A stretch of DNA of 64,000 nt from Hysterangium stoloniferum (Eukaryota; Basidiomycota; Agaricomycetes; Hysterangiales; Hysterangiaceae): NCBI GenBank assembly GCA_015178975.1, contig WHVD01000060.1, forward strand, positions 1 through 64,000, in the 5' to 3' direction. Under the pieces are notes generated by a model. That model made no database searches. It was given only the letters and a program-made list of their open reading frames with translations, and was not told where the DNA came from. A program made the position numbers and the translations under genes. Shown in pieces: positions 1-64,000 of this stretch (positions within the stretch are counted from its first letter, which is position 1; every line of letters starts with the position of its first letter).

Positions 1-955
1 ATAATAATGCATTTGCATTTCCATCACTGCATGTCAATTTGGATGAGTCTGTCTTGCAAGGTGGTGGTGGCCCATATGTCTTCAAAATTCATGATGAATT
101 GTATCACCAGCATAGTGCCTTGATTCCTTACACAGAAGGTGTATCACATAGTTATTCTCAGCTTTACATCCATGATCCTGCATTCATTGGGACAGGAGGA
201 CTGAGGCAGGCATTGTAGCAGAGGCAGAATCACAGGGCAAATAGAAACCTAAATAACCAAACTTTTTCTGACTTGCAGGATATGATGGAGCAATATAATC
301 CCTTTATACAACTCTATTGCCAGGCACATGAGCGATTGAGGACACAGGCAGAGACTCCAAGGTTACATGTCAGGCTGAGCTACAAAGTTTTTGATGATCC
401 CAGATGGTACAATCTTCCAACCGGTGATGAACTTGCAGTCATTCTCCCTGGAGATGGTGATACAGGTCGTGGTGACCCAAGGTATATTATTTTTCAGAGG
501 AGAGGGGGCCAGTTCCATCATGTGCATGATGCACAAGCCATTTATACACCCCTTCATTATGTCATGCTCTTTCCCAGGGGTGAGTGTGGTTGGTCATGGG
601 ACATTCCCTATGCCAACCAAAATTGACAGCCCCAGCCTGGACAGCAGGATGAAGAAGGTGAAGATGAAGATAAAAGTCAGAAGGTGACCCAATGTGAATA
701 TTATGCCTATTGCCTATTTCCCAGAGCATACGAAGCCATGACCTTTGTTATGCACAAAAGCTATTCCAACAGTATATTGTCAATGCCTGGGCAGTAACAG
801 AGCAGCACAGATTGAGATTTCTCAGGGATAATCAACCAAGGTTACACGCAGAACTCTACAACCAGGTGGTTGATGCTTTACATGTAAGGATGTCAACACA
901 GATGCCAATAGTATTGGTCAGAGGGTGATACTCCCTTCAAATATAGTGTACAAAG
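1..955 (+). pseudogene. Helitron helicase-like N-terminal domain, truncated relic
   Basis: Rolling-circle (Helitron) transposase fragment; the window starts inside it. Frame 3 from the first bases reads a segment with PYVFKIHDELYQH and SQLYIHD, the start of the Helitron_like_N domain. It then gives NPFIQLYCQAHERL, RWYNLPTGDELAVILPGDGD, a basic RRGGQFHHV stretch and PLHYVMLFPRGECGWSW (273-626), followed by VTQCEYYAYCLFPRA. After a change of frame near 700-745 it gives LFQQYIVNAWAVTEQHRLRFL and RVILPSN (to about 930). These match, in order, the conserved blocks of Helitron proteins before the Rep catalytic HUH motif. In-frame stops near 216 and 624 and the frame change show that it is dead. The Rep nuclease, SF1 helicase and hairpin terminus are absent. 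Family assignment is strong; extent is uncertain because the left end is cut off. Confidence 0.85.
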
Positions 956-1362
956 ATGTATTATTAGATTGAAGTTTTAATGTATTTTGATTGATTGTTT
1001 CTAACCTTTCTAACTTCTAACAGTGATTGTGAGAAATACTTAGAATTGGTGAGAAATTCTGAAGAGTCATGGATGTGGGGGGGTTTGGGGGGCTTTGACC
1101 TGGAGCCTGCAGTGAGCAGTGGGGTTGGTCGCAAAGGTTCCCAAGCTTGTTCCAATAAGTTAAAGTAGCATGGTGGGTCTGTGGGCATTTTTAGGTGCTG
1201 TTAGTCAACTTAGTCACTATTAGTCAGCACAGGAGCATTTTGGCCACTGTGGGAGCTTTTCAGAACCTTTTGTGATGCCGCGGGAGCTTTTTGTGAGCTT
1301 TTTCAATGCCCCGGGGGCTTTTCTTCATTTGTACAGGCACGGCACATCTATGGCACACTTAC
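956..1362. other. no gene seen; short imperfect reiterations
   Basis: No credible coding region. A short G-run (about 1077-1091) and a loose reiteration of a GGGAGCTTTT-like core (1248-1325) are the only structure. This separates the Helitron relic from the minisatellite. Confidence 0.5.
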
Positions 1363-1722
1363 TCCCATCCACTGTGCACCCATCCACTGTGCACCCCATC
1401 TACTGCACACCCCATCTACCGTGCACCCCATTCTACTGTGCACCCCATCTACCGTGCACCCCATCCACCACACACCCCATCCACCACGCACCCATCCACT
1501 GCACACCCATCCACCACGCACCCCATCCACCACACACCCCATCCACCACACACCCCATCCACCACACACCCCATCCACCACACACCCCATCCACCACACA
1601 CCCCATCCACCACACACCCCATCCACCACACACCCCATCCACCACACACCCCATCCACCACACACCCCATCCACCACACACCCATCCACCACACACCCCA
1701 TCCACCACACACCCCATCCACC
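1363..1722 (+). repeat. 16-bp C-rich minisatellite, left block
   Basis: Tandem array of the 16-bp unit CCATCCACCACACACC. It is degenerate at the left (CACTGTGCACCC variants) and almost perfect from about 1510. The plus strand is nearly free of G, so all six frames stay open and encode artefactual His/Pro/Thr or Gly/Trp-rich peptides. The array continues at 2626 after a hAT insertion and ran on to about 3865 before a second transposon inserted. The G-rich strand could form quadruplexes; this is inference. Confidence 0.95.
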
Positions 1723-2625
1723 TAGTGGTTTGCAAGGCCGGGCCCAAAGCCTGAAAGCCCCGGCTGCCGAGCCCTCAAAGCCCGAGCCGAGCCGAGCCTT
1801 CACACAAGGCTCAGGCGGCCCGAGGGCTCAGCCCAGGATTTTGAAAGCCTGAGCCGAGCCCTTGGGCCCGGGCTTTTAGTCATACATCCTGGTGCTCCAC
1901 TTGATGACACGCAAAGTCGGGATCTTGCTTTGTGAACTATCAGATGATGAAGATGATGTAGACACACATATACAGAATGCTCACACTGACCCAAATGACC
2001 CATGGCGCGAAGACTTCAAGGGCTACTTACATTCAAGGGATGAACTTGGGACCATGACAATTGTCGAATGGTGGGGGGTATGGATGTGTCTTGTATAGTA
2101 TTGTATACTGTATGTGATATACTCATGCTGTCATCACAGTGGAATTCAACCAGGTACCCAGTCTGGGCCTCACTAGCTCAGGACTACCTTCCTGTCATGG
2201 CATCATCTGTCTCTAGTGAACGTGCATTTTCGTCAGCTGGAATAACTATCATCAAACGTCACAGTTCCTCAAGTGCCTCCATCGCCGAGAACTGATCTAC
2301 CGAGAAGAACCAAGCACAATCTTGGAGTGTGTTGAGGGGAGTGGGCAGCCTGGGAGTTGGGATGACTTTGTTGGAGACCTTGAAGATGATGAGGGCTTTG
2401 AGGATTTAGATGATGAGGAGGTTTTTGTTCAAAGTGTTGTGTAGGTACAACATCAGAGAAATTCGACACATTTTGCCCTCTAGAGCCGCGGCCTGAGCCT
2501 AAGCCGAGCCCGAGCCGAGCCTGAGCCCTCTACCTGGGCTCAGCTCGAGGTTTAGGAAAGCCCGAGCCCTACTAAGCCGAGCCCAAGCCGGGGTTTTGAG
2601 CCGAGCCGGGCCCTGCAAACCACTA
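1723..2625 (+). mobile_element. hAT family DNA transposon, internally deleted (903 bp)
   Basis: Terminal inverted repeats begin TAGTGGTTTGCAAGGCCGGG (1723) and end in its imperfect complement, GCCGGGCCCTGCAAACCACTA (to 2625). The element is flanked by 8-bp copies of CATCCACC (1715-1722 and 2626-2633), the length expected of hAT. The duplication lies inside the minisatellite whose unit contains the same octamer, so it is not independent proof. Subterminal DNA is rich in GCCCGAGCCGAGCC reiterations at both ends. Only the C-terminal dimerisation part of a transposase remains inside, so the element depends on an autonomous relative, or is dead. Confidence 0.9.
1892..2295 (+). pseudogene. hAT transposase C-terminal dimerisation domain, with intron
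   Basis: The first segment (to about 2075) carries an acidic stretch (LSDDEDDVDTH) and DELGTMTIVEWWG, the block preceding the hAT dimerisation domain. A GT...AG interval of about 64 bases (about 2076-2139) fits a small fungal intron. After it comes STRYPVWASLAQDYLPVMA and SSVSSERAFSSAGITIIKR, the diagnostic hAT C-terminal dimerisation motif. The RNase H-like catalytic core and BED zinc finger are missing, so this is a 5'-deleted remnant inside the 903-bp element. Confidence 0.88.
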
Positions 2626-2866
2626 CATCCACCACACACCCCATCCACCACACACCCATCCACCACACACCCCATCCACCACACACCCCATCCACTGCAC
2701 ACCCCATCCACTATGCACCCATCCACCTGTGCACCTGCACCCATCCACCTGCACCCATCCACCTGCACCCATCCACCTGCACCCATCCACCTGCACCCAT
2801 CCACCAGACACCCATCTACCTGCACCCATGCACTATGTACCCATCCACCTGCACCCATGCACTGCA
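2626..2866 (+). repeat. 16-bp minisatellite, middle block
   Basis: Continuation of the CCATCCACCACACACC array past the hAT element. It shifts to variants containing CACCTGCACCCATC, with a period of about 14 bases, at 2718-2866. It is cut at a TA by the next transposon; a short stretch resumes after 3843. Confidence 0.93.
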
Positions 2867-2868
2867 TA

Positions 2869-3841
2869 AGGTAGGCGTCGCTTTAGTTCAGCACCTTATG
2901 TAATCATATTACTAAGCATCAAGAGTGGCCAAATTTGTGAATCAAATTTTTGAAAAATTGATTATGAAGTCAAAAAATGAATTGGAGGGTCACTATACAG
3001 AGAGTTCTTGAATCTCTGGGTAATAATCTCTAGGATTTTTATCATTTTCATCATCTGAGTCCAAATCATGACCAAGATCTGGTAGAGGTTCTTCCTCAAA
3101 GTCATCAAGAAAGCCCACCAAGGTGAGAGATCCATCTTCTTCATCCACAAAAAATGCTTCCTCATACATCCTTTCATTGCTTTGATCTAGATTGAGAGAA
3201 ACTGGTTTGCAATTGAAGTCATCATCATCTGGGACATCCTTGATTGTCATGGAGGGCTTTTTTTGTGCCTTGGATCCAAGGTTTTTGATGTGAGATTGTG
3301 CAGCTTTAGACTTCTGAGGCATGGTAGTAGAACTGTGCAACTGTGTGTTTACTACTGTGCTGCTTATGTAATGCAGTCTGTGATCAAGTGCATGGCTTAC
3401 TGTACAAGTACATATGCAACTATACCCTCTTTTTCTTAGGAGAATTTTTATGTAAGTAATATAGGTACATATATTTGAATTTAATACAGTTTTCTTTCCC
3501 AATTTTAGGCCCTTAAAACAAGGCCGCCCAATATATCACATGATGATTATGTAAGCAGCCAATACTGACACTGTCGAAATTTTGAAAATCTCAGAATCAC
3601 ATGGAAATGTGTTTTTAAGCATTCAGAGACAAAAAAAAAGTCAAAATTTGTAAGTCCTACTACTTGCCAAGGGTGAATTATTTTTCAAGTTTTAAACCTG
3701 AGAACTGGAGGAATGGATCCCAACTCCACTTCCCTGGGCTTTAATTACAGATTATCTATGTTGTGGAAGCACAGAAAGGAGTGCAAGCAGGTCACTTTTT
3801 TGCTTACATAAACAGGTGCCAAACTAAAGTGATGCCTACCT
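2869..3841 (-). mobile_element. TA-flanked DNA transposon (mariner/Tc1-like target), 973 bp
   Basis: Terminal inverted repeats of about 40 bp: the left end reads AGGTAGGCGTCGCTTTAGTT and the right end is the complement of AGGTAGGCATCACTTTAGTT. Both continue through a CACC...TTATGTAA block. TA dinucleotides flank both ends (2867-2868 and 3842-3843), as for Tc1/mariner/pogo elements. The flanks are the minisatellite, so the insertion postdates the array. The element carries one short acidic open frame on the minus strand but no recognisable DDE domain, so it is probably non-autonomous. The superfamily is inferred from the TA duplication alone. Confidence 0.75.
2993..3322 (-). CDS. short acidic protein of unknown function inside a transposon
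   Basis: About 109 residues from the Met at 3322, which opens MPQKSKAAQSHIKNLGSKAQ. An upstream extension in the same frame (to 3502) lacks this basic character and is probably untranslated. The protein has a basic N-terminus, then TIKDVPDDDDF and a strongly acidic C-terminal half with DDFEEEPLPDLGHDLDSDDE. There are no zinc fingers, membrane segments or catalytic motifs. A basic start followed by an acidic linker is reminiscent of the first exon of some basidiomycete transposase proteins, but I cannot name a family. It lies wholly between the inverted repeats of the 973-bp element. Confidence 0.4.
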   Translation of the reverse strand: MPQKSKAAQSHIKNLGSKAQKKPSMTIKDVPDDDDFNCKPVSLNLDQSNERMYEEAFFVDEEDGSLTLVGFLDDFEEEPLPDLGHDLDSDDENDKNPRDYYPEIQELSV

Positions 3842-4494
3842 TACCCATCCACCCACTCCCATTCACAGGCACCCTCTCTCTTTCCTCCAGGTGATGTGTG
3901 TAATCTTTCCTTCTCCCTCCATCCTGTGCTAATCCGCCTCTCTCTCTTTCCTCCAGCGAGTGTGTGTACTATTTCCTTCTCTCTCCATCCTGCTCTGATT
4001 GGCCCTCTCTCTTCCCTCCAGGTGGTTTGTGTACCCTCTCCTTCTCTCTTTGTCCTGCCCTGGTTGGCCTCCATTCTCTTTCCAGCCAGTGTGTGTTCCT
4101 CTGATTGGCCTCCTCTCTCTTTCCTGCAGTGTGTGTCTACCATTTCCTTCTTCCACCATCCTCCTCTGACCAGCCCTCTCTTTCCTCCAGGTGGTGTGTG
4201 TACCCTTTCTTCAGTGAGTGTGTGTACCATTTCCTTCTCTCTTTGTCCAGCTGCTGTGTGTACTATTTCCTTCTTCCTCCGTCCCCCTCTGATCGGCCTC
4301 AATAAAATCAGAATAATTCAAATAAAATATAATAAATGAATATAAAATGTTTAAAAATAAAATAAATCAAAATGAAAAACAATAAAATAAAATAAAATTC
4401 AATAAATCAAAATAAAATACATTCAATCAAAATAAATAAATTGAGTGACCACAGTAATTACTTGCAGTTGAGAGTCAATTTAACCACTTTTTCC

Positions 4495-4635
4495 ATTTGT
4501 AACCATTGTTTCCATTTGTAACCATTGTTTCCTTTTGTAACTATTGTTTCCTTTTGTAACCATTGTTTCCTTTTGTAACCATTGTTTCCTTTTGTAACCA
4601 TTGTTTCCTTTTGTAACCATTGTTTCCTTTTGAAA
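4495..4635 (+). repeat. 19-bp tandem array
   Basis: About seven copies of GTTTCCTTTTGTAACCATT, nearly perfect, in the left arm of the foldback structure. The right arm keeps only about one unit (6000-6020), so the array expanded or collapsed after the arms formed. Diverged relatives (CCTTTGTAACYRTTG and similar) fill 4855-5300 in the loop. Long open frames here are simply translations of the repeat. Confidence 0.9.
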
Positions 4636-5299
4636 TCCAATCATGCAAATGAAGTCATGAAAATGATCCATCCATGCTTAATGAATGCTTATCAATTTTC
4701 TCTCAATCAATGTCTTTCTCTACTGTCATTGCTTTTCTGACCTGGGATTACTTTTCAGACCTATGATTACTTTTGTGAGCTATCATTGCTTTTCTGGCCT
4801 ATCATTACTTTTCTGACCTGTGATTACCTTTGTGACCTGTATTCCTTTTGTATTCCTTTTTTCCTTTTGTAACTGTTGTTCTTTTGTTTCTGTTGTAACC
4901 TTGGTTTCCATTCTCCAAAGGTTTCTGTTGTCTACTTTTCAACCATTGTTTCCTTTGTAAGTGTTGTTTACTTTGTAACCATTGTGTACTTTATAACTGT
5001 TGTTGCTTTTGTCTTTCTTTACCATCATTCCTTTTCTGAGCTGTCTTTCCTTTGTGGCTGTTGTTGCTTTGTAACCGTAATCATTGATTCCTTTGTAACC
5101 ATTGATTCTTTTGTAACTGTTGATTCCTTTGTAACTGTTGATTCCTTTGATTCTTTTGAAACCTTTGATTCCTTTATAGCCATTGATGTTTCCTTTGTAA
5201 CTGTAGTTTCCTTTGTGACTGTTGTTTCCTTCTGTCACTGTTGTTTCCTTCTGTAACTGTTGTTTCCTTCTGTATCCGTTGTTTCCTTCTGTAACCTTT

Positions 5300-5813
5300 C
5301 TTTCCATTCTCTGAACAGGATTACATAACCTTTGTATTACCTTCTGTGACCACTTCTGTACATTCCAGCTTTCCATTTATTCTCATTCAGAGACTTATTT
5401 TAAAGTGATTAATGTTTACATTATTCAGAATACTTTTGTAAATTCACTGAACCTAAAAAATGTAAGTCAGTCTCCTTTTGGAACCTTGCTGAATACTTAC
5501 TCATGGATCAATAATAACATTCTTAAATACTACATATTTGGCTTGGAATAGTGTTTTCATTCTTCCTCAATTTGTTTCTCTTCATACCCCACTTTCCTTC
5601 CATTCCACTCATGTCTGTCATTGAATCTTTTAGTATAAATTATTGTCTTGTATTATACTAATCGCCAGTTCAAACATTGATTTAGAACCTTTGGGTTAAG
5701 AACCACATTCTTCAGGCCCCTATGTGTATTTTCAACCTACATATACTGTCCTCTGGCATTGTGATACCCAATAACACACCCACTTAATGATTTCCTTATC
5801 CAACAACTCTATC
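5300..5813. other. loop of foldback structure, no gene
   Basis: A-T rich sequence between the arms with no convincing coding region, inverted repeats or target duplication of its own. Confidence 0.5.
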
Positions 5814-6709
5814 TCAGAAAAGTAATGATAGGCCAGAAAAGCAATGATAGCTCACAAAAGTAATCACAGGCCCAAAAAGTAATCCCAGGTCAGAAGAGCA
5901 ATGACAGTATAGAAAGACATTAATTGACAGAAAATTGATAAGCATTCTTTAAACATGGATGGATTATTGCCATGATTTTATTTGCATGATTGGATTTCAA
6001 AAGGAAACAATGGTTCCAAATGGAAAGAGTGGTTAAATTGACTCTTATGTAACTGCAGTAATTACTGTGGTCACTCAACTTATTTATTTTGATTTCATGT
6101 ATTTTATTTTGATTTACTGTATTTTATTTTTATTTATTGAATTTTATTTTATTTTATTTTATTTTATTGTTTTTCATTTCAATTTATTTTATTTTATTTT
6201 TAAACATTTTATGTTCATTTATTATTTTTATTTGAATTATTCTGATTTAATTGAGGCCGATCAGAGGGGAATGGAGGAAGAAGGAAATGGGACACACACC
6301 TCCTGGATGAAAGAAAGAATCACACGCACTGGCTGGAGGAGAGTGGAAGCCGATCAGGGCAGGAAGAAGAGAGAAGGAAAGGGTACACAAACCACCTGGA
6401 GGGAAGAGAGAGAGGGCCTATCAGAGCAGGATGGAGGGAGGAGAAAAGGGTACACGCACCTCCTGGAGAAAAGAGAGAGGAGGATGAAGGGAGAAGAAAA
6501 TGGTATATGCACTGGCTGGAGGAAAGAGAGAGGAGGCCCATCAGAGGAGGACGAAGAGAGAAGGAAAAGGTAGACGCACCTCTTGCAGGAAAGAGAGAGG
6601 GGGAGGGAAAGGGTACAGGCACCGGCTGGAGGAAAGAGAGAGGGGTGAAGAGAGAAGGAGCAGTACACACACCAGCTGGAGGAAAGAGGGGAGGCTGATC
6701 AGAGGACAA

Positions 6710-6875
6710 AGAGACAACACCCGTGCACCCCCACACACTCACAAATGGGCGAGTTCGTGAGGTAATACACCCAGTTGCGTGATGTTAGTGAGGTGCGTGA
6801 GTGCACATATGGCAACACCCGCACACGAATCAGCGTGTTGGTGTGCACACATTCTTGAGGTAAGACATGCCGCAT
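6710..6875 (+). repeat. GT/CA-rich interruption in the right arm array
   Basis: A block rich in CACACAC and GTGTGCAC motifs interrupts the 65-70 bp units of the right arm and has no counterpart in the left arm. It may be a small insertion, but no target duplication could be recognised. Confidence 0.4.
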
Positions 6876-7154
6876 GCACCAGCTGGAGGAAAGAAACAGG
6901 AGGTAAATCAGCATAGGATGGAGGGAGAGCAGGACAGAGGAAGAAGGAAACGGTAGACGCCCCAGCTGGAGGAAACGGTAGATGCAGTGGCTGGATGAAA
7001 GAGAGAGGGGCTCAATCAGGGCAGGACGAAGAGAGAAGGAAAGGGTATATGTACACACTGTCTAGAGGAAAGACAGAGAGAGAAGGAATGGGAACACAAA
7101 TCCTGGAGGAAAGAGAGGAGGTCAATCAGAGGAGGTCAAAGAGAGAAGGAAAGG

Positions 7155-7330
7155 GTATATTTCCGCACACGAACAGGAAGGGCATGAATCTGAGCCGGGA
7201 AAGCATTTCTAGCGCAAGAATTTACTAAGAAATTTGATACATTATTTTAGGCTCTAATAGCTCACCAACAAATGAATAAAAAAATATTGCTCCACGGGTC
7301 GGTCCAATCCTGGTCACCACCTGCTGCACC
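7155..7330 (-). pseudogene. fragment of the WDR24-like gene (third copy)
   Basis: Sequence from TATTTCCGCACACGA to TTGGTCCAATCC is clearly related, with moderate divergence, to 20930-21080 in the second WDR24-like copy. On the minus strand it gives a DWTDPWSN-like segment corresponding to GDWTNMYS in that copy, and further on a VRVRKY-like string. It begins exactly where the foldback array ends, so this host fragment was either captured or broken by the rearrangement that produced the array. It is far too short and damaged to function. Confidence 0.6.
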
Positions 7331-8665
7331 ATTTGTCGTCGTGAAATCCATATGCGCCCATAGACGCAGACTGTTGTCTAATAATAGATTTCTACAATTA
7401 TCATATAATTCCTGACATCTAGCTGCAATATTAACCCTGGTGAATACTATTCGTATATTCACATTGCTTCTCGGTTTTTGCTGGTAGAAGGATTTGGACT
7501 CGAACTGCTAGCCGAACCTTTGGGATTCATCACAGGCGGCATGGTTGACGGATGCAACAATCACTATATATTGTATTACCTAGAAACACTCGACAAAGCT
7601 ACAAATGTGATAACTATTTAATGGTAAGAGGCCTATTATCATGCCTCAGTGAAAGCAAGTGGCAACAATGACTGAGGTAGACTGGTGATGGAGTTAGGGG
7701 ATAAATGGGCCGGGATTTCATAGTTAAACATGAGCCTGGTAGCAGTAAGTCTCCTCTACAATGCCGGGAGATGCAGGTGTATAATTGGCGGACACACTGA
7801 ATAATCCGCACTTTAAAAACCTGTTTTCTAGAGGATGCATTGCTTGCAACACAGCATACCCTACACTAGTTGTGCCTTTGTTCAAAAATTGCTGAATATC
7901 ATCCTCCTCGGCATTCTGGACTATCCACACACTGTAAAACCAACATATTCTGTTATTCTGGACCAGTTCTGGAATAATAGGAACATGATGCACCACTTTC
8001 ATATCCAGGAAGGGTTGATGTTGGTTTTCAATCCCCCATTCTGGGCTTGGATGCAGTCTCCTTTGTTCCTATGGACTCTTGAGTACAACTGAAGTGGTAG
8101 ACTTATCAATGAGGATCCCCCCAATAAATGGCTAAGGATAGTTAACTTGCAGACTATAGTTCAAGTTGATTGCCTATAAGCACTTTTGAAGTGATGGCCT
8201 ATACCTGATAACCTCAGGAATCCCACTATTATCTCCCAATTTAATCTCAGTGCAGCAACATACATACACTAGCCCATGACCACAGTGTAGCAGGGTGACT
8301 TTTCTTGATAGGTGGCATATTCATCTATGATGTTTCCAACCCATCCATATTCTTCCAACACTGAGATGCAATATGAGTTAGATAAGAGTACCATTCCAGT
8401 GAACAAAGTGGCAATCACACATATGAGGGACTGAGAAACAATTGTGAGATGGGCAGAACATGGGAAACTGTCAGGATGGTGGCCAAGCACAGCCAAAGTC
8501 AACCAAAGTTTCTATCACCTTTGTGCCTGTATTTGTGTACATAAGGATTCAGAATCCAGAGATGCTGCTATCAGCTTTATTATGATTTCAATTATTTCAG
8601 GGACACCATAGCACTGTGCTGTGTATGGGTCATGGTGGGTGAACAGGATACTAGAATGAGAAGGC
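7331..8665. other. no gene recognised
   Basis: Several frames of 60-90 codons exist on both strands (for example 7724-8002 minus and 7835-8092 plus) but overlap each other and show no recognisable domain. There are no terminal repeats and no target duplications. The tRNA-like string at 7480-7560 minus was examined and rejected. Confidence 0.5.
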
Positions 8666-10135
8666 AATTTAGGTTGTCACATACTGTATACTTGATGTGT
8701 CAAAATGTAAAATGAGGCTATGCGACCAACTGTTCCAGGACAACCTGCCAGCATCATCTTGTCCAAAATGTCATGCTTGGGCCATATACTATAAGTCACC
8801 TGAAGATTCTGTGTATAAACTGATGGACATGGGTCAGTATATAAGGAGCTCACACAGAGGTACTTCATGAGATTCTTAGGGTAGGTCCACAGCAAGTAAT
8901 GTGCAGATTATAGGGTATTGTTAAGGGTGCGTACACAGAGGGTTTCCAGATAAACCCACAGGAAAGCTGGTAGGACTTGGCTTCAGCTTATGGGCTGCGC
9001 CCTCGTGAGATCATCCTGTCCAATTTCAAATGGGCAAATGGAAATCCTGGGGAGTCTGGGCAGAGGTTGGGGAGTCAAGATAGATACATAAGTCGGAGGT
9101 TGAGTGATAGATGGGTCGGAGCCCATGGGCTCCGACAAGTAGAAGTGGTGTATTTCAAAGAGGAATTTAGAGCAGAAAATATACTAAGATTACTGGGGAG
9201 AATCTAAGCTGATTTTCTGACTGGATTGTATGTACAACATCTGCCAGACTATATAGACTGTGGAATGAATAACATACCAAACCCAGTAATAATGAAAACA
9301 AACATAAAATGAGATAAATAAACACCAAACTTGGTGTTAGGAACAGAATGGAGTGGAGTGGAGTCTGAATCGTGACAGGTCATAAAACCATAACAGGAAT
9401 GGGGTGGGAGCAGAGTCTGAATCATGACAGGACATTTGACTATAATGGGAATGGGGCTCAGTTAGAGGGCTGATGGGTTTTCCAAGTGGGGTCCAGTGAT
9501 TGATGCATGGGACAGGGTTGGAGGTAGACAGGGACAGAGTCTGGTGGGTATTCCAGTGACTGATACATGAAGTAATGAAGGTTGAGCATGGACAGGTCTG
9601 ACGTACAGAGTCTGGCGGGAATTCCAGTAAACTGATAATTGGTGCATGTAGGGTGTGGGTGCGTATAATTTAGTGCCCAGAGTCTGGTGGGAATTCCAGT
9701 CATAACAGGTATTCACACAAAGGTAATTCCCAAGATTCTCAGTAGACGTACATAGAACATGTTATAAAGACTATATGGGTGTCCAAAATGAGGTGATTAT
9801 TAAGATTCCTAGAATAGGTACATAATACATACTATGCAGAAAATGGATGTGATCACACAGTGGTGATTATTGAGATTCCTAAGATAGACATACAGTGAAT
9901 GATATTAATATTTTGGGACTCAGCTACACTGAGGGGATCTTGAGATCCTTAGGGAAGACACACAGCATATGATCAGGTCACATACTACATGTCAACATAT
10001 TATCTTGAGATTTTGTGCATTAAATGATGGCTGAGCCAGTATATAGGGGCAGTCACCCAGAGTCAAATCTTCAGATTCTAGAGGATGATCCACAGAGTGA
10101 AACCTTGGGATTTATAAGGTTGATACATATAGCAT
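8666..10135 (+). repeat. degenerate interspersed-tandem array, interrupted by a solo LTR
   Basis: A core like TGAGATTCYTAGGRTAGGTA followed by CACAG(C/T)A(A/T) recurs at irregular spacing (about 70-110 bases), for example near 8869, 9730, 9810, 9868, 9940 and 10060, and more weakly near 8800 and 10108. Short CACATACTA and AGTATATA(A/G)GG motifs travel with it. The solo LTR at 8919-9707 sits inside the array. The origin is unknown; it has no coding potential. Confidence 0.5.
8919..9707 (-). mobile_element. solo LTR, Ty3/gypsy LTR family A
   Basis: 789 bp, TG...CA ends (TGTTAAG...CATAACA), flanked by a perfect 5-bp duplication GGTAT (8914-8918 and 9708-9712). It is homologous to the LTR-A copies at 31549, 35741 and 41598. 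Internal landmarks are the GGCTTCAGCTTATGGGCTGC stem-loop (8979), a TTCTGACTGGATTGTATGTA block and a GGGAATTCCAGT block repeated near the far end. Strand follows the coding orientation inferred from family C. Solo LTRs arise by recombination between the two LTRs of a full element. Confidence 0.9.
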
Positions 10136-10905
10136 AATTTTTCTAAATTGTCTAATCTTCCAATTACATGCATTTATATTAGTTCAAATATCTATGTATA
10201 GCTGTGGATACATAGACCTTATAGCACTTACATACTCTACATTTATGTACACTAGTGGGTGTAACAAAGAAACTCAGACACTTTACCCTGTAACCATGAC
10301 TTGCCCAGACCCCCTTTTGCTGAAGTTAGGTGGTCTTGGGTCGGTCTATTTGGGCTGTGTACATTTCAATGGTGTTGTTCAACAGGTAGTTCGTCTCATC
10401 ACAAGTCAAACAGTTGGATGCAATAATACGGGACTCTGGGAGAAAATGCAAACATTAAACACATCACTGTGGGGGAACATCAATGAAGTGTAATGAGACC
10501 CTTGGACTCCAAAGACAGTCTACAACTTTGAATCTCTGCATAGACATTATTCTTTTATCACTGATCTAGGTGCTTTACCCATAATAGTTAAGCCCTTCTG
10601 ACTGACTCACTAATCACAACTCTTTCGATGACCTTGGCGAGGATGCCCAGTCAGAGTGTTGGAAATACTGGGATGTGCTTATACAATCAAATCATATTTG
10701 AAAATACAGACAAGGCTTCTGATAACCATGAATATAATGTAATAATGTATACCGATATCTCTGAGGCTCAAGAACAAACCAGTCATGCCCCCATTCCCTG
10801 GTTCCTGGAGCAGACGATTCTCTAAACCTCACACATGTAAATCTGTCAATCACCACTATATGGAGGCTTTTTAAAGGTGTGGTTTAATGAAAGTAAAGAC
10901 TCAAG
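10136..10905. other. no gene recognised
   Basis: One 99-codon frame (10194-10493, plus) and one 65-codon frame (10628-10825, plus) have no recognisable domain and no introns or neighbours to support them. No terminal repeats are visible. Confidence 0.45.
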
Positions 10906-11350
10906 AAGCTAGGACGGAGCTTCCTGAGTCTTAATATGACTCTGCATGACCACCGAACAAGGCCGAAGGACTCCGGGAAGATATCGATTGGGAGAACCGT
11001 ATCTGGTCCTTTGATTGCTGAACATAGAAATTTTGATATTAAACATGGGGGGGAAGTTGTTGTGATATATATGGCGGATCGGACAATGTATGTTGCCAAT
11101 CTCAGGAAAGCTCTAGCTGTCGTCTCGTGATGCGCATGTTCTATCAATGAACCATGATCTTTTTAATTGTTCAGAGACATCCTGTATTCGAGATGCGGAA
11201 GACTAGGGGTCAATGGACGGAGGGTCTTGTCAACAGCAAAGTTGACACTGCACCGTCATTTGGCTACCATCCTGTTCTTCCTGCTGTCAATTTGCGACCA
11301 GAGGTTAGGGAGTGGCAACTCTCGAAAGAGGATGAATTTTTCATCAAATA
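10906..11350 (+). pseudogene. adenylate cyclase PP2C-like domain fragment, copy a
   Basis: A decayed piece of the protein-phosphatase-2C-like domain that in fungal adenylate cyclase lies between the leucine-rich repeats and the cyclase domain. From about 10936 the plus strand reads TLHDHRTR, then HGGEVVVIYMADRTMYVANL and ALAVVS, the usual strand pair with LYVANxGDALAV. After a stop and a frame change it continues with GLVNSKVDTAPSFGYHPVLPA and LRPEVREWQLSKEDEFFI, which corresponds to SFGYYHLLPxVNARPxV and LSxxDEFVIIANRGLWD in the family. It ends abruptly at 11350. A generic PP2C phosphatase is the alternative, but the AVN-RPEV-DEF series and the related copy at 15385 favour adenylate cyclase. 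Certainly non-functional. Confidence 0.6.
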
Positions 11351-11936
11351 GAAGGCCATTGTGCATGTTTAGAACCTTGTGTTTGATGGACTCTGACTAG
11401 ATTCTAACTCTGCTACCTTTTTTTGAACCCTTCAATGCCTTTAACTCTATTAAGGATCTTATTGGTGCTTTTGGAGTCTATATAAAACAAGCCTCTACTG
11501 AGGATCCTAAAAATCTTTGGAGTTAAAATTTCTTTTCCATGAAAGGGGTTGGGTAAGTGCAAGTGCAGCAAGATGGGATGCCCCTGCACCCCTATTAGAT
11601 CTATTCCTTTGCCATCAAAGAATACAAGAAAAGAAAATGGTGATACTCCATTTTCAAAAAACATCCATCCACATGTCAAAACATGAGGTCAAAGAGGAAG
11701 TGATGACTTTTTCAGAACATTAAGAGTTCCATATGAGACTTTAATTAGGTTTCCATTTTAAAATAAAGCGTTGAGTCAGGCAGCCTTAACAATTGGATGC
11801 TCTAAGTTGCGTCAATGTAAGCCTGGTGGCTTACGACATACCGATTACATTACCGCAGACGCGCGTAGTTTTTGACGGTGACAGGATAACCTCCCTCCCA
11901 CCCGCACTGGCTACATCCACAAATTCATACCACAAA
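11351..11936. other. no gene seen; short dispersed repeat at 11817-11860
   Basis: Nothing coding is recognised. The segment GTAAGCCTGGTGGCTTACGA and its continuation (11817-11860) recurs at 53280-53322 with a few differences. It contains a perfect TAAGCC...GGCTTA hairpin. The reading frame of the F-box gene extends back across this repeat to 11793, which argues against using that upstream Met. Confidence 0.6.
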
Positions 11937-13255
11937 ATGACACACATTCATATTTGTAGCCTATCTCAGCAAATCTGCACCATACCAACGGGCATTCATC
12001 GACTGCCCAACGAAATCCTTGGGGATATATCTTTCAGAGCTATCGAGCCGTTGAATCGGCAGTCAATGGATGGCTTTGGTCATCCAGGGTCAGGGATGGG
12101 TTTCGAGCCTGACAAGATTGTGTCTTCACAGCGAAATAACCGGCCCATTGCCACACAATGCAAGCTCCGGGCAATCTGCAAGGGATGGAAACATGTGGTG
12201 GATCAACTCCACGTATTTGGACGACATTCGACCGTCGACTTCCATCCAACGGGGACGTTATTGAATCCATTTTCGATCGGTCACAAGCATGCAAACTAAA
12301 CATTTATCTGGAAGTACAGCACCTGGGAGACTCCCATCATTTATTTTATCTCATCGCGAAGCATTCATTTCGTATTGAAGCCATGATGATTGTGGGAGCT
12401 GATTTTCGGTGGACCGGAAAAATCCTTTCACACTTATTCCCACTGCGAGATGTAACACAGCTGAAGATTTTCGGTATTCATCTGTTTCCCATAAGCTGGG
12501 ACGATGATCCAAATGAGCTGGTTTTGGATGCTCCAGGACTTGAGGAGCTTTTTCTTGTTCGCTCGAGACAAAATATTCTCTGTAGTATTCCAATGAATTC
12601 CCTGAGACATGTGACTATCTCACTGGATAACCTACACAGGTTTTCGTCCCTTTCCACATGCCCAAACTTAGAGACCGTGAATTTTCCGAAAATCAGGCAC
12701 CTCGAACCTCCTTTATTTGAAGGCATTATCACTCTATCTACCGTCAGGAATATAAAACTTGGTTCTGATCCCACCATTTTCCAGGGGTCGTGGGGTGAAG
12801 ATACGTCTTCCTCCGATATGGACACCGTTCTTCATCGTTTTGCCGGGTTTCTGGGGTTACACATCCAGTTACCCAAAGTGACATCTTTCCAACTTACGTG
12901 CATCAAGTATGCTAGGAACAAGCGAATGAAGGATATCTTCCGGTGTTTACCCCATCTCTATACATTGCGATTTCGCTCATGTCCGTTTATCGGAAACATC
13001 CTGGGGATCTTGGCCCCGGATTCGGAATCTGGTATAGTCATGTGTCGCCACCTAGCTATTGTCATATTACAGGATGTGAAGTATAAGACGCATGACTTCA
13101 GTCAATTATGCATCGCTCGCGCGGCACCGGATACCGTCACCCAACTCCAGATCCAAATCATCGAGTCTGTCGAAGTTGTAGACGCAATCACGAGGGACGT
13201 TCGCGACTCTCGAGGAAATCCTATCATTTATGGAGGTTCGAGTCTCGCTTCATAA
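11937..13255 (+). pseudogene. F-box/LRR-like protein gene with one apparent frameshift
   Basis: Probable substrate-recognition subunit of an SCF ubiquitin ligase. The chosen start (11937, MTHIHICSLSQQ) avoids an upstream dispersed repeat. The F-box follows: HRLPNEILGDI (residues about 22-32), an inserted loop, then CKLRAICKGWKHVVD (about 75-90). From about 12205 the same protein continues one frame over as TPRIWTTF, the usual end of basidiomycete F-boxes (RLWTSI-like). It stays open to 13255 with about 340 residues of alternating LxxLxL/ITSLxL-like segments typical of the diverged leucine-rich half (LVLDAPGLEELFL, MNSLRHVTISLDN, HLYTLRFRSCPF). One indel near 12205 separates the halves; there is no GT-AG intron to bridge it. 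The 1.05-kb open C-terminal part suggests recent inactivation or a sequencing indel. No partner gene is adjacent. Confidence 0.72.
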
Positions 13256-13260
13256 CTTTC

Positions 13261-13568
13261 CATGGGTTCACAAAGTGCTCCGTTTTCCATATTGATGTGC
13301 TAGAGTTTCTTAACAAATCAGTCTATCCACACAATAATACATATAAATGGCAGTCTCATATTTGGAATTATTCGCAATTAAGACGTAAAAATAATTATTA
13401 AAATCAATGGTTACTCTTGCGAATATTGGGTCAAAGCACCCTCTTGAACTATCAGCCATGCATCGATTCATTGGGTTACTAGTTTGAACCATGGATTCAC
13501 AAAGCGCTCTGTTTTCCATATTGATGTGCTAGAGTTTCTTAACAAATCAGTCTATCCACACAATAATA
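13261..13568 (+). repeat. direct duplication of about 78 bp, copies about 230 bp apart
   Basis: The segment CATGG(G/A)TTCACAAAG(T/C)GC through CAGTCTATCCACACAATAAT occurs at about 13260-13338 and 13490-13568 with only three or four transitions. The first copy starts just after the F-box stop codon, so the F-box 3' flank was duplicated locally. The spacer is AT-rich and non-coding. Confidence 0.85.
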
Positions 13569-14420
13569 CTTAGTCAATGACTCAGGTCCACTAGTGATGC
13601 ACTGGGCACTGACACTTGTTTTTGCCTTTGCATTGATACGCCGAATATGTTACGGGAAAATCAACGCTGGCTCTTTCTCTATTGTGGATGGTTGGACCAG
13701 TAGTACCCTTGCTAACGGCGTATGCAAGCGCAGCACGGTGACGAAGTCAAGTCGTTATATCAATGACGCTACGTTTTCAATTGATCTTCAACTCGATGAG
13801 ATGAGCCGCCGTTGTTTATTAAACCATCCACCGAATATTGTTGCATTCGCTACACCTACCGGTATAACATACTATTTGCCAAAAAAATATCTGACTCTAT
13901 TGTCCTAAGCATCTCTCATTGCTTGCACACCCTGATGGGGGGGACAGCTCCGAAGATGGTTGTGCAACCATGATGGGACATTGTAACATTCGTGGCATAT
14001 CGGGGACGTGATTAACGAAATTTCATGATTGCATACAATATTACACCTTCACATTTACAGGAGCATCACGCATCGACCAGAGTTTTGGTGCTATGAACCA
14101 GGGTAATGGGTGCCATTGTAGCATTTGTCAGACATATTGGCTACCGCGGCTCAATTACCAATATAGATTTGATGAATGATGTGTAGTAGCCATTATGTCA
14201 TCAATTGTTATGTTATAAAACTTACTTATATGGGCTTGGTAGGAGAGGGTAAGCGGGCGCTCAACGAGATTACTCTTTAAATATTTACACAAGATTTATG
14301 GTAGGTTTACGGAAGGTCTTAAATTCCCACCCCGAATGAACACCGGGCGCCCGAGGGTCTAATTACCAAGACACTGGCTCAAATTGGATGCATATTTAAG
14401 GATCGTTTTTTGTAGATTTA
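13569..14420. other. no gene recognised
   Basis: A 104-codon plus-strand frame (13594-13908) opens with a hydrophobic stretch (ALTLVFAFALI), but nothing else supports a gene. The remainder is AT-rich with no repeats found elsewhere in the window. Confidence 0.4.
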
Positions 14421-14424
14421 TCAG

Positions 14425-14500
14425 CGGTCTGGTAGCATAATGGTTTTCAGTTAGTATTAAATGTGTGATCTTCCAGTTCAATCTAGGTATAGTCTGTTCT
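14425..14500 (+). other. possible decayed tRNA or tRNA-derived SINE head
   Basis: GCGGTCTGGTAGCATAATGG resembles a 5' acceptor plus A box (TGGTAGCATAATGG). About 45 bases later CAGTTCAATCTAG resembles a degenerate B box (GGTTCGAATCC). The acceptor arms do not pair well and no poly(A) tail or flanking duplication is evident. It could be a tRNA pseudogene, a SINE head, or chance. Confidence 0.22.
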
Positions 14501-15384
14501 TTTTCATATCTAATTCTGAGTCCCTTTCATTTATGGGATTAGACAAGCTATGGATAGTACAAATTATATTTATTATTATTTAACAACATCTTATCATTAA
14601 ATCGGCGGAAAGTTGGCAATAAAATAATCAATGCATCAATTACTATCTTTATTTTTCATGAATTAATTATCTTGTTATTAATAAATTATTGCTAAGAAGA
14701 TGATGACTAGACTAGTTTTGAAACAAAAAAAAAAAAGAAAGAAAATCTCGAGTTTCCTGGCACTCAGTCTATGCCTCTGCCCACGGCATGTAACCTGAGA
14801 AATTAATTCATCCTTTCAAGAAGATAGCTGATGATTTTTTGAAATATCAATAAATAAGTAATTTCAAAAATGTGAAATTATCTACAGTACGGTCTTCTTT
14901 GGTTGTTTTTCAGCGCTTCAGATGTTACTATTTTGTGGTCATGCTGAGAATTTGTTCGGTGAATTTCTCCTGGCCAAATTCTGGAGAAGGTATTTTGAAG
15001 TGAAATCGTCGTCGCACAAGTATTCTCTAAAGTGTAATTGGGGCGTGTTTCCCGGGGGAGTGCTGCTCATCATCGCAGGCCACGGCCGCTTATGTAATGG
15101 ATATTCCACCATCTTCACTCGTGTTCTCATACACCTCCCGGAAATTCTTTTCCACAGTAAAGGTTACTGTTTTAAATGTTCATTTGCATTATAATTCCTA
15201 ACAGCAAACCTCCTGCACGACCAGCTTTCCTATTTCAAATTCCACCCAAACATTTCCAATTCCATCAGCTATACCATCATTCAAAACACATTCCAGTCTA
15301 CCAGCAGGCCATTTTCAGAAGTTGGCTTTAGTGTAATCATATGGATTTGGTTCGATTTTTAATTGACATACGTTCTGCCAGGAC
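14501..15384. other. AT-rich intergenic sequence, no gene recognised
   Basis: Long AT-rich stretch (14520-14900) with an A-run at about 14727. An open frame at 14922-15194 plus (90 codons) is overlapped by one on the other strand; neither shows a recognisable domain. Higher G+C in 14990-15130 hints at a decayed exon, but it is not identified. Confidence 0.4.
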
Positions 15385-15765
15385 TGCCTTATAAATTCTG
15401 TAATTTTGCGGCATATGCGTTCGTTCCGCAAAACCCCGTATTTGAGCTGCGGAAAACTGGGTGTCAACGGAGGGGAGGGTCTTCTCAACAACAAAGTCGA
15501 CGGCTACTATCATGTTCTCCCTGCTGTAAATTCGCGACCAGAGGTTAGGGAGTGGCAAGTATCGAAAGAGGATGAATTTTTTATCATCGCGAACAGTCGT
15601 CTTTCGAACTATATCACTTATTCAACGTCTGTTGATGTCGCACGGCACCACAGAGACGAACCGATAATTTCAGCACAGGAATTTCGAGACTTTGCTATGA
15701 ACTTCGAGACTTTGCTATGAACTCTGACGCCGTGGGTAGTACGATGATCAGGGTTATCCTGCTTT
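15385..15765 (+). pseudogene. adenylate cyclase PP2C-like domain fragment, copy b
   Basis: Clearly homologous to 11165-11350 at the DNA level and extends further toward the domain end. Readable pieces in order: NPVFELRKTG, then one frame over LLNNKVDGYYHVLPAVNS, RPEVREWQVSKEDEFFIIAN, YSTSVDVARHHRDEPIISA, QEFRDFAMN and, after a damaged spot, SDAVGSTMIRVI. The series DEF-IIAN, SVDVAR, RDxPxxSAQ-RDFA and GSTMIxVI matches the end of the fungal adenylate cyclase PP2C domain (family knowledge). A perfect 20-bp tandem duplication (15683-15722) introduces a stop, and at least one further frame change precedes it. The leucine-rich repeats and cyclase catalytic domain are absent. Confidence 0.66.
15683..15722 (+). 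repeat. 20-bp tandem duplication
   Basis: TTCGAGACTTTGCTATGAAC occurs twice in direct succession inside the adenylate-cyclase-like fragment and disrupts its frame; probably a replication slippage or double-strand-break repair scar. Confidence 0.9.
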
Positions 15766-15935
15766 TGGTAGATTCCGTCCTGAGTGTCTTATGATCAAAC
15801 CTCTTGAATGACTTAACAAATGCAGGGTAAACAGGAGGGATGGTCCTCTGGATCATGCAATTGCATGGCCTGGCCTGATGCTGAACCACCTAATAGTGTA
15901 AGTACAAGAGGGAACAATAGACATGTGGCAACAAA

Positions 15936-16583
15936 GGAGGATATCTGAAAACTATCAAGTATACCAAATTCTAATATACTCTAAAGGTCATGATTCAAAC
16001 ATAATTTGGTTTTTAAAACTTTTTGAAAGTTTTAAACTCTGTTGTACATTACAAACTAAAGAATCTTTCCAGACATGAGTAGACAATAGAGAAAAATTAG
16101 TAGTTTGAAACACTAATACTTTTAAAAAATAGATATCTTTAGATAGTCCATTCCATGTATATGTATATCATTGGCACCTCTAAATACATATGTATTACTT
16201 TGGAATGGATCTGTCAATCTGAATAGATTTCTACTTGATTTAACATACCCAGAATATATGGATGATTTCACCCAACTAAGAAAGCCACAGGACAAAAAAT
16301 TTCCAATTATATATCACATATTTTACTAGGGTTTAGCTTTTAAAAAACAAATTAACAACAAAAGTTTTGGCAAGTATTTACATAACTTGGAAAACCATAT
16401 ACAATAGGTTCTATTAATTGACTCTGAATTGTTTAGGATGTAATATGGAGAATTGTTTCTTATGGTTGGTGGTTAACAATATAATAGTCTCAGAGGATAT
16501 ATCACTATTTAAAGATGGAGTTTTGTAGAAATATAAATTTTACCAGTAAACATCTGATATTATAATGATTACAGACAACCTCC
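15936..16583. mobile_element. MITE-like element, family F copy 1 (648 bp)
   Basis: AT-rich sequence starting GGAGGATATCTGAAAACTAT and ending CAACCTCC, so the termini form a short inverted repeat (GGAGG/CCTCC). It is flanked by a 3-bp AAA on each side (15933-15935 and 16584-16586). It is homologous over most of its length to 44795-45469 and in part to 32344-32477. No coding capacity. The superfamily is not resolved: a 3-bp target fits PIF/Harbinger or CACTA-like elements, but the termini are too short to decide. Confidence 0.75.
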
Positions 16584-17228
16584 AAAGGGTTAAGCCAAAC
16601 TCAAAAGAACAATAGGGTGGCAAATTGCCGGTGTGACACCTTATGCATGCTTGCACAGCCCTATATTATATTTTAACAGTTGATAAAGAGCTTGAAAGAT
16701 TCAATAACTTGTGTCATTTGAAGAATTGGATGGATCACTGGATGAATTGGGGCCAGATGGAGCCATTGGAGAACACCATGGAGTGTGCAATAGCAGAGAT
16801 TCAAATACTCGTACTCTGGTGTCCCATCATCATTGATATGTAAGCCAACTCAGCAAATCCTTCTTCTTTTTTCTCCCACCTTTTACACACAAATCCTTTT
16901 GGTTTCTGTGCCATTATCTGGACACTTTTTTGCTCTTGTAATTAACTACCAGTTTTTACCAGTTTCAGTATTTAGTGTATCCCCCCTTGGCCTTTAGGAC
17001 TGCAGCAACCCTTCTAGGCATGCTCCTGATCAATTGAAGGCATTTCCCCCATGGAATACCCTCCAATTCGACCTCCACCAACCGAGGAATATATATTAAA
17101 ACGTTCCAATGGTACAAACCAATCACCAAAAGCCCCGAAAGTGAATGGAGATACTCTTTAATTGGTTATCGACCTTCAGCCGACGCACGTGCGAATCCCT
17201 CATCTAACCCCAACGCCAATGCCCACAG
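16584..17228. other. no gene; possible Tc1 non-coding relic at 16960-17060
   Basis: A 66-codon frame (16643-16843) has no recognisable domain. The string CCCTTGGCCTTTAGGACTGC with CTTCTAGGCATGCTCCTGAT (about 16985-17035) resembles non-coding subterminal sequence of Tc1-type elements, but no transposase or terminal repeat is present. Confidence 0.3.
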
Positions 17229-19560
17229 CCTGCCGCAGAGGCATGTCCCAGAACTCTCGCACGAACGTATGGCCTTGCATGCTCTTCCTCCCTCATCACA
17301 GGAACCGAGCGAGACCGTGGGTCATCATCCGCATTCGCGTCTCCACGTAGTGTATCTCCGTCAGAAACATTATAGTACGTTTTCGGATATGTATAACACG
17401 GATCTATATTGGATGAACTGCTGGTGCCATGTGGGAAATAGCTGTTGTAGGAATTTCAGGGAGAGGACGTGTGAGATAAAACATGCGATAGCAGGCGGTG
17501 TGACCTCCGCGGCCGCATGTATCACAGTGGACAAGAAGGGTACGTACGGGTCGGTGACAAGCTGCACAGAGAGTAGGGAGGGATTTACACTTTTCACACA
17601 TGGGAGCCGTCCCGGGAGTTCGGATTCTGATGACAGCGTTACACTGGTCACATGTATTGGTCCAGTCGCCAGTTCTTTAGGTGCCACAATAGCAAGCACA
17701 TTTGTACTTCCCCTTAACCAAATCAACGAAAGCATCATCAGGACTCGCACAAATTCAAGACACTTCCAAAGACTCACCATCTCCGCAAAATCTGCTACCA
17801 TCTCTTTCAATGCATCCCAGACCACCTCTGTTGTACATGACGTCTCCGTCAGCAACTCTTCTCCTACCGTTTATGACTTTCCGCTCCCCAACAGGTCCCA
17901 TGTTTGAGAAGCCCAAGGGTTATACAATCCCGGGTTGGGAAGACGGGTTCCCCGTCGAAGAGCCGTGTACGCCGGCCACAGCCGTTAATGGTTGGGGAGT
18001 AGATCGAGGTGACGGGGTACCATAGGTAACCATCCTGATACTCGTGAGAACGAACAACTGACTGTGATGCGGAAGCGAATGTCCCCTAAGGCTCCGAGCT
18101 TGATCCAAAACCCGACTCTGAGTCAGAGACGGAATGCGCATTACTATCTCCATGTTCGTCTTCGTCGTCGTGTTCCCGATGGCTACGCACGTCGCTCGCG
18201 TGCTGGCTGTCGGGTGATCCTTCGCGAAGCTGCACAATGCTTTTCGACAACAGACTGGGGCTTGGTTGACCCTTGCGGATCGCCCGGGTGAAATGAGAAC
18301 GGGAGTGGCCGGCTGGGATAGGGATACGCCGGGTGCACGACGTGGTGCGATGAGATGTGAGAAGCCGCATGGTGGGTGCAGCTTTGTCAAGGATGTTGAA
18401 GAGCGGGTACCGGTGGTCAAGGAGGATGTGCGGCTTTTAGCAACGCCGCCAGTGTATGCCACATAAAAGGACATACGCTCTAGTGGCCGATCGAGCCGTC
18501 AATAGTTGCGGAGAGATAATGGAGGAGTCTCTCGCCACAAGTTCGCATCAAGCTCAATACAAAACGTCATGTACCTGAATATGTTCCGGGACTTGCCTGA
18601 TCCACCCGCGCTAGAGATAGACGCGTCATACATGGACTCCGGCGATTTTTGTGGCTCAGATGGAAGAGAGATTGGCTTAACACGAGGAGAGGGTGACGGA
18701 GTCAGACGTGGTGATGAAGAGTAAGGAGCATCTTCGTCTTATGAGATGACTGTCTTCGTTTTGACACCTAGGAGTCCAGCCATAACCTTCCAGACTCTTT
18801 CTGCGTTACTTTGGCTTTCCTCAGCCGCTCTGTGGATGTATAATGGTTCCCAGTCAAGATCGCGAAAATCAGGAGAAATGCGGCCTACCTTTGCGTTGAT
18901 TTCACAAACGTCTATCCTAGGCATATTAGATGCAGTACCACGCACATAGCCCTGACAAGTCTCCGCATCGTCCTGGTATCAAAGCCAAAATCTGACAAAG
19001 ACATCGTTCTAAGAGTCTGTTCCTTAGGAATATAACTAGGATCTGAAGTCGCCTTCGTTAGACTGAAGGGGGCGGGCCTAAGATAAAGATGTTAGTGACA
19101 CGAAGGCTAGCGAGACGTCATAAGAAACTCACAAGTCGTCACCAGGCAATTCTTCCTCCTTCCTGTCCGCCACACAAGCAACGTCATTATTGGGCGGCCA
19201 AGTCATGGCGACAAGAGGCACAGCATCAAGAGGATTGTATAACAACGGGGATGAGGGCTTTGGATCACCGTTGCATTGATAGAGTCGCAGAGCGTACTGT
19301 GCGAATGTTCCGGAGGTGTGTAAAGCCTGTAGAGTATCCGTGGAGGAAAATGCGATATCTAAAGACCATGCCCATGTTTCATTAAAAAGGGAAGAGAAAT
19401 GGAATGGATTATTTAGCCATACCGGTCATTACGCCCTGTGGACAGTCCATTGACAGGGCGGCACAAGAATGGGCGAGTGTGATCCGTTCTAGCCGTTGGG
19501 CTTTGAGCACAGGTCCCAACTATTTAGGATACAAATGTGAATTAAAAGTGTATAAAGGCC
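17229..19560 (-). pseudogene. WDR24/SEA2-like (GATOR2/SEACAT subunit) gene remnant, copy 1
   Basis: Reads leftward. A WD40-like segment (about 19545-19430) with ERITLAHSCAALSMDCPQG is followed at about 19385-19135 by SLDIAFSSTDTLQALHTSGT, FAQYALRLYQCNG and PLDAVPLVAMTWPPNN. That is the last propeller blades and the link ending in DDL. A GTGAGT...CTAAC...TTAG intron follows (about 19135-19080), then PAPFSLTKATSDPSYIPKEQ. After a one-base frame change near 18950 comes VCEINAKV, a second likely intron (about 18893-18835), then AEESQSNAERVWKVMAGLL. A charged serine-rich linker follows (about 18370-18086). At 17690-17400 a zinc-binding C-terminus reads TCDQCNAVI, MCEKCKSLPTLCAACHRPV and VHCDTCGRGGHTACYRMFY. 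The CxxC...CxxCH...CxxC-GHGGH spacing matches the WDR24 RING-like end. In yeast and animals this subunit acts on vacuole/lysosome membranes in amino-acid signalling to TORC1. Frameshifts and stops make it a pseudogene. Confidence 0.75.
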
Positions 19561-20199
19561 TTACTGTTGAAAATTTCCACTTTATAATCCCACGCAGACG
19601 TGAAAAGGGCGGGAAGGGGCGGGACACATCGCCAAGGTTCAAATTGGAGTAGCATAATATACTTTCATGGTGAAGGCTGGAGGTGTGCGAAGATCCTGTG
19701 ATGTGGTGTGTGGTGAGGACTTGCATTACGGCGCTTTACATGACTATTGCCAAATTCAGTTGGGGGTTCAAATTCGAAATAGTGGAGATGGTGAATAGAG
19801 ATGGAGATTGGGAATGAGGTGGATAATTAAACGAGACAGATCATGGGGAGGAGAATGACTAGATATGAGAGTGAGATGATGAATGTTCTTCCATAGATGT
19901 AGCATAGGAATACAATTGGAATTGGAATAAATTGACATGCAGAAATCCTGACGTGCATTAGAGGTGGGAATGTGTTACTTGTCGGGAGTGAGAGGAATGT
20001 TGGAGGAATGTCGCAGGCTCGATTAGAGTGAAGAGAAAACGAAGAAAAGGGGCCATATCGATGCCCCCATCACAACTTGGTACACAACAGACATTGGGGT
20101 CTGATAACCACGGCTGTCGTGGACAGCCTTGGACCAACAGATTAAAAAACCTGAGACTGACGAGCAAGACACATAGCAAGTGCCATGCACCAATAACTG
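19561..20199. other. no gene recognised between two WDR24-like copies
   Basis: No WD40 repeats could be read on the minus strand beyond about 19550, so the propeller N-terminal half is missing or too decayed. No repeats with target duplications were seen. Confidence 0.4.
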
Positions 20200-21523
20200 A
20201 ATCGGAGGATATCCTAGTTGGAGGTTATCACCCACCACCACAACCCAAAATCACATTCCACTCCTCCCCATGGCAGGACGATAATTATGACTTTCATCCT
20301 GCATATCTCCCTCCCCATCTGATTCCGACTGCTCCTCTCGACAGCACCAGAAGAAGACTGCAAATCGCTTATGGCAGCCCAACAGCCCACAGCCTGCCGC
20401 GCAGGCATGTCGCAGAACTCTCATCCGAACGCGCGGCCTTGAACGCTCTTCCTCCCTCATCAGAGGAACCGAGTCAGACTGTGTGTCATCATCCCCACTC
20501 CCGTCTTCACGCAGTGTATCTCTGTTAGAAATACTATAGTACGTTTTCGGATGCGTATAATACGCATCTATCTGGAGGAGCCGCTGGTGCCATGTGTGGA
20601 AATAGCTGTTGTAGGAATTCAGCAAGAAGACGTGGGGGATAAAACATGGGATAGCAGGCTTTGTGACGTGGGCGCTTGTAGCACAGCGCACGGGAGGTTT
20701 ATGGACAGGCAGGTGAAAAACTACTCAGAGAGTAGGGAGGGAGTTAAACTTTCGCAAATGGGAACTGTCCCGAGAGTTCGGACTTTGATGGAAGTATTAC
20801 ACTGGCCGCATGGGGAGAAAACCGCAGTTTGTGCCTTGAATCGAGTGTTAAGTGGATGGAAGGATGCAGTGGACGGATACATATGGATTTTAACCTCCGT
20901 TCTATCTCGAACCAGCTCGTAAGGGTAATATTTCCGCACACGAGCAGCAAGTGCGTGAAGCTGAAGCCGGGAAGGCATTTATAGCGCGAACGATTTGCTA
21001 AGAATTTTGATACATTATTGTAGGTTTTAGGAGCTCGCCAACATATGCATCAACAAATGCCGCTGTACATATTGGTCCAATCCCCCAGTTCGTTAGGTGC
21101 CACAATAGCAAGTAAGGCAAACATTTCGACATCCCCTAAGACAATCAACGTAAGCGTCGTCGGGACTCGCACAAATTCAACACACATCCAAAGACTCACT
21201 GTTAGGACGACGAGTATTGAAGAAGCAAGCGCTCGTGTGAAAAAGGTGAGACAGAATGTCTCGCAAATGAGGGTCATTGGTGTTCAATCTCCTCTTGGAT
21301 GTACTTTTTTAAACGCCTCTCCGCAAAATCCGCTACCGTCTCCTTCAACGCATCCCACACCAGGTCTACCCATCTCCGCAAAATCCGCTACCGTCTCTTT
21401 CAACGCATCCCACACCATGTCTGTGACAGCCACATGACATCTTCTTCAGGAACTCTTCTCCTAACATTTATGACCGTCCGCTCCCCAACAGCCACAGGCC
21501 CCATGTTTGAGAGGCCCAAGCCT
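20200..21523 (-). pseudogene. WDR24/SEA2-like C-terminal copy 2, pseudogene
   Basis: Homologous to 17229-17920 over about 700 bp, and includes a piece missing from copy 1. Reading leftward: the serine/helical linker (21520-21050), GDWTNMY, then an open stretch (20978-20721) with LAARVRKYYPYELVRDRTEV, TAVFSPCGQCNTSIKVRTL and GTVPICESL. Next is a damaged RING part recognisable as PAIPCFIPHVF-type frames, then RHACAAGCG near 20390, which matches the CxAGCGH ending of WDR24. Ordering with copy 1 is head-to-tail on the same strand, so the C-terminal end was duplicated locally or by retro/ectopic events. Several frame changes; not functional. Confidence 0.68.
21307..21418 (+). repeat. 55-bp tandem duplication
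   Basis: CTCCGCAAAATCCGCTACCG through CACACCA... occurs twice in succession with two or three substitutions within WDR24-like copy 2; copy 1 has one unit (17782). Confidence 0.85.
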
Positions 21524-22110
21524 GATCAGCTGGATTCCCATCCCATTGTCACACACTGCACCTTGCGCTACAACCCTCCCCATGGTCGATACTGCCCTTC
21601 ATCCAGTGCGCCAGTCATAGTCCTTCAACAGTGCAACAATGTTGGAAATGACACCCGCAATGGCGGCTCGAAATTAGGCTGTGGTCAACTAGATTCCCCA
21701 CCGGTATGGTATGGTCGGTGCCATTCCCAACATTGTTGCACTGTTAAAGGACTTGCACTGGCGCGTTCTATCAAGGGCACTATCAGTTCCTGGTGAAGGT
21801 TTCAAAGGAAGGTGCGGTGTGTCACAATGGGGTGGGAATCTAGCTGACATTTGGCCACAGATTTCAAGCTGCCATTGCGATTGTCATTCCCAGAATTCTT
21901 ACACTGTTGACGGACTCTGACTCTGACGTTCTATCAAGTGCAGTACCTGGGGAAAATTCCAGAGCAAGGTGCAGTGTGTGACAATGGGATGGGAATCCAG
22001 TTGACATTTGACCACAGATGAATTTCGAGCTGCCATTGCGGTTGTCATTCCTGACGTTGTTATACTGTTGAAGGACTCTGACTCTGACATTCGATCAAGT
22101 GTTAGAGTAT
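21524..22110. repeat. about 170-bp tandem array with one inverted unit
   Basis: Units containing GGTGCRGTGTGTGACAATGG and CTGCCATTGCGRTTGTCATT, ending GGACTCTGACTCTGAC, follow each other at about 21810-21925 and 21965-22085. A diverged, inverted unit precedes them (21530-21680, TCCCATTGTCACACACTGCA), with a palindromic junction near 21690 formed by AGTCCTTCAACAGTGCAACA and its complement around 21740. It starts exactly at the end of WDR24 copy 2. Non-coding. Confidence 0.65.
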
Positions 22111-22644
22111 GATATTACAGCTCTCACATACCCTATGATGTTCCCTATATTTTTCTGATATTTGTAGTATTTTTCCCAGCACTGTAGGTGCTGTATTGAG
22201 TGAGTTACCTAGTAAGGTAACTGATGTGTAGGTGCTTAGGTAAGCACCCTGTAGCATACTCTGCTGTGGGTGTGGGAAAGTCTCCTTAGTGTTTACTTTC
22301 CTCACACTCACAGGTATGTAGTTATTTCACAATTTAATACATTTCCAATTTCTCGCTAATTCTTTGCCAATTTGTTAGTTGGTGAACCCCACTAGGCCAT
22401 ATTGTGGCTGTAGCGATCCAATCGGATTTGGTTTCAGAATATTTTAGCAAGTAACTGATTGCAGGTAATTACTGACATAAATGCCAGTAAATTCTGTAGG
22501 ATCAGGGTATACTGCCTTTACACCAGCCATATAATCCAACCCTTGGCAGTCTTGCTCAAATTGAATCATACTGTGCCCCTCACATTTGGAGAGCTAGAAG
22601 AACACGAATCGTCATGTAGGATCAGAGTTCGGAATGATGGTACC

Positions 22645-23362
22645 TGTTATGACCATGTCGCAACCCGATGGTTCCTGAGGTTATTGCCCCTATGGACGAT
22701 TCAAGTCATTGCTCAAGTCCCCACATCAGAAGCTGTCGGCTTCCCGATGCTGATGTATACCTTCGCAGTGATCAAACTCCATTTACACCCCCATCAAAAT
22801 ATACTTGTACTATCTGGTTAAACTCTGATACATCCCTTTTTATTATGATGATCCGTTCTACTCTACGTTTCACATATGTCTATGTATATATACTTGTAAC
22901 CCTCGGACTATTTCCTTTTCTCATAATTCCACTCTCGGTTATCCTATGGCCTCTGAACTAATAATCACCTACCTGCTGTAATTGTAGTTACAAGACAATC
23001 AGAATATCGACTCAGAATACCCTCATACACCTGTATCAGTCTCATACTAAGACTTCCCCCATCCGCCTTCGCGTGTGCTCGCCCACTCCCAGCCCCGACC
23101 CCTTGGCCCGACACTTGACCTGTCCTTCGGTTCCGATCGGTATCTCGCCGAAAGGTCCTTCTTAGGATTTAGTCTTCGCCTGTCCGAAATTTAAGGACAA
23201 CCTACGGATATTTGCGAGGGTGCAGCACATAAGCTGAAGCCAAGTCCTTCCAATCGGCCCCCGTCGGCCACCGACATTAGTCAGTTTCCAGTTCTTAACA
23301 CCAAGTCCTTCTGATCGGTCCCTGTTGGCCCACCGACATTAGTCAGTTTTCAGTTCTTAACA
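22645..23362 (+). mobile_element. solo LTR, Ty3/gypsy LTR family B
   Basis: 718 bp, TGTTATGACC...CTTAACA, with perfect 5-bp duplication GTACC (22640-22644 and 23363-23367). Family landmarks: the CGATG/CAACCCGATGG start, TATACTTGTACTATCTGGTT, GACAATCAGAATATCGACTC and the stem-loop near the end (GTGCAGCACATAAGCTGAAG). Inserted in the left arm of the palindrome. Confidence 0.92.
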
Positions 23363-23384
23363 GTACCATACTTGTACTAATATA

Positions 23385-25213
23385 CAGTGGGGGACAAAAC
23401 TGTTCCAATGATTTTTTATATGTCAAAGAATGTTGATAACTCACTGAGTACTTGACCAATTGACCTGAAATTTTTAATTTAGATAGTCATATATGTTGGC
23501 TATATACTGTAAGAATTCTATGACATAAGCATTATTTGTCATCAAAATATAAATCAAATACTAATGCAATCTCATTGGAACAGTTTTGTCCCTGTCACAT
23601 GATTAGCACATAACCTTATTGATTATCCACAAATAAATGCAAATAAAATCATGTGACCTGTTTAAATTGTGTATATATACAACTATTCACTTTCCCAAGT
23701 GATAGCATCCCAACAACCCATCAGTTTACATCATGAGAGCTCTCACTCCTGCTCAACTTAATTGTGTTCTTACTCTACTTGACAAAGGCAAGTCTGCACA
23801 TGAAGTAGCTGCCATCACTAGTCATTCTGTCTCTACTATATCCAGAATTTGCTCTAAACATTCTTCCTCCCTCTCCAAAGCAGCTGGAGGTCATCCATGC
23901 AAACCTTCCCCCTCTGATACCCATTACATCATCCAACAAATCACTTCCCAGAAGATTGACCATGCCACTCAGGCCTCTAAAGTCCTACAAGATATGAATG
24001 GGCAATCTATCTCTGCAAGAACAATTCATAGGGAACTCAAAAAAGCTGGAATGAAGGCTGTGGTGAAGATGAAAAGGCCTAAACTCACAAAAAGGCATAG
24101 AAGGGAGAGGCTGGACTTTGCATTGGCACACAAGAACTGGTCTCTGGAGGGCTGGAAGAGGGTTATTTGGTCAGATGGTCTGATGTTGTAGGGTTGTATG
24201 TTCTGGGAAGGACCAGGATATGCTACCAAGATTGATGGGAGGATGGATGCTGAACTCTATGTTAGCATTTTGGAGGATAAACTTGAAGAATCTCTTAAGC
24301 ATTACAAGAAGAAGACGATATTGTCTTTCAGTAAGACAATGATATCCAATTGAACACCTTTGGCATTACCTCAAGAAGAGGCTACTAGAGTATGAAGTGG
24401 AGCCTAGGAGTATTCAGGAGTTATGGGAATTGACACACAAGAACTGGTCTCTGGAGGGCTGGAAAAGGGTTGTTTGGTCAGATAGGAGGAAGTGTGGAAA
24501 AAAGCAGGAGAGGGGCTCAGTGATAGGCTGGTTGAGGGCACAGTCAAGTTTGGAGGGGGGAGTCTGATGTTGTGGGGTTGTATGTTCTGGGAAGGACCAG
24601 GATATGCCACCAAGATTGATGGGAGGAAGGATGCTGAACTCTATGTTAGCATTTTTGAGGATAAACTTCAAGGATCTCTCAAGCATTACAAGAAGAAGAC
24701 TGGGGATATTGTCATTCAGCAAGACAATGATCCCAAACACAAGAGCAAGAAGGCCACCAATTGGCTTAATGGCAGTGATTTTGATGTCATGATATGGCCC
24801 CCTGAATCTGCTGATCTTAATCCAATTGAACACCTTTGGCATTACCTCAAGAAGAAGCTACTAGAGTATGAAGTGGAGTTATAGGAAAGAGTCCAGACAG
24901 AATGGGATAGCATTCCTGCTTCTACTTGTCAGAATTTGATAGAGTATGCCTATAAGAATTGCAGCTGTTTTGGATGCCAAGGGGTTACACCAAGTACTAG
25001 ATTATATGATTTGTATTGGATTATATACCAGGGACAAAACTGTTCCAATGAGATTGCATTAGTATTTGATTTATAGTTTGATGGCAAAGGGTATATAGCC
25101 AACATATATGACTACCTAAATTAAAAATTTCAGGTCAATTGGACAAGTACTCATTGAGTTATCAACATTATTTGACATATAAAAAATCATTGGAACAGTT
25201 TTGTCCCCCACTG
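23385..25213 (+). mobile_element. Tc1 (DD34E) transposon, TA duplication, 1829 bp
   Basis: Termini CAGTGGGGGACAAAACTGTT and its complement, flanked by TA on both sides (23383-23384, 25214-25215). Each end is a long arm of about 185-210 bp whose inner end carries the outer 20-mer again in reverse orientation (23573-23594 and 25031-25050). The element lies exactly at the centre of the palindrome. It contains a transposase gene disrupted by an internal tandem duplication, so it is probably dead. Confidence 0.93.
23733..24884 (+). pseudogene. Tc1 transposase with internal partial duplication
   Basis: Cut-and-paste DDE transposase. The N-terminal helix-turn-helix region runs from MRALTPAQLNCVLTLLDKG (23733). 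The catalytic fold has the first Asp in VIWSDG (about 24170), the second in VIQQDNDPKHKS (about 24715) and the Glu in DLNPIEHLWHYL (about 24830); 34 residues separate the last two (DD34E, Tc1 type). Bases about 24127-24420 are a shortened copy of about 24432-24884: the WSLEGWKR...WSD and GCMFWEGPGYATKIDG blocks each occur twice. The first copy has lost its middle and ends in stops, so no single frame covers the protein. Confidence 0.9.
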
Positions 25214-25540
25214 TATATTAGTACAAGTATGGTACCATCATTCTGAACACTGATCCTACACAACAATTCATGTTCTTCTAGCTCTCCAAATGTGAGGGGC
25301 ACAGTATGATTCAATTTGAGTAAGACTACCAAGGGTTGGATTATACAGCCAATGTGAAGGCAGTATACCCTGATCCTACAGAATTTACTGGCATTTTTGT
25401 TGGTAATTACCTGCAATCAGTTACTTGCTAAAATATTCTGGAACCAAATGCAATTGGATTGCTACAGCCACAATACGGCTTAGTGGGGTTCACCAACTAA
25501 CATATTGGCAAAGAATTAGTGAGAAATTGGATGTAACTGC

Positions 25541-26051
25541 TGATCTTCAAGCCATGGCAACTCCTACCAGGAGGGATGCTACTGCTACTATGGGTGCCAA
25601 ATATGAGCTAAGAGCAGCCAACTTTCATACTCAACTTCATTCATCAAGAAAGATTTCCACGTGGCTTGAACAGTGATTAGTACTTACATTGCCTTCCTCA
25701 GATGCAGAGATATTGACCACCTTTAGGTTAGCAATTTCCTACAAGGATTTGATGAGATCTCAACTTCAATCTATAGAGTACAAGCAATTTTGGCGTGGGG
25801 GTCATGGTTGAAATGCCCAACTTCTCGATAGAGGAAATGGAATCCTTAGGCATGCCTTCACAAGCTATGTATACAACCATGATATATAAATTACAGTGGT
25901 AGTCTTGAAATGCATTAATTTGATTCTTGAGGAGGCATTTGGAATCTGTGTATTGTGGCTGGACAGCACTATATTTTCATCCTTGTCATGTGCTATGATG
26001 TGACCTGATCCGTTGTAGGCCCTATGTTGGATGTAGGTATAGACTCCCTAC
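25541..26051. other. no gene recognised
   Basis: The end of a short open frame (to 25676) with MATPTRRDATATMGAKYELR-like sequence lies here; no family recognised. The rest is AT-rich without repeats. Confidence 0.4.
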
Positions 26052-26378
26052 TGTTATTAATAGCAAGTCTTCGCATAAACTAAAATTGAGATTGAATCCA
26101 CAATGACAAGTGTATGCACATATATGCACATATACTATAATGCCATAAAGGGGAACTAACTCCTTTGATCACAAATTTCTCCTTAATGATGCTATTAGCT
26201 AGAAACTTCAAGTATCGAAATCCCTCATTTTTACTTCCCCTAACAACTCTCCTAAACAATTAGAAAGTAAATAAAAAGTCACAATATCTTGCCATATACC
26301 TCAGTAAAATTTATTCACTCACTCACTGAGCTTCGTATTTAGACTCTATCCTTTCATATTCTTGTCTTCTACTCAACA
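26052..26378 (+). repeat. putative 5' LTR of copia fossil 1
   Basis: Assigned from TGTTA...CAACA termini and its position immediately before the primer-binding sequence. No second copy exists in the window, so the left boundary is inferred. Confidence 0.55.
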
Positions 26379-29316
26379 GGTTATGGGCCCCACTATAGTC
26401 ACACTTGAGAAACTTGCCGATAATGGCGAAAATTGGATTGTCTGGAAAAGCCAAATATTATCCATATTGGAATCAGGTGCACTGTCAAAACACATTGATG
26501 GAAGTGCACAGTGCCCTCCAGATTCTATGATATATATCACAGGAACTGTATTAACAAATGACCAGTTAGATCTCAGGGACAAGCAAGAGGAACGTTTGGA
26601 TCATTACCTTGCACGTGAAGGACGAGTCAAAGCTCAGATTTTTTATCAGTTGGCCCTTCTCTTATGCTCAGTCTTCAAAGACTCAGCACAGCAAGAGAAG
26701 TATGGGAAGCCATTTGCCAGGAATTTGAGTCGAAGCTGAAAATGGCCCAAGTTGATTTGCAGTGCAGAATCTGTGCTCTAAAGTACAAAGAAGGGGAAGA
26801 TGTCCATTCCCACCTTTACACCCTACTAGAAATGCATCAGCAATTAGCAGGCATGGGAATGAAGATAGAAGATAAGGATTTCTTCAATATCATGCTGAGT
26901 TCACTCCCGGACTCTTATGATGTCATGATGAATGCAGTAACAACTTCTGCAACAGTCACTGGGACTGGTTTAACCCCAACAAGTCTAATAACAATGATCA
27001 AAGCCCAATATGAGGGTAGAAAATCAAAGAAAGCCCCAAACTCAACTAATAACAACAATCAAGCCCTTCTAGCCAATACTAAAGGCCAGCAATGAAGTAC
27101 ATGCCCTAGTAGTAACTCCTGGAACTTGAGAAATACCTCTACAGCTCAAAATTGAAATCTAATATGCTTCAATCCGAATTGCAGATGGATCGGGCATCTC
27201 ATAGCCAATTGTTGGGCCAAAGGTGGCGGTAAGGAGGGGCAAGGACCAAGATATATGTGCAGAAATTCAAGGTGCAATAGCAGAAACCAAAGGGGATACA
27301 ATGCAGGCAACAGCAGGAATGCAAACATTGCAAATGAAAAGTCATATGCATTTGCTACCTCACTAAATGCAGGGATTTTAACAAATGATGAAACTAGCAA
27401 CAGTGGCACAAAAATCGTCGAAGTATGGGACTCTGGGGCCAATTCTCATATGTCCCCATATCTAAGCTTATTCTCAAGCTTCAAAACAATACACCCACCT
27501 TGGAAAATTTGTGCCGCCAATAAGACAGAGTTCTTAGCCACAGGAATTGGCAACAGGTGCATACAAGTGCAAAGCAGCAGCAAGCCCACTAACATCACAT
27601 TACAAAATGTGTTGTACTCACCCGAATTAGCGTCTACTTTAGTGTCCATCACATGCTGTGATAAAAAGGGGTTCTCATGCACATTTGGAGATGGAAAATG
27701 CACCCTTTGAAATCCAGAGGGAGGTATACATATGTGGGCAAATCAATCAAATCAACAGTCTCTATCAAACAAGTTATATTATCCACAAGACTAATAACTT
27801 ACAAAATGAAGCTTGCACCACGATGACAATAAATGAACTGCATACACATATGGGACACATAGCACCAGCTGCTGCAAAGTGAATGGTCGAAAATGGGGCA
27901 ATCGCAGGAATCACACCAGATCACACAAGACCTATCAAGTTTTTCAAAGCCTGTATCAAAGGGAAGATTACTCAGGAACCAATCCCAAAAGTCTGAAAAT
28001 CAGAACGAGCCAAATATCAAGGCCAAAAGATACACACTGATGTATGGGGGCCATCCAAAGTTCAAACTATTGGAGGCTGTAGGTGGTACATATCATTCAC
28101 TGATGATTTCACAAGGGGAAACAAGAACCTACCTAATGAAAACGAAGGGAGAGGCATTCCTAAATCAACAAAGGAACACTACAATTAAGAAATTACAGTC
28201 AGACAATGGAGGTGAATATACATCTAATGAGTTTAAAGACTACCTATCCTCATGTGGAACCCTCCAACAATTAACTGTTCATGATACTCCCCAACAGAAT
28301 GGTGTCACAGAGAGACTAAATCGAACATTAGTCGAACACACCTGATCAATGCTCATTGCTGCCAATCTGCCCAAGGTCCTATGGGGTGAGTGCATACAAC
28401 ATGCGGTATATCTGAAGAATAGGACAGCAACATCAGCTCTCGATGGAAAAACACCATACGAGCTAGTTCATAACAAGAAGCCAAATCTAAGTGACTTACT
28501 GGAATGGGGAGAGACTGTATATGTGAGAATGGAGCCAGAGGGAGGTAAACTAGGACCCAAGGCAAAAGAGGGCCACTGGATCAGGTATAGCTTTAACAGT
28601 GAAGGACACCGTATATATTGGCCAGAAAAATGAACCGTGACCGTAGAATGAAATGTAGCATTCCCCAAGCAAGCGGGGGTTCCTATACTCATATCAGGAA
28701 GAGATCTAGAACACAAAACATATGAAATCAAAAACAAGACACTTCCTTGAATGCCCACAGACGTACCATTACCTGAATTGCCTCAAGTTAGCATTCCAGA
28801 GTTACCAGAAACCACAGAATATTTGCCTCAAGAACAACTGAGATGAAGTACAAGAACCAGCTTTCCATCTGATTATATGTGCCATCTCAGACAAGCTGCA
28901 GGCTCTAGTCAAGTCAAATTCTCTCCAGGACTGCAAGTATCAGAAGAACTCGGAAAAGCTATATGCATTATTTTAGAAGACGAAAACAGTTTTGATGAAG
29001 ATTCAATTTTATGGGAAGATGGTCCAAGTGAGCCACCAATTACGGTTGATAAAAACACCTCATATACAGATGCATATAGCCCATTGGAGTGGATGGACTT
29101 TATAGATAAGATGGTCAACGAGAGATTGGAAATGATAGGGATGGTTTCAAACCTTCAAGAAGGTGTACCAGCTACAGTGGAAGAAGCTATAAGAGGAGAT
29201 GATTGGCCATTATGGAAACTGGCATTTCTAAAGGAATTGAAGGCCTTACATGATTTGGGTACCTGGGAACTCGTTGACAAACCTGAGGGAGTCAATACAG
29301 TTGGCTCTAACAAAAC
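26052..29316 (+). mobile_element. Ty1/copia fossil 1, 3'-truncated
   Basis: LTR-retrotransposon relic with a putative 5' LTR (26052-26378, TGTTATTAATAG...CTCAACA). Directly after it comes GGTTATGGGCCCC, complementary to the anticodon arm of initiator tRNA-Met, as in half-tRNA primed copia elements. Parts in copia order: gag (about 26383-27095, LADNGENWIVWKSQI), a CCHC-like knuckle near 27175, protease (VWDSGANSHMSP, 27425), pre-integrase (27820), integrase (28000-28350 with LQSDNGGEYTSNEF and QQNGVTERLNRTL), and the very start of reverse transcriptase (GTWELVDKPEGVNTVGS, to 29316). RT, RNase H and 3' LTR are absent. It is broken in many places (roughly ten) and looks old. Confidence 0.85.
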
Positions 29317-30041
29317 TCCGGATGATGACTGTCACAATTGTGTGACACAGTGTGACATTGGTGTCACAGGTGTCTGCTGGCGGATGTTGGGGGCTGCACA
29401 GAGGCAACAACAGTGCATGGTGATATGAAACATGAATGAGTTGTGGATAGATGTTGCAAGACAGTGCTGTGAGCAGAAGAAAGGAATTGATGAAGTGGAT
29501 CCCACAGAGATCAAAGAATAATGGAGGATGTTGCCAGGGCAATGCCGGGGCCCATAACCTATTAGAATGAAAGAAGGGAAGGGGGACGGGGCACAGAATA
29601 GTGACCCTAGTGGACGAATAGACCACCACTCATACTCAAACTCAGACTCAGATTGACCGCATGGTGAACAGAACCAAAGCCATGGATAAGGACTACTATG
29701 GATACATGTGGGTACTTAGGGTTCCGAACCACATATTCCAACAGTATTCAGCCCTCATGAGTGACAGTCCTCCAGCCTTTTCCAAATAAGCAGGTGAGCA
29801 CTTCATACATTTGCTGCATACATGAATATTACTACCTAGTGCAACGTGAGGGTATTCTCTCACAAAGCTTCCATTCAAGTTGCACTAAGTGATCATGTCA
29901 TTTTGAATGCTTTGTGTTTTGTTCTAACACAGAACTTAAGACTCACCTGGGTTTACACATCCACTCAGCTGTCTCTTCAACCACATTTTTGCACCATTCA
30001 GGTGTTTCATCTGCCCATCCAGTAGCCAAATACAGTCCATA
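29317..30041. other. no gene; small reverse copia-like relic with primer site
   Basis: GGGGCCCATAACC at 29546-29558 is the same half-initiator-tRNA primer motif in the opposite orientation to fossil 1. It may be the edge of another, minus-strand copia leader. Short symmetric motifs (GTGTGACACAGTGTGACATT) occur at 29340. Nothing else is recognisable. Confidence 0.35.
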
Positions 30042-30043
30042 TA

Positions 30044-31533
30044 CAGTGGCTCAAAAAACTGTCCCAATGTTTTCTCATTTTTGAAATATTAGTTTAGTAT
30101 GGACCAGTTTTTTGACCCTTTATTTTTTGACCTGTGTTCCTACTGTTATACACCAGTACAAGGCAGAGGGAGGCTGTGGGGACAATATAACATGTCACAT
30201 GACTCTATTTGTATTTGTTTGACAGGTTTAAAGTGGTTCAACTACATCCTGACTTCTTACCACCATCATGAGATCTATTTCTGCTTCTCAATGCTCTTCT
30301 ATTGTCTCTCTCCTCAATGAAGGCTATTTCTATCACCAAATCCAGGAAAGAACTGGTCTAGGCAAGAGTACTGTGAATAGGATTAGTAGGGAAGTGGATG
30401 GGAACATGGAGAATAATTCTGGGGGTCGTCCTTCCAAGCTTTCTGGTTGTGACAAACAGTCAATAATCCATCAAATTAGCTCTGGACAGCTTGATAATGC
30501 AGTTCAGGCTACCCAATTCATTGAGTCTATCATCTCCAACCCTGTCACTCCCAAAACAGTCAGAAATATACTGAAGGAGAATGGTTTTTACTCTGCAACA
30601 AAGCAAAAGTGACCATTGCTCAAAGCCATTCATTGTCAGAAGTGGCTCAAATTTGCCCAATATCATGTAAATTGGACTGTGGAGGACTGGAAGAGTGTGT
30701 TATGGTCAGATGAGGCTAAGATTAACAGGATTGGGTCAGATGGAAAGTCATATGTATGGAAAAAAACAGGAGAACCAGTGTCTGACAGGACTACAACACC
30801 AATGATCAAACATGAGGAGGAAATAACCTCATGGTATGGGGTTGTATGGGTTTGAATAGGGTGGGACAGCTCATAGAAGTGCAGGGGAGCATGGATGCTG
30901 AACAATACTGTCAAATTTTGGAGCTGGGAGTAGTGGAAATTTTTAAAAAGTTAGAAATGGAGGAGGCCAAACATTACTTTCAGCAGGACAATGATCCTAA
31001 ACATACATCTCAGCAGGCAACAAAATGGTTTGAGGACAAGGAAATTCAAGTACTACCCTGACCTCCCCAATCCCCTGATCTTAACCCTATAGAACATCTT
31101 TGGAAACACCTCAAATGCCAACTCCAAAAATATGACACATCATCCAAGGGAATACATGAATTGTGGGAGAGAGTGGTGGAGGAGTGGAATGCAATCCAAC
31201 CAGAAGTCTGCCAATATCTAATAGAAAGTATGCCTAGAAGGATCAGGTCAGTTATAAAGGAAAAGGGGGGGGCATACAAAATACTAGAAAGTAAAATAAT
31301 CATAGGTCAAAAAACTGTCCCAATGAATAGCTGTTTTGCTTTATTTATTATTTAATGGGTTTTGATTCAAATCACATGAACCAAGGCTTACCTTCAAGCC
31401 ATAATCCTATAGTACCTTTGATAATTTACTTAGATTTTCTGCTTATGTCTAGATTTTCTGCTTATGTCAGTAATCCATGCCAACCCAACCTTTCAAAAAT
31501 GAGAAAACATTGGGACAGTTTTTTGAGCCACTG
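30044..31533 (+). mobile_element. Tc1 (DD34E) transposon 2, TA duplication, 1490 bp
   Basis: Termini CAGTGGCTCAAAAAACTGTC and its complement, TA on both flanks (30042-30043, 31534-31535). The outer motif is repeated in inverted orientation about 60 bp inside on the left (30101-30120) and about 200 bp inside on the right (31304-31326), as in the first Tc1 element, although the two elements differ in sequence. It encodes a damaged transposase. Confidence 0.93.
30268..31294 (+). pseudogene. Tc1 transposase, two stops and one frameshift
   Basis: About 340 codons from MRSISASQCSSIVSLLNEGY. The paired helix-turn-helix region includes IQERTGLGKSTVNRISREV and GGRPSKLS. The catalytic Asp lies in SVLWSDEAKIN (about 30705), the second in YFQQDNDPKHTSQ (about 30990) and the Glu in DLNPIEHLWKHL (about 31090), spaced 34 residues (DD34E). 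An in-frame stop near 30610, a frame change near 30830-30850 and a stop near 31060 inactivate it. All three catalytic residues are retained, so decay is moderate. Confidence 0.92.
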
Positions 31534-31548
31534 TACATAGGTAAACAG

Positions 31549-32343
31549 TGATAGGGTCTGTACATAGTAGGTTTCCGGAGAAACCCGCAGGAAATCCGGT
31601 AGGACTTGGCTTCAGCTTATAGGCTGCACCCTCACGAGATCGTGTTGTCCAATTTCAGACAGGCGGACAGGAATCCTGGGGAGTCTGGGCAGGGTTTGTG
31701 GGTCAAGGGGTCATAGGTCAGAGGTTGTGGGCTGAGAGGTCAGGGAGTTGAGATAAATAAGAGAGATAGATGTGTTGGAGCCCATGGGCTCCGACTAGCG
31801 AGAGCAGTGTAATTCAAGGAGGAGTTTAGAGCAGAAAATGTATTAGATTACTGGGGGGGAATCTAAGCCGATTTTCTGACTGGATTGTATGTACAACATC
31901 TGCCAGACTATATAGACTGTGGAATGAATAACATACCAAATCCATAATAATGAAACAAAACTAGCAAAACATAAAATGGGTTAAGCAAACACCAAATTTG
32001 ATGTTAGGAACGGGACGGAACAGAGTGGAGTCCAAATCGTGATAAATCATAAACCATAATGGGAAACGGAGCGGGAGCGGAGTCTGAATTGTGACAGGTC
32101 ATTTGACTAAAATGGGAATGGGGCTCAGTTAGAGGGATGATGGGCTTTCTGAGCAGGGTCCAGTGACTGATGCATGGGACAAGGTCAGACATAGACAGGG
32201 ATGCAGTCTGGTGGGTATTCCGGTGACTGATACATGATGTAACGAGGTCGAACGTGGACAAGTCTGATGTACATGGTCTGGTGGGAATTCCAGTAAACTG
32301 ACAATTGGTGTATATAGGGTGTGGGTGCATATAAGTTAGTGCT
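31549..32343 (-). mobile_element. LTR family A, end-truncated copy
   Basis: Homologous to 8919-9707 from its first bases (TGATAGGGTCTGTACATAGT) through GGTGTGGGTGCATATAAGTT, where it is cut by a family F fragment. No target duplication remains because one end is lost. Includes the conserved GGCTTCAGCTTATAGGCTGC stem-loop. Confidence 0.85.
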
Positions 32344-32477
32344 GTAATGTACAAGAGAGTTTAAAACTGTCAAAAGGTTTTAAAAACCAAATTATGTTTG
32401 AATCACATCCCAGATGTTTAAATGACCTTTAGAGTATATTAGAATCTGGTATACTTAATAGTTTTCAGATATCCTCC
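32344..32477. mobile_element. MITE family F, fragment
   Basis: Reverse-orientation match to the first 130 bp or so of 15936-16583, ending CAGATATCCTCC, the true family terminus. The other part is missing. Confidence 0.7.
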
Positions 32478-33030
32478 TATGACCAAATGTGTTATGTCTT
32501 TCATCCAAGTTTGTATTCTCCAAATATCGGAAATCTGTACATGTTGTATTTCCAATTTAGTTATGCTCTTATCCTATTTTATGTACTTTCCTTGTCTCCT
32601 CCTTAATACTGTGAGATGCCAGAAATCCGTATACTGTATATACCAAACTGTAAAGTAGTTACAGAGCAATCAGAATATTGACTTAGTTACTCTACTAGTC
32701 CTTCACTCTTCTCTCGGACCTCTGATCTCCTCTCTCTCAGCCCTCTATCAATCCAGGGATCCAACAGTTTGACCACTGGTCAGATTCCTGATAGTTAAGT
32801 TCTCACATGTTCAAAATTTGAGGACCACTGATGGAAACATTTGTGAGGGTGCAGCACACAAGCTGAAGCCACATCCTTCTGCTTGGACCATTGTACTTCT
32901 GACCTTGTGGCATGCAACTTAACAGTATACATATTCTGATTTCAACTTGCAAATCCATCCACCATGCCTCCGAAGAAGAAAGATTCCAAGCTGACTGGTG
33001 AAGCAGAACCTTCAACACTTCAGTCCCATT
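32478..33030 (+). mobile_element. degraded Ty3/gypsy LTR (family B-like) plus gag start
   Basis: The 3' half of a family B-like LTR (landmarks CAATCAGAATATTGACTTAG, GTGCAGCACACAAGCTGAAG) ends CTTAACA at 32924. Forty bases on, a gag-like start MPPKKKDSKLTGEAEPSTLQ (from 32964) resembles the gag start of element C. This fixes the coding orientation of family B. It may be the 5' end of element D, separated from it by 2.2 kb of other sequence; that link is inference. Confidence 0.6.
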
Positions 33031-35269
33031 TCCTGTATATGGCTGTGATGTATTAACCTTATTTTAATACTATTTTCTGAAAAAGGAGTCCAGCGCTCTA
33101 TCAAAATGTGCAAATACTCAATTCACTGCAAGGTAAGATAATTTAAGTATTTGATATTAATCAGTGGCAGCCAGAATAGGCTTAGAACCCCTGAAGTCAA
33201 GAGTTTACTTGAATGTATGCACCCTACTTCACAAAGAAGGTTTTGAGAGCTGCTTTTGCAAGCTGTTCTTTTTCTATGAAAACAACTACTAAAATATGAA
33301 TAATAATTCACTGATTCTGAAACTAGATTCGGCTTCAATTCTAGATAGTTTATATATATTTTATACTATTTATCAAACAGTAAAAATATTTATAAACAGG
33401 TCAAAAGATTAGATATAGAATAAAACACTATTTGGCTAATATATGCTTTATTTACACTAACCTACAATGTCAACTGTGATACTAACTTATCAGGATCTTA
33501 ACTTAGTCTTAAGGATCTTGCAAGAATATTCTCAGTATTTATTTATGCCAAAAACCAGGTAGAAATTAGAATATATGTATTCCTAATCTCAATATAACCT
33601 AAAATATTTATTACTTTTAATTGATAACCAACAACTCAACTAGAGGTGGATAAGTAATAAAGGATAGCCAGCTACTCAACTAAGAGGTGGCAAAAGGGAA
33701 CAAGATTGTTTTGTCAGAAGCTCAACTAGAGGTGACTAAGTGTTTGTATATATTTGTCCAACAGCCCAACTAGGGGTGGAATATAACTGCTGATGCAGTG
33801 GCACACTGATGTGGCTGATAAATGTAGTTAAATTGAGTTATATTTCAGTGGTGGAGCAGAGCTCCTTATATACAGTAAAATCTGAGACATGGGAGAATGT
33901 TCTAGCTACTTGTTTCACCTATTTTTAGCTATTTTACCTGGAATCTGCTGGAATATTCCAGGAGTTTCTACTACTTTCCATTATAGCACATATGCTGATG
34001 TAATGTTCTCGCATGTCACGAAGTTGATGATTTTCGTGTGTGAGCTGATTACATAATTTTCCTGCACATGTCACAGTGTTTCCATATGTGACATTATTGT
34101 TATTCAGCTGTTTGTGACATTTGTGACAATATTCCCGCGCATTACGCAATAAGCGCCAGATGGCCGAATTCGAAGATATTTCGTTAAAAAAGAATAAACT
34201 GTAGAAATTCAATAATTCGCCCAAAATAAATGATAAAAATATGAAATAAATTGTGATAATTCACGTTAATTTCAGGAGACTATTATACAATAATTTTGTC
34301 ACAATATAAGTACATTTAAACTTGTTTTTATCAATTTGTTAGGGGGAGATTGGTTAAAAATCAGAAAAACCTAAAAATACATAACAACGGCCAAAGCAAC
34401 ACCATCCCACCCAGACAATTCCAATGCACTCCAGTTGTAGAAGTTACAGGTGATGATGATGAAGCAGAAAACCTGGCAGATCCCAACATTCAGGAGGATC
34501 CGTGTAATGTATTATTACTATTTAGCATACTTGTAAACTCTTTTTCCTTGAGTTAATAGCATAGCTTGAGAAAGGAGATTCAAATTCAAATTAATCTGTA
34601 TGTAGGAGTTTTGTCAATTAAATCAGTATCCACTTTTATTCAACTACATGCCCATGTCCCTTTTCTGAGGAGAAAGCTCAACTCAAGGAAACAAGACGGT
34701 CAACAGATTGGCAAGGAGAGTACTCAACTTAAGCACAATGTGTGGACCTAGTAGGCAAGTGTAGCTAAATGAGCAAGTGATGTGATATTGAATGATATCC
34801 TAAATACATGATTTGAGCCTGTATTTATACTAGTCCATGATCCTGCTTACTAAGTAATGTGACTAGGAGAATGAGTCAGTATTTCCCATACTTGACACAT
34901 AAGTGTATTTCAGAGTCATCCAACCAGCTATGACTATGTATCTGAGTCATAGCTCTGATCATAACTCATTGCATAGTCATATTGATATGACTCACCAATG
35001 AGTCATCTCCCTCAATATGTAGTCAAGGAGATGGGGTAGATTGCATACTATAAGGGCTAGAGATACCTTATTAGTATGTAATCCATGACTCTGCTGGTTT
35101 CCATGGCAGTGCCACCTAGCTACTTAGGGTTAAGATATGCTAATTCTAGGGTTTAGAGCTAGCAATAAATCTTATGTTATCAGAACAATGACATCTTAAA
35201 CTCTTGAGCCAAAGTTAAAGGATCCAGTCCTCTACTATTTGACTAATATCCCTTAAAGGTTAAACAAAG
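33031..35269. other. AT-rich 2.2-kb block of unknown origin
   Basis: No coding region is recognised. A CAACTAGAGGTGG-like motif is repeated about four times at 33640-33780. A PPT-like GGGGGAGATTGG occurs at 34342, and several GAGTCAT/TGACTCA motifs occur at 34860-35010. It may be an insertion (possibly LTR-retroelement debris), but target duplications were not found. Confidence 0.4.
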
Positions 35270-36442
35270 AAACAAAGTGATAAAATATATGACAATCCGG
35301 TAGACCCACCTGTTAAAGACTCAGCTGAACTCCTGTCTCAAAAAAACCCTGGACTCCCTTATGGAATACCTAAAGGCAAACTCCGGAAAAAGTAAGGATG
35401 CTTCACAATCCTGAGTCAATAAACCTGAACCTTTCACTAGTCAAAATCCGAAAAACTATTGACCTTCCTTATGCAGTGTCAATTAATTTCTGGGATCATC
35501 TGGCTGCTTCAAATCAGACTCCCAAAAGGTAAATTTTGCCCTCTCATATCTCAAGGACTCTGCAGCATCTTGGTTCAAACCTGCATTCTCCAGTCTCACT
35601 GTTGAGGACCCCAACTGGCTCCATGATTGGGATGCCTTTGTAGAGGAACTTGAAACCAACTTTGGCCTCTACAATCAAGTCAGGGATGTCAAAATGCCAC
35701 TCTCTAATCTCAAAATGAAGGAAAACCAATGGATCACTGATGTTACGACTGGAAATCCTGCCGGACTCTGGGCGCTAACTTATACGCACCCACACCCTAT
35801 ACGCACCCATTATCAGTTTACTGGAATTCCCACCGGACTCTGTATGTCAGACTTGTCTACGTTCTCTTTGTTACATTGTGTTTCAGTCACCGGAAAACCC
35901 ACCGGACTCCATCTCTGTCTATGTCCGACCTCATCCTGCACGTCAGTCACCAGACCCCGCTCAGAAAACCCATCATCCCTCTAACAGAGCCCCGTTCCTG
36001 TTTTAGTCTAATGACCTGTCACGATTCGGACTCCACTACCACTCCGTTTCCTGTTATGGTTTATGATTTGTCACTATTCAGACTCCGCTCTGTTCCATCC
36101 CATTCCTAATACCAATTTGGTGTTTACTATTCCTGTTTTATGTTTTGCTTGTTTCATTTCATCATTACTGGATTCGGTATGACATTCACTCCACGGTCTA
36201 TTTAAACTGGCAGATGTTGTACATACAATCCAGTCAGAAAATCGGCTTAGATTCCCCCCAGTAATATAATACATTTTCTGCTCTAAAACTCCTACTTGAA
36301 TTACACCGCTCACACTAGTCAGAGCCCACGGGCTCCAGCACATCTATCTCTCTTACCTATCTTGACTCATGACCCATGACCTCTGACCTACGACTCACGA
36401 CCCACGGCCCCCGCCCAGACTCCCCGGGATTCCTGTCCGCCT

Positions 36443-37483
36443 TGTTACGATTGTGTCATAACCCATGTCGCAACCCGATGGTCTCCGAGAATACTACAGT
36501 CTATCGATGTTCCAAGTTATTGATCAAGTCATCATTTCGGCAACCTTTGGAATACCGACACTGACATATACCTTCACGGCGATCAAACCTCGTTTACACC
36601 CCTGTCAAAATATACTTGTACCATCTGGTTATGCTTTGATACGTCCCCTTTCATTATGATGATCCGTTTTACTCTATGTTTCACATATGCCCATATATAC
36701 CTGTAGCCCGTGGACTATTCCCTTTTCTTGTAATTCCGCTCTCGGCTAAATCTCAGCTTCCGATCTTATCGTAACTTTCTGGTTTCTAGTCAAGTTTATT
36801 TGTCAAATAGTGTTTCCGATCTTCCCTTAGTAGTTTCTAGACGCCGATAACTCATATATAAACCCACTGTAAATGTAGTTATCAGACAATCAGAATATCA
36901 ACTTAGAATATCAACTTAGATCGACTTAGATACCCTCTAATTTCCGACTCCATTATCTATTCACAACCACCACATTCCGACTCCATCCGATTTACAATTC
37001 AACCTACATTTACGACTTCAACCTCTAATCTCCGACTCTCAGTCTCCAACTCTCAGTCTCCGACTCTCAGTCTCTGACTCTCAGTCCCCGACACTCTCAG
37101 TCTTCAACTCTCAGTCTCCGACTGTCTCAGTCTCTGACTGTCTCAGTCTCTGACTGTCTCAGTCTCTGACTGTCTCAGTCTCTGACTGTCTCAGTCTCTG
37201 ACTCTCTCAGTCTCTGACTCTCTCAGTCTCCGACTCTCTCAGTCTCTGACTCTCTCCGCCTCCGACTCTTGGTCTCCGACCCCTCAACCCAACCCTCAAC
37301 TTATCCTTCGGTTTCCGATCGGTAGTTTACCGAGAGGTTTACTTGACAGGACTAGTTTTCGCCCGCCCAAAATTTAAGGACACCTGACGGTAACCTGTGA
37401 GGGCGCAGAACATAAGCTGAAGCCAAGTCCTTCCATTTGGTCCCTGTCGGCCAGCCGACATCTGTCAGTTTCTGCTCTTAACA
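36443..37483 (+). mobile_element. solo LTR family B, enlarged by internal array
   Basis: TGTTACGATTGTG...CTCTTAACA nested in LTR A. Flanks CGCCT and TGCCT differ at one base, consistent with a decayed 5-bp duplication. At 1041 bp it is about 300 bp longer than its relatives because of the array at 37025-37275. Confidence 0.88.
37025..37275 (+). repeat. 16-18 bp tandem array within LTR B
   Basis: About fourteen units of CTCAGTCTCTGACTGT and CTCAGTCTCCGACTCT type. Other family B LTRs have no comparable array, so this is a lineage-specific expansion. Confidence 0.9.
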
Positions 37484-38522
37484 TGCCTGTCCAAAATTGG
37501 ACAACATGATCTAGCGAGGGTGCAGCCTATAAGCTGAAGCCAAGTCTACCAGATATCCCGCAGATTTCTCCGGAGACCCACCTTGTATGTACCCTAACAA
37601 CTGACTACATCGTACAATTCAACAACCTAGCCCCACACTGCAACTGGGGTGATCCTGCCCTCCATTACCAGTTCTACTCCAGACTTCCATCTCATCTCAA
37701 AAATGAAGTATCTAAAGGCAAAACCAGAAAGCCAAAGACATTGGCACTCATGCATCTCAAGGCTCAAAATGCAGATGCTCATTATTGGGAAAGACGTTCA
37801 GAAATTAACTGTGAAAACCTGCCAGACAAATGCAACAAAACCCCTGATAATAAGTCTGCCAACAGTAAATCTGGAACTCAAAACACTGGTAGTAATGACA
37901 ACAAATCCGACCAGAAGCCCAATAACAAGGGTTCAAACAACAATCAAGGCAATAAGAGCAAAGGTCAGCAATCTGGCAAGTCACCCAGAAAGCCTGACCT
38001 TACCAGGAAACTTGGTTCTGATGGAAAACTCATTCCACAGGAGAAACAATGCTGCATGGACAATAATCTCAATTTGTTGTGTGCCAACTCTGGACACCAT
38101 GTAGCCAACTGCCCTACAGCAACCAAAGCCCACTCTGTGAATTCCATTTTGAGTTCCCAGCTGACTGACAAGCTGGCCTCCAAGTTGAGAAAAGAATAAG
38201 CAACTCTCTGGACTCTGTGTGGATAGAGAGTTGTGTTGAATCTGCCTGCACACCAGAGACTTTCTGTCCTAACATGTCTGCTCTTTATGACCCCAATTCT
38301 TTATTTATAAATCTTACTTCAGAAATCCTCAGGAGGCTCCTCTTGTAGACTCTGGCTCAACCCATTGTTTTATAGAAATAAATTTTGCCCAAAAACACTG
38401 AATAAAAACTCATTCTGTAGATCCGATTCCTCTCAGACTTTTCAATGGTACTTCAAACTCCATCATTTCCTGAGCATGCAATCTCCAACTCTGGTTCCCA
38501 TGTCGAACATTTCAGACAGTTA

Positions 38523-38991
38523 CTGTTAGGGCAAGACTAACAAGGCTACCAAAACACAAAAAGAAACAAGAGAGAGAGGACAAGATAAGGAGTAGGAGAA
38601 TGGAAGTTCTAATGACTTGAGAATAATCACACTTGTATTTAGTGGAAATCCTAAGAGATTGAAACTGGGGTCTAACTATATACAGCTTAGGGTATTTATA
38701 CATACTAAAGGGAAAACTAAATAAAGTTCTTATTGAATGTTCAAACCTTGAAGGAAATTAAAACAAAGTTTACATTTGACACATGCACGTCATGCGATTG
38801 ACATGTGATTGACATTGTGTAGTCTCAAAACAATGTTTCAAACCATTTCACATTTGTGTAATGTCACGTGCACACACTGTGACTTGTGATGCACGCACAC
38901 TGTGACTTTTCACACATGCACTTTGTGACATGTGACAAATAAACAAAACTAAAATAAAATAAAATAAAATAAAATGTATGAGCCCTGACAG
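38523..38991. mobile_element. MITE family E, copy 1 (469 bp)
   Basis: Starts CTGTTAGGGCAAGACTAACA and ends GCCCTGACAG (inverted terminal repeat about 10 bp), flanked by TTA on both sides (38520-38522, 38992-38994). It contains an AAAAT pentamer run before the right end. No coding capacity. TTA duplication and short terminal repeats are typical of PIF/Harbinger-type MITEs. Inserted in element D. Confidence 0.85.
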
Positions 38992-40566
38992 TTACCTCCT
39001 ATGTAACACAATTGGACTCAAGTTGCTCAGTAGTCAGTCCTAGGACACAACTGGCTCATCTGATTCAATCCATTGATAAACTGGGTATTGGGCAGTATTA
39101 CATTCCAGACATCCAAGGCATCCAACGTGACTGTTCCATCTACTCTGGCCCCTGAAGCAAACCTGGCCCCCATGGCAAATCTGAGCAGAAAAGAATCCCC
39201 TTCTGTCACCTTTATTAATGCTGCAGCATTTGCTAGAGCAACCAAGCTGGAAGGATCCCAAGGATTTTCGGTCAACCTAAAAATTGACAAAACCACCAGA
39301 CATTTCACAACCCCAGTGTCTGAACCTATCCCAGACCTAGAAGGCATTCTGAAAAAATATCATGACTTTGCAGATATTTTTAGTAAGCAAAAAGTGGATC
39401 GGCTTGCACCTCACAGATCATACAACTTGAAAATCAATATTGAAGGAGGTGCAAACCCACCCTAGGCCAGTGTATCCCTTTCGCAATCCGAACTCTTGGC
39501 AATCTGGGATTTCCTCAATGAACATTTAACTATAGGTTTTATCCAACCCTCAAAGTCTCCTTATGGAGCCCCCATCCTTTTTGTTTGGAAAAAAAGATGG
39601 ATTCTTACAACCTTGCATTGATTTCAGAGGTCTTGATGTGATCACTTGGAAAGATAAGTACCCATTACCATTGATTTCTGACTTACTCAATGCCCTTCAG
39701 ATAATCCAAATATACTGTACACTAAGATAGACTTGAAACATGCCTATCATTTAGTTTGGATTGCTGAAGGTGACGAGTGGAAGACAGCTTTCTGAACTTG
39801 CTATGGCTCCTTTGAATGGTTGGTTATGCCCTTTGGGCTCACCAATGCACCCTCGGTCTTCCAATTTTTTGTCAATGACATCTTTTCTGACCTACTCAAT
39901 GTCTACGTCATTGTCTATCTTGATGACATCCTCATATTTTCCGAAGATCCCAAACTTCATGATGAACATGTCCACAAGGTTTTCTGAAGACTCCGAAAAA
40001 ATGGTCTTTTTGCGAATGGTAAAAAATGTGCTTTTGAGATTGACACAGTTAAATATTTAGGTTTCATGATGGGTCCTGACAGACTCCGCATAGAGAATAC
40101 TAAAATTCAAGTCATTCAAGACTGGCCAGAACCCTGAAAGGTTGAAGATATTCAATCCTTTCTCAGCTTCACCAACTTTATCAACATTTTATTCACAATT
40201 ATTCAAAAATTACCATTGCTCTCACACATTTTGCCTGTAAAGATGCCCCTTGGAATTTCTCTGAAGAATGCCACACAGCATTCCATGATTTAAAAAGTGT
40301 GTTTACATCTGCTCCAATTTTGTTGCACTGGAAACCTGATGTTCAAATCATTGTGGAAACCAATGCCTCAGATTATGCACTTGCTAGTATTCTGTCCATT
40401 CTGGACACCAATGGTGAGGTCCACCCAGTTGCCTTTTTGTCCCAAACATTCTTGGCACCTGAACTCAATTACAATGTCCATGACAAGGAACTACTCACAA
40501 TTTCTGAAGCATTCAAGGTGTGGAGACATTATCTAGAAGGATCTGGAATTCTGATAGATGTTATTA

Positions 40567-41179
40567 CTGTCAGGGCAACACTAACAAGGCTACCAAACAC
40601 AAGATAAATTATGAAAATATAAAGTGAGGAGGGGACAGCTCAATGACAGGGGAGATCACACTTGTTTTAGTGGGATTCCTAAGAGATTGAAACTAAAGAA
40701 ATGAGTATGTACAGGTCTACTATTTATACTATTTATTTAATATTTATTTTAATATTTATTTATTTATTAGAAATTTGAGAAAAATACTAAAAATAGCTTG
40801 TATGCACCCTACAGTGCATAGCCATGCTTTCAGTGCTTATGTAAGCTCACCCGGCACTGTGCAGGTCCATGCAGTGTGCCAGCACTTATGTAAACACCAA
40901 CTGCAGTTGCAGTGCTGACACACAAGGAGGCCTCCATGGGCACACAGTGCTTTGCACTGTGTGTCCATTGGGGTGTAGGCAGTGGTATTGGCCTTATCTT
41001 ATGTTGGTGTCATTGTTTGGCCATGCCCCCACTGCATTGTGCTGCATTGTGGTGTTGCTGCATGGCTGCTTTTTGTGTGGGCAGCAGTGTGATTATGTAA
41101 TTGTGCTTGCACCTCTGCCTACTGTTTGCAGGTGTATAATATAATAAAATAAAATAAAATAAAATCAATACTCTGACAA
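40567..41179. mobile_element. MITE family E, copy 2 (613 bp)
   Basis: Starts CTGTCAGGGCAACACTAACA and ends CTCTGACAA, with TTA on both flanks (40564-40566, 41180-41182). It shares both ends, the ACTAACAAGGCTACCAAACAC block and the AAAAT run with copy 1. The interior is different and longer (GCAGTG-rich, 40800-41100). Inserted in the RNase H region of element D. Confidence 0.85.
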
Positions 41180-41719
41180 TTACCAACCACAAGAATCTGG
41201 TCTATTTTTCCACTACTAAACTATTGACATGCTGGCAAGCCCATTGGTCCAAATACCTATCACCTTTAATATGGTAATCCAATTCCATCCCAGCCCCCCT
41301 ACCCTAAAGAGGGGAGTAGTGACTACACCACAGTGAATCTGCATAATTTTAAGCCTATGTTTTCATCTGAACAACTTTCCACATCAATCTGAGCTACTTA
41401 CCTTATACATCCAGTCTTGCAAAGTGTTTTTCTCATGGATACTGAGAAATTACATCAAGATATACTATCAGCAATCCCATTAGATCCCATTACTAAAGCA
41501 CACCTCAAACACCTCACTAATCCTGACCAACCCCAATGGGACCCGCAAGGTTTCATAAGGCTTGACAACCACATTTATATACTGGGCTCCAATACTCTGT
41601 TAAGAACTGTGCAGGCTCACAGAGGGTTTCTGGAGAAATCCATGAATAATCCAGTAGGACTTGGCTTCAGCTTATAGGCTGTGCCCTCACAAGATTGTGA
41701 TGTCCAATATCAAACAGGC

Positions 41720-42460
41720 TGTTAAGAACTGAAAACTGACTAATGTCGGTAGGCCAACGGGGACCGATTGGAAGGACTTGGCTTCAGCTTATGTGCACCC
41801 TCGCAAATATCCGTTGGGTGTCCTTAAATTTCGGAAAGGCAAAGACTAGTCCTAATGAGTACCTCTCGGCAAACTACTGATCAGAACCGAAGGATAAGTA
41901 GAGTGTCAGGCCAAGGGGTCGGGAACCGAGAGTGGGTGAGTGCACGTGAAGGTGGGTAGCGGGATACTTAGTTATGAGACTTCTAGAGGTGTAAGAGGGT
42001 ATTCTGAGTCGATATTCTGATTGCCTAGTAACTAAAACTACAACGGGTTCATATACAAGTATTCAGTGTCTAGAAAATACTAACTAGGAGAAGAGTGGAA
42101 AATGGTATTGACAAATAAGCTTGACTAGGAATGGGAAGGTTACAATTAGTTCGGAGGCCATGAAATAACTGAGAGCGGGATTACAAGAAAAGGAAATAGT
42201 CCAAGGGTTACAAGTATATATAGACATATGTGAAACATAGAGTAGGATGGATCATCATAATAAAAAGGGGACATATCAGAGTTTAACCAGATAGTACAAG
42301 TATATTTTGATGGGGGTGTAAATGGAGTTTGATCACCACGAAAGCATATGTCAGCATCGGGAGACCGATGGTTTCCGATGTGATGACTTGAATGATGACT
42401 TGAATCGTCGATAGGTGGCGATAACCTCAGGGACCGTCGGGTTGTGACACGGTCGTAACA
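41720..42460 (-). mobile_element. solo LTR family B
   Basis: 741 bp, TGTTAAGAACTG...GGTCGTAACA, perfect duplication CAGGC (41715-41719 and 42461-42465). Nested in LTR A. Confidence 0.94.
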
Positions 42461-42485
42461 CAGGCAGACAGGAACCCTGAGGAGT

Positions 42486-43029
42486 ATGTTAAGTGCCATG
42501 TTGGGAACTTATTCCGGAACTATCAGAAAGTCATTGGGAAGTCGGGAACTATCAGATAGGGTCAGGATGTCGCTTCAGCTTATGTGCTGCGCCTCTACGC
42601 AAACGCTCAAAGTCCTTAATTTCAGAAGTGAGACTTACGATGGAAGATATGGATATTCAGAGTTCCGAAGAGTTCCGAATATCGAGCATACAGAAAGACG
42701 GGAGAAGGAATAAGAAACTAAGTTGATATCAGATCTAAGATAAAGTACAAATTCGCGGAAACTAATATAAGTCTTCTTGTTATTGTACTACAAACTAAGA
42801 CCATAATAAGACGGAAATGGAAATAATCTTAAAACAGAAATACAATAAGACATATCAGGGAGACAATATTCCGAAACAGGAATATAATAAACAAACGAGT
42901 GAATACTTGTCAACGGACAAATTACCCAATGCAAAACAAGGGAAGAATGTGGAAGATACGGTAACTATGATGTTCCATAGTTGGAGATCGGAAGTCGGAT
43001 ATTGAAACATCCGGGAATGGGTCGTAACA
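42486..43029 (-). repeat. 3' LTR of element C
   Basis: 544 bp, TGTTAAGTGCC...GGTCGTAACA on the plus strand. Same length as its partner at 50014; most differences are transitions, many at CpG. Contains the shared stem-loop near 42570. Confidence 0.93.
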
Positions 43030-43209
43030 GTACCCCCCTGTTAGGCCGAAATCCCATAGAGGCAATTAGGTACTGAGTGATTGAAGCGACGGCTGATTAT
43101 TATGTGTTGTGAAATTTACGCAATTCTGGAGGTGAGAGTTTCAGCTGATGTTCTGAGTATAAAAACCTTCAAATATTTGAATTAACGTTTTTGTTTCTTC
43201 ATCCACAAC

Positions 43210-43585
43210 TTGTATGTCGATTCGTCGGCCTCTATTCATCACTACCCCAGAAGATTCAGATGCCAAAATTGCCGTGCTTCAAAAAATGTCGAAGGTCACA
43301 GAACTTCAACAAAAATGACAAAGGATGGAGGAGTTGAAGTGACAACAGGAGGAGGAGGAAAAGGCGTTGATGCAGGAGTTGAAAGATGTGGAAGAGGTGG
43401 AAAAACAGGAGTTGGAGCGAGCGAAGGCAGAAAAAGAAGCATGGATCCAGAAAACGGTGGAGGCTCAGAAAAAGAAGGAAGAGGCAGAAAGGTTACAGGG
43501 GGAGTCAGAGGTGGCGAAGAAACGTGAGGAGATAAGGGAAGGAAAGGTAAGTGCCGTCCATAGATTCCGTGGTTTCAACCAATAA
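43210..43585 (+). pseudogene. antisense reading frame of element C: coiled-coil part
   Basis: Plus-strand frames opposite to gag-pol, beginning MSIRRPLFITTPEDSDAKI just inside the 3' LTR. Further on (43367-43585) they are strongly helical and charged (VEEVEKQELERAKAEKEAWI, QKKKEEAERLQGESEVAKKR), predicting a coiled coil. Position and orientation match an accessory antisense gene described for some Agaricomycete chromoviruses only in my recollection; function unknown. Confidence 0.5.
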
Positions 43586-43774
43586 CTATTGGGTACAGCG
43601 AAAAGCCGTGGAGGTGGAGGTAGAGGGAGAGGCTGGACCTTCGAGTCCTAAAGTAAGTGCATCTACAAAAGGCCAATATTTGATTAACTTCGGAAACAGA
43701 AGCCAAAAGTCAAGGCTCCGGAATGGATGGAAGTGGTCCATGAAAATCCATGTTATTGATGTTCCATATGGAAT

Positions 43775-44248
43775 ATGACGTGTTGGAAACAGAAGGTAAA
43801 ATGGGGTGGAACTTGCTATCCCTGCATGGTTCTTAAACTTCTGTGCACTCTCGCCTCAAAATGGGTTCCAAAAGGTGAGAAGCCTCAGAAAACTAATGAC
43901 GTGGAAAGTTCGGGAGCAGCCAAAGCTGCGGAAACTGAGGTGCCAAAAACAGATAGTACGGGCATGGAGCTCCTCAAGGACACCGTTGATGCGTTAGTTT
44001 TTATCGGGATGGAAGTCATGAAAATGCGGGATACACTAGATTGCCATAATGAAATCCAGGAAAAAGGTTTCCATTTGTTGGTCCGAAACTTCCGGAGGCA
44101 AAACAAATTCCTGGAGAAGGTAATGGTTAGCATTGGTGTTATCGCAGTTTCCGAGAGATTTTCCAATAAGGCACGGGAACAACCTAATGATCCGTTGGCA
44201 GATTGTGTTGAAAAAAAGGTGGGAGTCAGGAAATGGGCCGGAAAGTGA
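43775..44248 (+). pseudogene. antisense reading frame of element C: cysteine-rich part
   Basis: A 157-codon frame with TCYPCMVLKLLC (CX2CX6C) near its start, followed by a mixed helical region (MELLKDTVDALVFIGMEVMK, LVRNFRRQNKFLEKVM). The half-motif has the spacing of one side of a Zn(II)2Cys6 cluster. The same string with different residues occurs antisense in element D (TCYECTTSKLVC), indicating conservation under selection before decay. Lies between the chromodomain and the 3' LTR. Confidence 0.55.
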
Positions 44249-44441
44249 AGATGAAGAGGTACAGGATATGGTGGAGAGTGTGGATATTGTGGATGATATG
44301 GGAGTAGAAATGGAAGGAGGATTTGGAGTGTCAGAGACTTTAAAATAGATGCAAATAAATTTGACTTGTATGATTTCAAAACGAGTGTGATATCGGGAGT
44401 AACAGAAGTGTTGGAAACTGAACAGAAAGAAAATGGAAGGG

Positions 44442-44732
44442 TCAGAGTGATGATAAAGGTCCAGGTTTGCTTGGATAAGCTGTGTGGAAATCAGTAACAA
44501 TTTCCATAGCGTGTCCGAGTTTCGTGGCCAATATCCATGAAGTTTCCTCGTCGGTACCTTCATAACCTGCCCATTTGACTAAATAGAGCAATTTACAAGT
44601 ACGTCGGCGATTGTCGATTTTAGAATCCAAAATTTCAGAAACTTCAAATTCGGGTTCTCCGTCAATGATGACCGGAGGGGACGGAGGTTGAATACATTCC
44701 GGGATTTTGTTAGGAACACAGGGTTCTAACAT
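44442..44732 (-). pseudogene. element C integrase C-terminus with chromodomain
   Basis: Contains EPEFEVSEILDSKIDNRRRT, CKLLYLVKWAGYEGTDEETS and WILATKLGHAMEIVTDFH, a canonical chromodomain with the aromatic YLVKW core. Such domains target chromoviruses to methylated histone H3 (family knowledge). Confidence 0.92.
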
Positions 44733-44794
44733 GGAAACGTGGAAGACGGGGTGAACTGCTCACATACTATCGGGAAGTCGGAGAGTCCATGAGA

Positions 44795-45469
44795 GGAGGA
44801 TATCTGAAAACTATTAAGTATACCAAATTCTAATATACTCTAAAGGTCATTTAAACATCTGGGATGTGATTCAAACATAATTTGGTTTTTAAAACTTTCA
44901 AAAAGTTTTAAACTCTCTCATACATTACAAACTAAAGAATCTTTCTGGACACGAGTAGACAATAAAAAAAATTAGTAGTTTGAAACACTAATACTTTTAA
45001 AAAGTAGATACCTTTAGATAGTCCATTCCATGCATATGTATATCATTGGCACCTCTAAATACATATGTATTACTTCGGAATAGATCTGTCAATCTGAACA
45101 GATTTCTACTTGATTCAACATACCCAGAATATATAGGGGGTTTTACTTAATAAAGACAGCTGTGGTATGAAAATTTTCCAATAATATTTTACATATTTTA
45201 CATGGAAATAACTTCATTACAACTTTTAAAAAACAAAGTACTAATAAAAGTATTAGTAGGCATCTGTAAAAGGAAGGAAATTATATACAATGGAATTTGT
45301 TAAATAACTATGGGTTGTATAAGATGTAATATGGAGAACTATTTCTGATGGTTGTTTTTTGATGATATAATTGTTTCAGAATAGATATCACTATTTAAAG
45401 ATGGAGTTTTGTAAAAATAAGACTTTTATTAGTAAATATTTGAGATTATAGTAATTATAAACACCCTCC
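44795..45469. mobile_element. MITE family F, copy 2 (675 bp)
   Basis: GGAGGATATCTGAAAACTAT...ACACCCTCC with AGA on both flanks (44792-44794, 45470-45472). It aligns along its length with 15936-16583. It is inserted in pol of element C, making it the youngest layer of this nest. Confidence 0.85.
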
Positions 45470-46745
45470 AGAGTGAACCGGCTTGTGCTATAATTTCAAA
45501 AGGGCCTAAGAATTTCTCAGCGAGTTTTTGAGAAGGTTGGGTAGTACGGAAGAATTGAGCTTTTACAAAAACCTGATCACCGATTTTAAAATTAGGAGGC
45601 GGGATCCTGTTTTTGTCCGCAGAACATTGATAATATTCCTGTGCGGAAGAAATAGCTTTCCGAAGTTCTTGATGTAATTCATCAAGGTCGGTAATAAATT
45701 CTTGAGCTCAGACAGAAGCCAAATCTCGTTCGGAATGTACAGTAAGATTCAGATTATAGCCTTTGTTGGCGAAAAAAGGAGATACACTGGTAGTTGCATT
45801 CGGAGAGTTATTGTAGGCGAATTCCGCGATCGGAAGAAGGGATTTCCAGTTGTCCTGTTGATAATTGCAATAGATGTGGAGATATTGTTCCAATGTTTGA
45901 TTTACACGTTCCATTTGTCCATCACCTTCCAGGTGATATCTTGAGGTGAAGTGTAGTTTCATGTCGAGGGCTTTTCCGAGGGCCTGGAAGAAATGGGAGA
46001 TGAACTTGGAGCCTCAATCGGAAGTTACATAAGATGGAACTCTGTGTTTGGAAAATACGTGAATAATGAAAAGTTCTGCTAATTGTAAGGATGTGATTGT
46101 ATCATGAGTGGGTATGAAAATGCGTTGTTTCGAGAATCGATCCACAACAACTAGAATGGATGTAAAGCCTTTGGAAGTTGGGAGTTGTTCGATAAAATCC
46201 ATGGAAATTGAGTTCCAGGGTTTTTCTGGTATCGGGAATAAGCAGGTGGTGCATGACTTACAGAACTGGGTTATGAAATCTCGGAGGTTGGGCCAAGTGT
46301 ATTCTCTACAGATTAAACCAAGAGTATTGTTAATGCTGTAATGTCCAGAGATCAGATGATCGTGTTTATACTGAAGTATGCGGAGTCAGAGATTGTGGGA
46401 ATCTGGAATGTAGATACGTCCATCGAGACGGATAAAACCTTGAGAGTCTTGTGACCATCAGGGTTGGTCGGGATTGTCAGGAACTTCTAGGTGTGGCTTG
46501 AGAACTGGATCGGAAGTGAGTGCGGAAAGGATATCTTGATGTAATTGCTCAATGTCCATAATCATGATGCTACGCATAATTGGATAGTAGAGGGAAGTTG
46601 CTCAAATAGATGCGGAAAGTTGTTGCATTGTAAAAACCGGTTTCAAGTTATGCGGATTAACAACGGCATAGTTACTTTCCCCCTCTTTAGGATAGACGTC
46701 CCATTGTCGAGTCATGGCATCTGGTTTTCCACCAAGACGTCTGGG

Positions 46746-47657
46746 TCAGAAACGGATAATCATGTTGCAAGCAGAAAGGAATTCGGACCAGCGGGTGAAA
46801 AGTTTAGTGGTAGAAAAATATTCAAGATTTTTGTGATCAGTAACAACATCAACAGGAGTTGCAGAACCTTTGATATAATGGTGCCAATGTTTGAAAGCTT
46901 CGAAAATTGCCAAAAGTTCTTTATCATGAACATTGTAGTTGAGTTCGGACACTTTCAGTGTCCGAGAAAGAAATGCAACTGGATGAATTTCACCGTCAGA
47001 ATCTTGAATGGAAAGAATCGCGGCAATTGCATAATTGGAAGCATCGGTTTCCACAATAATCGGAACATCAGGTTTCCAATGGGAAAGAATCGGGGCAGAA
47101 GTGAAAGCATTTTTTAAAGTCTGGAAAGTGGAGCGGCATTTGTCGTCAAAGACCCATGATTGAGTTTTATGGGTAAGACGAGTGAGTGGTACTGTAATGT
47201 CCGAGTAGTTCCGAATAAAACGACGGGAAAAGTTGGTGAAACCTAAAAATGACTGAATGTCCTTGACTTTCCATGGTTTGGGCCAGTCGCGGACAACTTG
47301 AACCTTGGTTTCATCCATACGGAGACCATCAGGTCCGATAATGAAACCTAAGTATTCAATAGAATCCATGTCAAAGTAGCATTTTTTACCGTTGGCGAAA
47401 AGACTGTTTTTACAAAGTCTTCGGAAAACTTCATGGACCTGTTCATCGTGAAGAGCGGGATCCTCGGAAAATACCAAAATGTCATCCAAATAGACTATAA
47501 CACATACGTCAAGCATGTCGGAAAATATATCATTAACAAAACATTGAAAAGCGGAAGGGGCGTTGGTAAGGCCGAACGGCATAACCAACCATTCAAAGGA
47601 TCCATAGCAAGTCCGAAAAGCAGTTTTCCATTCATCACCCTCAGCAATTCGGACCAA
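46746..47657 (-). pseudogene. element C reverse transcriptase/RNase H segment
   Basis: Longest open piece of element C (303 codons). It carries [34 protein letters not shown] (YLDD catalytic box) and YLGFIIGPDGLRMDE, then RNase H with PIIVETDASNYAIAAILSI and NVHDKELLAIFEAFKHWHHY. Typical Ty3/gypsy order. Confidence 0.95.
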
Positions 47658-50013
47658 ATGATAGGCGTGTTTGAGATCTATTTTGGTGTAGATCCGAGCT
47701 TTCCATGGGGTGTCGAGTAAATCGGTAACGAGTGGAAGTGGATACTTATCTTTCCGTGTGATGGAATTTAATCCTCTGAAATCTACACAGAGTCAAAGGG
47801 AGCCATCCTTCTTTCTGACGAAAAGGACGGGTGCTCCATATGGAGACTTTGAGGGATGGATAAACCTATTGACAGATGTTCATCCAGGAACTCCCGAATA
47901 GACGAAAGTTCCAATTGGGATAATGGGTAAATAGGTCCTAACGGAGGGTTTGAACCAGGCTCCATATCGATTTTTAAGTCGTAGGGCCTATGTGGTGCAA
48001 GCCGGTCAGCTTTTTGCTTACTGAAAATGTCCACGAAATCATGGTATTTTTCGGGAACTCCTTCCAGGTCGGCTTTTAGCTCGGATAATTCTGGAGTTGC
48101 AAAACATCCAGATGCTTCATCAACTTTTAAGCTGATTGAAAAACACTGTGAGCCATCCAGTTTACTTGCCCTAACAAATGCCGAAGCATTGATGAGAGAA
48201 ATTTTTGGAGGTACAGAGGTTTCGGTAGAAGCTGGAGATGCCGCTGATGCCGAAAAGGCGTTGGGTGGAAGAGATGCTGCAGGAGGAACCAAAGTGTCGG
48301 GAATTCAGAAATTAATACTGCCCAATACCCAGTCAATCAATGGATTATATCAGGTGAGCCAGTTGTATCCAAGAACTACCGAACTGCTAGAGTCCAACTG
48401 TGTTACGAAAAAAGTAACCATCTGGGATGTTCCACAAGGGAACCGGATAGACATGTCGCAGGCTTGGGTAATTGCCATATTGCTAGTGCCGTCAAACAAA
48501 TGCAAGGAAATTGTGGGAACAGAATGGAGTTTCAGATTATGTTTCATGGCAAAGGGTGGTATCTACAAAACAGTGTGTGGAGCCAGAATCTATCAGAGCT
48601 TGGAACACTAAATTTCCAAGAAAGTCAGCCACAAGTTTTACAAATAATGAATCGGGATTAGAGAGAGCGGACACATTGAGATGGATAACCTCAGAAACAC
48701 AGAGAGAGTCAACGCAACCCTCTGTCCGTGCAGATTCCAGAGGGTTGCTTACTCTTTTTTCGGCTCCGTGGCAGGTTTTTCCTTGGATGTTGTAGTCGTA
48801 ATGGAAGTTGCCGCGTGGGCCTTGTAAGAGTTAGATTTAACGGTACAGTCGGAAACCTTGTGTCCGCCTTTCCCACAGAAAAGGCAGAGGTCGTTGTCCA
48901 TACGTCGTTGTTTCTCCTTCAGGGTGAGTTTACCGTCGGTACCCAACAAATGGGAAATGTCGTGTTTGTCGGAAGTTGACTGTTTTTCCTTGTTGGATTT
49001 CTTGTCTTTCTTCCGGTTGGAGTTTGATTTGCCAGTAGTAGTGCCAGAGTTGCCGGTGTTATTGCCTGAGTTGTTGCCGGAAGACTTGCTAGTCGACGCC
49101 TTGTGATTCTGAGAACATTCCGTCGGGTTCTCTCGAGAGACCTTGGCTTTTCATTCCCAATAACGGGCATCGGATGTTTGAGCTTTAATCCGCATGAGTT
49201 GGAGAGTTTTAGGCTTCCCATCTTTGCAGATCTCGTCTTTAAGGTGTGACGGAAGTCCCATATAGAAATGGTGCCTGAGGGCGGAATCATCCCATCCACA
49301 TCGTGCGGCGAGGGTATTGAACTTGACGAGATAATTGGAAACTCATTGATTGTCCTTCATCTTGAGCATCATCAATTCATTTTCCGCTTCGCCGGATTGA
49401 TCGTAAGGTCCGAAATTAGTTTCCAGTTCTTCCACAAAAGTATCCCAGTCATCGAGCCATACGGGTGTCTCGTCAGATATTCCAGATAGTCTGGGTTCAA
49501 ACCAATCTTGAGCGGTATCCTTGAGATAAGAGAGTGTGAATTTGACTTTTCAACTGTCAGATTTAAATGCAGTGGGTTGATCACGGAAACTGAAAACGGC
49601 ATTGGAGAAGGAAATTCTTCAATTTTTTTGGATCCTTGCCGGTAAATGGTTCAGGTTCTTTGACTCCGGTGCGGGATGATTCTTTACTATCCTCAGCGGA
49701 TTTCAAGTAGTCAGGGAATTTCACAATGGAGTTGATAAACAACATTTCAGTCGGTTCGTCGGAAGTTTTCTTTTTCAATGTCTCCGGTTGATCTTCTGCT
49801 TCGTTGTCGGAAGTGTGGGGAATATTGGTGTCCCTCGTTACCTTGGTAACCTCCTCGGTAACTTCTTTGACTGAAGCTGATGTTGTCGGCTGAATTGGGG
49901 TTTCGAGTTGAGTGGTGTAAAGTTGCAACGGGGATTGGAGTTGGGATGGTCCTTTGGCAGCTTTGTGTTTGGGACCCATGATGAGCGAGTCGCAGAGTTG
50001 AGATCTGATATAC

Positions 50014-50557
50014 TGTTAAGTGCCATGTCGGGAACTTATTCCAGAACTATCGGAAAGTCACCGGGAAGTCGGGAACTATCGGATAGGGTCAGGATGACGG
50101 CTTCAGCTTATGTGCTGTGCCTCTACACAAACGCTCAAAGTCCTTAATTTCAGAAGTGAGACTTACAATGGAAGATATGGATATTCAGAGTTCTGAAGAG
50201 TTCCGAATATCGAGCATACAGAAAGATGGGAGAAGGAATAAGAAACTAAGTTGATATCAGATCTAAGGTAAAGTACAAATTCACGGAAAGTAATATAAGT
50301 CTTCTCGTTATTGTACTACAAACTAAGACCATAATAAGACGGAAATGGAAATAATCTTAAAATGGAAATACAATAAGACATATCAGGGAGACAATATTCC
50401 GAAATGGGAATATAATAAACAAACGAGTGAATACTTGTCAACAGACAAATTACCAAATGCGGAACAAGGGAAGAATGCGGAAGATATGGTAACTATGATG
50501 TTCCATAGTCGGAGATCGGAAGTCGGATATTGAAACATCTGGGAACGGGTCGTAACA
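50014..50557 (-). repeat. 5' LTR of element C
   Basis: 544 bp; gag begins only about 34 bases inside it on the minus strand. Contains the stem-loop near 50098. Confidence 0.93.
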
Positions 50558-51183
50558 GAGTGCAGGAGTAGTCAATAGGTCAAGGGGTCAAACAGTCAAT
50601 AGGCAATAGGTTGGGTGGTGAGTCAGAAAGCCTGTGGGCTCTGATGAGGTCCATAGTATGTGTTTCAAAGATGAAGGTAAGGTGGAATATAAAAGCTAAG
50701 TTACTGGGGAGAATCTTAGTTGATTTTCTGACTGGATTGTATGTACAACATTGGCTAGACTAGATAGACTGTGGAATGTATGCAATACCAAATCTGGTAA
50801 TAATTAAGATCAAAACAAGTAATTATGAAACAAGGCTAGTAAACACCACACTAGGGGCAGAATGGAATGGAGCAGAGTCCGAAACATGACAAGGTCATTT
50901 GACTATAATGGGAGTGGGGCTCAGTTAGAGAGCTGACAGGTTGTCCAGGCAGAGTCTGGTGGTTGGTGCACGGGACAAAGTTGGGGATCAACAGGTGTGA
51001 CATGCATGGGTCCTTGTGGGCATTTCAGTTGACTGTACAGTACTTTAGGTACCAGATGTGAGTCAGGTGCATATAGTGCGAGGTCTGGAGGCTGGTGGGT
51101 TTTCTGATCTGTAAACTGATAGTTATAGAGTCAGGTGCATATAGGATCAGGGCCAGAGCCCGGTGGGTTTTCTGGTCCTAACA

Positions 51184-52500
51184 TACTCTCTGACTTCAAG
51201 TTCTTCAACATAAGCATGACCACCCAATCTCGGGACATTTCAGACTGAATAAAACTCTCACACTCATTTGTAGAGACTATACATGGCCTGGACTCTGAGA
51301 TTTCACTAAGCATTATTGTAAATCTTGCACAACCTGCTTACACTCCAAATCACAGCATTACAAACTGTATGGCTTACTCAAACAATTACTGATACTGGGA
51401 AAACCATGGAACTCCATATCAATGGATTTCATTGAACATCTACTGGCACCCAAAGGTCATACCAGTCCTAGTTGTTGTGGATTGGCTTTCCAAGCAAAGT
51501 ACTTTCATTCCCACCTATGACACAATCACATCCATACAGTTGGCAGAATTATTTGTCACACATATTTTCCAAGCACAGAATTCCATCACATGTCACATCT
51601 GATCGTGGATCCAAGTTCATCTCTCACTTCTTTAGGTCACTCGGAAAAGCACTTGACATGAAACTTCATTTTACCTCAGGTTATCACCTGGAAGGTGATG
51701 GACAAACTGAATGAACAAATCAAACATTGGAACAATACATCCACATCTATTGTAACTATCAACAGGATAATTGGAAATTACTACTACCACTTGCCAAATT
51801 TGCTTATAACAACACCCTGAATGCCACTACTGGCATTTCACCTTTCTTTGCAAATAAAGGCTACAACCCCAATATTGCTATCCACCTGGAATGTGACCTC
51901 AATTTGGCCTGAGCTCAAGACTTTGTCACAAACCTCAATGAGCTTCATCAGGAACTCTGAAAGAACATCACATCAGCTCAAGAACAGTATCAACATTCCA
52001 CAGACAAGAATCTGCTCCCACCTCCTAACTACAAGATCAGGGACTGAGTCTTTGTAAAAGCTGAGTTCTTCTGAACTACTAGACCGTCCAAAAAGCTTGC
52101 TGAAAAGTAATTAGCTCCTTTTGAGATTATAGCACAAGCCGGAACAGTGTCATGGCCCCTTCAGCTCCCCAACAGCATGCAAGTAGTACACCCGGTCTTC
52201 CATGTTTCTATGTTAGAACCCCATGTTGCTAACACTATACCAGACCACATACAACTCCCTCCACCACCTATCATTATTGATGGAGAACCTGAGTTTGAAA
52301 TATCAGAAATCCTTGATTTAAAAATTGAAAATCACAGATGTTCTTGCAAACTTCTCTATTTGGTCAAATGGACTGGTTATGAAGGCACAGATGAAGAAAC
52401 TTTGTGGATCCTTGCCACGGAACTCAGAAATGCCTCAGAATTGGTCATAGATTTTCATCAAGTGTACCTGAACAAACCTAGGCCTTTGAATTCCCTCTGA
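51184..52500 (+). pseudogene. element D integrase core and chromodomain
   Basis: Contains IPVLVVVDWLSKQSTFIPTY (core strand), SKFISHFFRSLGKALDMKLH, TSGYHLEGDGQTE and NWKLLLPLAKFAYNN, followed by the chromodomain EPEFEISEILDLKIENHRCS, CKLLYLVKWTGYEGTDEETL. Close relative of element C in the same region. The first part of the integrase lies before the LTR A insertion at 41598. Confidence 0.88.
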
Positions 52501-52599
52501 ACCCCCCAGAATCCCATCCCCTTCTGACCTTTTTTTTGCTGCCACCTCATTCTTGAAGTCACATTTATGTTTTTGTTTCCCAACACTTTCTGAATAAAA

Positions 52600-53150
52600 T
52601 CAATGATCTTCTTAAAATAACTAATTACAAAGTTTCATCCCCCCCTTGGTAATCTCCTGCACCTTGGACCCCAGTACAACCTGAGAACCATTGACTTCTG
52701 ATGCACTCTCCATCTCTTCAACCTCCATATCCCACAAGTTCCACTCACTGGCCTTCATGTCTAAATATGGTTGGAATTGGGCCCTCATATGACCCAACTC
52801 CTCTCAGACCCCACAGATCTCCAACACAAGGAGTCAGGAGTCCTGTAACTGTGCCAGTTTGGACACCTTGTGCAGATGGTTCTGCTCTTCAAGGGCCTCA
52901 GCAAGCCACTCAATCAGAGTGTTGGAAACCCTGTCAGACCCCAGCCAATGACACACCAACTTGGATGTTGTGCACTCATAACAAGTATGCCCCTGACCCT
53001 TTTGCTTGTGGCACAGTTGTTTGTGTGCAGTATACCTATTGTACTTTGGACTATTCTCAGACCCTGTTTTGATGGCCCATGTTTGTTGTCAAAAGTTAGA
53101 CAATTGGCATGCCAAACAATTCATTCTTACCTTTGGGCTAGGAGACCTCA
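52600..53150 (-). pseudogene. antisense cysteine-rich frame of element D
   Basis: On the minus strand downstream of the chromodomain: CLACQLS, then QLCHKQKGQGHTCYECTTSK and LVCHWLGS, followed by a helical segment (IEWLAEALEEQNHLHKVSKL, LDMKASEWNLWDMEVEEME). It has the same location, orientation and CX2CX6C core as the antisense frame of element C. Damaged. Confidence 0.55.
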
Positions 53151-53215
53151 CCTCATCCTCCTCTTTGGAGTCCAAAGGACTCTTTGCTTTCCACTGGTAC
53201 AGTAATTGTTAGATG

Positions 53216-53323
53216 TTTCAGAAACCGAGCCAAACAATTACTCACTTTTTGTAAGCAGCTGATCTGAAGACAGCTTTGGTGTAAGCCTGGTGGCTTATGA
53301 CATACCAATTACATTATCACAGA
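53216..53323. other. end of element D and short dispersed repeat
   Basis: Includes GTAAGCCTGGTGGCTTATGA and following bases (53280-53322), a copy of the segment at 11817-11860. It abuts the Ngaro terminal repeat. Confidence 0.55.
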
Positions 53324-53500
53324 TAGTATTGAGTGCCACACAATCCCTGCATGCCAGGAGTAGTTCAGCACTCAATGTCCAGCCGAGCATATGAAGGAGT
53401 CACACACCTTTTGTTTCCTACAACATCTCTGTCAGTACAGTATCCGAGAATTTTGCATCCTTTCACAGATTATTGTTCCTTAATTCTTTCTTTTATTTCA
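53324..53500 (+). repeat. Ngaro split direct repeat A1
   Basis: 177 bp from TAGTATTGAGTGCCACACAA to TTCTTTCTTTTATTTCA. Matches A2 with about ten differences. Confidence 0.88.
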
Positions 53501-54149
53501 CTGCTCACTTATGATATATGGAGCCTTACCACAAGGGGTATTTGTGCACTTAGGTATATATCTGAATAGTGAGACAAACCCACCCCCACAGAGGCAGATG
53601 CAGAAACTGCCCCAGTGGAGGGGAATCTGGCTCTGGATCCTTCATCATTACCACTATCAAGGGAGGCTGGCACCAACTGGGAGGCATGAAGGTGAGGCAA
53701 ACACCCACCCTCTTCTGAGATTGAGCTATTGTATGCACACATAGCCCAGCTGATGGCACACGAGCATAATCTAGCAAATTATGTTAGCTCTGGTGATCAT
53801 GAAGGAGGAATCACAGCAGAGGCAGCACCAATTGTAACCAGGTTATTCCTTGACCCAGATGCACTACGATGGGCCAGGAGCATGCCTTCACTAGCCGAGG
53901 AGCCCTGAGGCAGCAGGAAGGCACCAATTCCCAAGACTATCCCAGGTTTAAGGCCAACCCTCTAGAGATCCATAAGTGCACCCTTTCTTTATCGCACAGA
54001 TGGATGGCTGGTACAAATGGGTTTTCACATGTGGACAGTCCAGATAGTCCAACAGCATTGCAGAATGCATGTCACAGTTCACAGACAGTTCAGTGGCATT
54101 GCATAATGCATGTCATATGTCACAACAGTTGGATAGCATTATGGAATGC
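53501..54149 (+). other. Ngaro internal region, no recognisable domain
   Basis: Overlapping short frames on both strands, none recognisable. A degenerate GCATTRTRGAATGC-type reiteration precedes the LTR C insertion (54050-54150), one unit of which supplied the AATGC target. Confidence 0.4.
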
Positions 54150-54712
54150 TGTTAAGTGCCGTGTCGGGAACTTATTCCGGAACTATCGGGAAGTCACCGG
54201 GAAGTCGGAAACTCGTGGATAGGGTCAGGACGTCGGCTTCAGCTTATGTGCTGCGCCTCTACGCAAACGCTCAATGTCCTTAATTTCGGAAGTGAACTAA
54301 CGACGGAAGATATGGATATTCAGAGTTCCGAAGAGTTCCGAATATCGAGCATACAGAAAGACGGGAGGAGGAATAAGAAACTAAGTCGATATCAGATCTA
54401 AAGTAAAGTACAAATTCACGGAAACTAATATAAGTCTACTCGTTATTGTACTACAAACTGAGACCATCATAAGACGGAAACGGAAGTGTTCTTAAAACGG
54501 AAATACAATAAGACATATTAGGAAGACAATATTCCGAGACGGGAATACAACAACAAACGAGTGAATACTTGTCAACGGACAAATTACCAAATGCGGAACA
54601 AACGAAGAACGCGGATGATACGGTAACTATGATGTTCCGTAGTCGGATATCGGATATCGAAGGTGGGAGATCGGAAGTCGGATATTGAAACATCCGGGAA
54701 CGGGTCGTAACA
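54150..54712 (-). mobile_element. solo LTR family C
   Basis: 563 bp, TGTTAAGTGCC...GGTCGTAACA, perfect duplication AATGC (54145-54149, 54713-54717). Close to the LTRs of element C but retains more CpG sites and has a small extra reiteration (GGATATCGGATATCG) near its end, so it comes from a separate, less decayed insertion. Confidence 0.95.
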
Positions 54713-55320
54713 AATGCATGCCATGCAACTTGACAGCTGGATTCTGTGGTGTCTACGCAATCATCATGCTCATACTTCCCCCCCTTTTTTTCAGCAATTC
54801 CTCACAAGGTGGAGGAAGCCTTTAAGAACCTTCACTATGTTCCTTATATCTCCCTCACCACTGAAGTGTGATGAAGAGCAGAGAAGGGGGCAGAGGAGTT
54901 TTCAATTTCACCATCTGGCAGCATCATTGCGAGAGAGCTGGATCATGAGAATGAGAAGGGCATCAGTATAATTGACTGGTTGGCAGCAGCAGTGGCAGCA
55001 GCTGACCACACTAGAGCCCATGGTGATATCCAATGAGCCAATGCATTAGTCGCTCACCATGTTAGACATCAATTGTGAAGTCACATAGCTGGGAAGTTGC
55101 TATGGACTACAATGTTCAACAATGTGAGGCAACTGCCCACAACTTGGCTCACAACTTGGGCTGATTAGATGCCAAGGTGCTGACGATTATATCAACCTGA
55201 ACAGCACTACAGTCAGCAAAGGTGTTCCACACCTCAATGGCACCACCCCCAAGTGCTCATGGCTGGCAGAGTCCCCCCTCCCAGCCAGATCACCGTGCAA
55301 GAGACCACACACTGACAGAG

Positions 55321-55590
55321 ACTCCTCACATTGTTTTCAATGTGGAGTCAAAGGTCATCTACCCACTGACTGCAAGTCGAAGTGTACAATGGCAGGAAAG
55401 AACCTTGCCTCAATTTCACAAGGAGCCAAAAATAAACATGCTCTTGCTGCCCCTGATGGTAAACAATTTTGCTTCTGCTGGGCACTCAAGTCTCAGTGCA
55501 GGTGGGGCAACAACTGTGTCAACAATCATACATGTAGCATCTGCTTCGAGGATAACCATGGAGCAGGAGCCTGTAGAAAGCTCTGACCTG
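55321..55590 (+). pseudogene. Ngaro zinc-knuckle (gag-like) region
   Basis: HCFQCGVKGHLPTDCKSKC is a CX2CX4HX4C knuckle. It is followed by FCFCWALKSQCRWGNNCVN and HTCSICFEDNHGAGAC, a second cysteine/histidine cluster. Nucleic-acid binding is expected. This arrangement is common upstream of RT in Agaricomycete YR retroelements (family knowledge). Confidence 0.6.
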
Positions 55591-55973
55591 AGGCAGCACA
55601 GCACATATAATGAGTAAATATGGTATATTGCAGGACTGGCAGAATATTATAGCAGGTTTGGATAATGGATTTGACATTGGGCTGAAGGAGCACATATCAT
55701 GTACAGCCATTTGTTGAAAATCATAGATTTCCTTAGTGGACACAGAATGTATAACCAAGTATATAGCAAGTGAACAGAAGATTGGTCACTACTCAAGGGG
55801 TTTTATGCCAGAGGAGCTGGAGCATGCCATAGGACCATTTCAGACATCTCCCCTGGGACTGATCCTGAAGCCAAATTTGAGCACATACCACATGATACAA
55901 GACCTATCATTTAACCAACACATTCCTCCATAAACAGTCGCCTAAATCCTGACAACTTCCTGACAGAGTGGGG

Positions 55974-56284
55974 TGTTAAAAATTGCAACTAATATTGTCT
56001 CAGTCTCGTATTAGGGTATAACGGACTAAGTATATATACCTAATATTGTCTAATACAGACTGTCAATACGACAATAAGGAATATTATCTAAAGCAAACTC
56101 ACCTCAGTCTCGTATTAGGGTATAATGGACTGAGGTGTAAATGGCGTTGCCATATAGTTTAAATACCGTGCAATGAATATGTGGAACAAAGGGGTGACGT
56201 GTCCTTTCGTGTATCTTTGATCGCGTGTTCTAAAAATAGATGCCGATCGTCAAATCCGTTGTTCGTGGTGTATACATTCCAACA
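55974..56284 (-). repeat. 3' LTR of copia element 2
   Basis: 311 bp; contains a CTCAGTCTCGTATTAGGGTA block repeated twice about 120 bp apart. About 98-99 per cent identical to the 5' LTR by eye. Confidence 0.95.
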
Positions 56285-56364
56285 CTCCTCCTCAGCAAGA
56301 ACAAACGTTAATGGTCTCCTCCTTAGCGAAAACATCGTGTGCTCCTCCTCGCATGGAAATCGAG

Positions 56365-58782
56365 TTAGATGAGACCAAGGAAGGGGCGAAGACGGGAAAA
56401 TTTTGAGGTGTCTAGGGCCTTTGTGAAGATATCAGCGAGGTTATCTTTGGTGTTGACATAGTTTAAGGTAAAGTCTCCCACTAAGACACGCTCCCTAAGA
56501 AAATAATATTTGATATCGATGTGTTTGACCCGAGAATGTAAAAGTGGGTCCTCGGAAAGTGCAATGGCGGCATTGTTGTCACAAAGGAGAGTCGTAGGAG
56601 CCGAGGGAGGAAATTGGAGGCCTGTAAATAATGTGCGAAGCCAACTGCCTTCCTTGGCAGCCTCAAATGCGGCAACATATTCAGCCTCACAGGAGGACGC
56701 TGCAACCGTTTTTTGTTTTCTAGAAGTCCAAGAAATAACACCGGAACCCAAGGTGAAGGCATAACCACTTATGCTGCGACGAGTGTCGAGACAATTGGCC
56801 CAGTCGGAGTCGGTGTACCCTAGCAGGTTGATTGCATTGGTACCTCCCAGGTGTAAATGAAGTCCTCGGGTGCCTTTTAAATAATGCACGACGCGAATGG
56901 CAGCGTGCCAGTGGGGCATGGAATAATAGTCAAGGTATTGAGAGAGTTGTTGGATGGCATAGGAAATATCGGGACGGGTTGAGATGGCTAGATAAAGTAG
57001 ACAACCCACTAGAGATCTGTAGGGAAGTTTCAACAGAGCATCGAGTTCAGTAGTGGAAGAAGTTGCGCGATTGCTGTGTCGAAGCTTTGAATTATAGTCC
57101 ATGGGTGTGGATGCAATGGAAGCATTGGTTTGGCCAAATTGTCGAATAATCTTGTCAATAAGGGCAATTTGGGATAAATAAACAGATTTGTTGGGACGGT
57201 CCCACTCGACAGCAATACCAACGACAAAACGCACATTCCCAAGGTCAGAGATAGTCCAGACCTTGCTCATCTGTTCCTTGAAAAGCTTATTTTCTGCAGG
57301 AGAACTTGCAATGGAGAGAAAATCGTCAACATGAACAGCCGCTATTATGATCCCAGTAGAAGTTTTGCGGTAATAGATGCATGATTCACAGTCAAGTCTT
57401 GTAAAACCCCAGGAAATCATTTGTTCATTCATCGTTTGATTCCATATGTGTCCACTCTGTTTCATGCCATAAATACCGCGCATCAACATCCATACCCAAT
57501 CCTCTTTGCCAGGCTCTTCAAAACCGGTTGGTTGTTCCATATACTGCGTCTCATTCTCGGGGAGTATACCGTATAGGAATGCTGTCTTGATATCGATCTG
57601 CTGAGCATCCCATCCTAGGGTAGCAGCGATATGTAGCAAGATCCTCCAAGATTCCATGCGTGCTGTTGGTGAGCTTGTTTTGTTATAATCTTTGCCATAG
57701 ATTTGTTCAAAACCTTTGAAAACCAGGCGTACTTTCCATTGGGTCACCTTGCCTGTCTCATCCCGTTTAATTCGAAAGACAGGTCGACCTTTGCGTATCT
57801 TACAGCCTTGTGGGACATCAGATCGGGGGACTAACTTGTAGACCCCCATGGCTTTGAGAGAAGCAAGTTCATCAAGATAACCCTTTCGCCAATGAGCTGC
57901 ATCGGCAGAGTTGAGGGCTTCCTCCCAAGACTTGGGTTCGTCATTACATGTTAGGGGATCGATGCCTGTGACTGATTCGATGGTAGCGTCGGCCCCAAAG
58001 AGGCCATATTCTTGCGGTAACATGGATAATACATGATCAATATCCTCATTATTGGGTGGATCATGGGATGTGTTTGACTGCGATTGGTGGAGTTCATGTA
58101 GGGTATGCAGACGTTGTTGCTTTGCGAGATGTAAACGTTCCGCACTTTCTTGAGAGGCTAGGATAGCACGTTGAAGGCGTGAGCCCGGTTCAATATGTCG
58201 TTCTGCAATACGATTGGAACGACGAACAGGTGCTTCGGGATTTGGTTGGTTGTTGATTAAAGGGGGGCCGTCATTTTGTGGTGCAGGTCCTACTGGATGA
58301 TTTATACTGGGTGGTATAGATGGTGCTATAATACTATCATCGAGAGGGTTCGGAATGACGATGTTATCTGGTGTAGATAAGGTAGAGGTGATTGGGGAAG
58401 GTACTGGCAGGTCTTGGTGTGTACACATTGATTCTGGACGGGGGTGTCCCTCATGGCTTTCCAAAAAACGTATGTGATATGAACTGTATATTTGATGAGT
58501 TTTAGGGTTGTAACATCGGTATGATCTTGATTTCGCATCGTAACCAACCAAAATACATTCAATTGAACGTTTGAAGATTTTTGGATTAGATCGGTTTTGG
58601 ATGAGTACGAAAGCTTTGCATCCAATTTCCCTCATATAGGAGTAATCAGGAATGCGGCCATACCAAAGCTCCCAAGGAGTTTTGCCATTAAGAGAGTTGG
58701 TGGTGGTCTTAACATGAAGATGAGCCACAGTTAGGTAGAGTTCGTCCCATAAGTATGTTGGTAAATTAGCGTATATACGCAT
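56365..58782 (-). pseudogene. copia 2 pol: integrase end, reverse transcriptase, RNase H
   Basis: One uninterrupted 805-codon frame. The integrase C-terminal region runs from IYANLPTYLWDELYLTVAHL. A long linker has the APVRRSNRIAERH motif. RT is about residues 330-560 (KVRLVFKGFEQIYGKDYNKT, QQIDIKTAFLYGILPE, MKQSGHIWNQTM, and AAVHVDDFLSIA with the VDD catalytic box). RNase H is about 655-800 (LLGYTDSDWANCLDTRRSIS, ASSCEAEYVAAFEAAKEGSW, LHSRVKHIDIKYYFLRERV). Full-length for the family in this part. Confidence 0.95.
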
Positions 58783-58785
58783 TGA

Positions 58786-59631
58786 TCAAGCTTTTCCCAT
58801 AAGGGTTCTATGCATACGTTCCACTCGTCCAATGTGGGCTGATGTGTATGGTGCCATAAATTGCTGATCAGTTCCTCTGGATGATAGCCAATTCGACATT
58901 TCGCAGCTTTTGAGTTCCCCGTTATCAGTGCGGTATATTCCGACTTTCAGCCCTGTTTCAACTTCCCTAGCTTGCTCCCATATCCGAAGTTGAGGAAAGG
59001 CATCACTTTTAGCTTTCAATAATATAGTCCAAACAAAACTTGTATAGTCGTCAACTATATTCATGACGTAGTTATTTCCAGTTCGTGAAGTTATAGCCTG
59101 TGGTCCTGAGAGATCTATCCAAACTTTTTCTAATCTCCTTGTCGCCTTATGCCCCAACCCACTTTCACGTATTTTTGGAACTGAAGATTTTGTCTGTTTT
59201 CCAAGAATGCATGAATCGCATTTCCAGGGAGCTGAAGTGGGGGAGGATTGCGCACCTTTTAGGAGACCGCTTTTGAACATGTCGTTAATAGATTTATAGT
59301 TCGCATGTCCAAGGCGGCGGTGCCAAGTGTCGAGGGTAGGCATATTTTGAGTGATAAGTGCGTGCTCTGCGAGTGTGGAGTGGAGAGATAGCGTGTAGAG
59401 ATTTTTGTGGGGGAGTAATGAGCCACGAGCTATTATAGCGTTAGATGATTTTGTACTGAGCCAACATGATTGATCATCGAAGTGTGCGATGATATTGGAA
59501 TCTCGGGTTAAGCAACAAACTGATATGAGACGCACTGTGGCGTCTGGTATGTAGAGTACGTCTCGGAGTATGATGGATGTTCCACGGCCTATACACATTT
59601 TGATGTCACCAATACCAACATGATTGATCAT
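58786..59631 (-). pseudogene. copia 2 pre-integrase and integrase core
   Basis: Contains TLDTWHRRLGHANYKSINDM (GAG_pre-integrase His motif), CDSCILGKQTKSSVPK (zinc finger end), KVWIDLSGPQAITSRTGNN, YRTDNGELKSCEM and APYTSAHIGRVERMHRTLM. These give the Asp and Glu positions of the DDE core of copia integrase. Confidence 0.92.
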
Positions 59632-60204
59632 CGAAGTGTGCGATGATATTGGAATCTCGGGTTAAGCAACGAACTGATATGAGATGCACTGTGGCGTCTG
59701 GTATGTAGAGTACGTCTCGGAGTATGATGGATGTTCCACGGCCTATACGCATTTTGATGTCACCAATACCAATGGCCCAGATAAGAGAATTTCCTAATCC
59801 CCTTGCGGAACGAGGGGTAATGGCTCTTAAAGTAAAAAAATCAGTTTGGTCTGGTGATATGTGTATGGTGGCACCAGTGTCCAGCCAGAAGGGGTAGATT
59901 TCGGTGGAAATTGGGGTACGTTTCGATTGTGACAGTGGTTGAACGGTTGATGTGTTCAATGCTGTAGGGTGCGTGTGGCTGTTCTTGGTCCAATTGACGG
60001 TAGTCTTCAACTCCTCCTCAAGGACAAGCCAACCTTCGTACTCGATCTGTTCTAGCACAAGAGGGGAAGACAATGCTCGGTCAGGAGCGGGGGAGACATG
60101 TCCCGCAAAGTCAGTGGAGGCAGGGTTTGGGGTAGATAATTCGGAAGTGTCCATTTGAGCGATGTAAATACGACCATCGGCCCCTTGGATACGCACAGGA
60201 ATCT

Positions 60205-61134
60205 TCATTGTAGGGGTTGATGCTGGAGTAGTGGAGGTAGAGGGAGAATGTATGGTCCTCGATGATTTAGCCCCCGGCTCTGTTGCCTGGCCAGCTTCGA
60301 CTCTTCAATAGTCTTGCCCGCCATTCCACCGCCTGGTGCAATACAGTAGTCAACTGTATGGCGGTGCTTTTTGCAATTGGAACAAACGATTGAAGTGTTG
60401 GGTTTGGATACGGCGGCGAGAGCGATGGAGTCACCCACATTGGAATTTTTGTTACTAACTGGGGTCATAAGAGCTTGTTCACTGTCTAAGTAGGAACGTA
60501 GTTGGGTAGAGGTGAACGGATTGGACTTAGTGGATTGAGTAATATCGCGGGTGATGATAGAACGGAGATGTTGGAAGTCGGTGCCCAAAGCATTGAGAAG
60601 GGCAATGCATTTAAAGAGGTCGCGGGAAATTTCGCCCATATTGTAAGCACGGTCAATCATAGTGCAGATGGTTTCGGCTGTTGTGGGTAGAGGTGTGCTG
60701 CGGGAAAATTGAGCAAGTAGGGCATTTTGCAGTAATTGGACCTGTCAGATGGGTCCCTCACTCTTGTGGCGAAGTTGTAAAGTATCCCAACAGGCCTTCG
60801 CCCCAAGGTCCAGGTCAATGTACTCCCATTCTGAGGCCTCAAGGGTGGATGCAATAAGAGCTGCAGCGAGGGAGTTATTACTTTCCCAGTTGGCCCGAGC
60901 GCAAGGGCAGTCGAGACCTGGCTGAGGGATAAGTCCCTTGGCATAGCCTTGGAAGCCGGTAAGAGTGAGAAATAAAGTTGCAGAACGAAGCCATGGTTGG
61001 TAGTTGGACTGGAGTTTGTCTAGCTTTGGTCCAGAGTAAACGATGTTGGTGCGGAGTGCTGTGATGGATGGAGCAAGGTCATCCGTAGAGGTTGTTATAG
61101 AGGAAGCCATGTGGGATGGAGAATGGGATTGCAA
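60205..61134 (-). pseudogene. copia 2 gag
   Basis: Begins near 61134/61110 (MASSITTSTDDLAPSITALR), with KLDKLQSNYQPWLRSATLFL (copia gag N-terminus, substituting for the usual N-x-W motif) and ACWDTLQLRHKSEGPI. It continues with the RSYLDSEQALM and CCHC-like CSNCKKHRHTVDYC regions, in two frames. Confidence 0.85.
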
Positions 61135-61190
61135 TTTTTAATTCGTCACAAGTATAGTCAGCTTATACAGATGAGTCGGGGCCCATAACC

Positions 61191-61501
61191 TGTTAAAAAT
61201 TGCAACTAATATTGTCTCAGTCTCGTATTAGGGTATAACGGACTAAGTATATATACCTAATATTGTCTAATACAGACTGTCAATACGACAATAAGGAATA
61301 TTATCTAAAGCAAACTCACCTCAGTCTCGTATTAGGGTATAACGGACTGAGGTGTAAATGGCGTTGCCATATAGTTTAAATACCGTGCAATGAATATGTG
61401 GAACAAAGGGGTGATGTGTCCTTTCGTGTATCTTTGATCGCGTGTTCTAAAAATAGATGCTGATCGTCGAATCCGTTGTTCGTGGTGTATACATTCCAAC
61501 A
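61191..61501 (-). repeat. 5' LTR of copia element 2
   Basis: 311 bp, followed on the minus strand by the half-initiator-tRNA primer complement (61178-61190). Confidence 0.95.
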
Positions 61502-61644
61502 TGGGGTACCTTTGCAGACATGGCAGCATTGATATTATCTTTACCAGAAGGTTCCATGCCTGCCAGCTTTGACATTTCCGCAGCTTACCATATGACACCC
61601 ATATGACCAGATCAGCAGAATTCATGCTGCATTTTATGGGATGG

Positions 61645-62390
61645 TGTTAAGAACTGAAAACTGACTAATGTCGGTAGGCCGATGGGGACCGATCAGAAGG
61701 ACTTGGCTTCAGCTTATGTGCTGCACCCTCACAATTATCCATCAGGTGTCCTTAAATTTCGGACAGGCAAAGACTAGTCCTAATGAATTCCTCTCAGCGA
61801 GTGACCGATTGGGACCAAAGGATGATTCAAGTGTCGGGCCAAGGGGTCGGAAACTGAGAGTGGGCGAGCGCATGCAAAGGCAGATAGTGGAGTACTTAGT
61901 ATGAGGCTTCCAGAGGTGTAAGAGGGTATTCTGAGTCGATATTCTGATTGCCTAGTAACTACAACTACAGCGGGTTCATATACAAATATTCAGTGTCTAG
62001 AAAATACTAACTAGGAGAAGAGCAGAAAACAGTATTGACAAATAAGCTTGACTAGGAATGGGAAGGTTACGATTAGTTCGGAGGCTGTGAGATAACCGAG
62101 AGCGGGATTATGAGAAAAGGAAATAGTCCAAGGGTTACAAGTATATACATATAGACATATGTGAAACATAGAGTAGAATGGATCATCATAATAAAAAGGG
62201 ACATATCAGAGTTTAACCAGATAGTACAAGTATATTTTGACGGGGGCGTGAACAGAGTTTGATCACTGTGAAGGCATACGTCAGCATCGGGAAGCCGATG
62301 GTTTCCGATGTGAGGACTTGAACAATGACTTGAATCGTCGATAGGTGGTGATAACCTTGGGGACCGTCGGGTTGCGACACGGTCGTAACA
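61645..62390 (-). mobile_element. solo LTR family B
   Basis: 746 bp, TGTTAAGAACTG...GGTCGTAACA, perfect duplication GATGG (61640-61644, 62391-62395). Inserted in the Ngaro relic. Confidence 0.95.
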
Positions 62391-62395
62391 GATGG

Positions 62396-62640
62396 CCTGG
62401 TATATGTTGACCAGATAAAAGCTGCACTCAAATGAATAAACCTCATTCTTAATGCATAGGGGTGGGGAACAGCCTTCAGACATTCATTTCATATCGGCAG
62501 CACATCTTTCTTTCTAGAACAGGGAGTCGCTCCTGAAATCATGAGATTAGCAGGCAGATGGAAGTCATTAGCATATGAGATGTACATCAGGGCCTTTGAA
62601 CAGGTAGCATCACAGCATTTGGAGAACCTTTCAACCAGGA
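62396..62640 (+). pseudogene. Ngaro tyrosine recombinase C-terminal piece
   Basis: SFHIGSTSFFLEQGVAPEIM, RLAGRWKSLAYEMYIRAFEQ, VASQHLENL. This matches the HxxR...G(R/H)...Y end of tyrosine recombinases found in DIRS/Ngaro elements (family knowledge). Only the last helices remain. Confidence 0.65.
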
Positions 62641-62709
62641 ATATAACTGCCTAAGGTTGGGTAGGCTGCATAGCTTGCCATGTTTGATAGGCAGCTGTTC
62701 TTTTGTGGG

Positions 62710-62808
62710 TGAGCAGTGAGCCTTCCCACACATACACAGAGAGCTAAGCTCTCCCCCTACCCAACAATACAGTTCTTTGCTCTGAGCAGGACACATAGAC
62801 AAAGCTAG
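62710..62808 (+). repeat. Ngaro split direct repeat B1
   Basis: Contains GAGCTAAGCTCTCCCCCTAC and GACACATAGACAAAGCTAGA; lies immediately before A2. Matches B2 at about 63858-63960. Confidence 0.8.
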
Positions 62809-62809
62809 A

Positions 62810-63731
62810 TAGTATTGAGTGCCACACAATCCCTGCATGCTGGGAGTAGTTCAGCACTCAATGTCCAGCCAAGCAGATGAAGGAGTCACATGTCTTTTGT
62901 TTCTGTTAAGAACTGAAAACTGACTAATGTCGGTAGGCCGATGGGGACCGATCGGAAGGACTTGGCTTCAGCTTATGTGCTGCACCCTCACAAGTTACTG
63001 TCAGGTGTCCTTAAATTTTGGGCAGGCAAAGACTAGCCCTGTTGTATTCCTCATGGTGGGTTACCAATCGGAACTGAAGGATAAGTTGAGTGTTGGGCCA
63101 AGGGGTCAGGGACTGAGAGTGGGCAAGCACACGCAAAGGCAGAGAGTGGCATACTTAGAGTAAGACTTCTAGAGATGTATGTGGGTGTTCTGAGTTGATA
63201 TTCTGATTGCCTAGTAACTACAACTACAGTGGGTTCATATACAGGTTATTGGTGTCTAGAAAATACTAACTAAGGGAAGAGTGGAAACACTATTGACAAA
63301 TAAACTTGACTAGGAATGGGAAGGTTATGATAAGTTCAGAGGCTGTGGTTAACTGAGAGCAGGATTACAAGAAAAGGAAATAGTTCAATGGTTACAAGTA
63401 TATATGGGCATATGTGAAACATAAAGTAGAACAGGTCAACATAATAAAAAGGGGACATATCAAAGTATAATCAGATAGTATGAGTACATTTTGACAGGGG
63501 TGTAAATGGGGTTTGACCACCGTGAAGGTACACATCAGTGTCGGGCAGCCAATGTTTCCGATGTGAGAAACTGATTAGTAACTAGAATTGTCATAACCTC
63601 GGGAACTGTCAGTTTGTGACAGGGTTGTGACACACTCGTAACAGTTTCCTATGACATCTCTGTCAGTACAGTATCTGAGAATTTCACATCCTTTCACAGA
63701 TTATTGTTCCTCAATTCTTTCTTTTATTTCA
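62810..63731 (+). repeat. Ngaro split direct repeat A2, interrupted by LTR B
   Basis: Pieces 62810-62903 and 63649-63731 together match A1 (53324-53500) end to end. Confidence 0.88.
62904..63643 (-). mobile_element. solo LTR family B
   Basis: 740 bp, TGTTAAGAACTG...ACTCGTAACA, perfect duplication GTTTC (62899-62903, 63644-63648). It has lost more CpG than the copy at 61645 and is probably older. Confidence 0.95.
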
Positions 63732-64000
63732 TCCACCCACCCTTCCCTCATATTGAGGATTTGGGTTAATTCAATTAATCAATTTTATTATTTGTTGGAT
63801 GTTTAATCTATGGATAAATGAGAGTGAGAGTTGTACTGCAAGAGAGGACCCACCCTCCTGAGTGGCAAGTCTTCTCCCACATACATACATGGAGAGCCAA
63901 GCTCTCCCCCTACCCAACCATACAGCTCTTTCCTCTGAACAGGACACAGACAAAGCTGGAGACACATAGTATCATTTTTAGTTAATCATTTTACTTACCA
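63732..64000 (+). repeat. Ngaro 3' end with repeat B2; window edge
   Basis: B2 at about 63858-63960 (GAGCCAAGCTCTCCCCCTAC ... GACACAGACAAAGCTGGA). The 125 bp between A2 and B2 has no counterpart next to B1, so it may be an extra insertion or the true A2 end. Past 63962 nothing is recognisable before the window ends. Confidence 0.65.

What the first reader, a model, noticed from the sequence alone, without database searches (positions are those of the whole stretch)
53324..63962. A Ngaro-type retroelement, recognisable only after removing four nested insertions
The A1...B1-A2-B2 repeat order (53324-53500; 62710-62808; 62810-62903 with 63649-63731; 63858-63960) is the hallmark of Ngaro elements. 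A zinc-knuckle region, an RT piece and a tyrosine-recombinase tail lie between. Four insertions, each with a perfect 5-bp duplication (AATGC, TGGGG, GATGG, GTTTC), stretch about 3 kb of element over 10.6 kb. A single-pass repeat finder would very likely miss it.
Basis: partly seen in the sequence, partly recalled or inferred. Interest (0 to 1): 0.75.

Follow-up and report, generated by a model that had tools for sequence, protein, structure and literature searches.

The report
Dead Ngaro-type retrotransposon, four nested insertions

Summary
Repeat A (180 bp) lies at 53321-53500 and again at 62807-62903 plus 63649-63731, with 13 of 180 differences. Repeat B lies at about 62724-62806 and 63875-63957 (longer, 62710-62809 and 63859-63960, under laxer scoring). 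The order is A1...B1-A2-B2, and B1 meets A2 exactly or with a three-base overlap. Four insertions (563, 5528, 746 and 740 bp), each TG...CA with an exact 5-bp duplication, interrupt a 3040-bp element. The second is a Copia element; the others look like solo LTRs. A zinc knuckle and a tyrosine-recombinase tail lie between the repeats in the expected order. The tail scores above 1000 of 1000 shuffles against a Cre-family profile. The RT pieces rest on motifs recalled from memory and found no database support. The copy is dead: stop codons, a missing middle, a lost catalytic arginine, and CpG observed/expected 0.11 against 0.36-1.67 in the inserts. PAT-like elements share the repeat plan; Ngaro is preferred from published fungal distribution, but the host was not identified. 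No genome was held, so the multi-copy test could not be run. One loose end: an 11-bp inverted repeat at the inner edges of A1 and B1.

The parts
53321..53500 (+). Repeat A1, 180 bp, left end of the element
   Evidence: 13 of 180 differences from A2, no other copy in the window
53720..53905 (+). Remnant of a possible Gag-like frame
   Evidence: 62 codons without a stop; coordinates; no Pfam match; Gag assignment by position only
54150..54712 (+). Insertion 1: apparent solo LTR, 563 bp, TG...CA, duplication AATGC; 87-88% like LTRs near 42488-43028 and 50015-50556
55281..55583 (+). Cysteine-rich zinc-knuckle frame (CX2CX4HX4C and further Cys/His groups)
   Evidence: Pfam zf-CCHC E 0.017, below its cut-off
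55727..55930 (+). Putative N-terminal RT piece, between stop codons
   Evidence: motif assignment recalled, no database hit
55974..61501 (-). Insertion 2: Copia LTR retrotransposon, 5528 bp, 311-bp LTRs with 4 differences, duplication TGGGG; coding strand minus; polyprotein in several broken frames
   Evidence: RVT_2, SH3_retrovirus, gag_pre-integrs, Pol_BBD, and rve below its cut-off
61502..61603 (+). Putative RT piece with a D-x3-A-Y motif like a catalytic-aspartate region
   Evidence: 53 of 500 shuffles score as well against the window's Gypsy-like RT, so unproven
61645..62390 (+). Insertion 3: apparent solo LTR, 746 bp, TG...CA, duplication GATGG
62460..62651 (+). C-terminal tail of a tyrosine recombinase (His, Trp and Tyr positions kept; HxxR arginine lost)
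62724..62806 (+). Repeat B1 (strict limits; 62710-62809 under laxer scoring)
62807..62903 (+). Repeat A2, first part
62904..63643 (+). Insertion 4: apparent solo LTR, 740 bp, inside A2, TG...CA, duplication GTTTC; 82% like insertion 3
63649..63731 (+). Repeat A2, second part
63875..63957 (+). Repeat B2, right end of the element (strict limits; 63859-63960 under laxer scoring)
53498..53508 (+). Left arm of an 11-bp inverted repeat, overlapping the end of A1 by three bases
   Evidence: the arm occurs once in the window
62709..62719 (-). Right arm of the 11-bp inverted repeat, just before B1 (strict limits) or at its start (lax limits)
   Evidence: the arm occurs once in the window

Best explanation
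The element at 53321 to about 63957 is a dead, internally deleted Ngaro-type tyrosine-recombinase retrotransposon. In the model for this group (details recalled; PMC6681497 confirms only annealing between repeats), the element is transcribed and reverse-transcribed, the internal B1-A2 joint acts as a splint that brings the B2 end and the A1 end together into a circle, and the tyrosine recombinase inserts the circle. Afterwards four LTR elements landed in this copy: one Copia element and three that survive as single LTRs. Shown by the sequence: the repeat plan, the close B1-A2 joint, the recombinase tail and the four later insertions. Inferred: the splint, the circle and the recombinase step. 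Also inferred: CpG loss with CA in one A copy facing TG in the other means that the copy was methylated and then decayed.
For: Order A1...B1-A2-B2 with E 3e-24 to 6e-37 and no stray copies in the window. A2 starts at 62807 under three scorings; B1 ends at 62806 or 62809, so the joint is exact or overlaps by three bases. A and B pairs are similarly diverged (13 of 180; 7 of 81; p 0.80). The recombinase tail scores 13.1 bits against a nine-sequence Cre-family profile, above 1000 of 1000 shuffles (best 4.2), and is the best of 1593 six-frame pieces of the window (E 0.003, next 3.4); hhalign E 5e-5, probability 68%. Four exact 5-bp duplications; CpG observed/expected 0.11 in the element (0.00-0.15 in its five pieces) against 1.67, 0.81, 0.84 and 0.36 in insertions 1-4.
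Against: No database match supports the RT pieces, and comparison with the window's own Gypsy-like RT was not better than shuffles (276, 251, 53 and 181 of 500 scored as well). No relative was returned from viral contigs or genome contigs (one search reported one relative but gave no locus). Pfam alone does not recognise the recombinase tail. A spacer of 127 to 143 bp separates A2 from B2, which the texts I saw do not mention. RNase H and most of the recombinase are absent. The host is not identified.
Confidence: 0.88

Rival explanations
1. A PAT-like element of the DIRS group: same A1...B1-A2-B2 repeat plan and a zinc-finger Gag, with a methyltransferase that was lost in the deletion.
For: PAT elements have split direct repeats, Pat1-like ones a zinc finger, and Ngaro differs from them mainly by lacking a methyltransferase domain (PMC4157794, passages); the part that would carry it is missing here.
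Against: PMC3783388 (named sections) reports fungal DIRS elements only in early-branching fungi and Ngaro in Basidiomycota. The host is not identified, so this is weak.
Confidence: 0.08
2. Unrelated repeats and coding fragments that happen to lie together in a repeat-rich region.
For: The region is rich in mobile-element remains, and RT is unproven.
Against: Close B1-A2 joint, similar age of the A and B pairs, one strand and one order, and low CpG in each of the five element pieces (observed/expected 0.13, 0.12, 0.15, 0.08, 0.00). The left flank is as low (0.08), so CpG alone does not separate element from flank.
Confidence: 0.03
3. A non-autonomous, deleted Ngaro family that spread after the deletion, rather than a single copy deleted in place (a variant of the best explanation, not an alternative to it).
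For: The copy is about 3 kb against about 6 kb for the Ngaro elements in PMC8547959.
Against: No second copy in the 64 kb; the source genome could not be searched.
Confidence: 0.15

Closest known systems
Ngaro retrotransposons of Basidiomycota (PMC3783388)
   Same: A-pol-B-A-B repeat order; tyrosine recombinase instead of DDE integrase; that paper too calls most identified copies incomplete
   Different: This copy lacks the end of RT, RNase H and most of the recombinase; has a 127-143-bp A2-B2 spacer; placement in one of the four fungal Ngaro groups was not possible; no sequence of theirs was compared
Ngaro elements of Cafeteria burkhardae (PMC8547959)
   Same: A1-[ORFs]-B1A2B2; copies with deletions and nesting with other mobile elements reported there
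   Different: About 6 kb there, 3.04 kb here; their deletions cover ORF1, this one RT to recombinase; no sequence compared
PAT-like elements (PMC4157794)
   Same: Split direct repeats; zinc-finger Gag in Pat1-like ones
   Different: Methyltransferase domain expected; that region is missing here, so untested

Membership tests
Ngaro retrotransposon | Split direct repeats in the order A1...B1-A2-B2 | tested here: met
Ngaro retrotransposon | Tyrosine recombinase on the same strand, upstream of B1 | tested here: met
   Tail only. HxxR arginine lost, Trp and Tyr kept
Ngaro retrotransposon | Reverse transcriptase | tested here: inconclusive
   Motifs recognised from memory; no hit in Pfam, PHROGs or PDB sequences; not better than shuffles
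Ngaro retrotransposon | RNase H | tested here: not met
   None recognised in the surviving pieces; inferred to lie in the missing part of this copy
Ngaro retrotransposon | No methyltransferase (separates it from PAT) | tested here: inconclusive
   None seen in the surviving pieces, but the relevant region is missing
Ngaro retrotransposon | No target-site duplication of the element itself (feature recalled) | tested here: inconclusive
   No exact duplication of 3-8 bp for B2 ends at 63955-63961 and 63963; a 3-bp CAC appears if B2 ends at 63962, within chance
Ngaro retrotransposon | Several copies with the same repeats in the genome | not testable with these tools
   No genome held; no second copy in the window
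PAT-like retrotransposon | Methyltransferase domain | tested here: inconclusive
   None seen in the surviving pieces; region missing
Copia (insertion 2) | LTR pair, RVT_2, gag_pre-integrase and integrase core, 5-bp duplication | tested here: met
   the integrase core match (26.7 bits) is below its cut-off of 32.6

The most novel reading that the evidence does not exclude
The 11-bp inverted repeat at the inner edges of A1 (53498-53508) and B1 (62709-62719) is functional. In the RNA it would close the internal region into a panhandle and hold A1 next to the B1-A2 splint: a cis-acting part of the Ngaro replication cycle that I did not find described (no paper in the held library has both Ngaro and panhandle; the six papers with Ngaro, split direct repeats and inverted repeat were seen only as a listing, or as passages or one section for three of them).
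Probability: 0.05. Interest if true: 0.45.

Novelty: new member of a known kind. Interest (0 to 1): 0.2.

Why it matters
It shows that a split-direct-repeat element can be recognised through four nested insertions from sequence alone, and that the layers can be ranked by CpG loss. Biologically it adds one fossil copy to a known group. It would matter more only if intact relatives show the inner inverted repeat or settle the family.

Tried and rejected
Searches for relatives by protein piece in viral contigs and genome contigs gave no locus. Degenerate DNA patterns for RT and recombinase motifs gave 0 matches (in viral contigs, the RT pattern only, in genome contigs). Pfam gave nothing for the RT pieces and, for the recombinase tail, only one chance hit below its cut-off (ABHD16_N, E 0.16; nothing); PHROGs gave nothing; PDB sequences nothing for RT. 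The PDB sequence search with the recombinase piece gave six unrelated hits, best E 0.16. An AlphaFold2 model of the 64-residue tail from a single sequence (mean pLDDT 78.5, pTM 0.45) gave a hairpin and one long helix; I did not use it for a fold search. tblastn of the tail in phages gave no match. The RT piece in phages gave one match at E 4 in an unannotated record, ignored. No tRNA and no Rfam family at the gathering threshold in the window. Considered and rejected: an LTR element as the outer element (no 5-bp duplication, repeats split); a DIRS1-like element (no inverted repeats of 30 bp or more in 52500-64000).

The recombinase profile: one search listed 40 of 1282 records; I fetched 8 of those 40, plus the Vibrio protein itself, 9 sequences in all. 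They were chosen for spread before being scored against the tail. The Vibrio protein was the tail's own weak hit (E 6), so the profile is not wholly independent of the query. The zinc-knuckle and RT pieces were run as further controls and were not among the six best rows printed.

Mended on checking: the right end of B1 was set by the end of the stretch that I gave, so the exact B1-A2 joint was partly imposed, without that limit, gives an exact joint or a three-base overlap by scoring. The Fisher test (p 0.62) used a wrong total; one search gives p 0.80.
Full report
What was checked. The finding claims a Ngaro-type element with repeats A1...B1-A2-B2, coding remnants between, and four nested insertions. 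The parts were looked for in the raw sequence with repeat finding, blastn of each piece against the whole window and pairwise alignment.

Repeats. A1 is 53321-53500. A2 is 62807-62903 plus 63649-63731, interrupted by insertion 4. These limits are the same under three scorings. The two copies differ at 13 of 180 positions, 12 of them transitions. Neither repeat has another copy in the window at E 0.01. So B1 either ends at the base before A2 begins or overlaps its first three bases. Both fit the family model, in which B1-A2 copies the joined ends of the element (recalled), and a short overlap would be expected if the recombinase crosses over at a short shared core (recalled). The A and B pairs are similarly diverged (13 of 180 and 7 of 81, Fisher p 0.80; the lax 13 of 98 was not tested). 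[quoted passage not shown]

Insertions. Each begins TGTTAA, ends in CA and is flanked by an exact 5-bp duplication whose sixth base differs: 54150-54712 (AATGC), 55974-61501 (TGGGG), 61645-62390 (GATGG), 62904-63643 (GTTTC). Insertion 2 is a Copia element on the minus strand: RVT_2 E 4e-51, SH3_retrovirus E 3e-21, gag_pre-integrs E 2e-14, Pol_BBD E 2e-16, rve E 7e-6 (below its cut-off). Its 311-bp LTRs differ at 4 positions. The other three look like single LTRs. Insertion 1 is 87-88% like two sequences at 42488-43028 and 50015-50556. Insertions 3 and 4 are 82% alike, and a relative of insertion 3 (89%) lies at 41720-42460. Without insertions and with one copy of each duplication the element is 3040 bp with the strict B2 end (lengths summed, not joined).

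Coding remnants, in order along the + strand. A possible Gag stretch has no Pfam match. A cysteine-rich frame at 55281-55583 has a CCHC knuckle (Pfam zf-CCHC E 0.017, 15.6 bits against a cut-off of 20.8). Two pieces read like RT: one before insertion 2, one directly after it. That reading is from memory. Pfam, PHROGs and PDB sequence searches found nothing for them. Against two Gypsy-like frames of the same window, 276, 251, 53 and 181 of 500 shuffles scored as well. After insertion 3 the frame passes within about 70 bases, with two stop codons, from an RT-like stretch into the recombinase tail. So the rest of RT, RNase H and most of the recombinase appear to be missing.

Recombinase tail. tblastn in 72,556 plasmid records gave two records, both annotated as tyrosine-type recombinase, but at E 6. 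The Vibrio protein (Pfam Phage_integrase E 1e-12) aligns over 41 residues at 39% identity. I built a profile from nine recombinases, one of them Cre by PDB sequence match. His289, Arg292, Trp315 and Tyr324 of Cre are among the 18 invariant columns; that they are catalytic is recalled. The tail matches with hhalign at E 5e-5, probability 68%, and with hmmsearch at 13.1 bits, above 1000 of 1000 shuffles (best 4.2). It is the best of 1593 six-frame pieces of 25 residues or more in the window (E 0.003; next E 3.4). The His, Trp and Tyr positions are kept, Tyr across a one-residue gap. The HxxR arginine is a histidine, so the enzyme was probably inactive at the end.

Decay and chronology. CpG observed/expected is 0.11 in the element (17 seen, 158 expected), 0.08 in 1.3 kb of left flank, and 1.67, 0.81, 0.84 and 0.36 in insertions 1 to 4. 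In the five element pieces it is 0.13, 0.12, 0.15, 0.08 and 0.00. Of the 13 differences between A1 and A2, 8 make up four dinucleotides with CA in one copy and TG in the other, and 2 more are single CpG losses. Adjacent differences are commoner than chance (5 adjacent pairs, permutation P 0.0005). Independent decay of methylated CpG in both copies would explain this. Read as a clock, the element and its flank are oldest, then insertion 4, then 3 and 2, with 1 youngest. Families may start with different CpG content, so this order is inferred. The few LTR differences of the Copia element (4 of 311) agree that it is younger than the element.

Family. Tested and met: repeat order, and a recombinase tail on the same strand upstream of B1. 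Inconclusive: RT, absence of a methyltransferase, and absence of a duplication of the element's own ends (none at most choices of the B2 end, 3 bp at one). Not met in this copy: RNase H, presumably in the missing part. PMC4157794 (passages) gives PAT the same kind of repeats plus a methyltransferase. PMC3783388 (abstract, introduction, first part of the results, Ngaro characterisation, discussion) places fungal Ngaro in Basidiomycota, apart from one ascomycete remnant, and fungal DIRS in early-branching lineages, and says that most copies are incomplete. The host of this window was not identified; a basidiomycete is a guess from that distribution and partly circular. PMC8547959 (one section and passages) describes Ngaro elements of about 6 kb, deleted copies, and nesting with other elements.

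Loose end. An 11-bp inverted repeat lies at 53498-53508 and 62709-62719, at the inner edges of A1 and B1; each arm occurs once in the window. None of 3000 draws of random pairs of places in 52000-63900 (pairs closer than 100 bases skipped) had one as long. It was noticed after the fact, other pairs of edges could have been remarked on, and no relative is at hand to test it.

What could not be done. The rebuilding of the uninterrupted element was left out (see referred steps); nothing in the verdict depends on it.

Noticed in passing
59461-59768: A 154-bp tandem duplication, 98% identical, inside the Copia insertion; it lies where two overlapping frames match Pol_BBD.
   Followed up: partly
42487-50557: Probable full Gypsy-type element: its two LTRs are 94.5% alike over 542 bp, with RT and RNase H on the minus strand between; the flanking 5-mers GAGTA and GAGTG differ at one base. 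The Gypsy name is inferred.
   Followed up: partly
41720-42460: Another apparent solo LTR of the insertion-3 family, flanked by CAGGC on both sides.
   Followed up: partly
53498-53508 and 62709-62719: 11-bp inverted repeat at the inner edges of A1 and B1.
   Followed up: partly
1-64000: CpG content alternates sharply along the window (observed/expected 0.16 to 0.88 in 4-kb blocks), perhaps marking old and young inserted DNA.
   Followed up: partly
63958-63975: The right flank (GGAGACACATAGTAT) resembles the start of A (AGATAGTAT) with a 4-base gap; this may reflect target choice by the recombinase, or chance. Seen by eye.
   Followed up: no
61170-61195: The stretch next to the Copia 5' LTR reads GGTTATGGGCCC on the minus strand, which I recall as the Drosophila copia type of primer site.
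   Followed up: no
23240-23362: A 62-bp tandem duplication at the start of a minus-strand LTR of the insertion-3 family.
   Followed up: no
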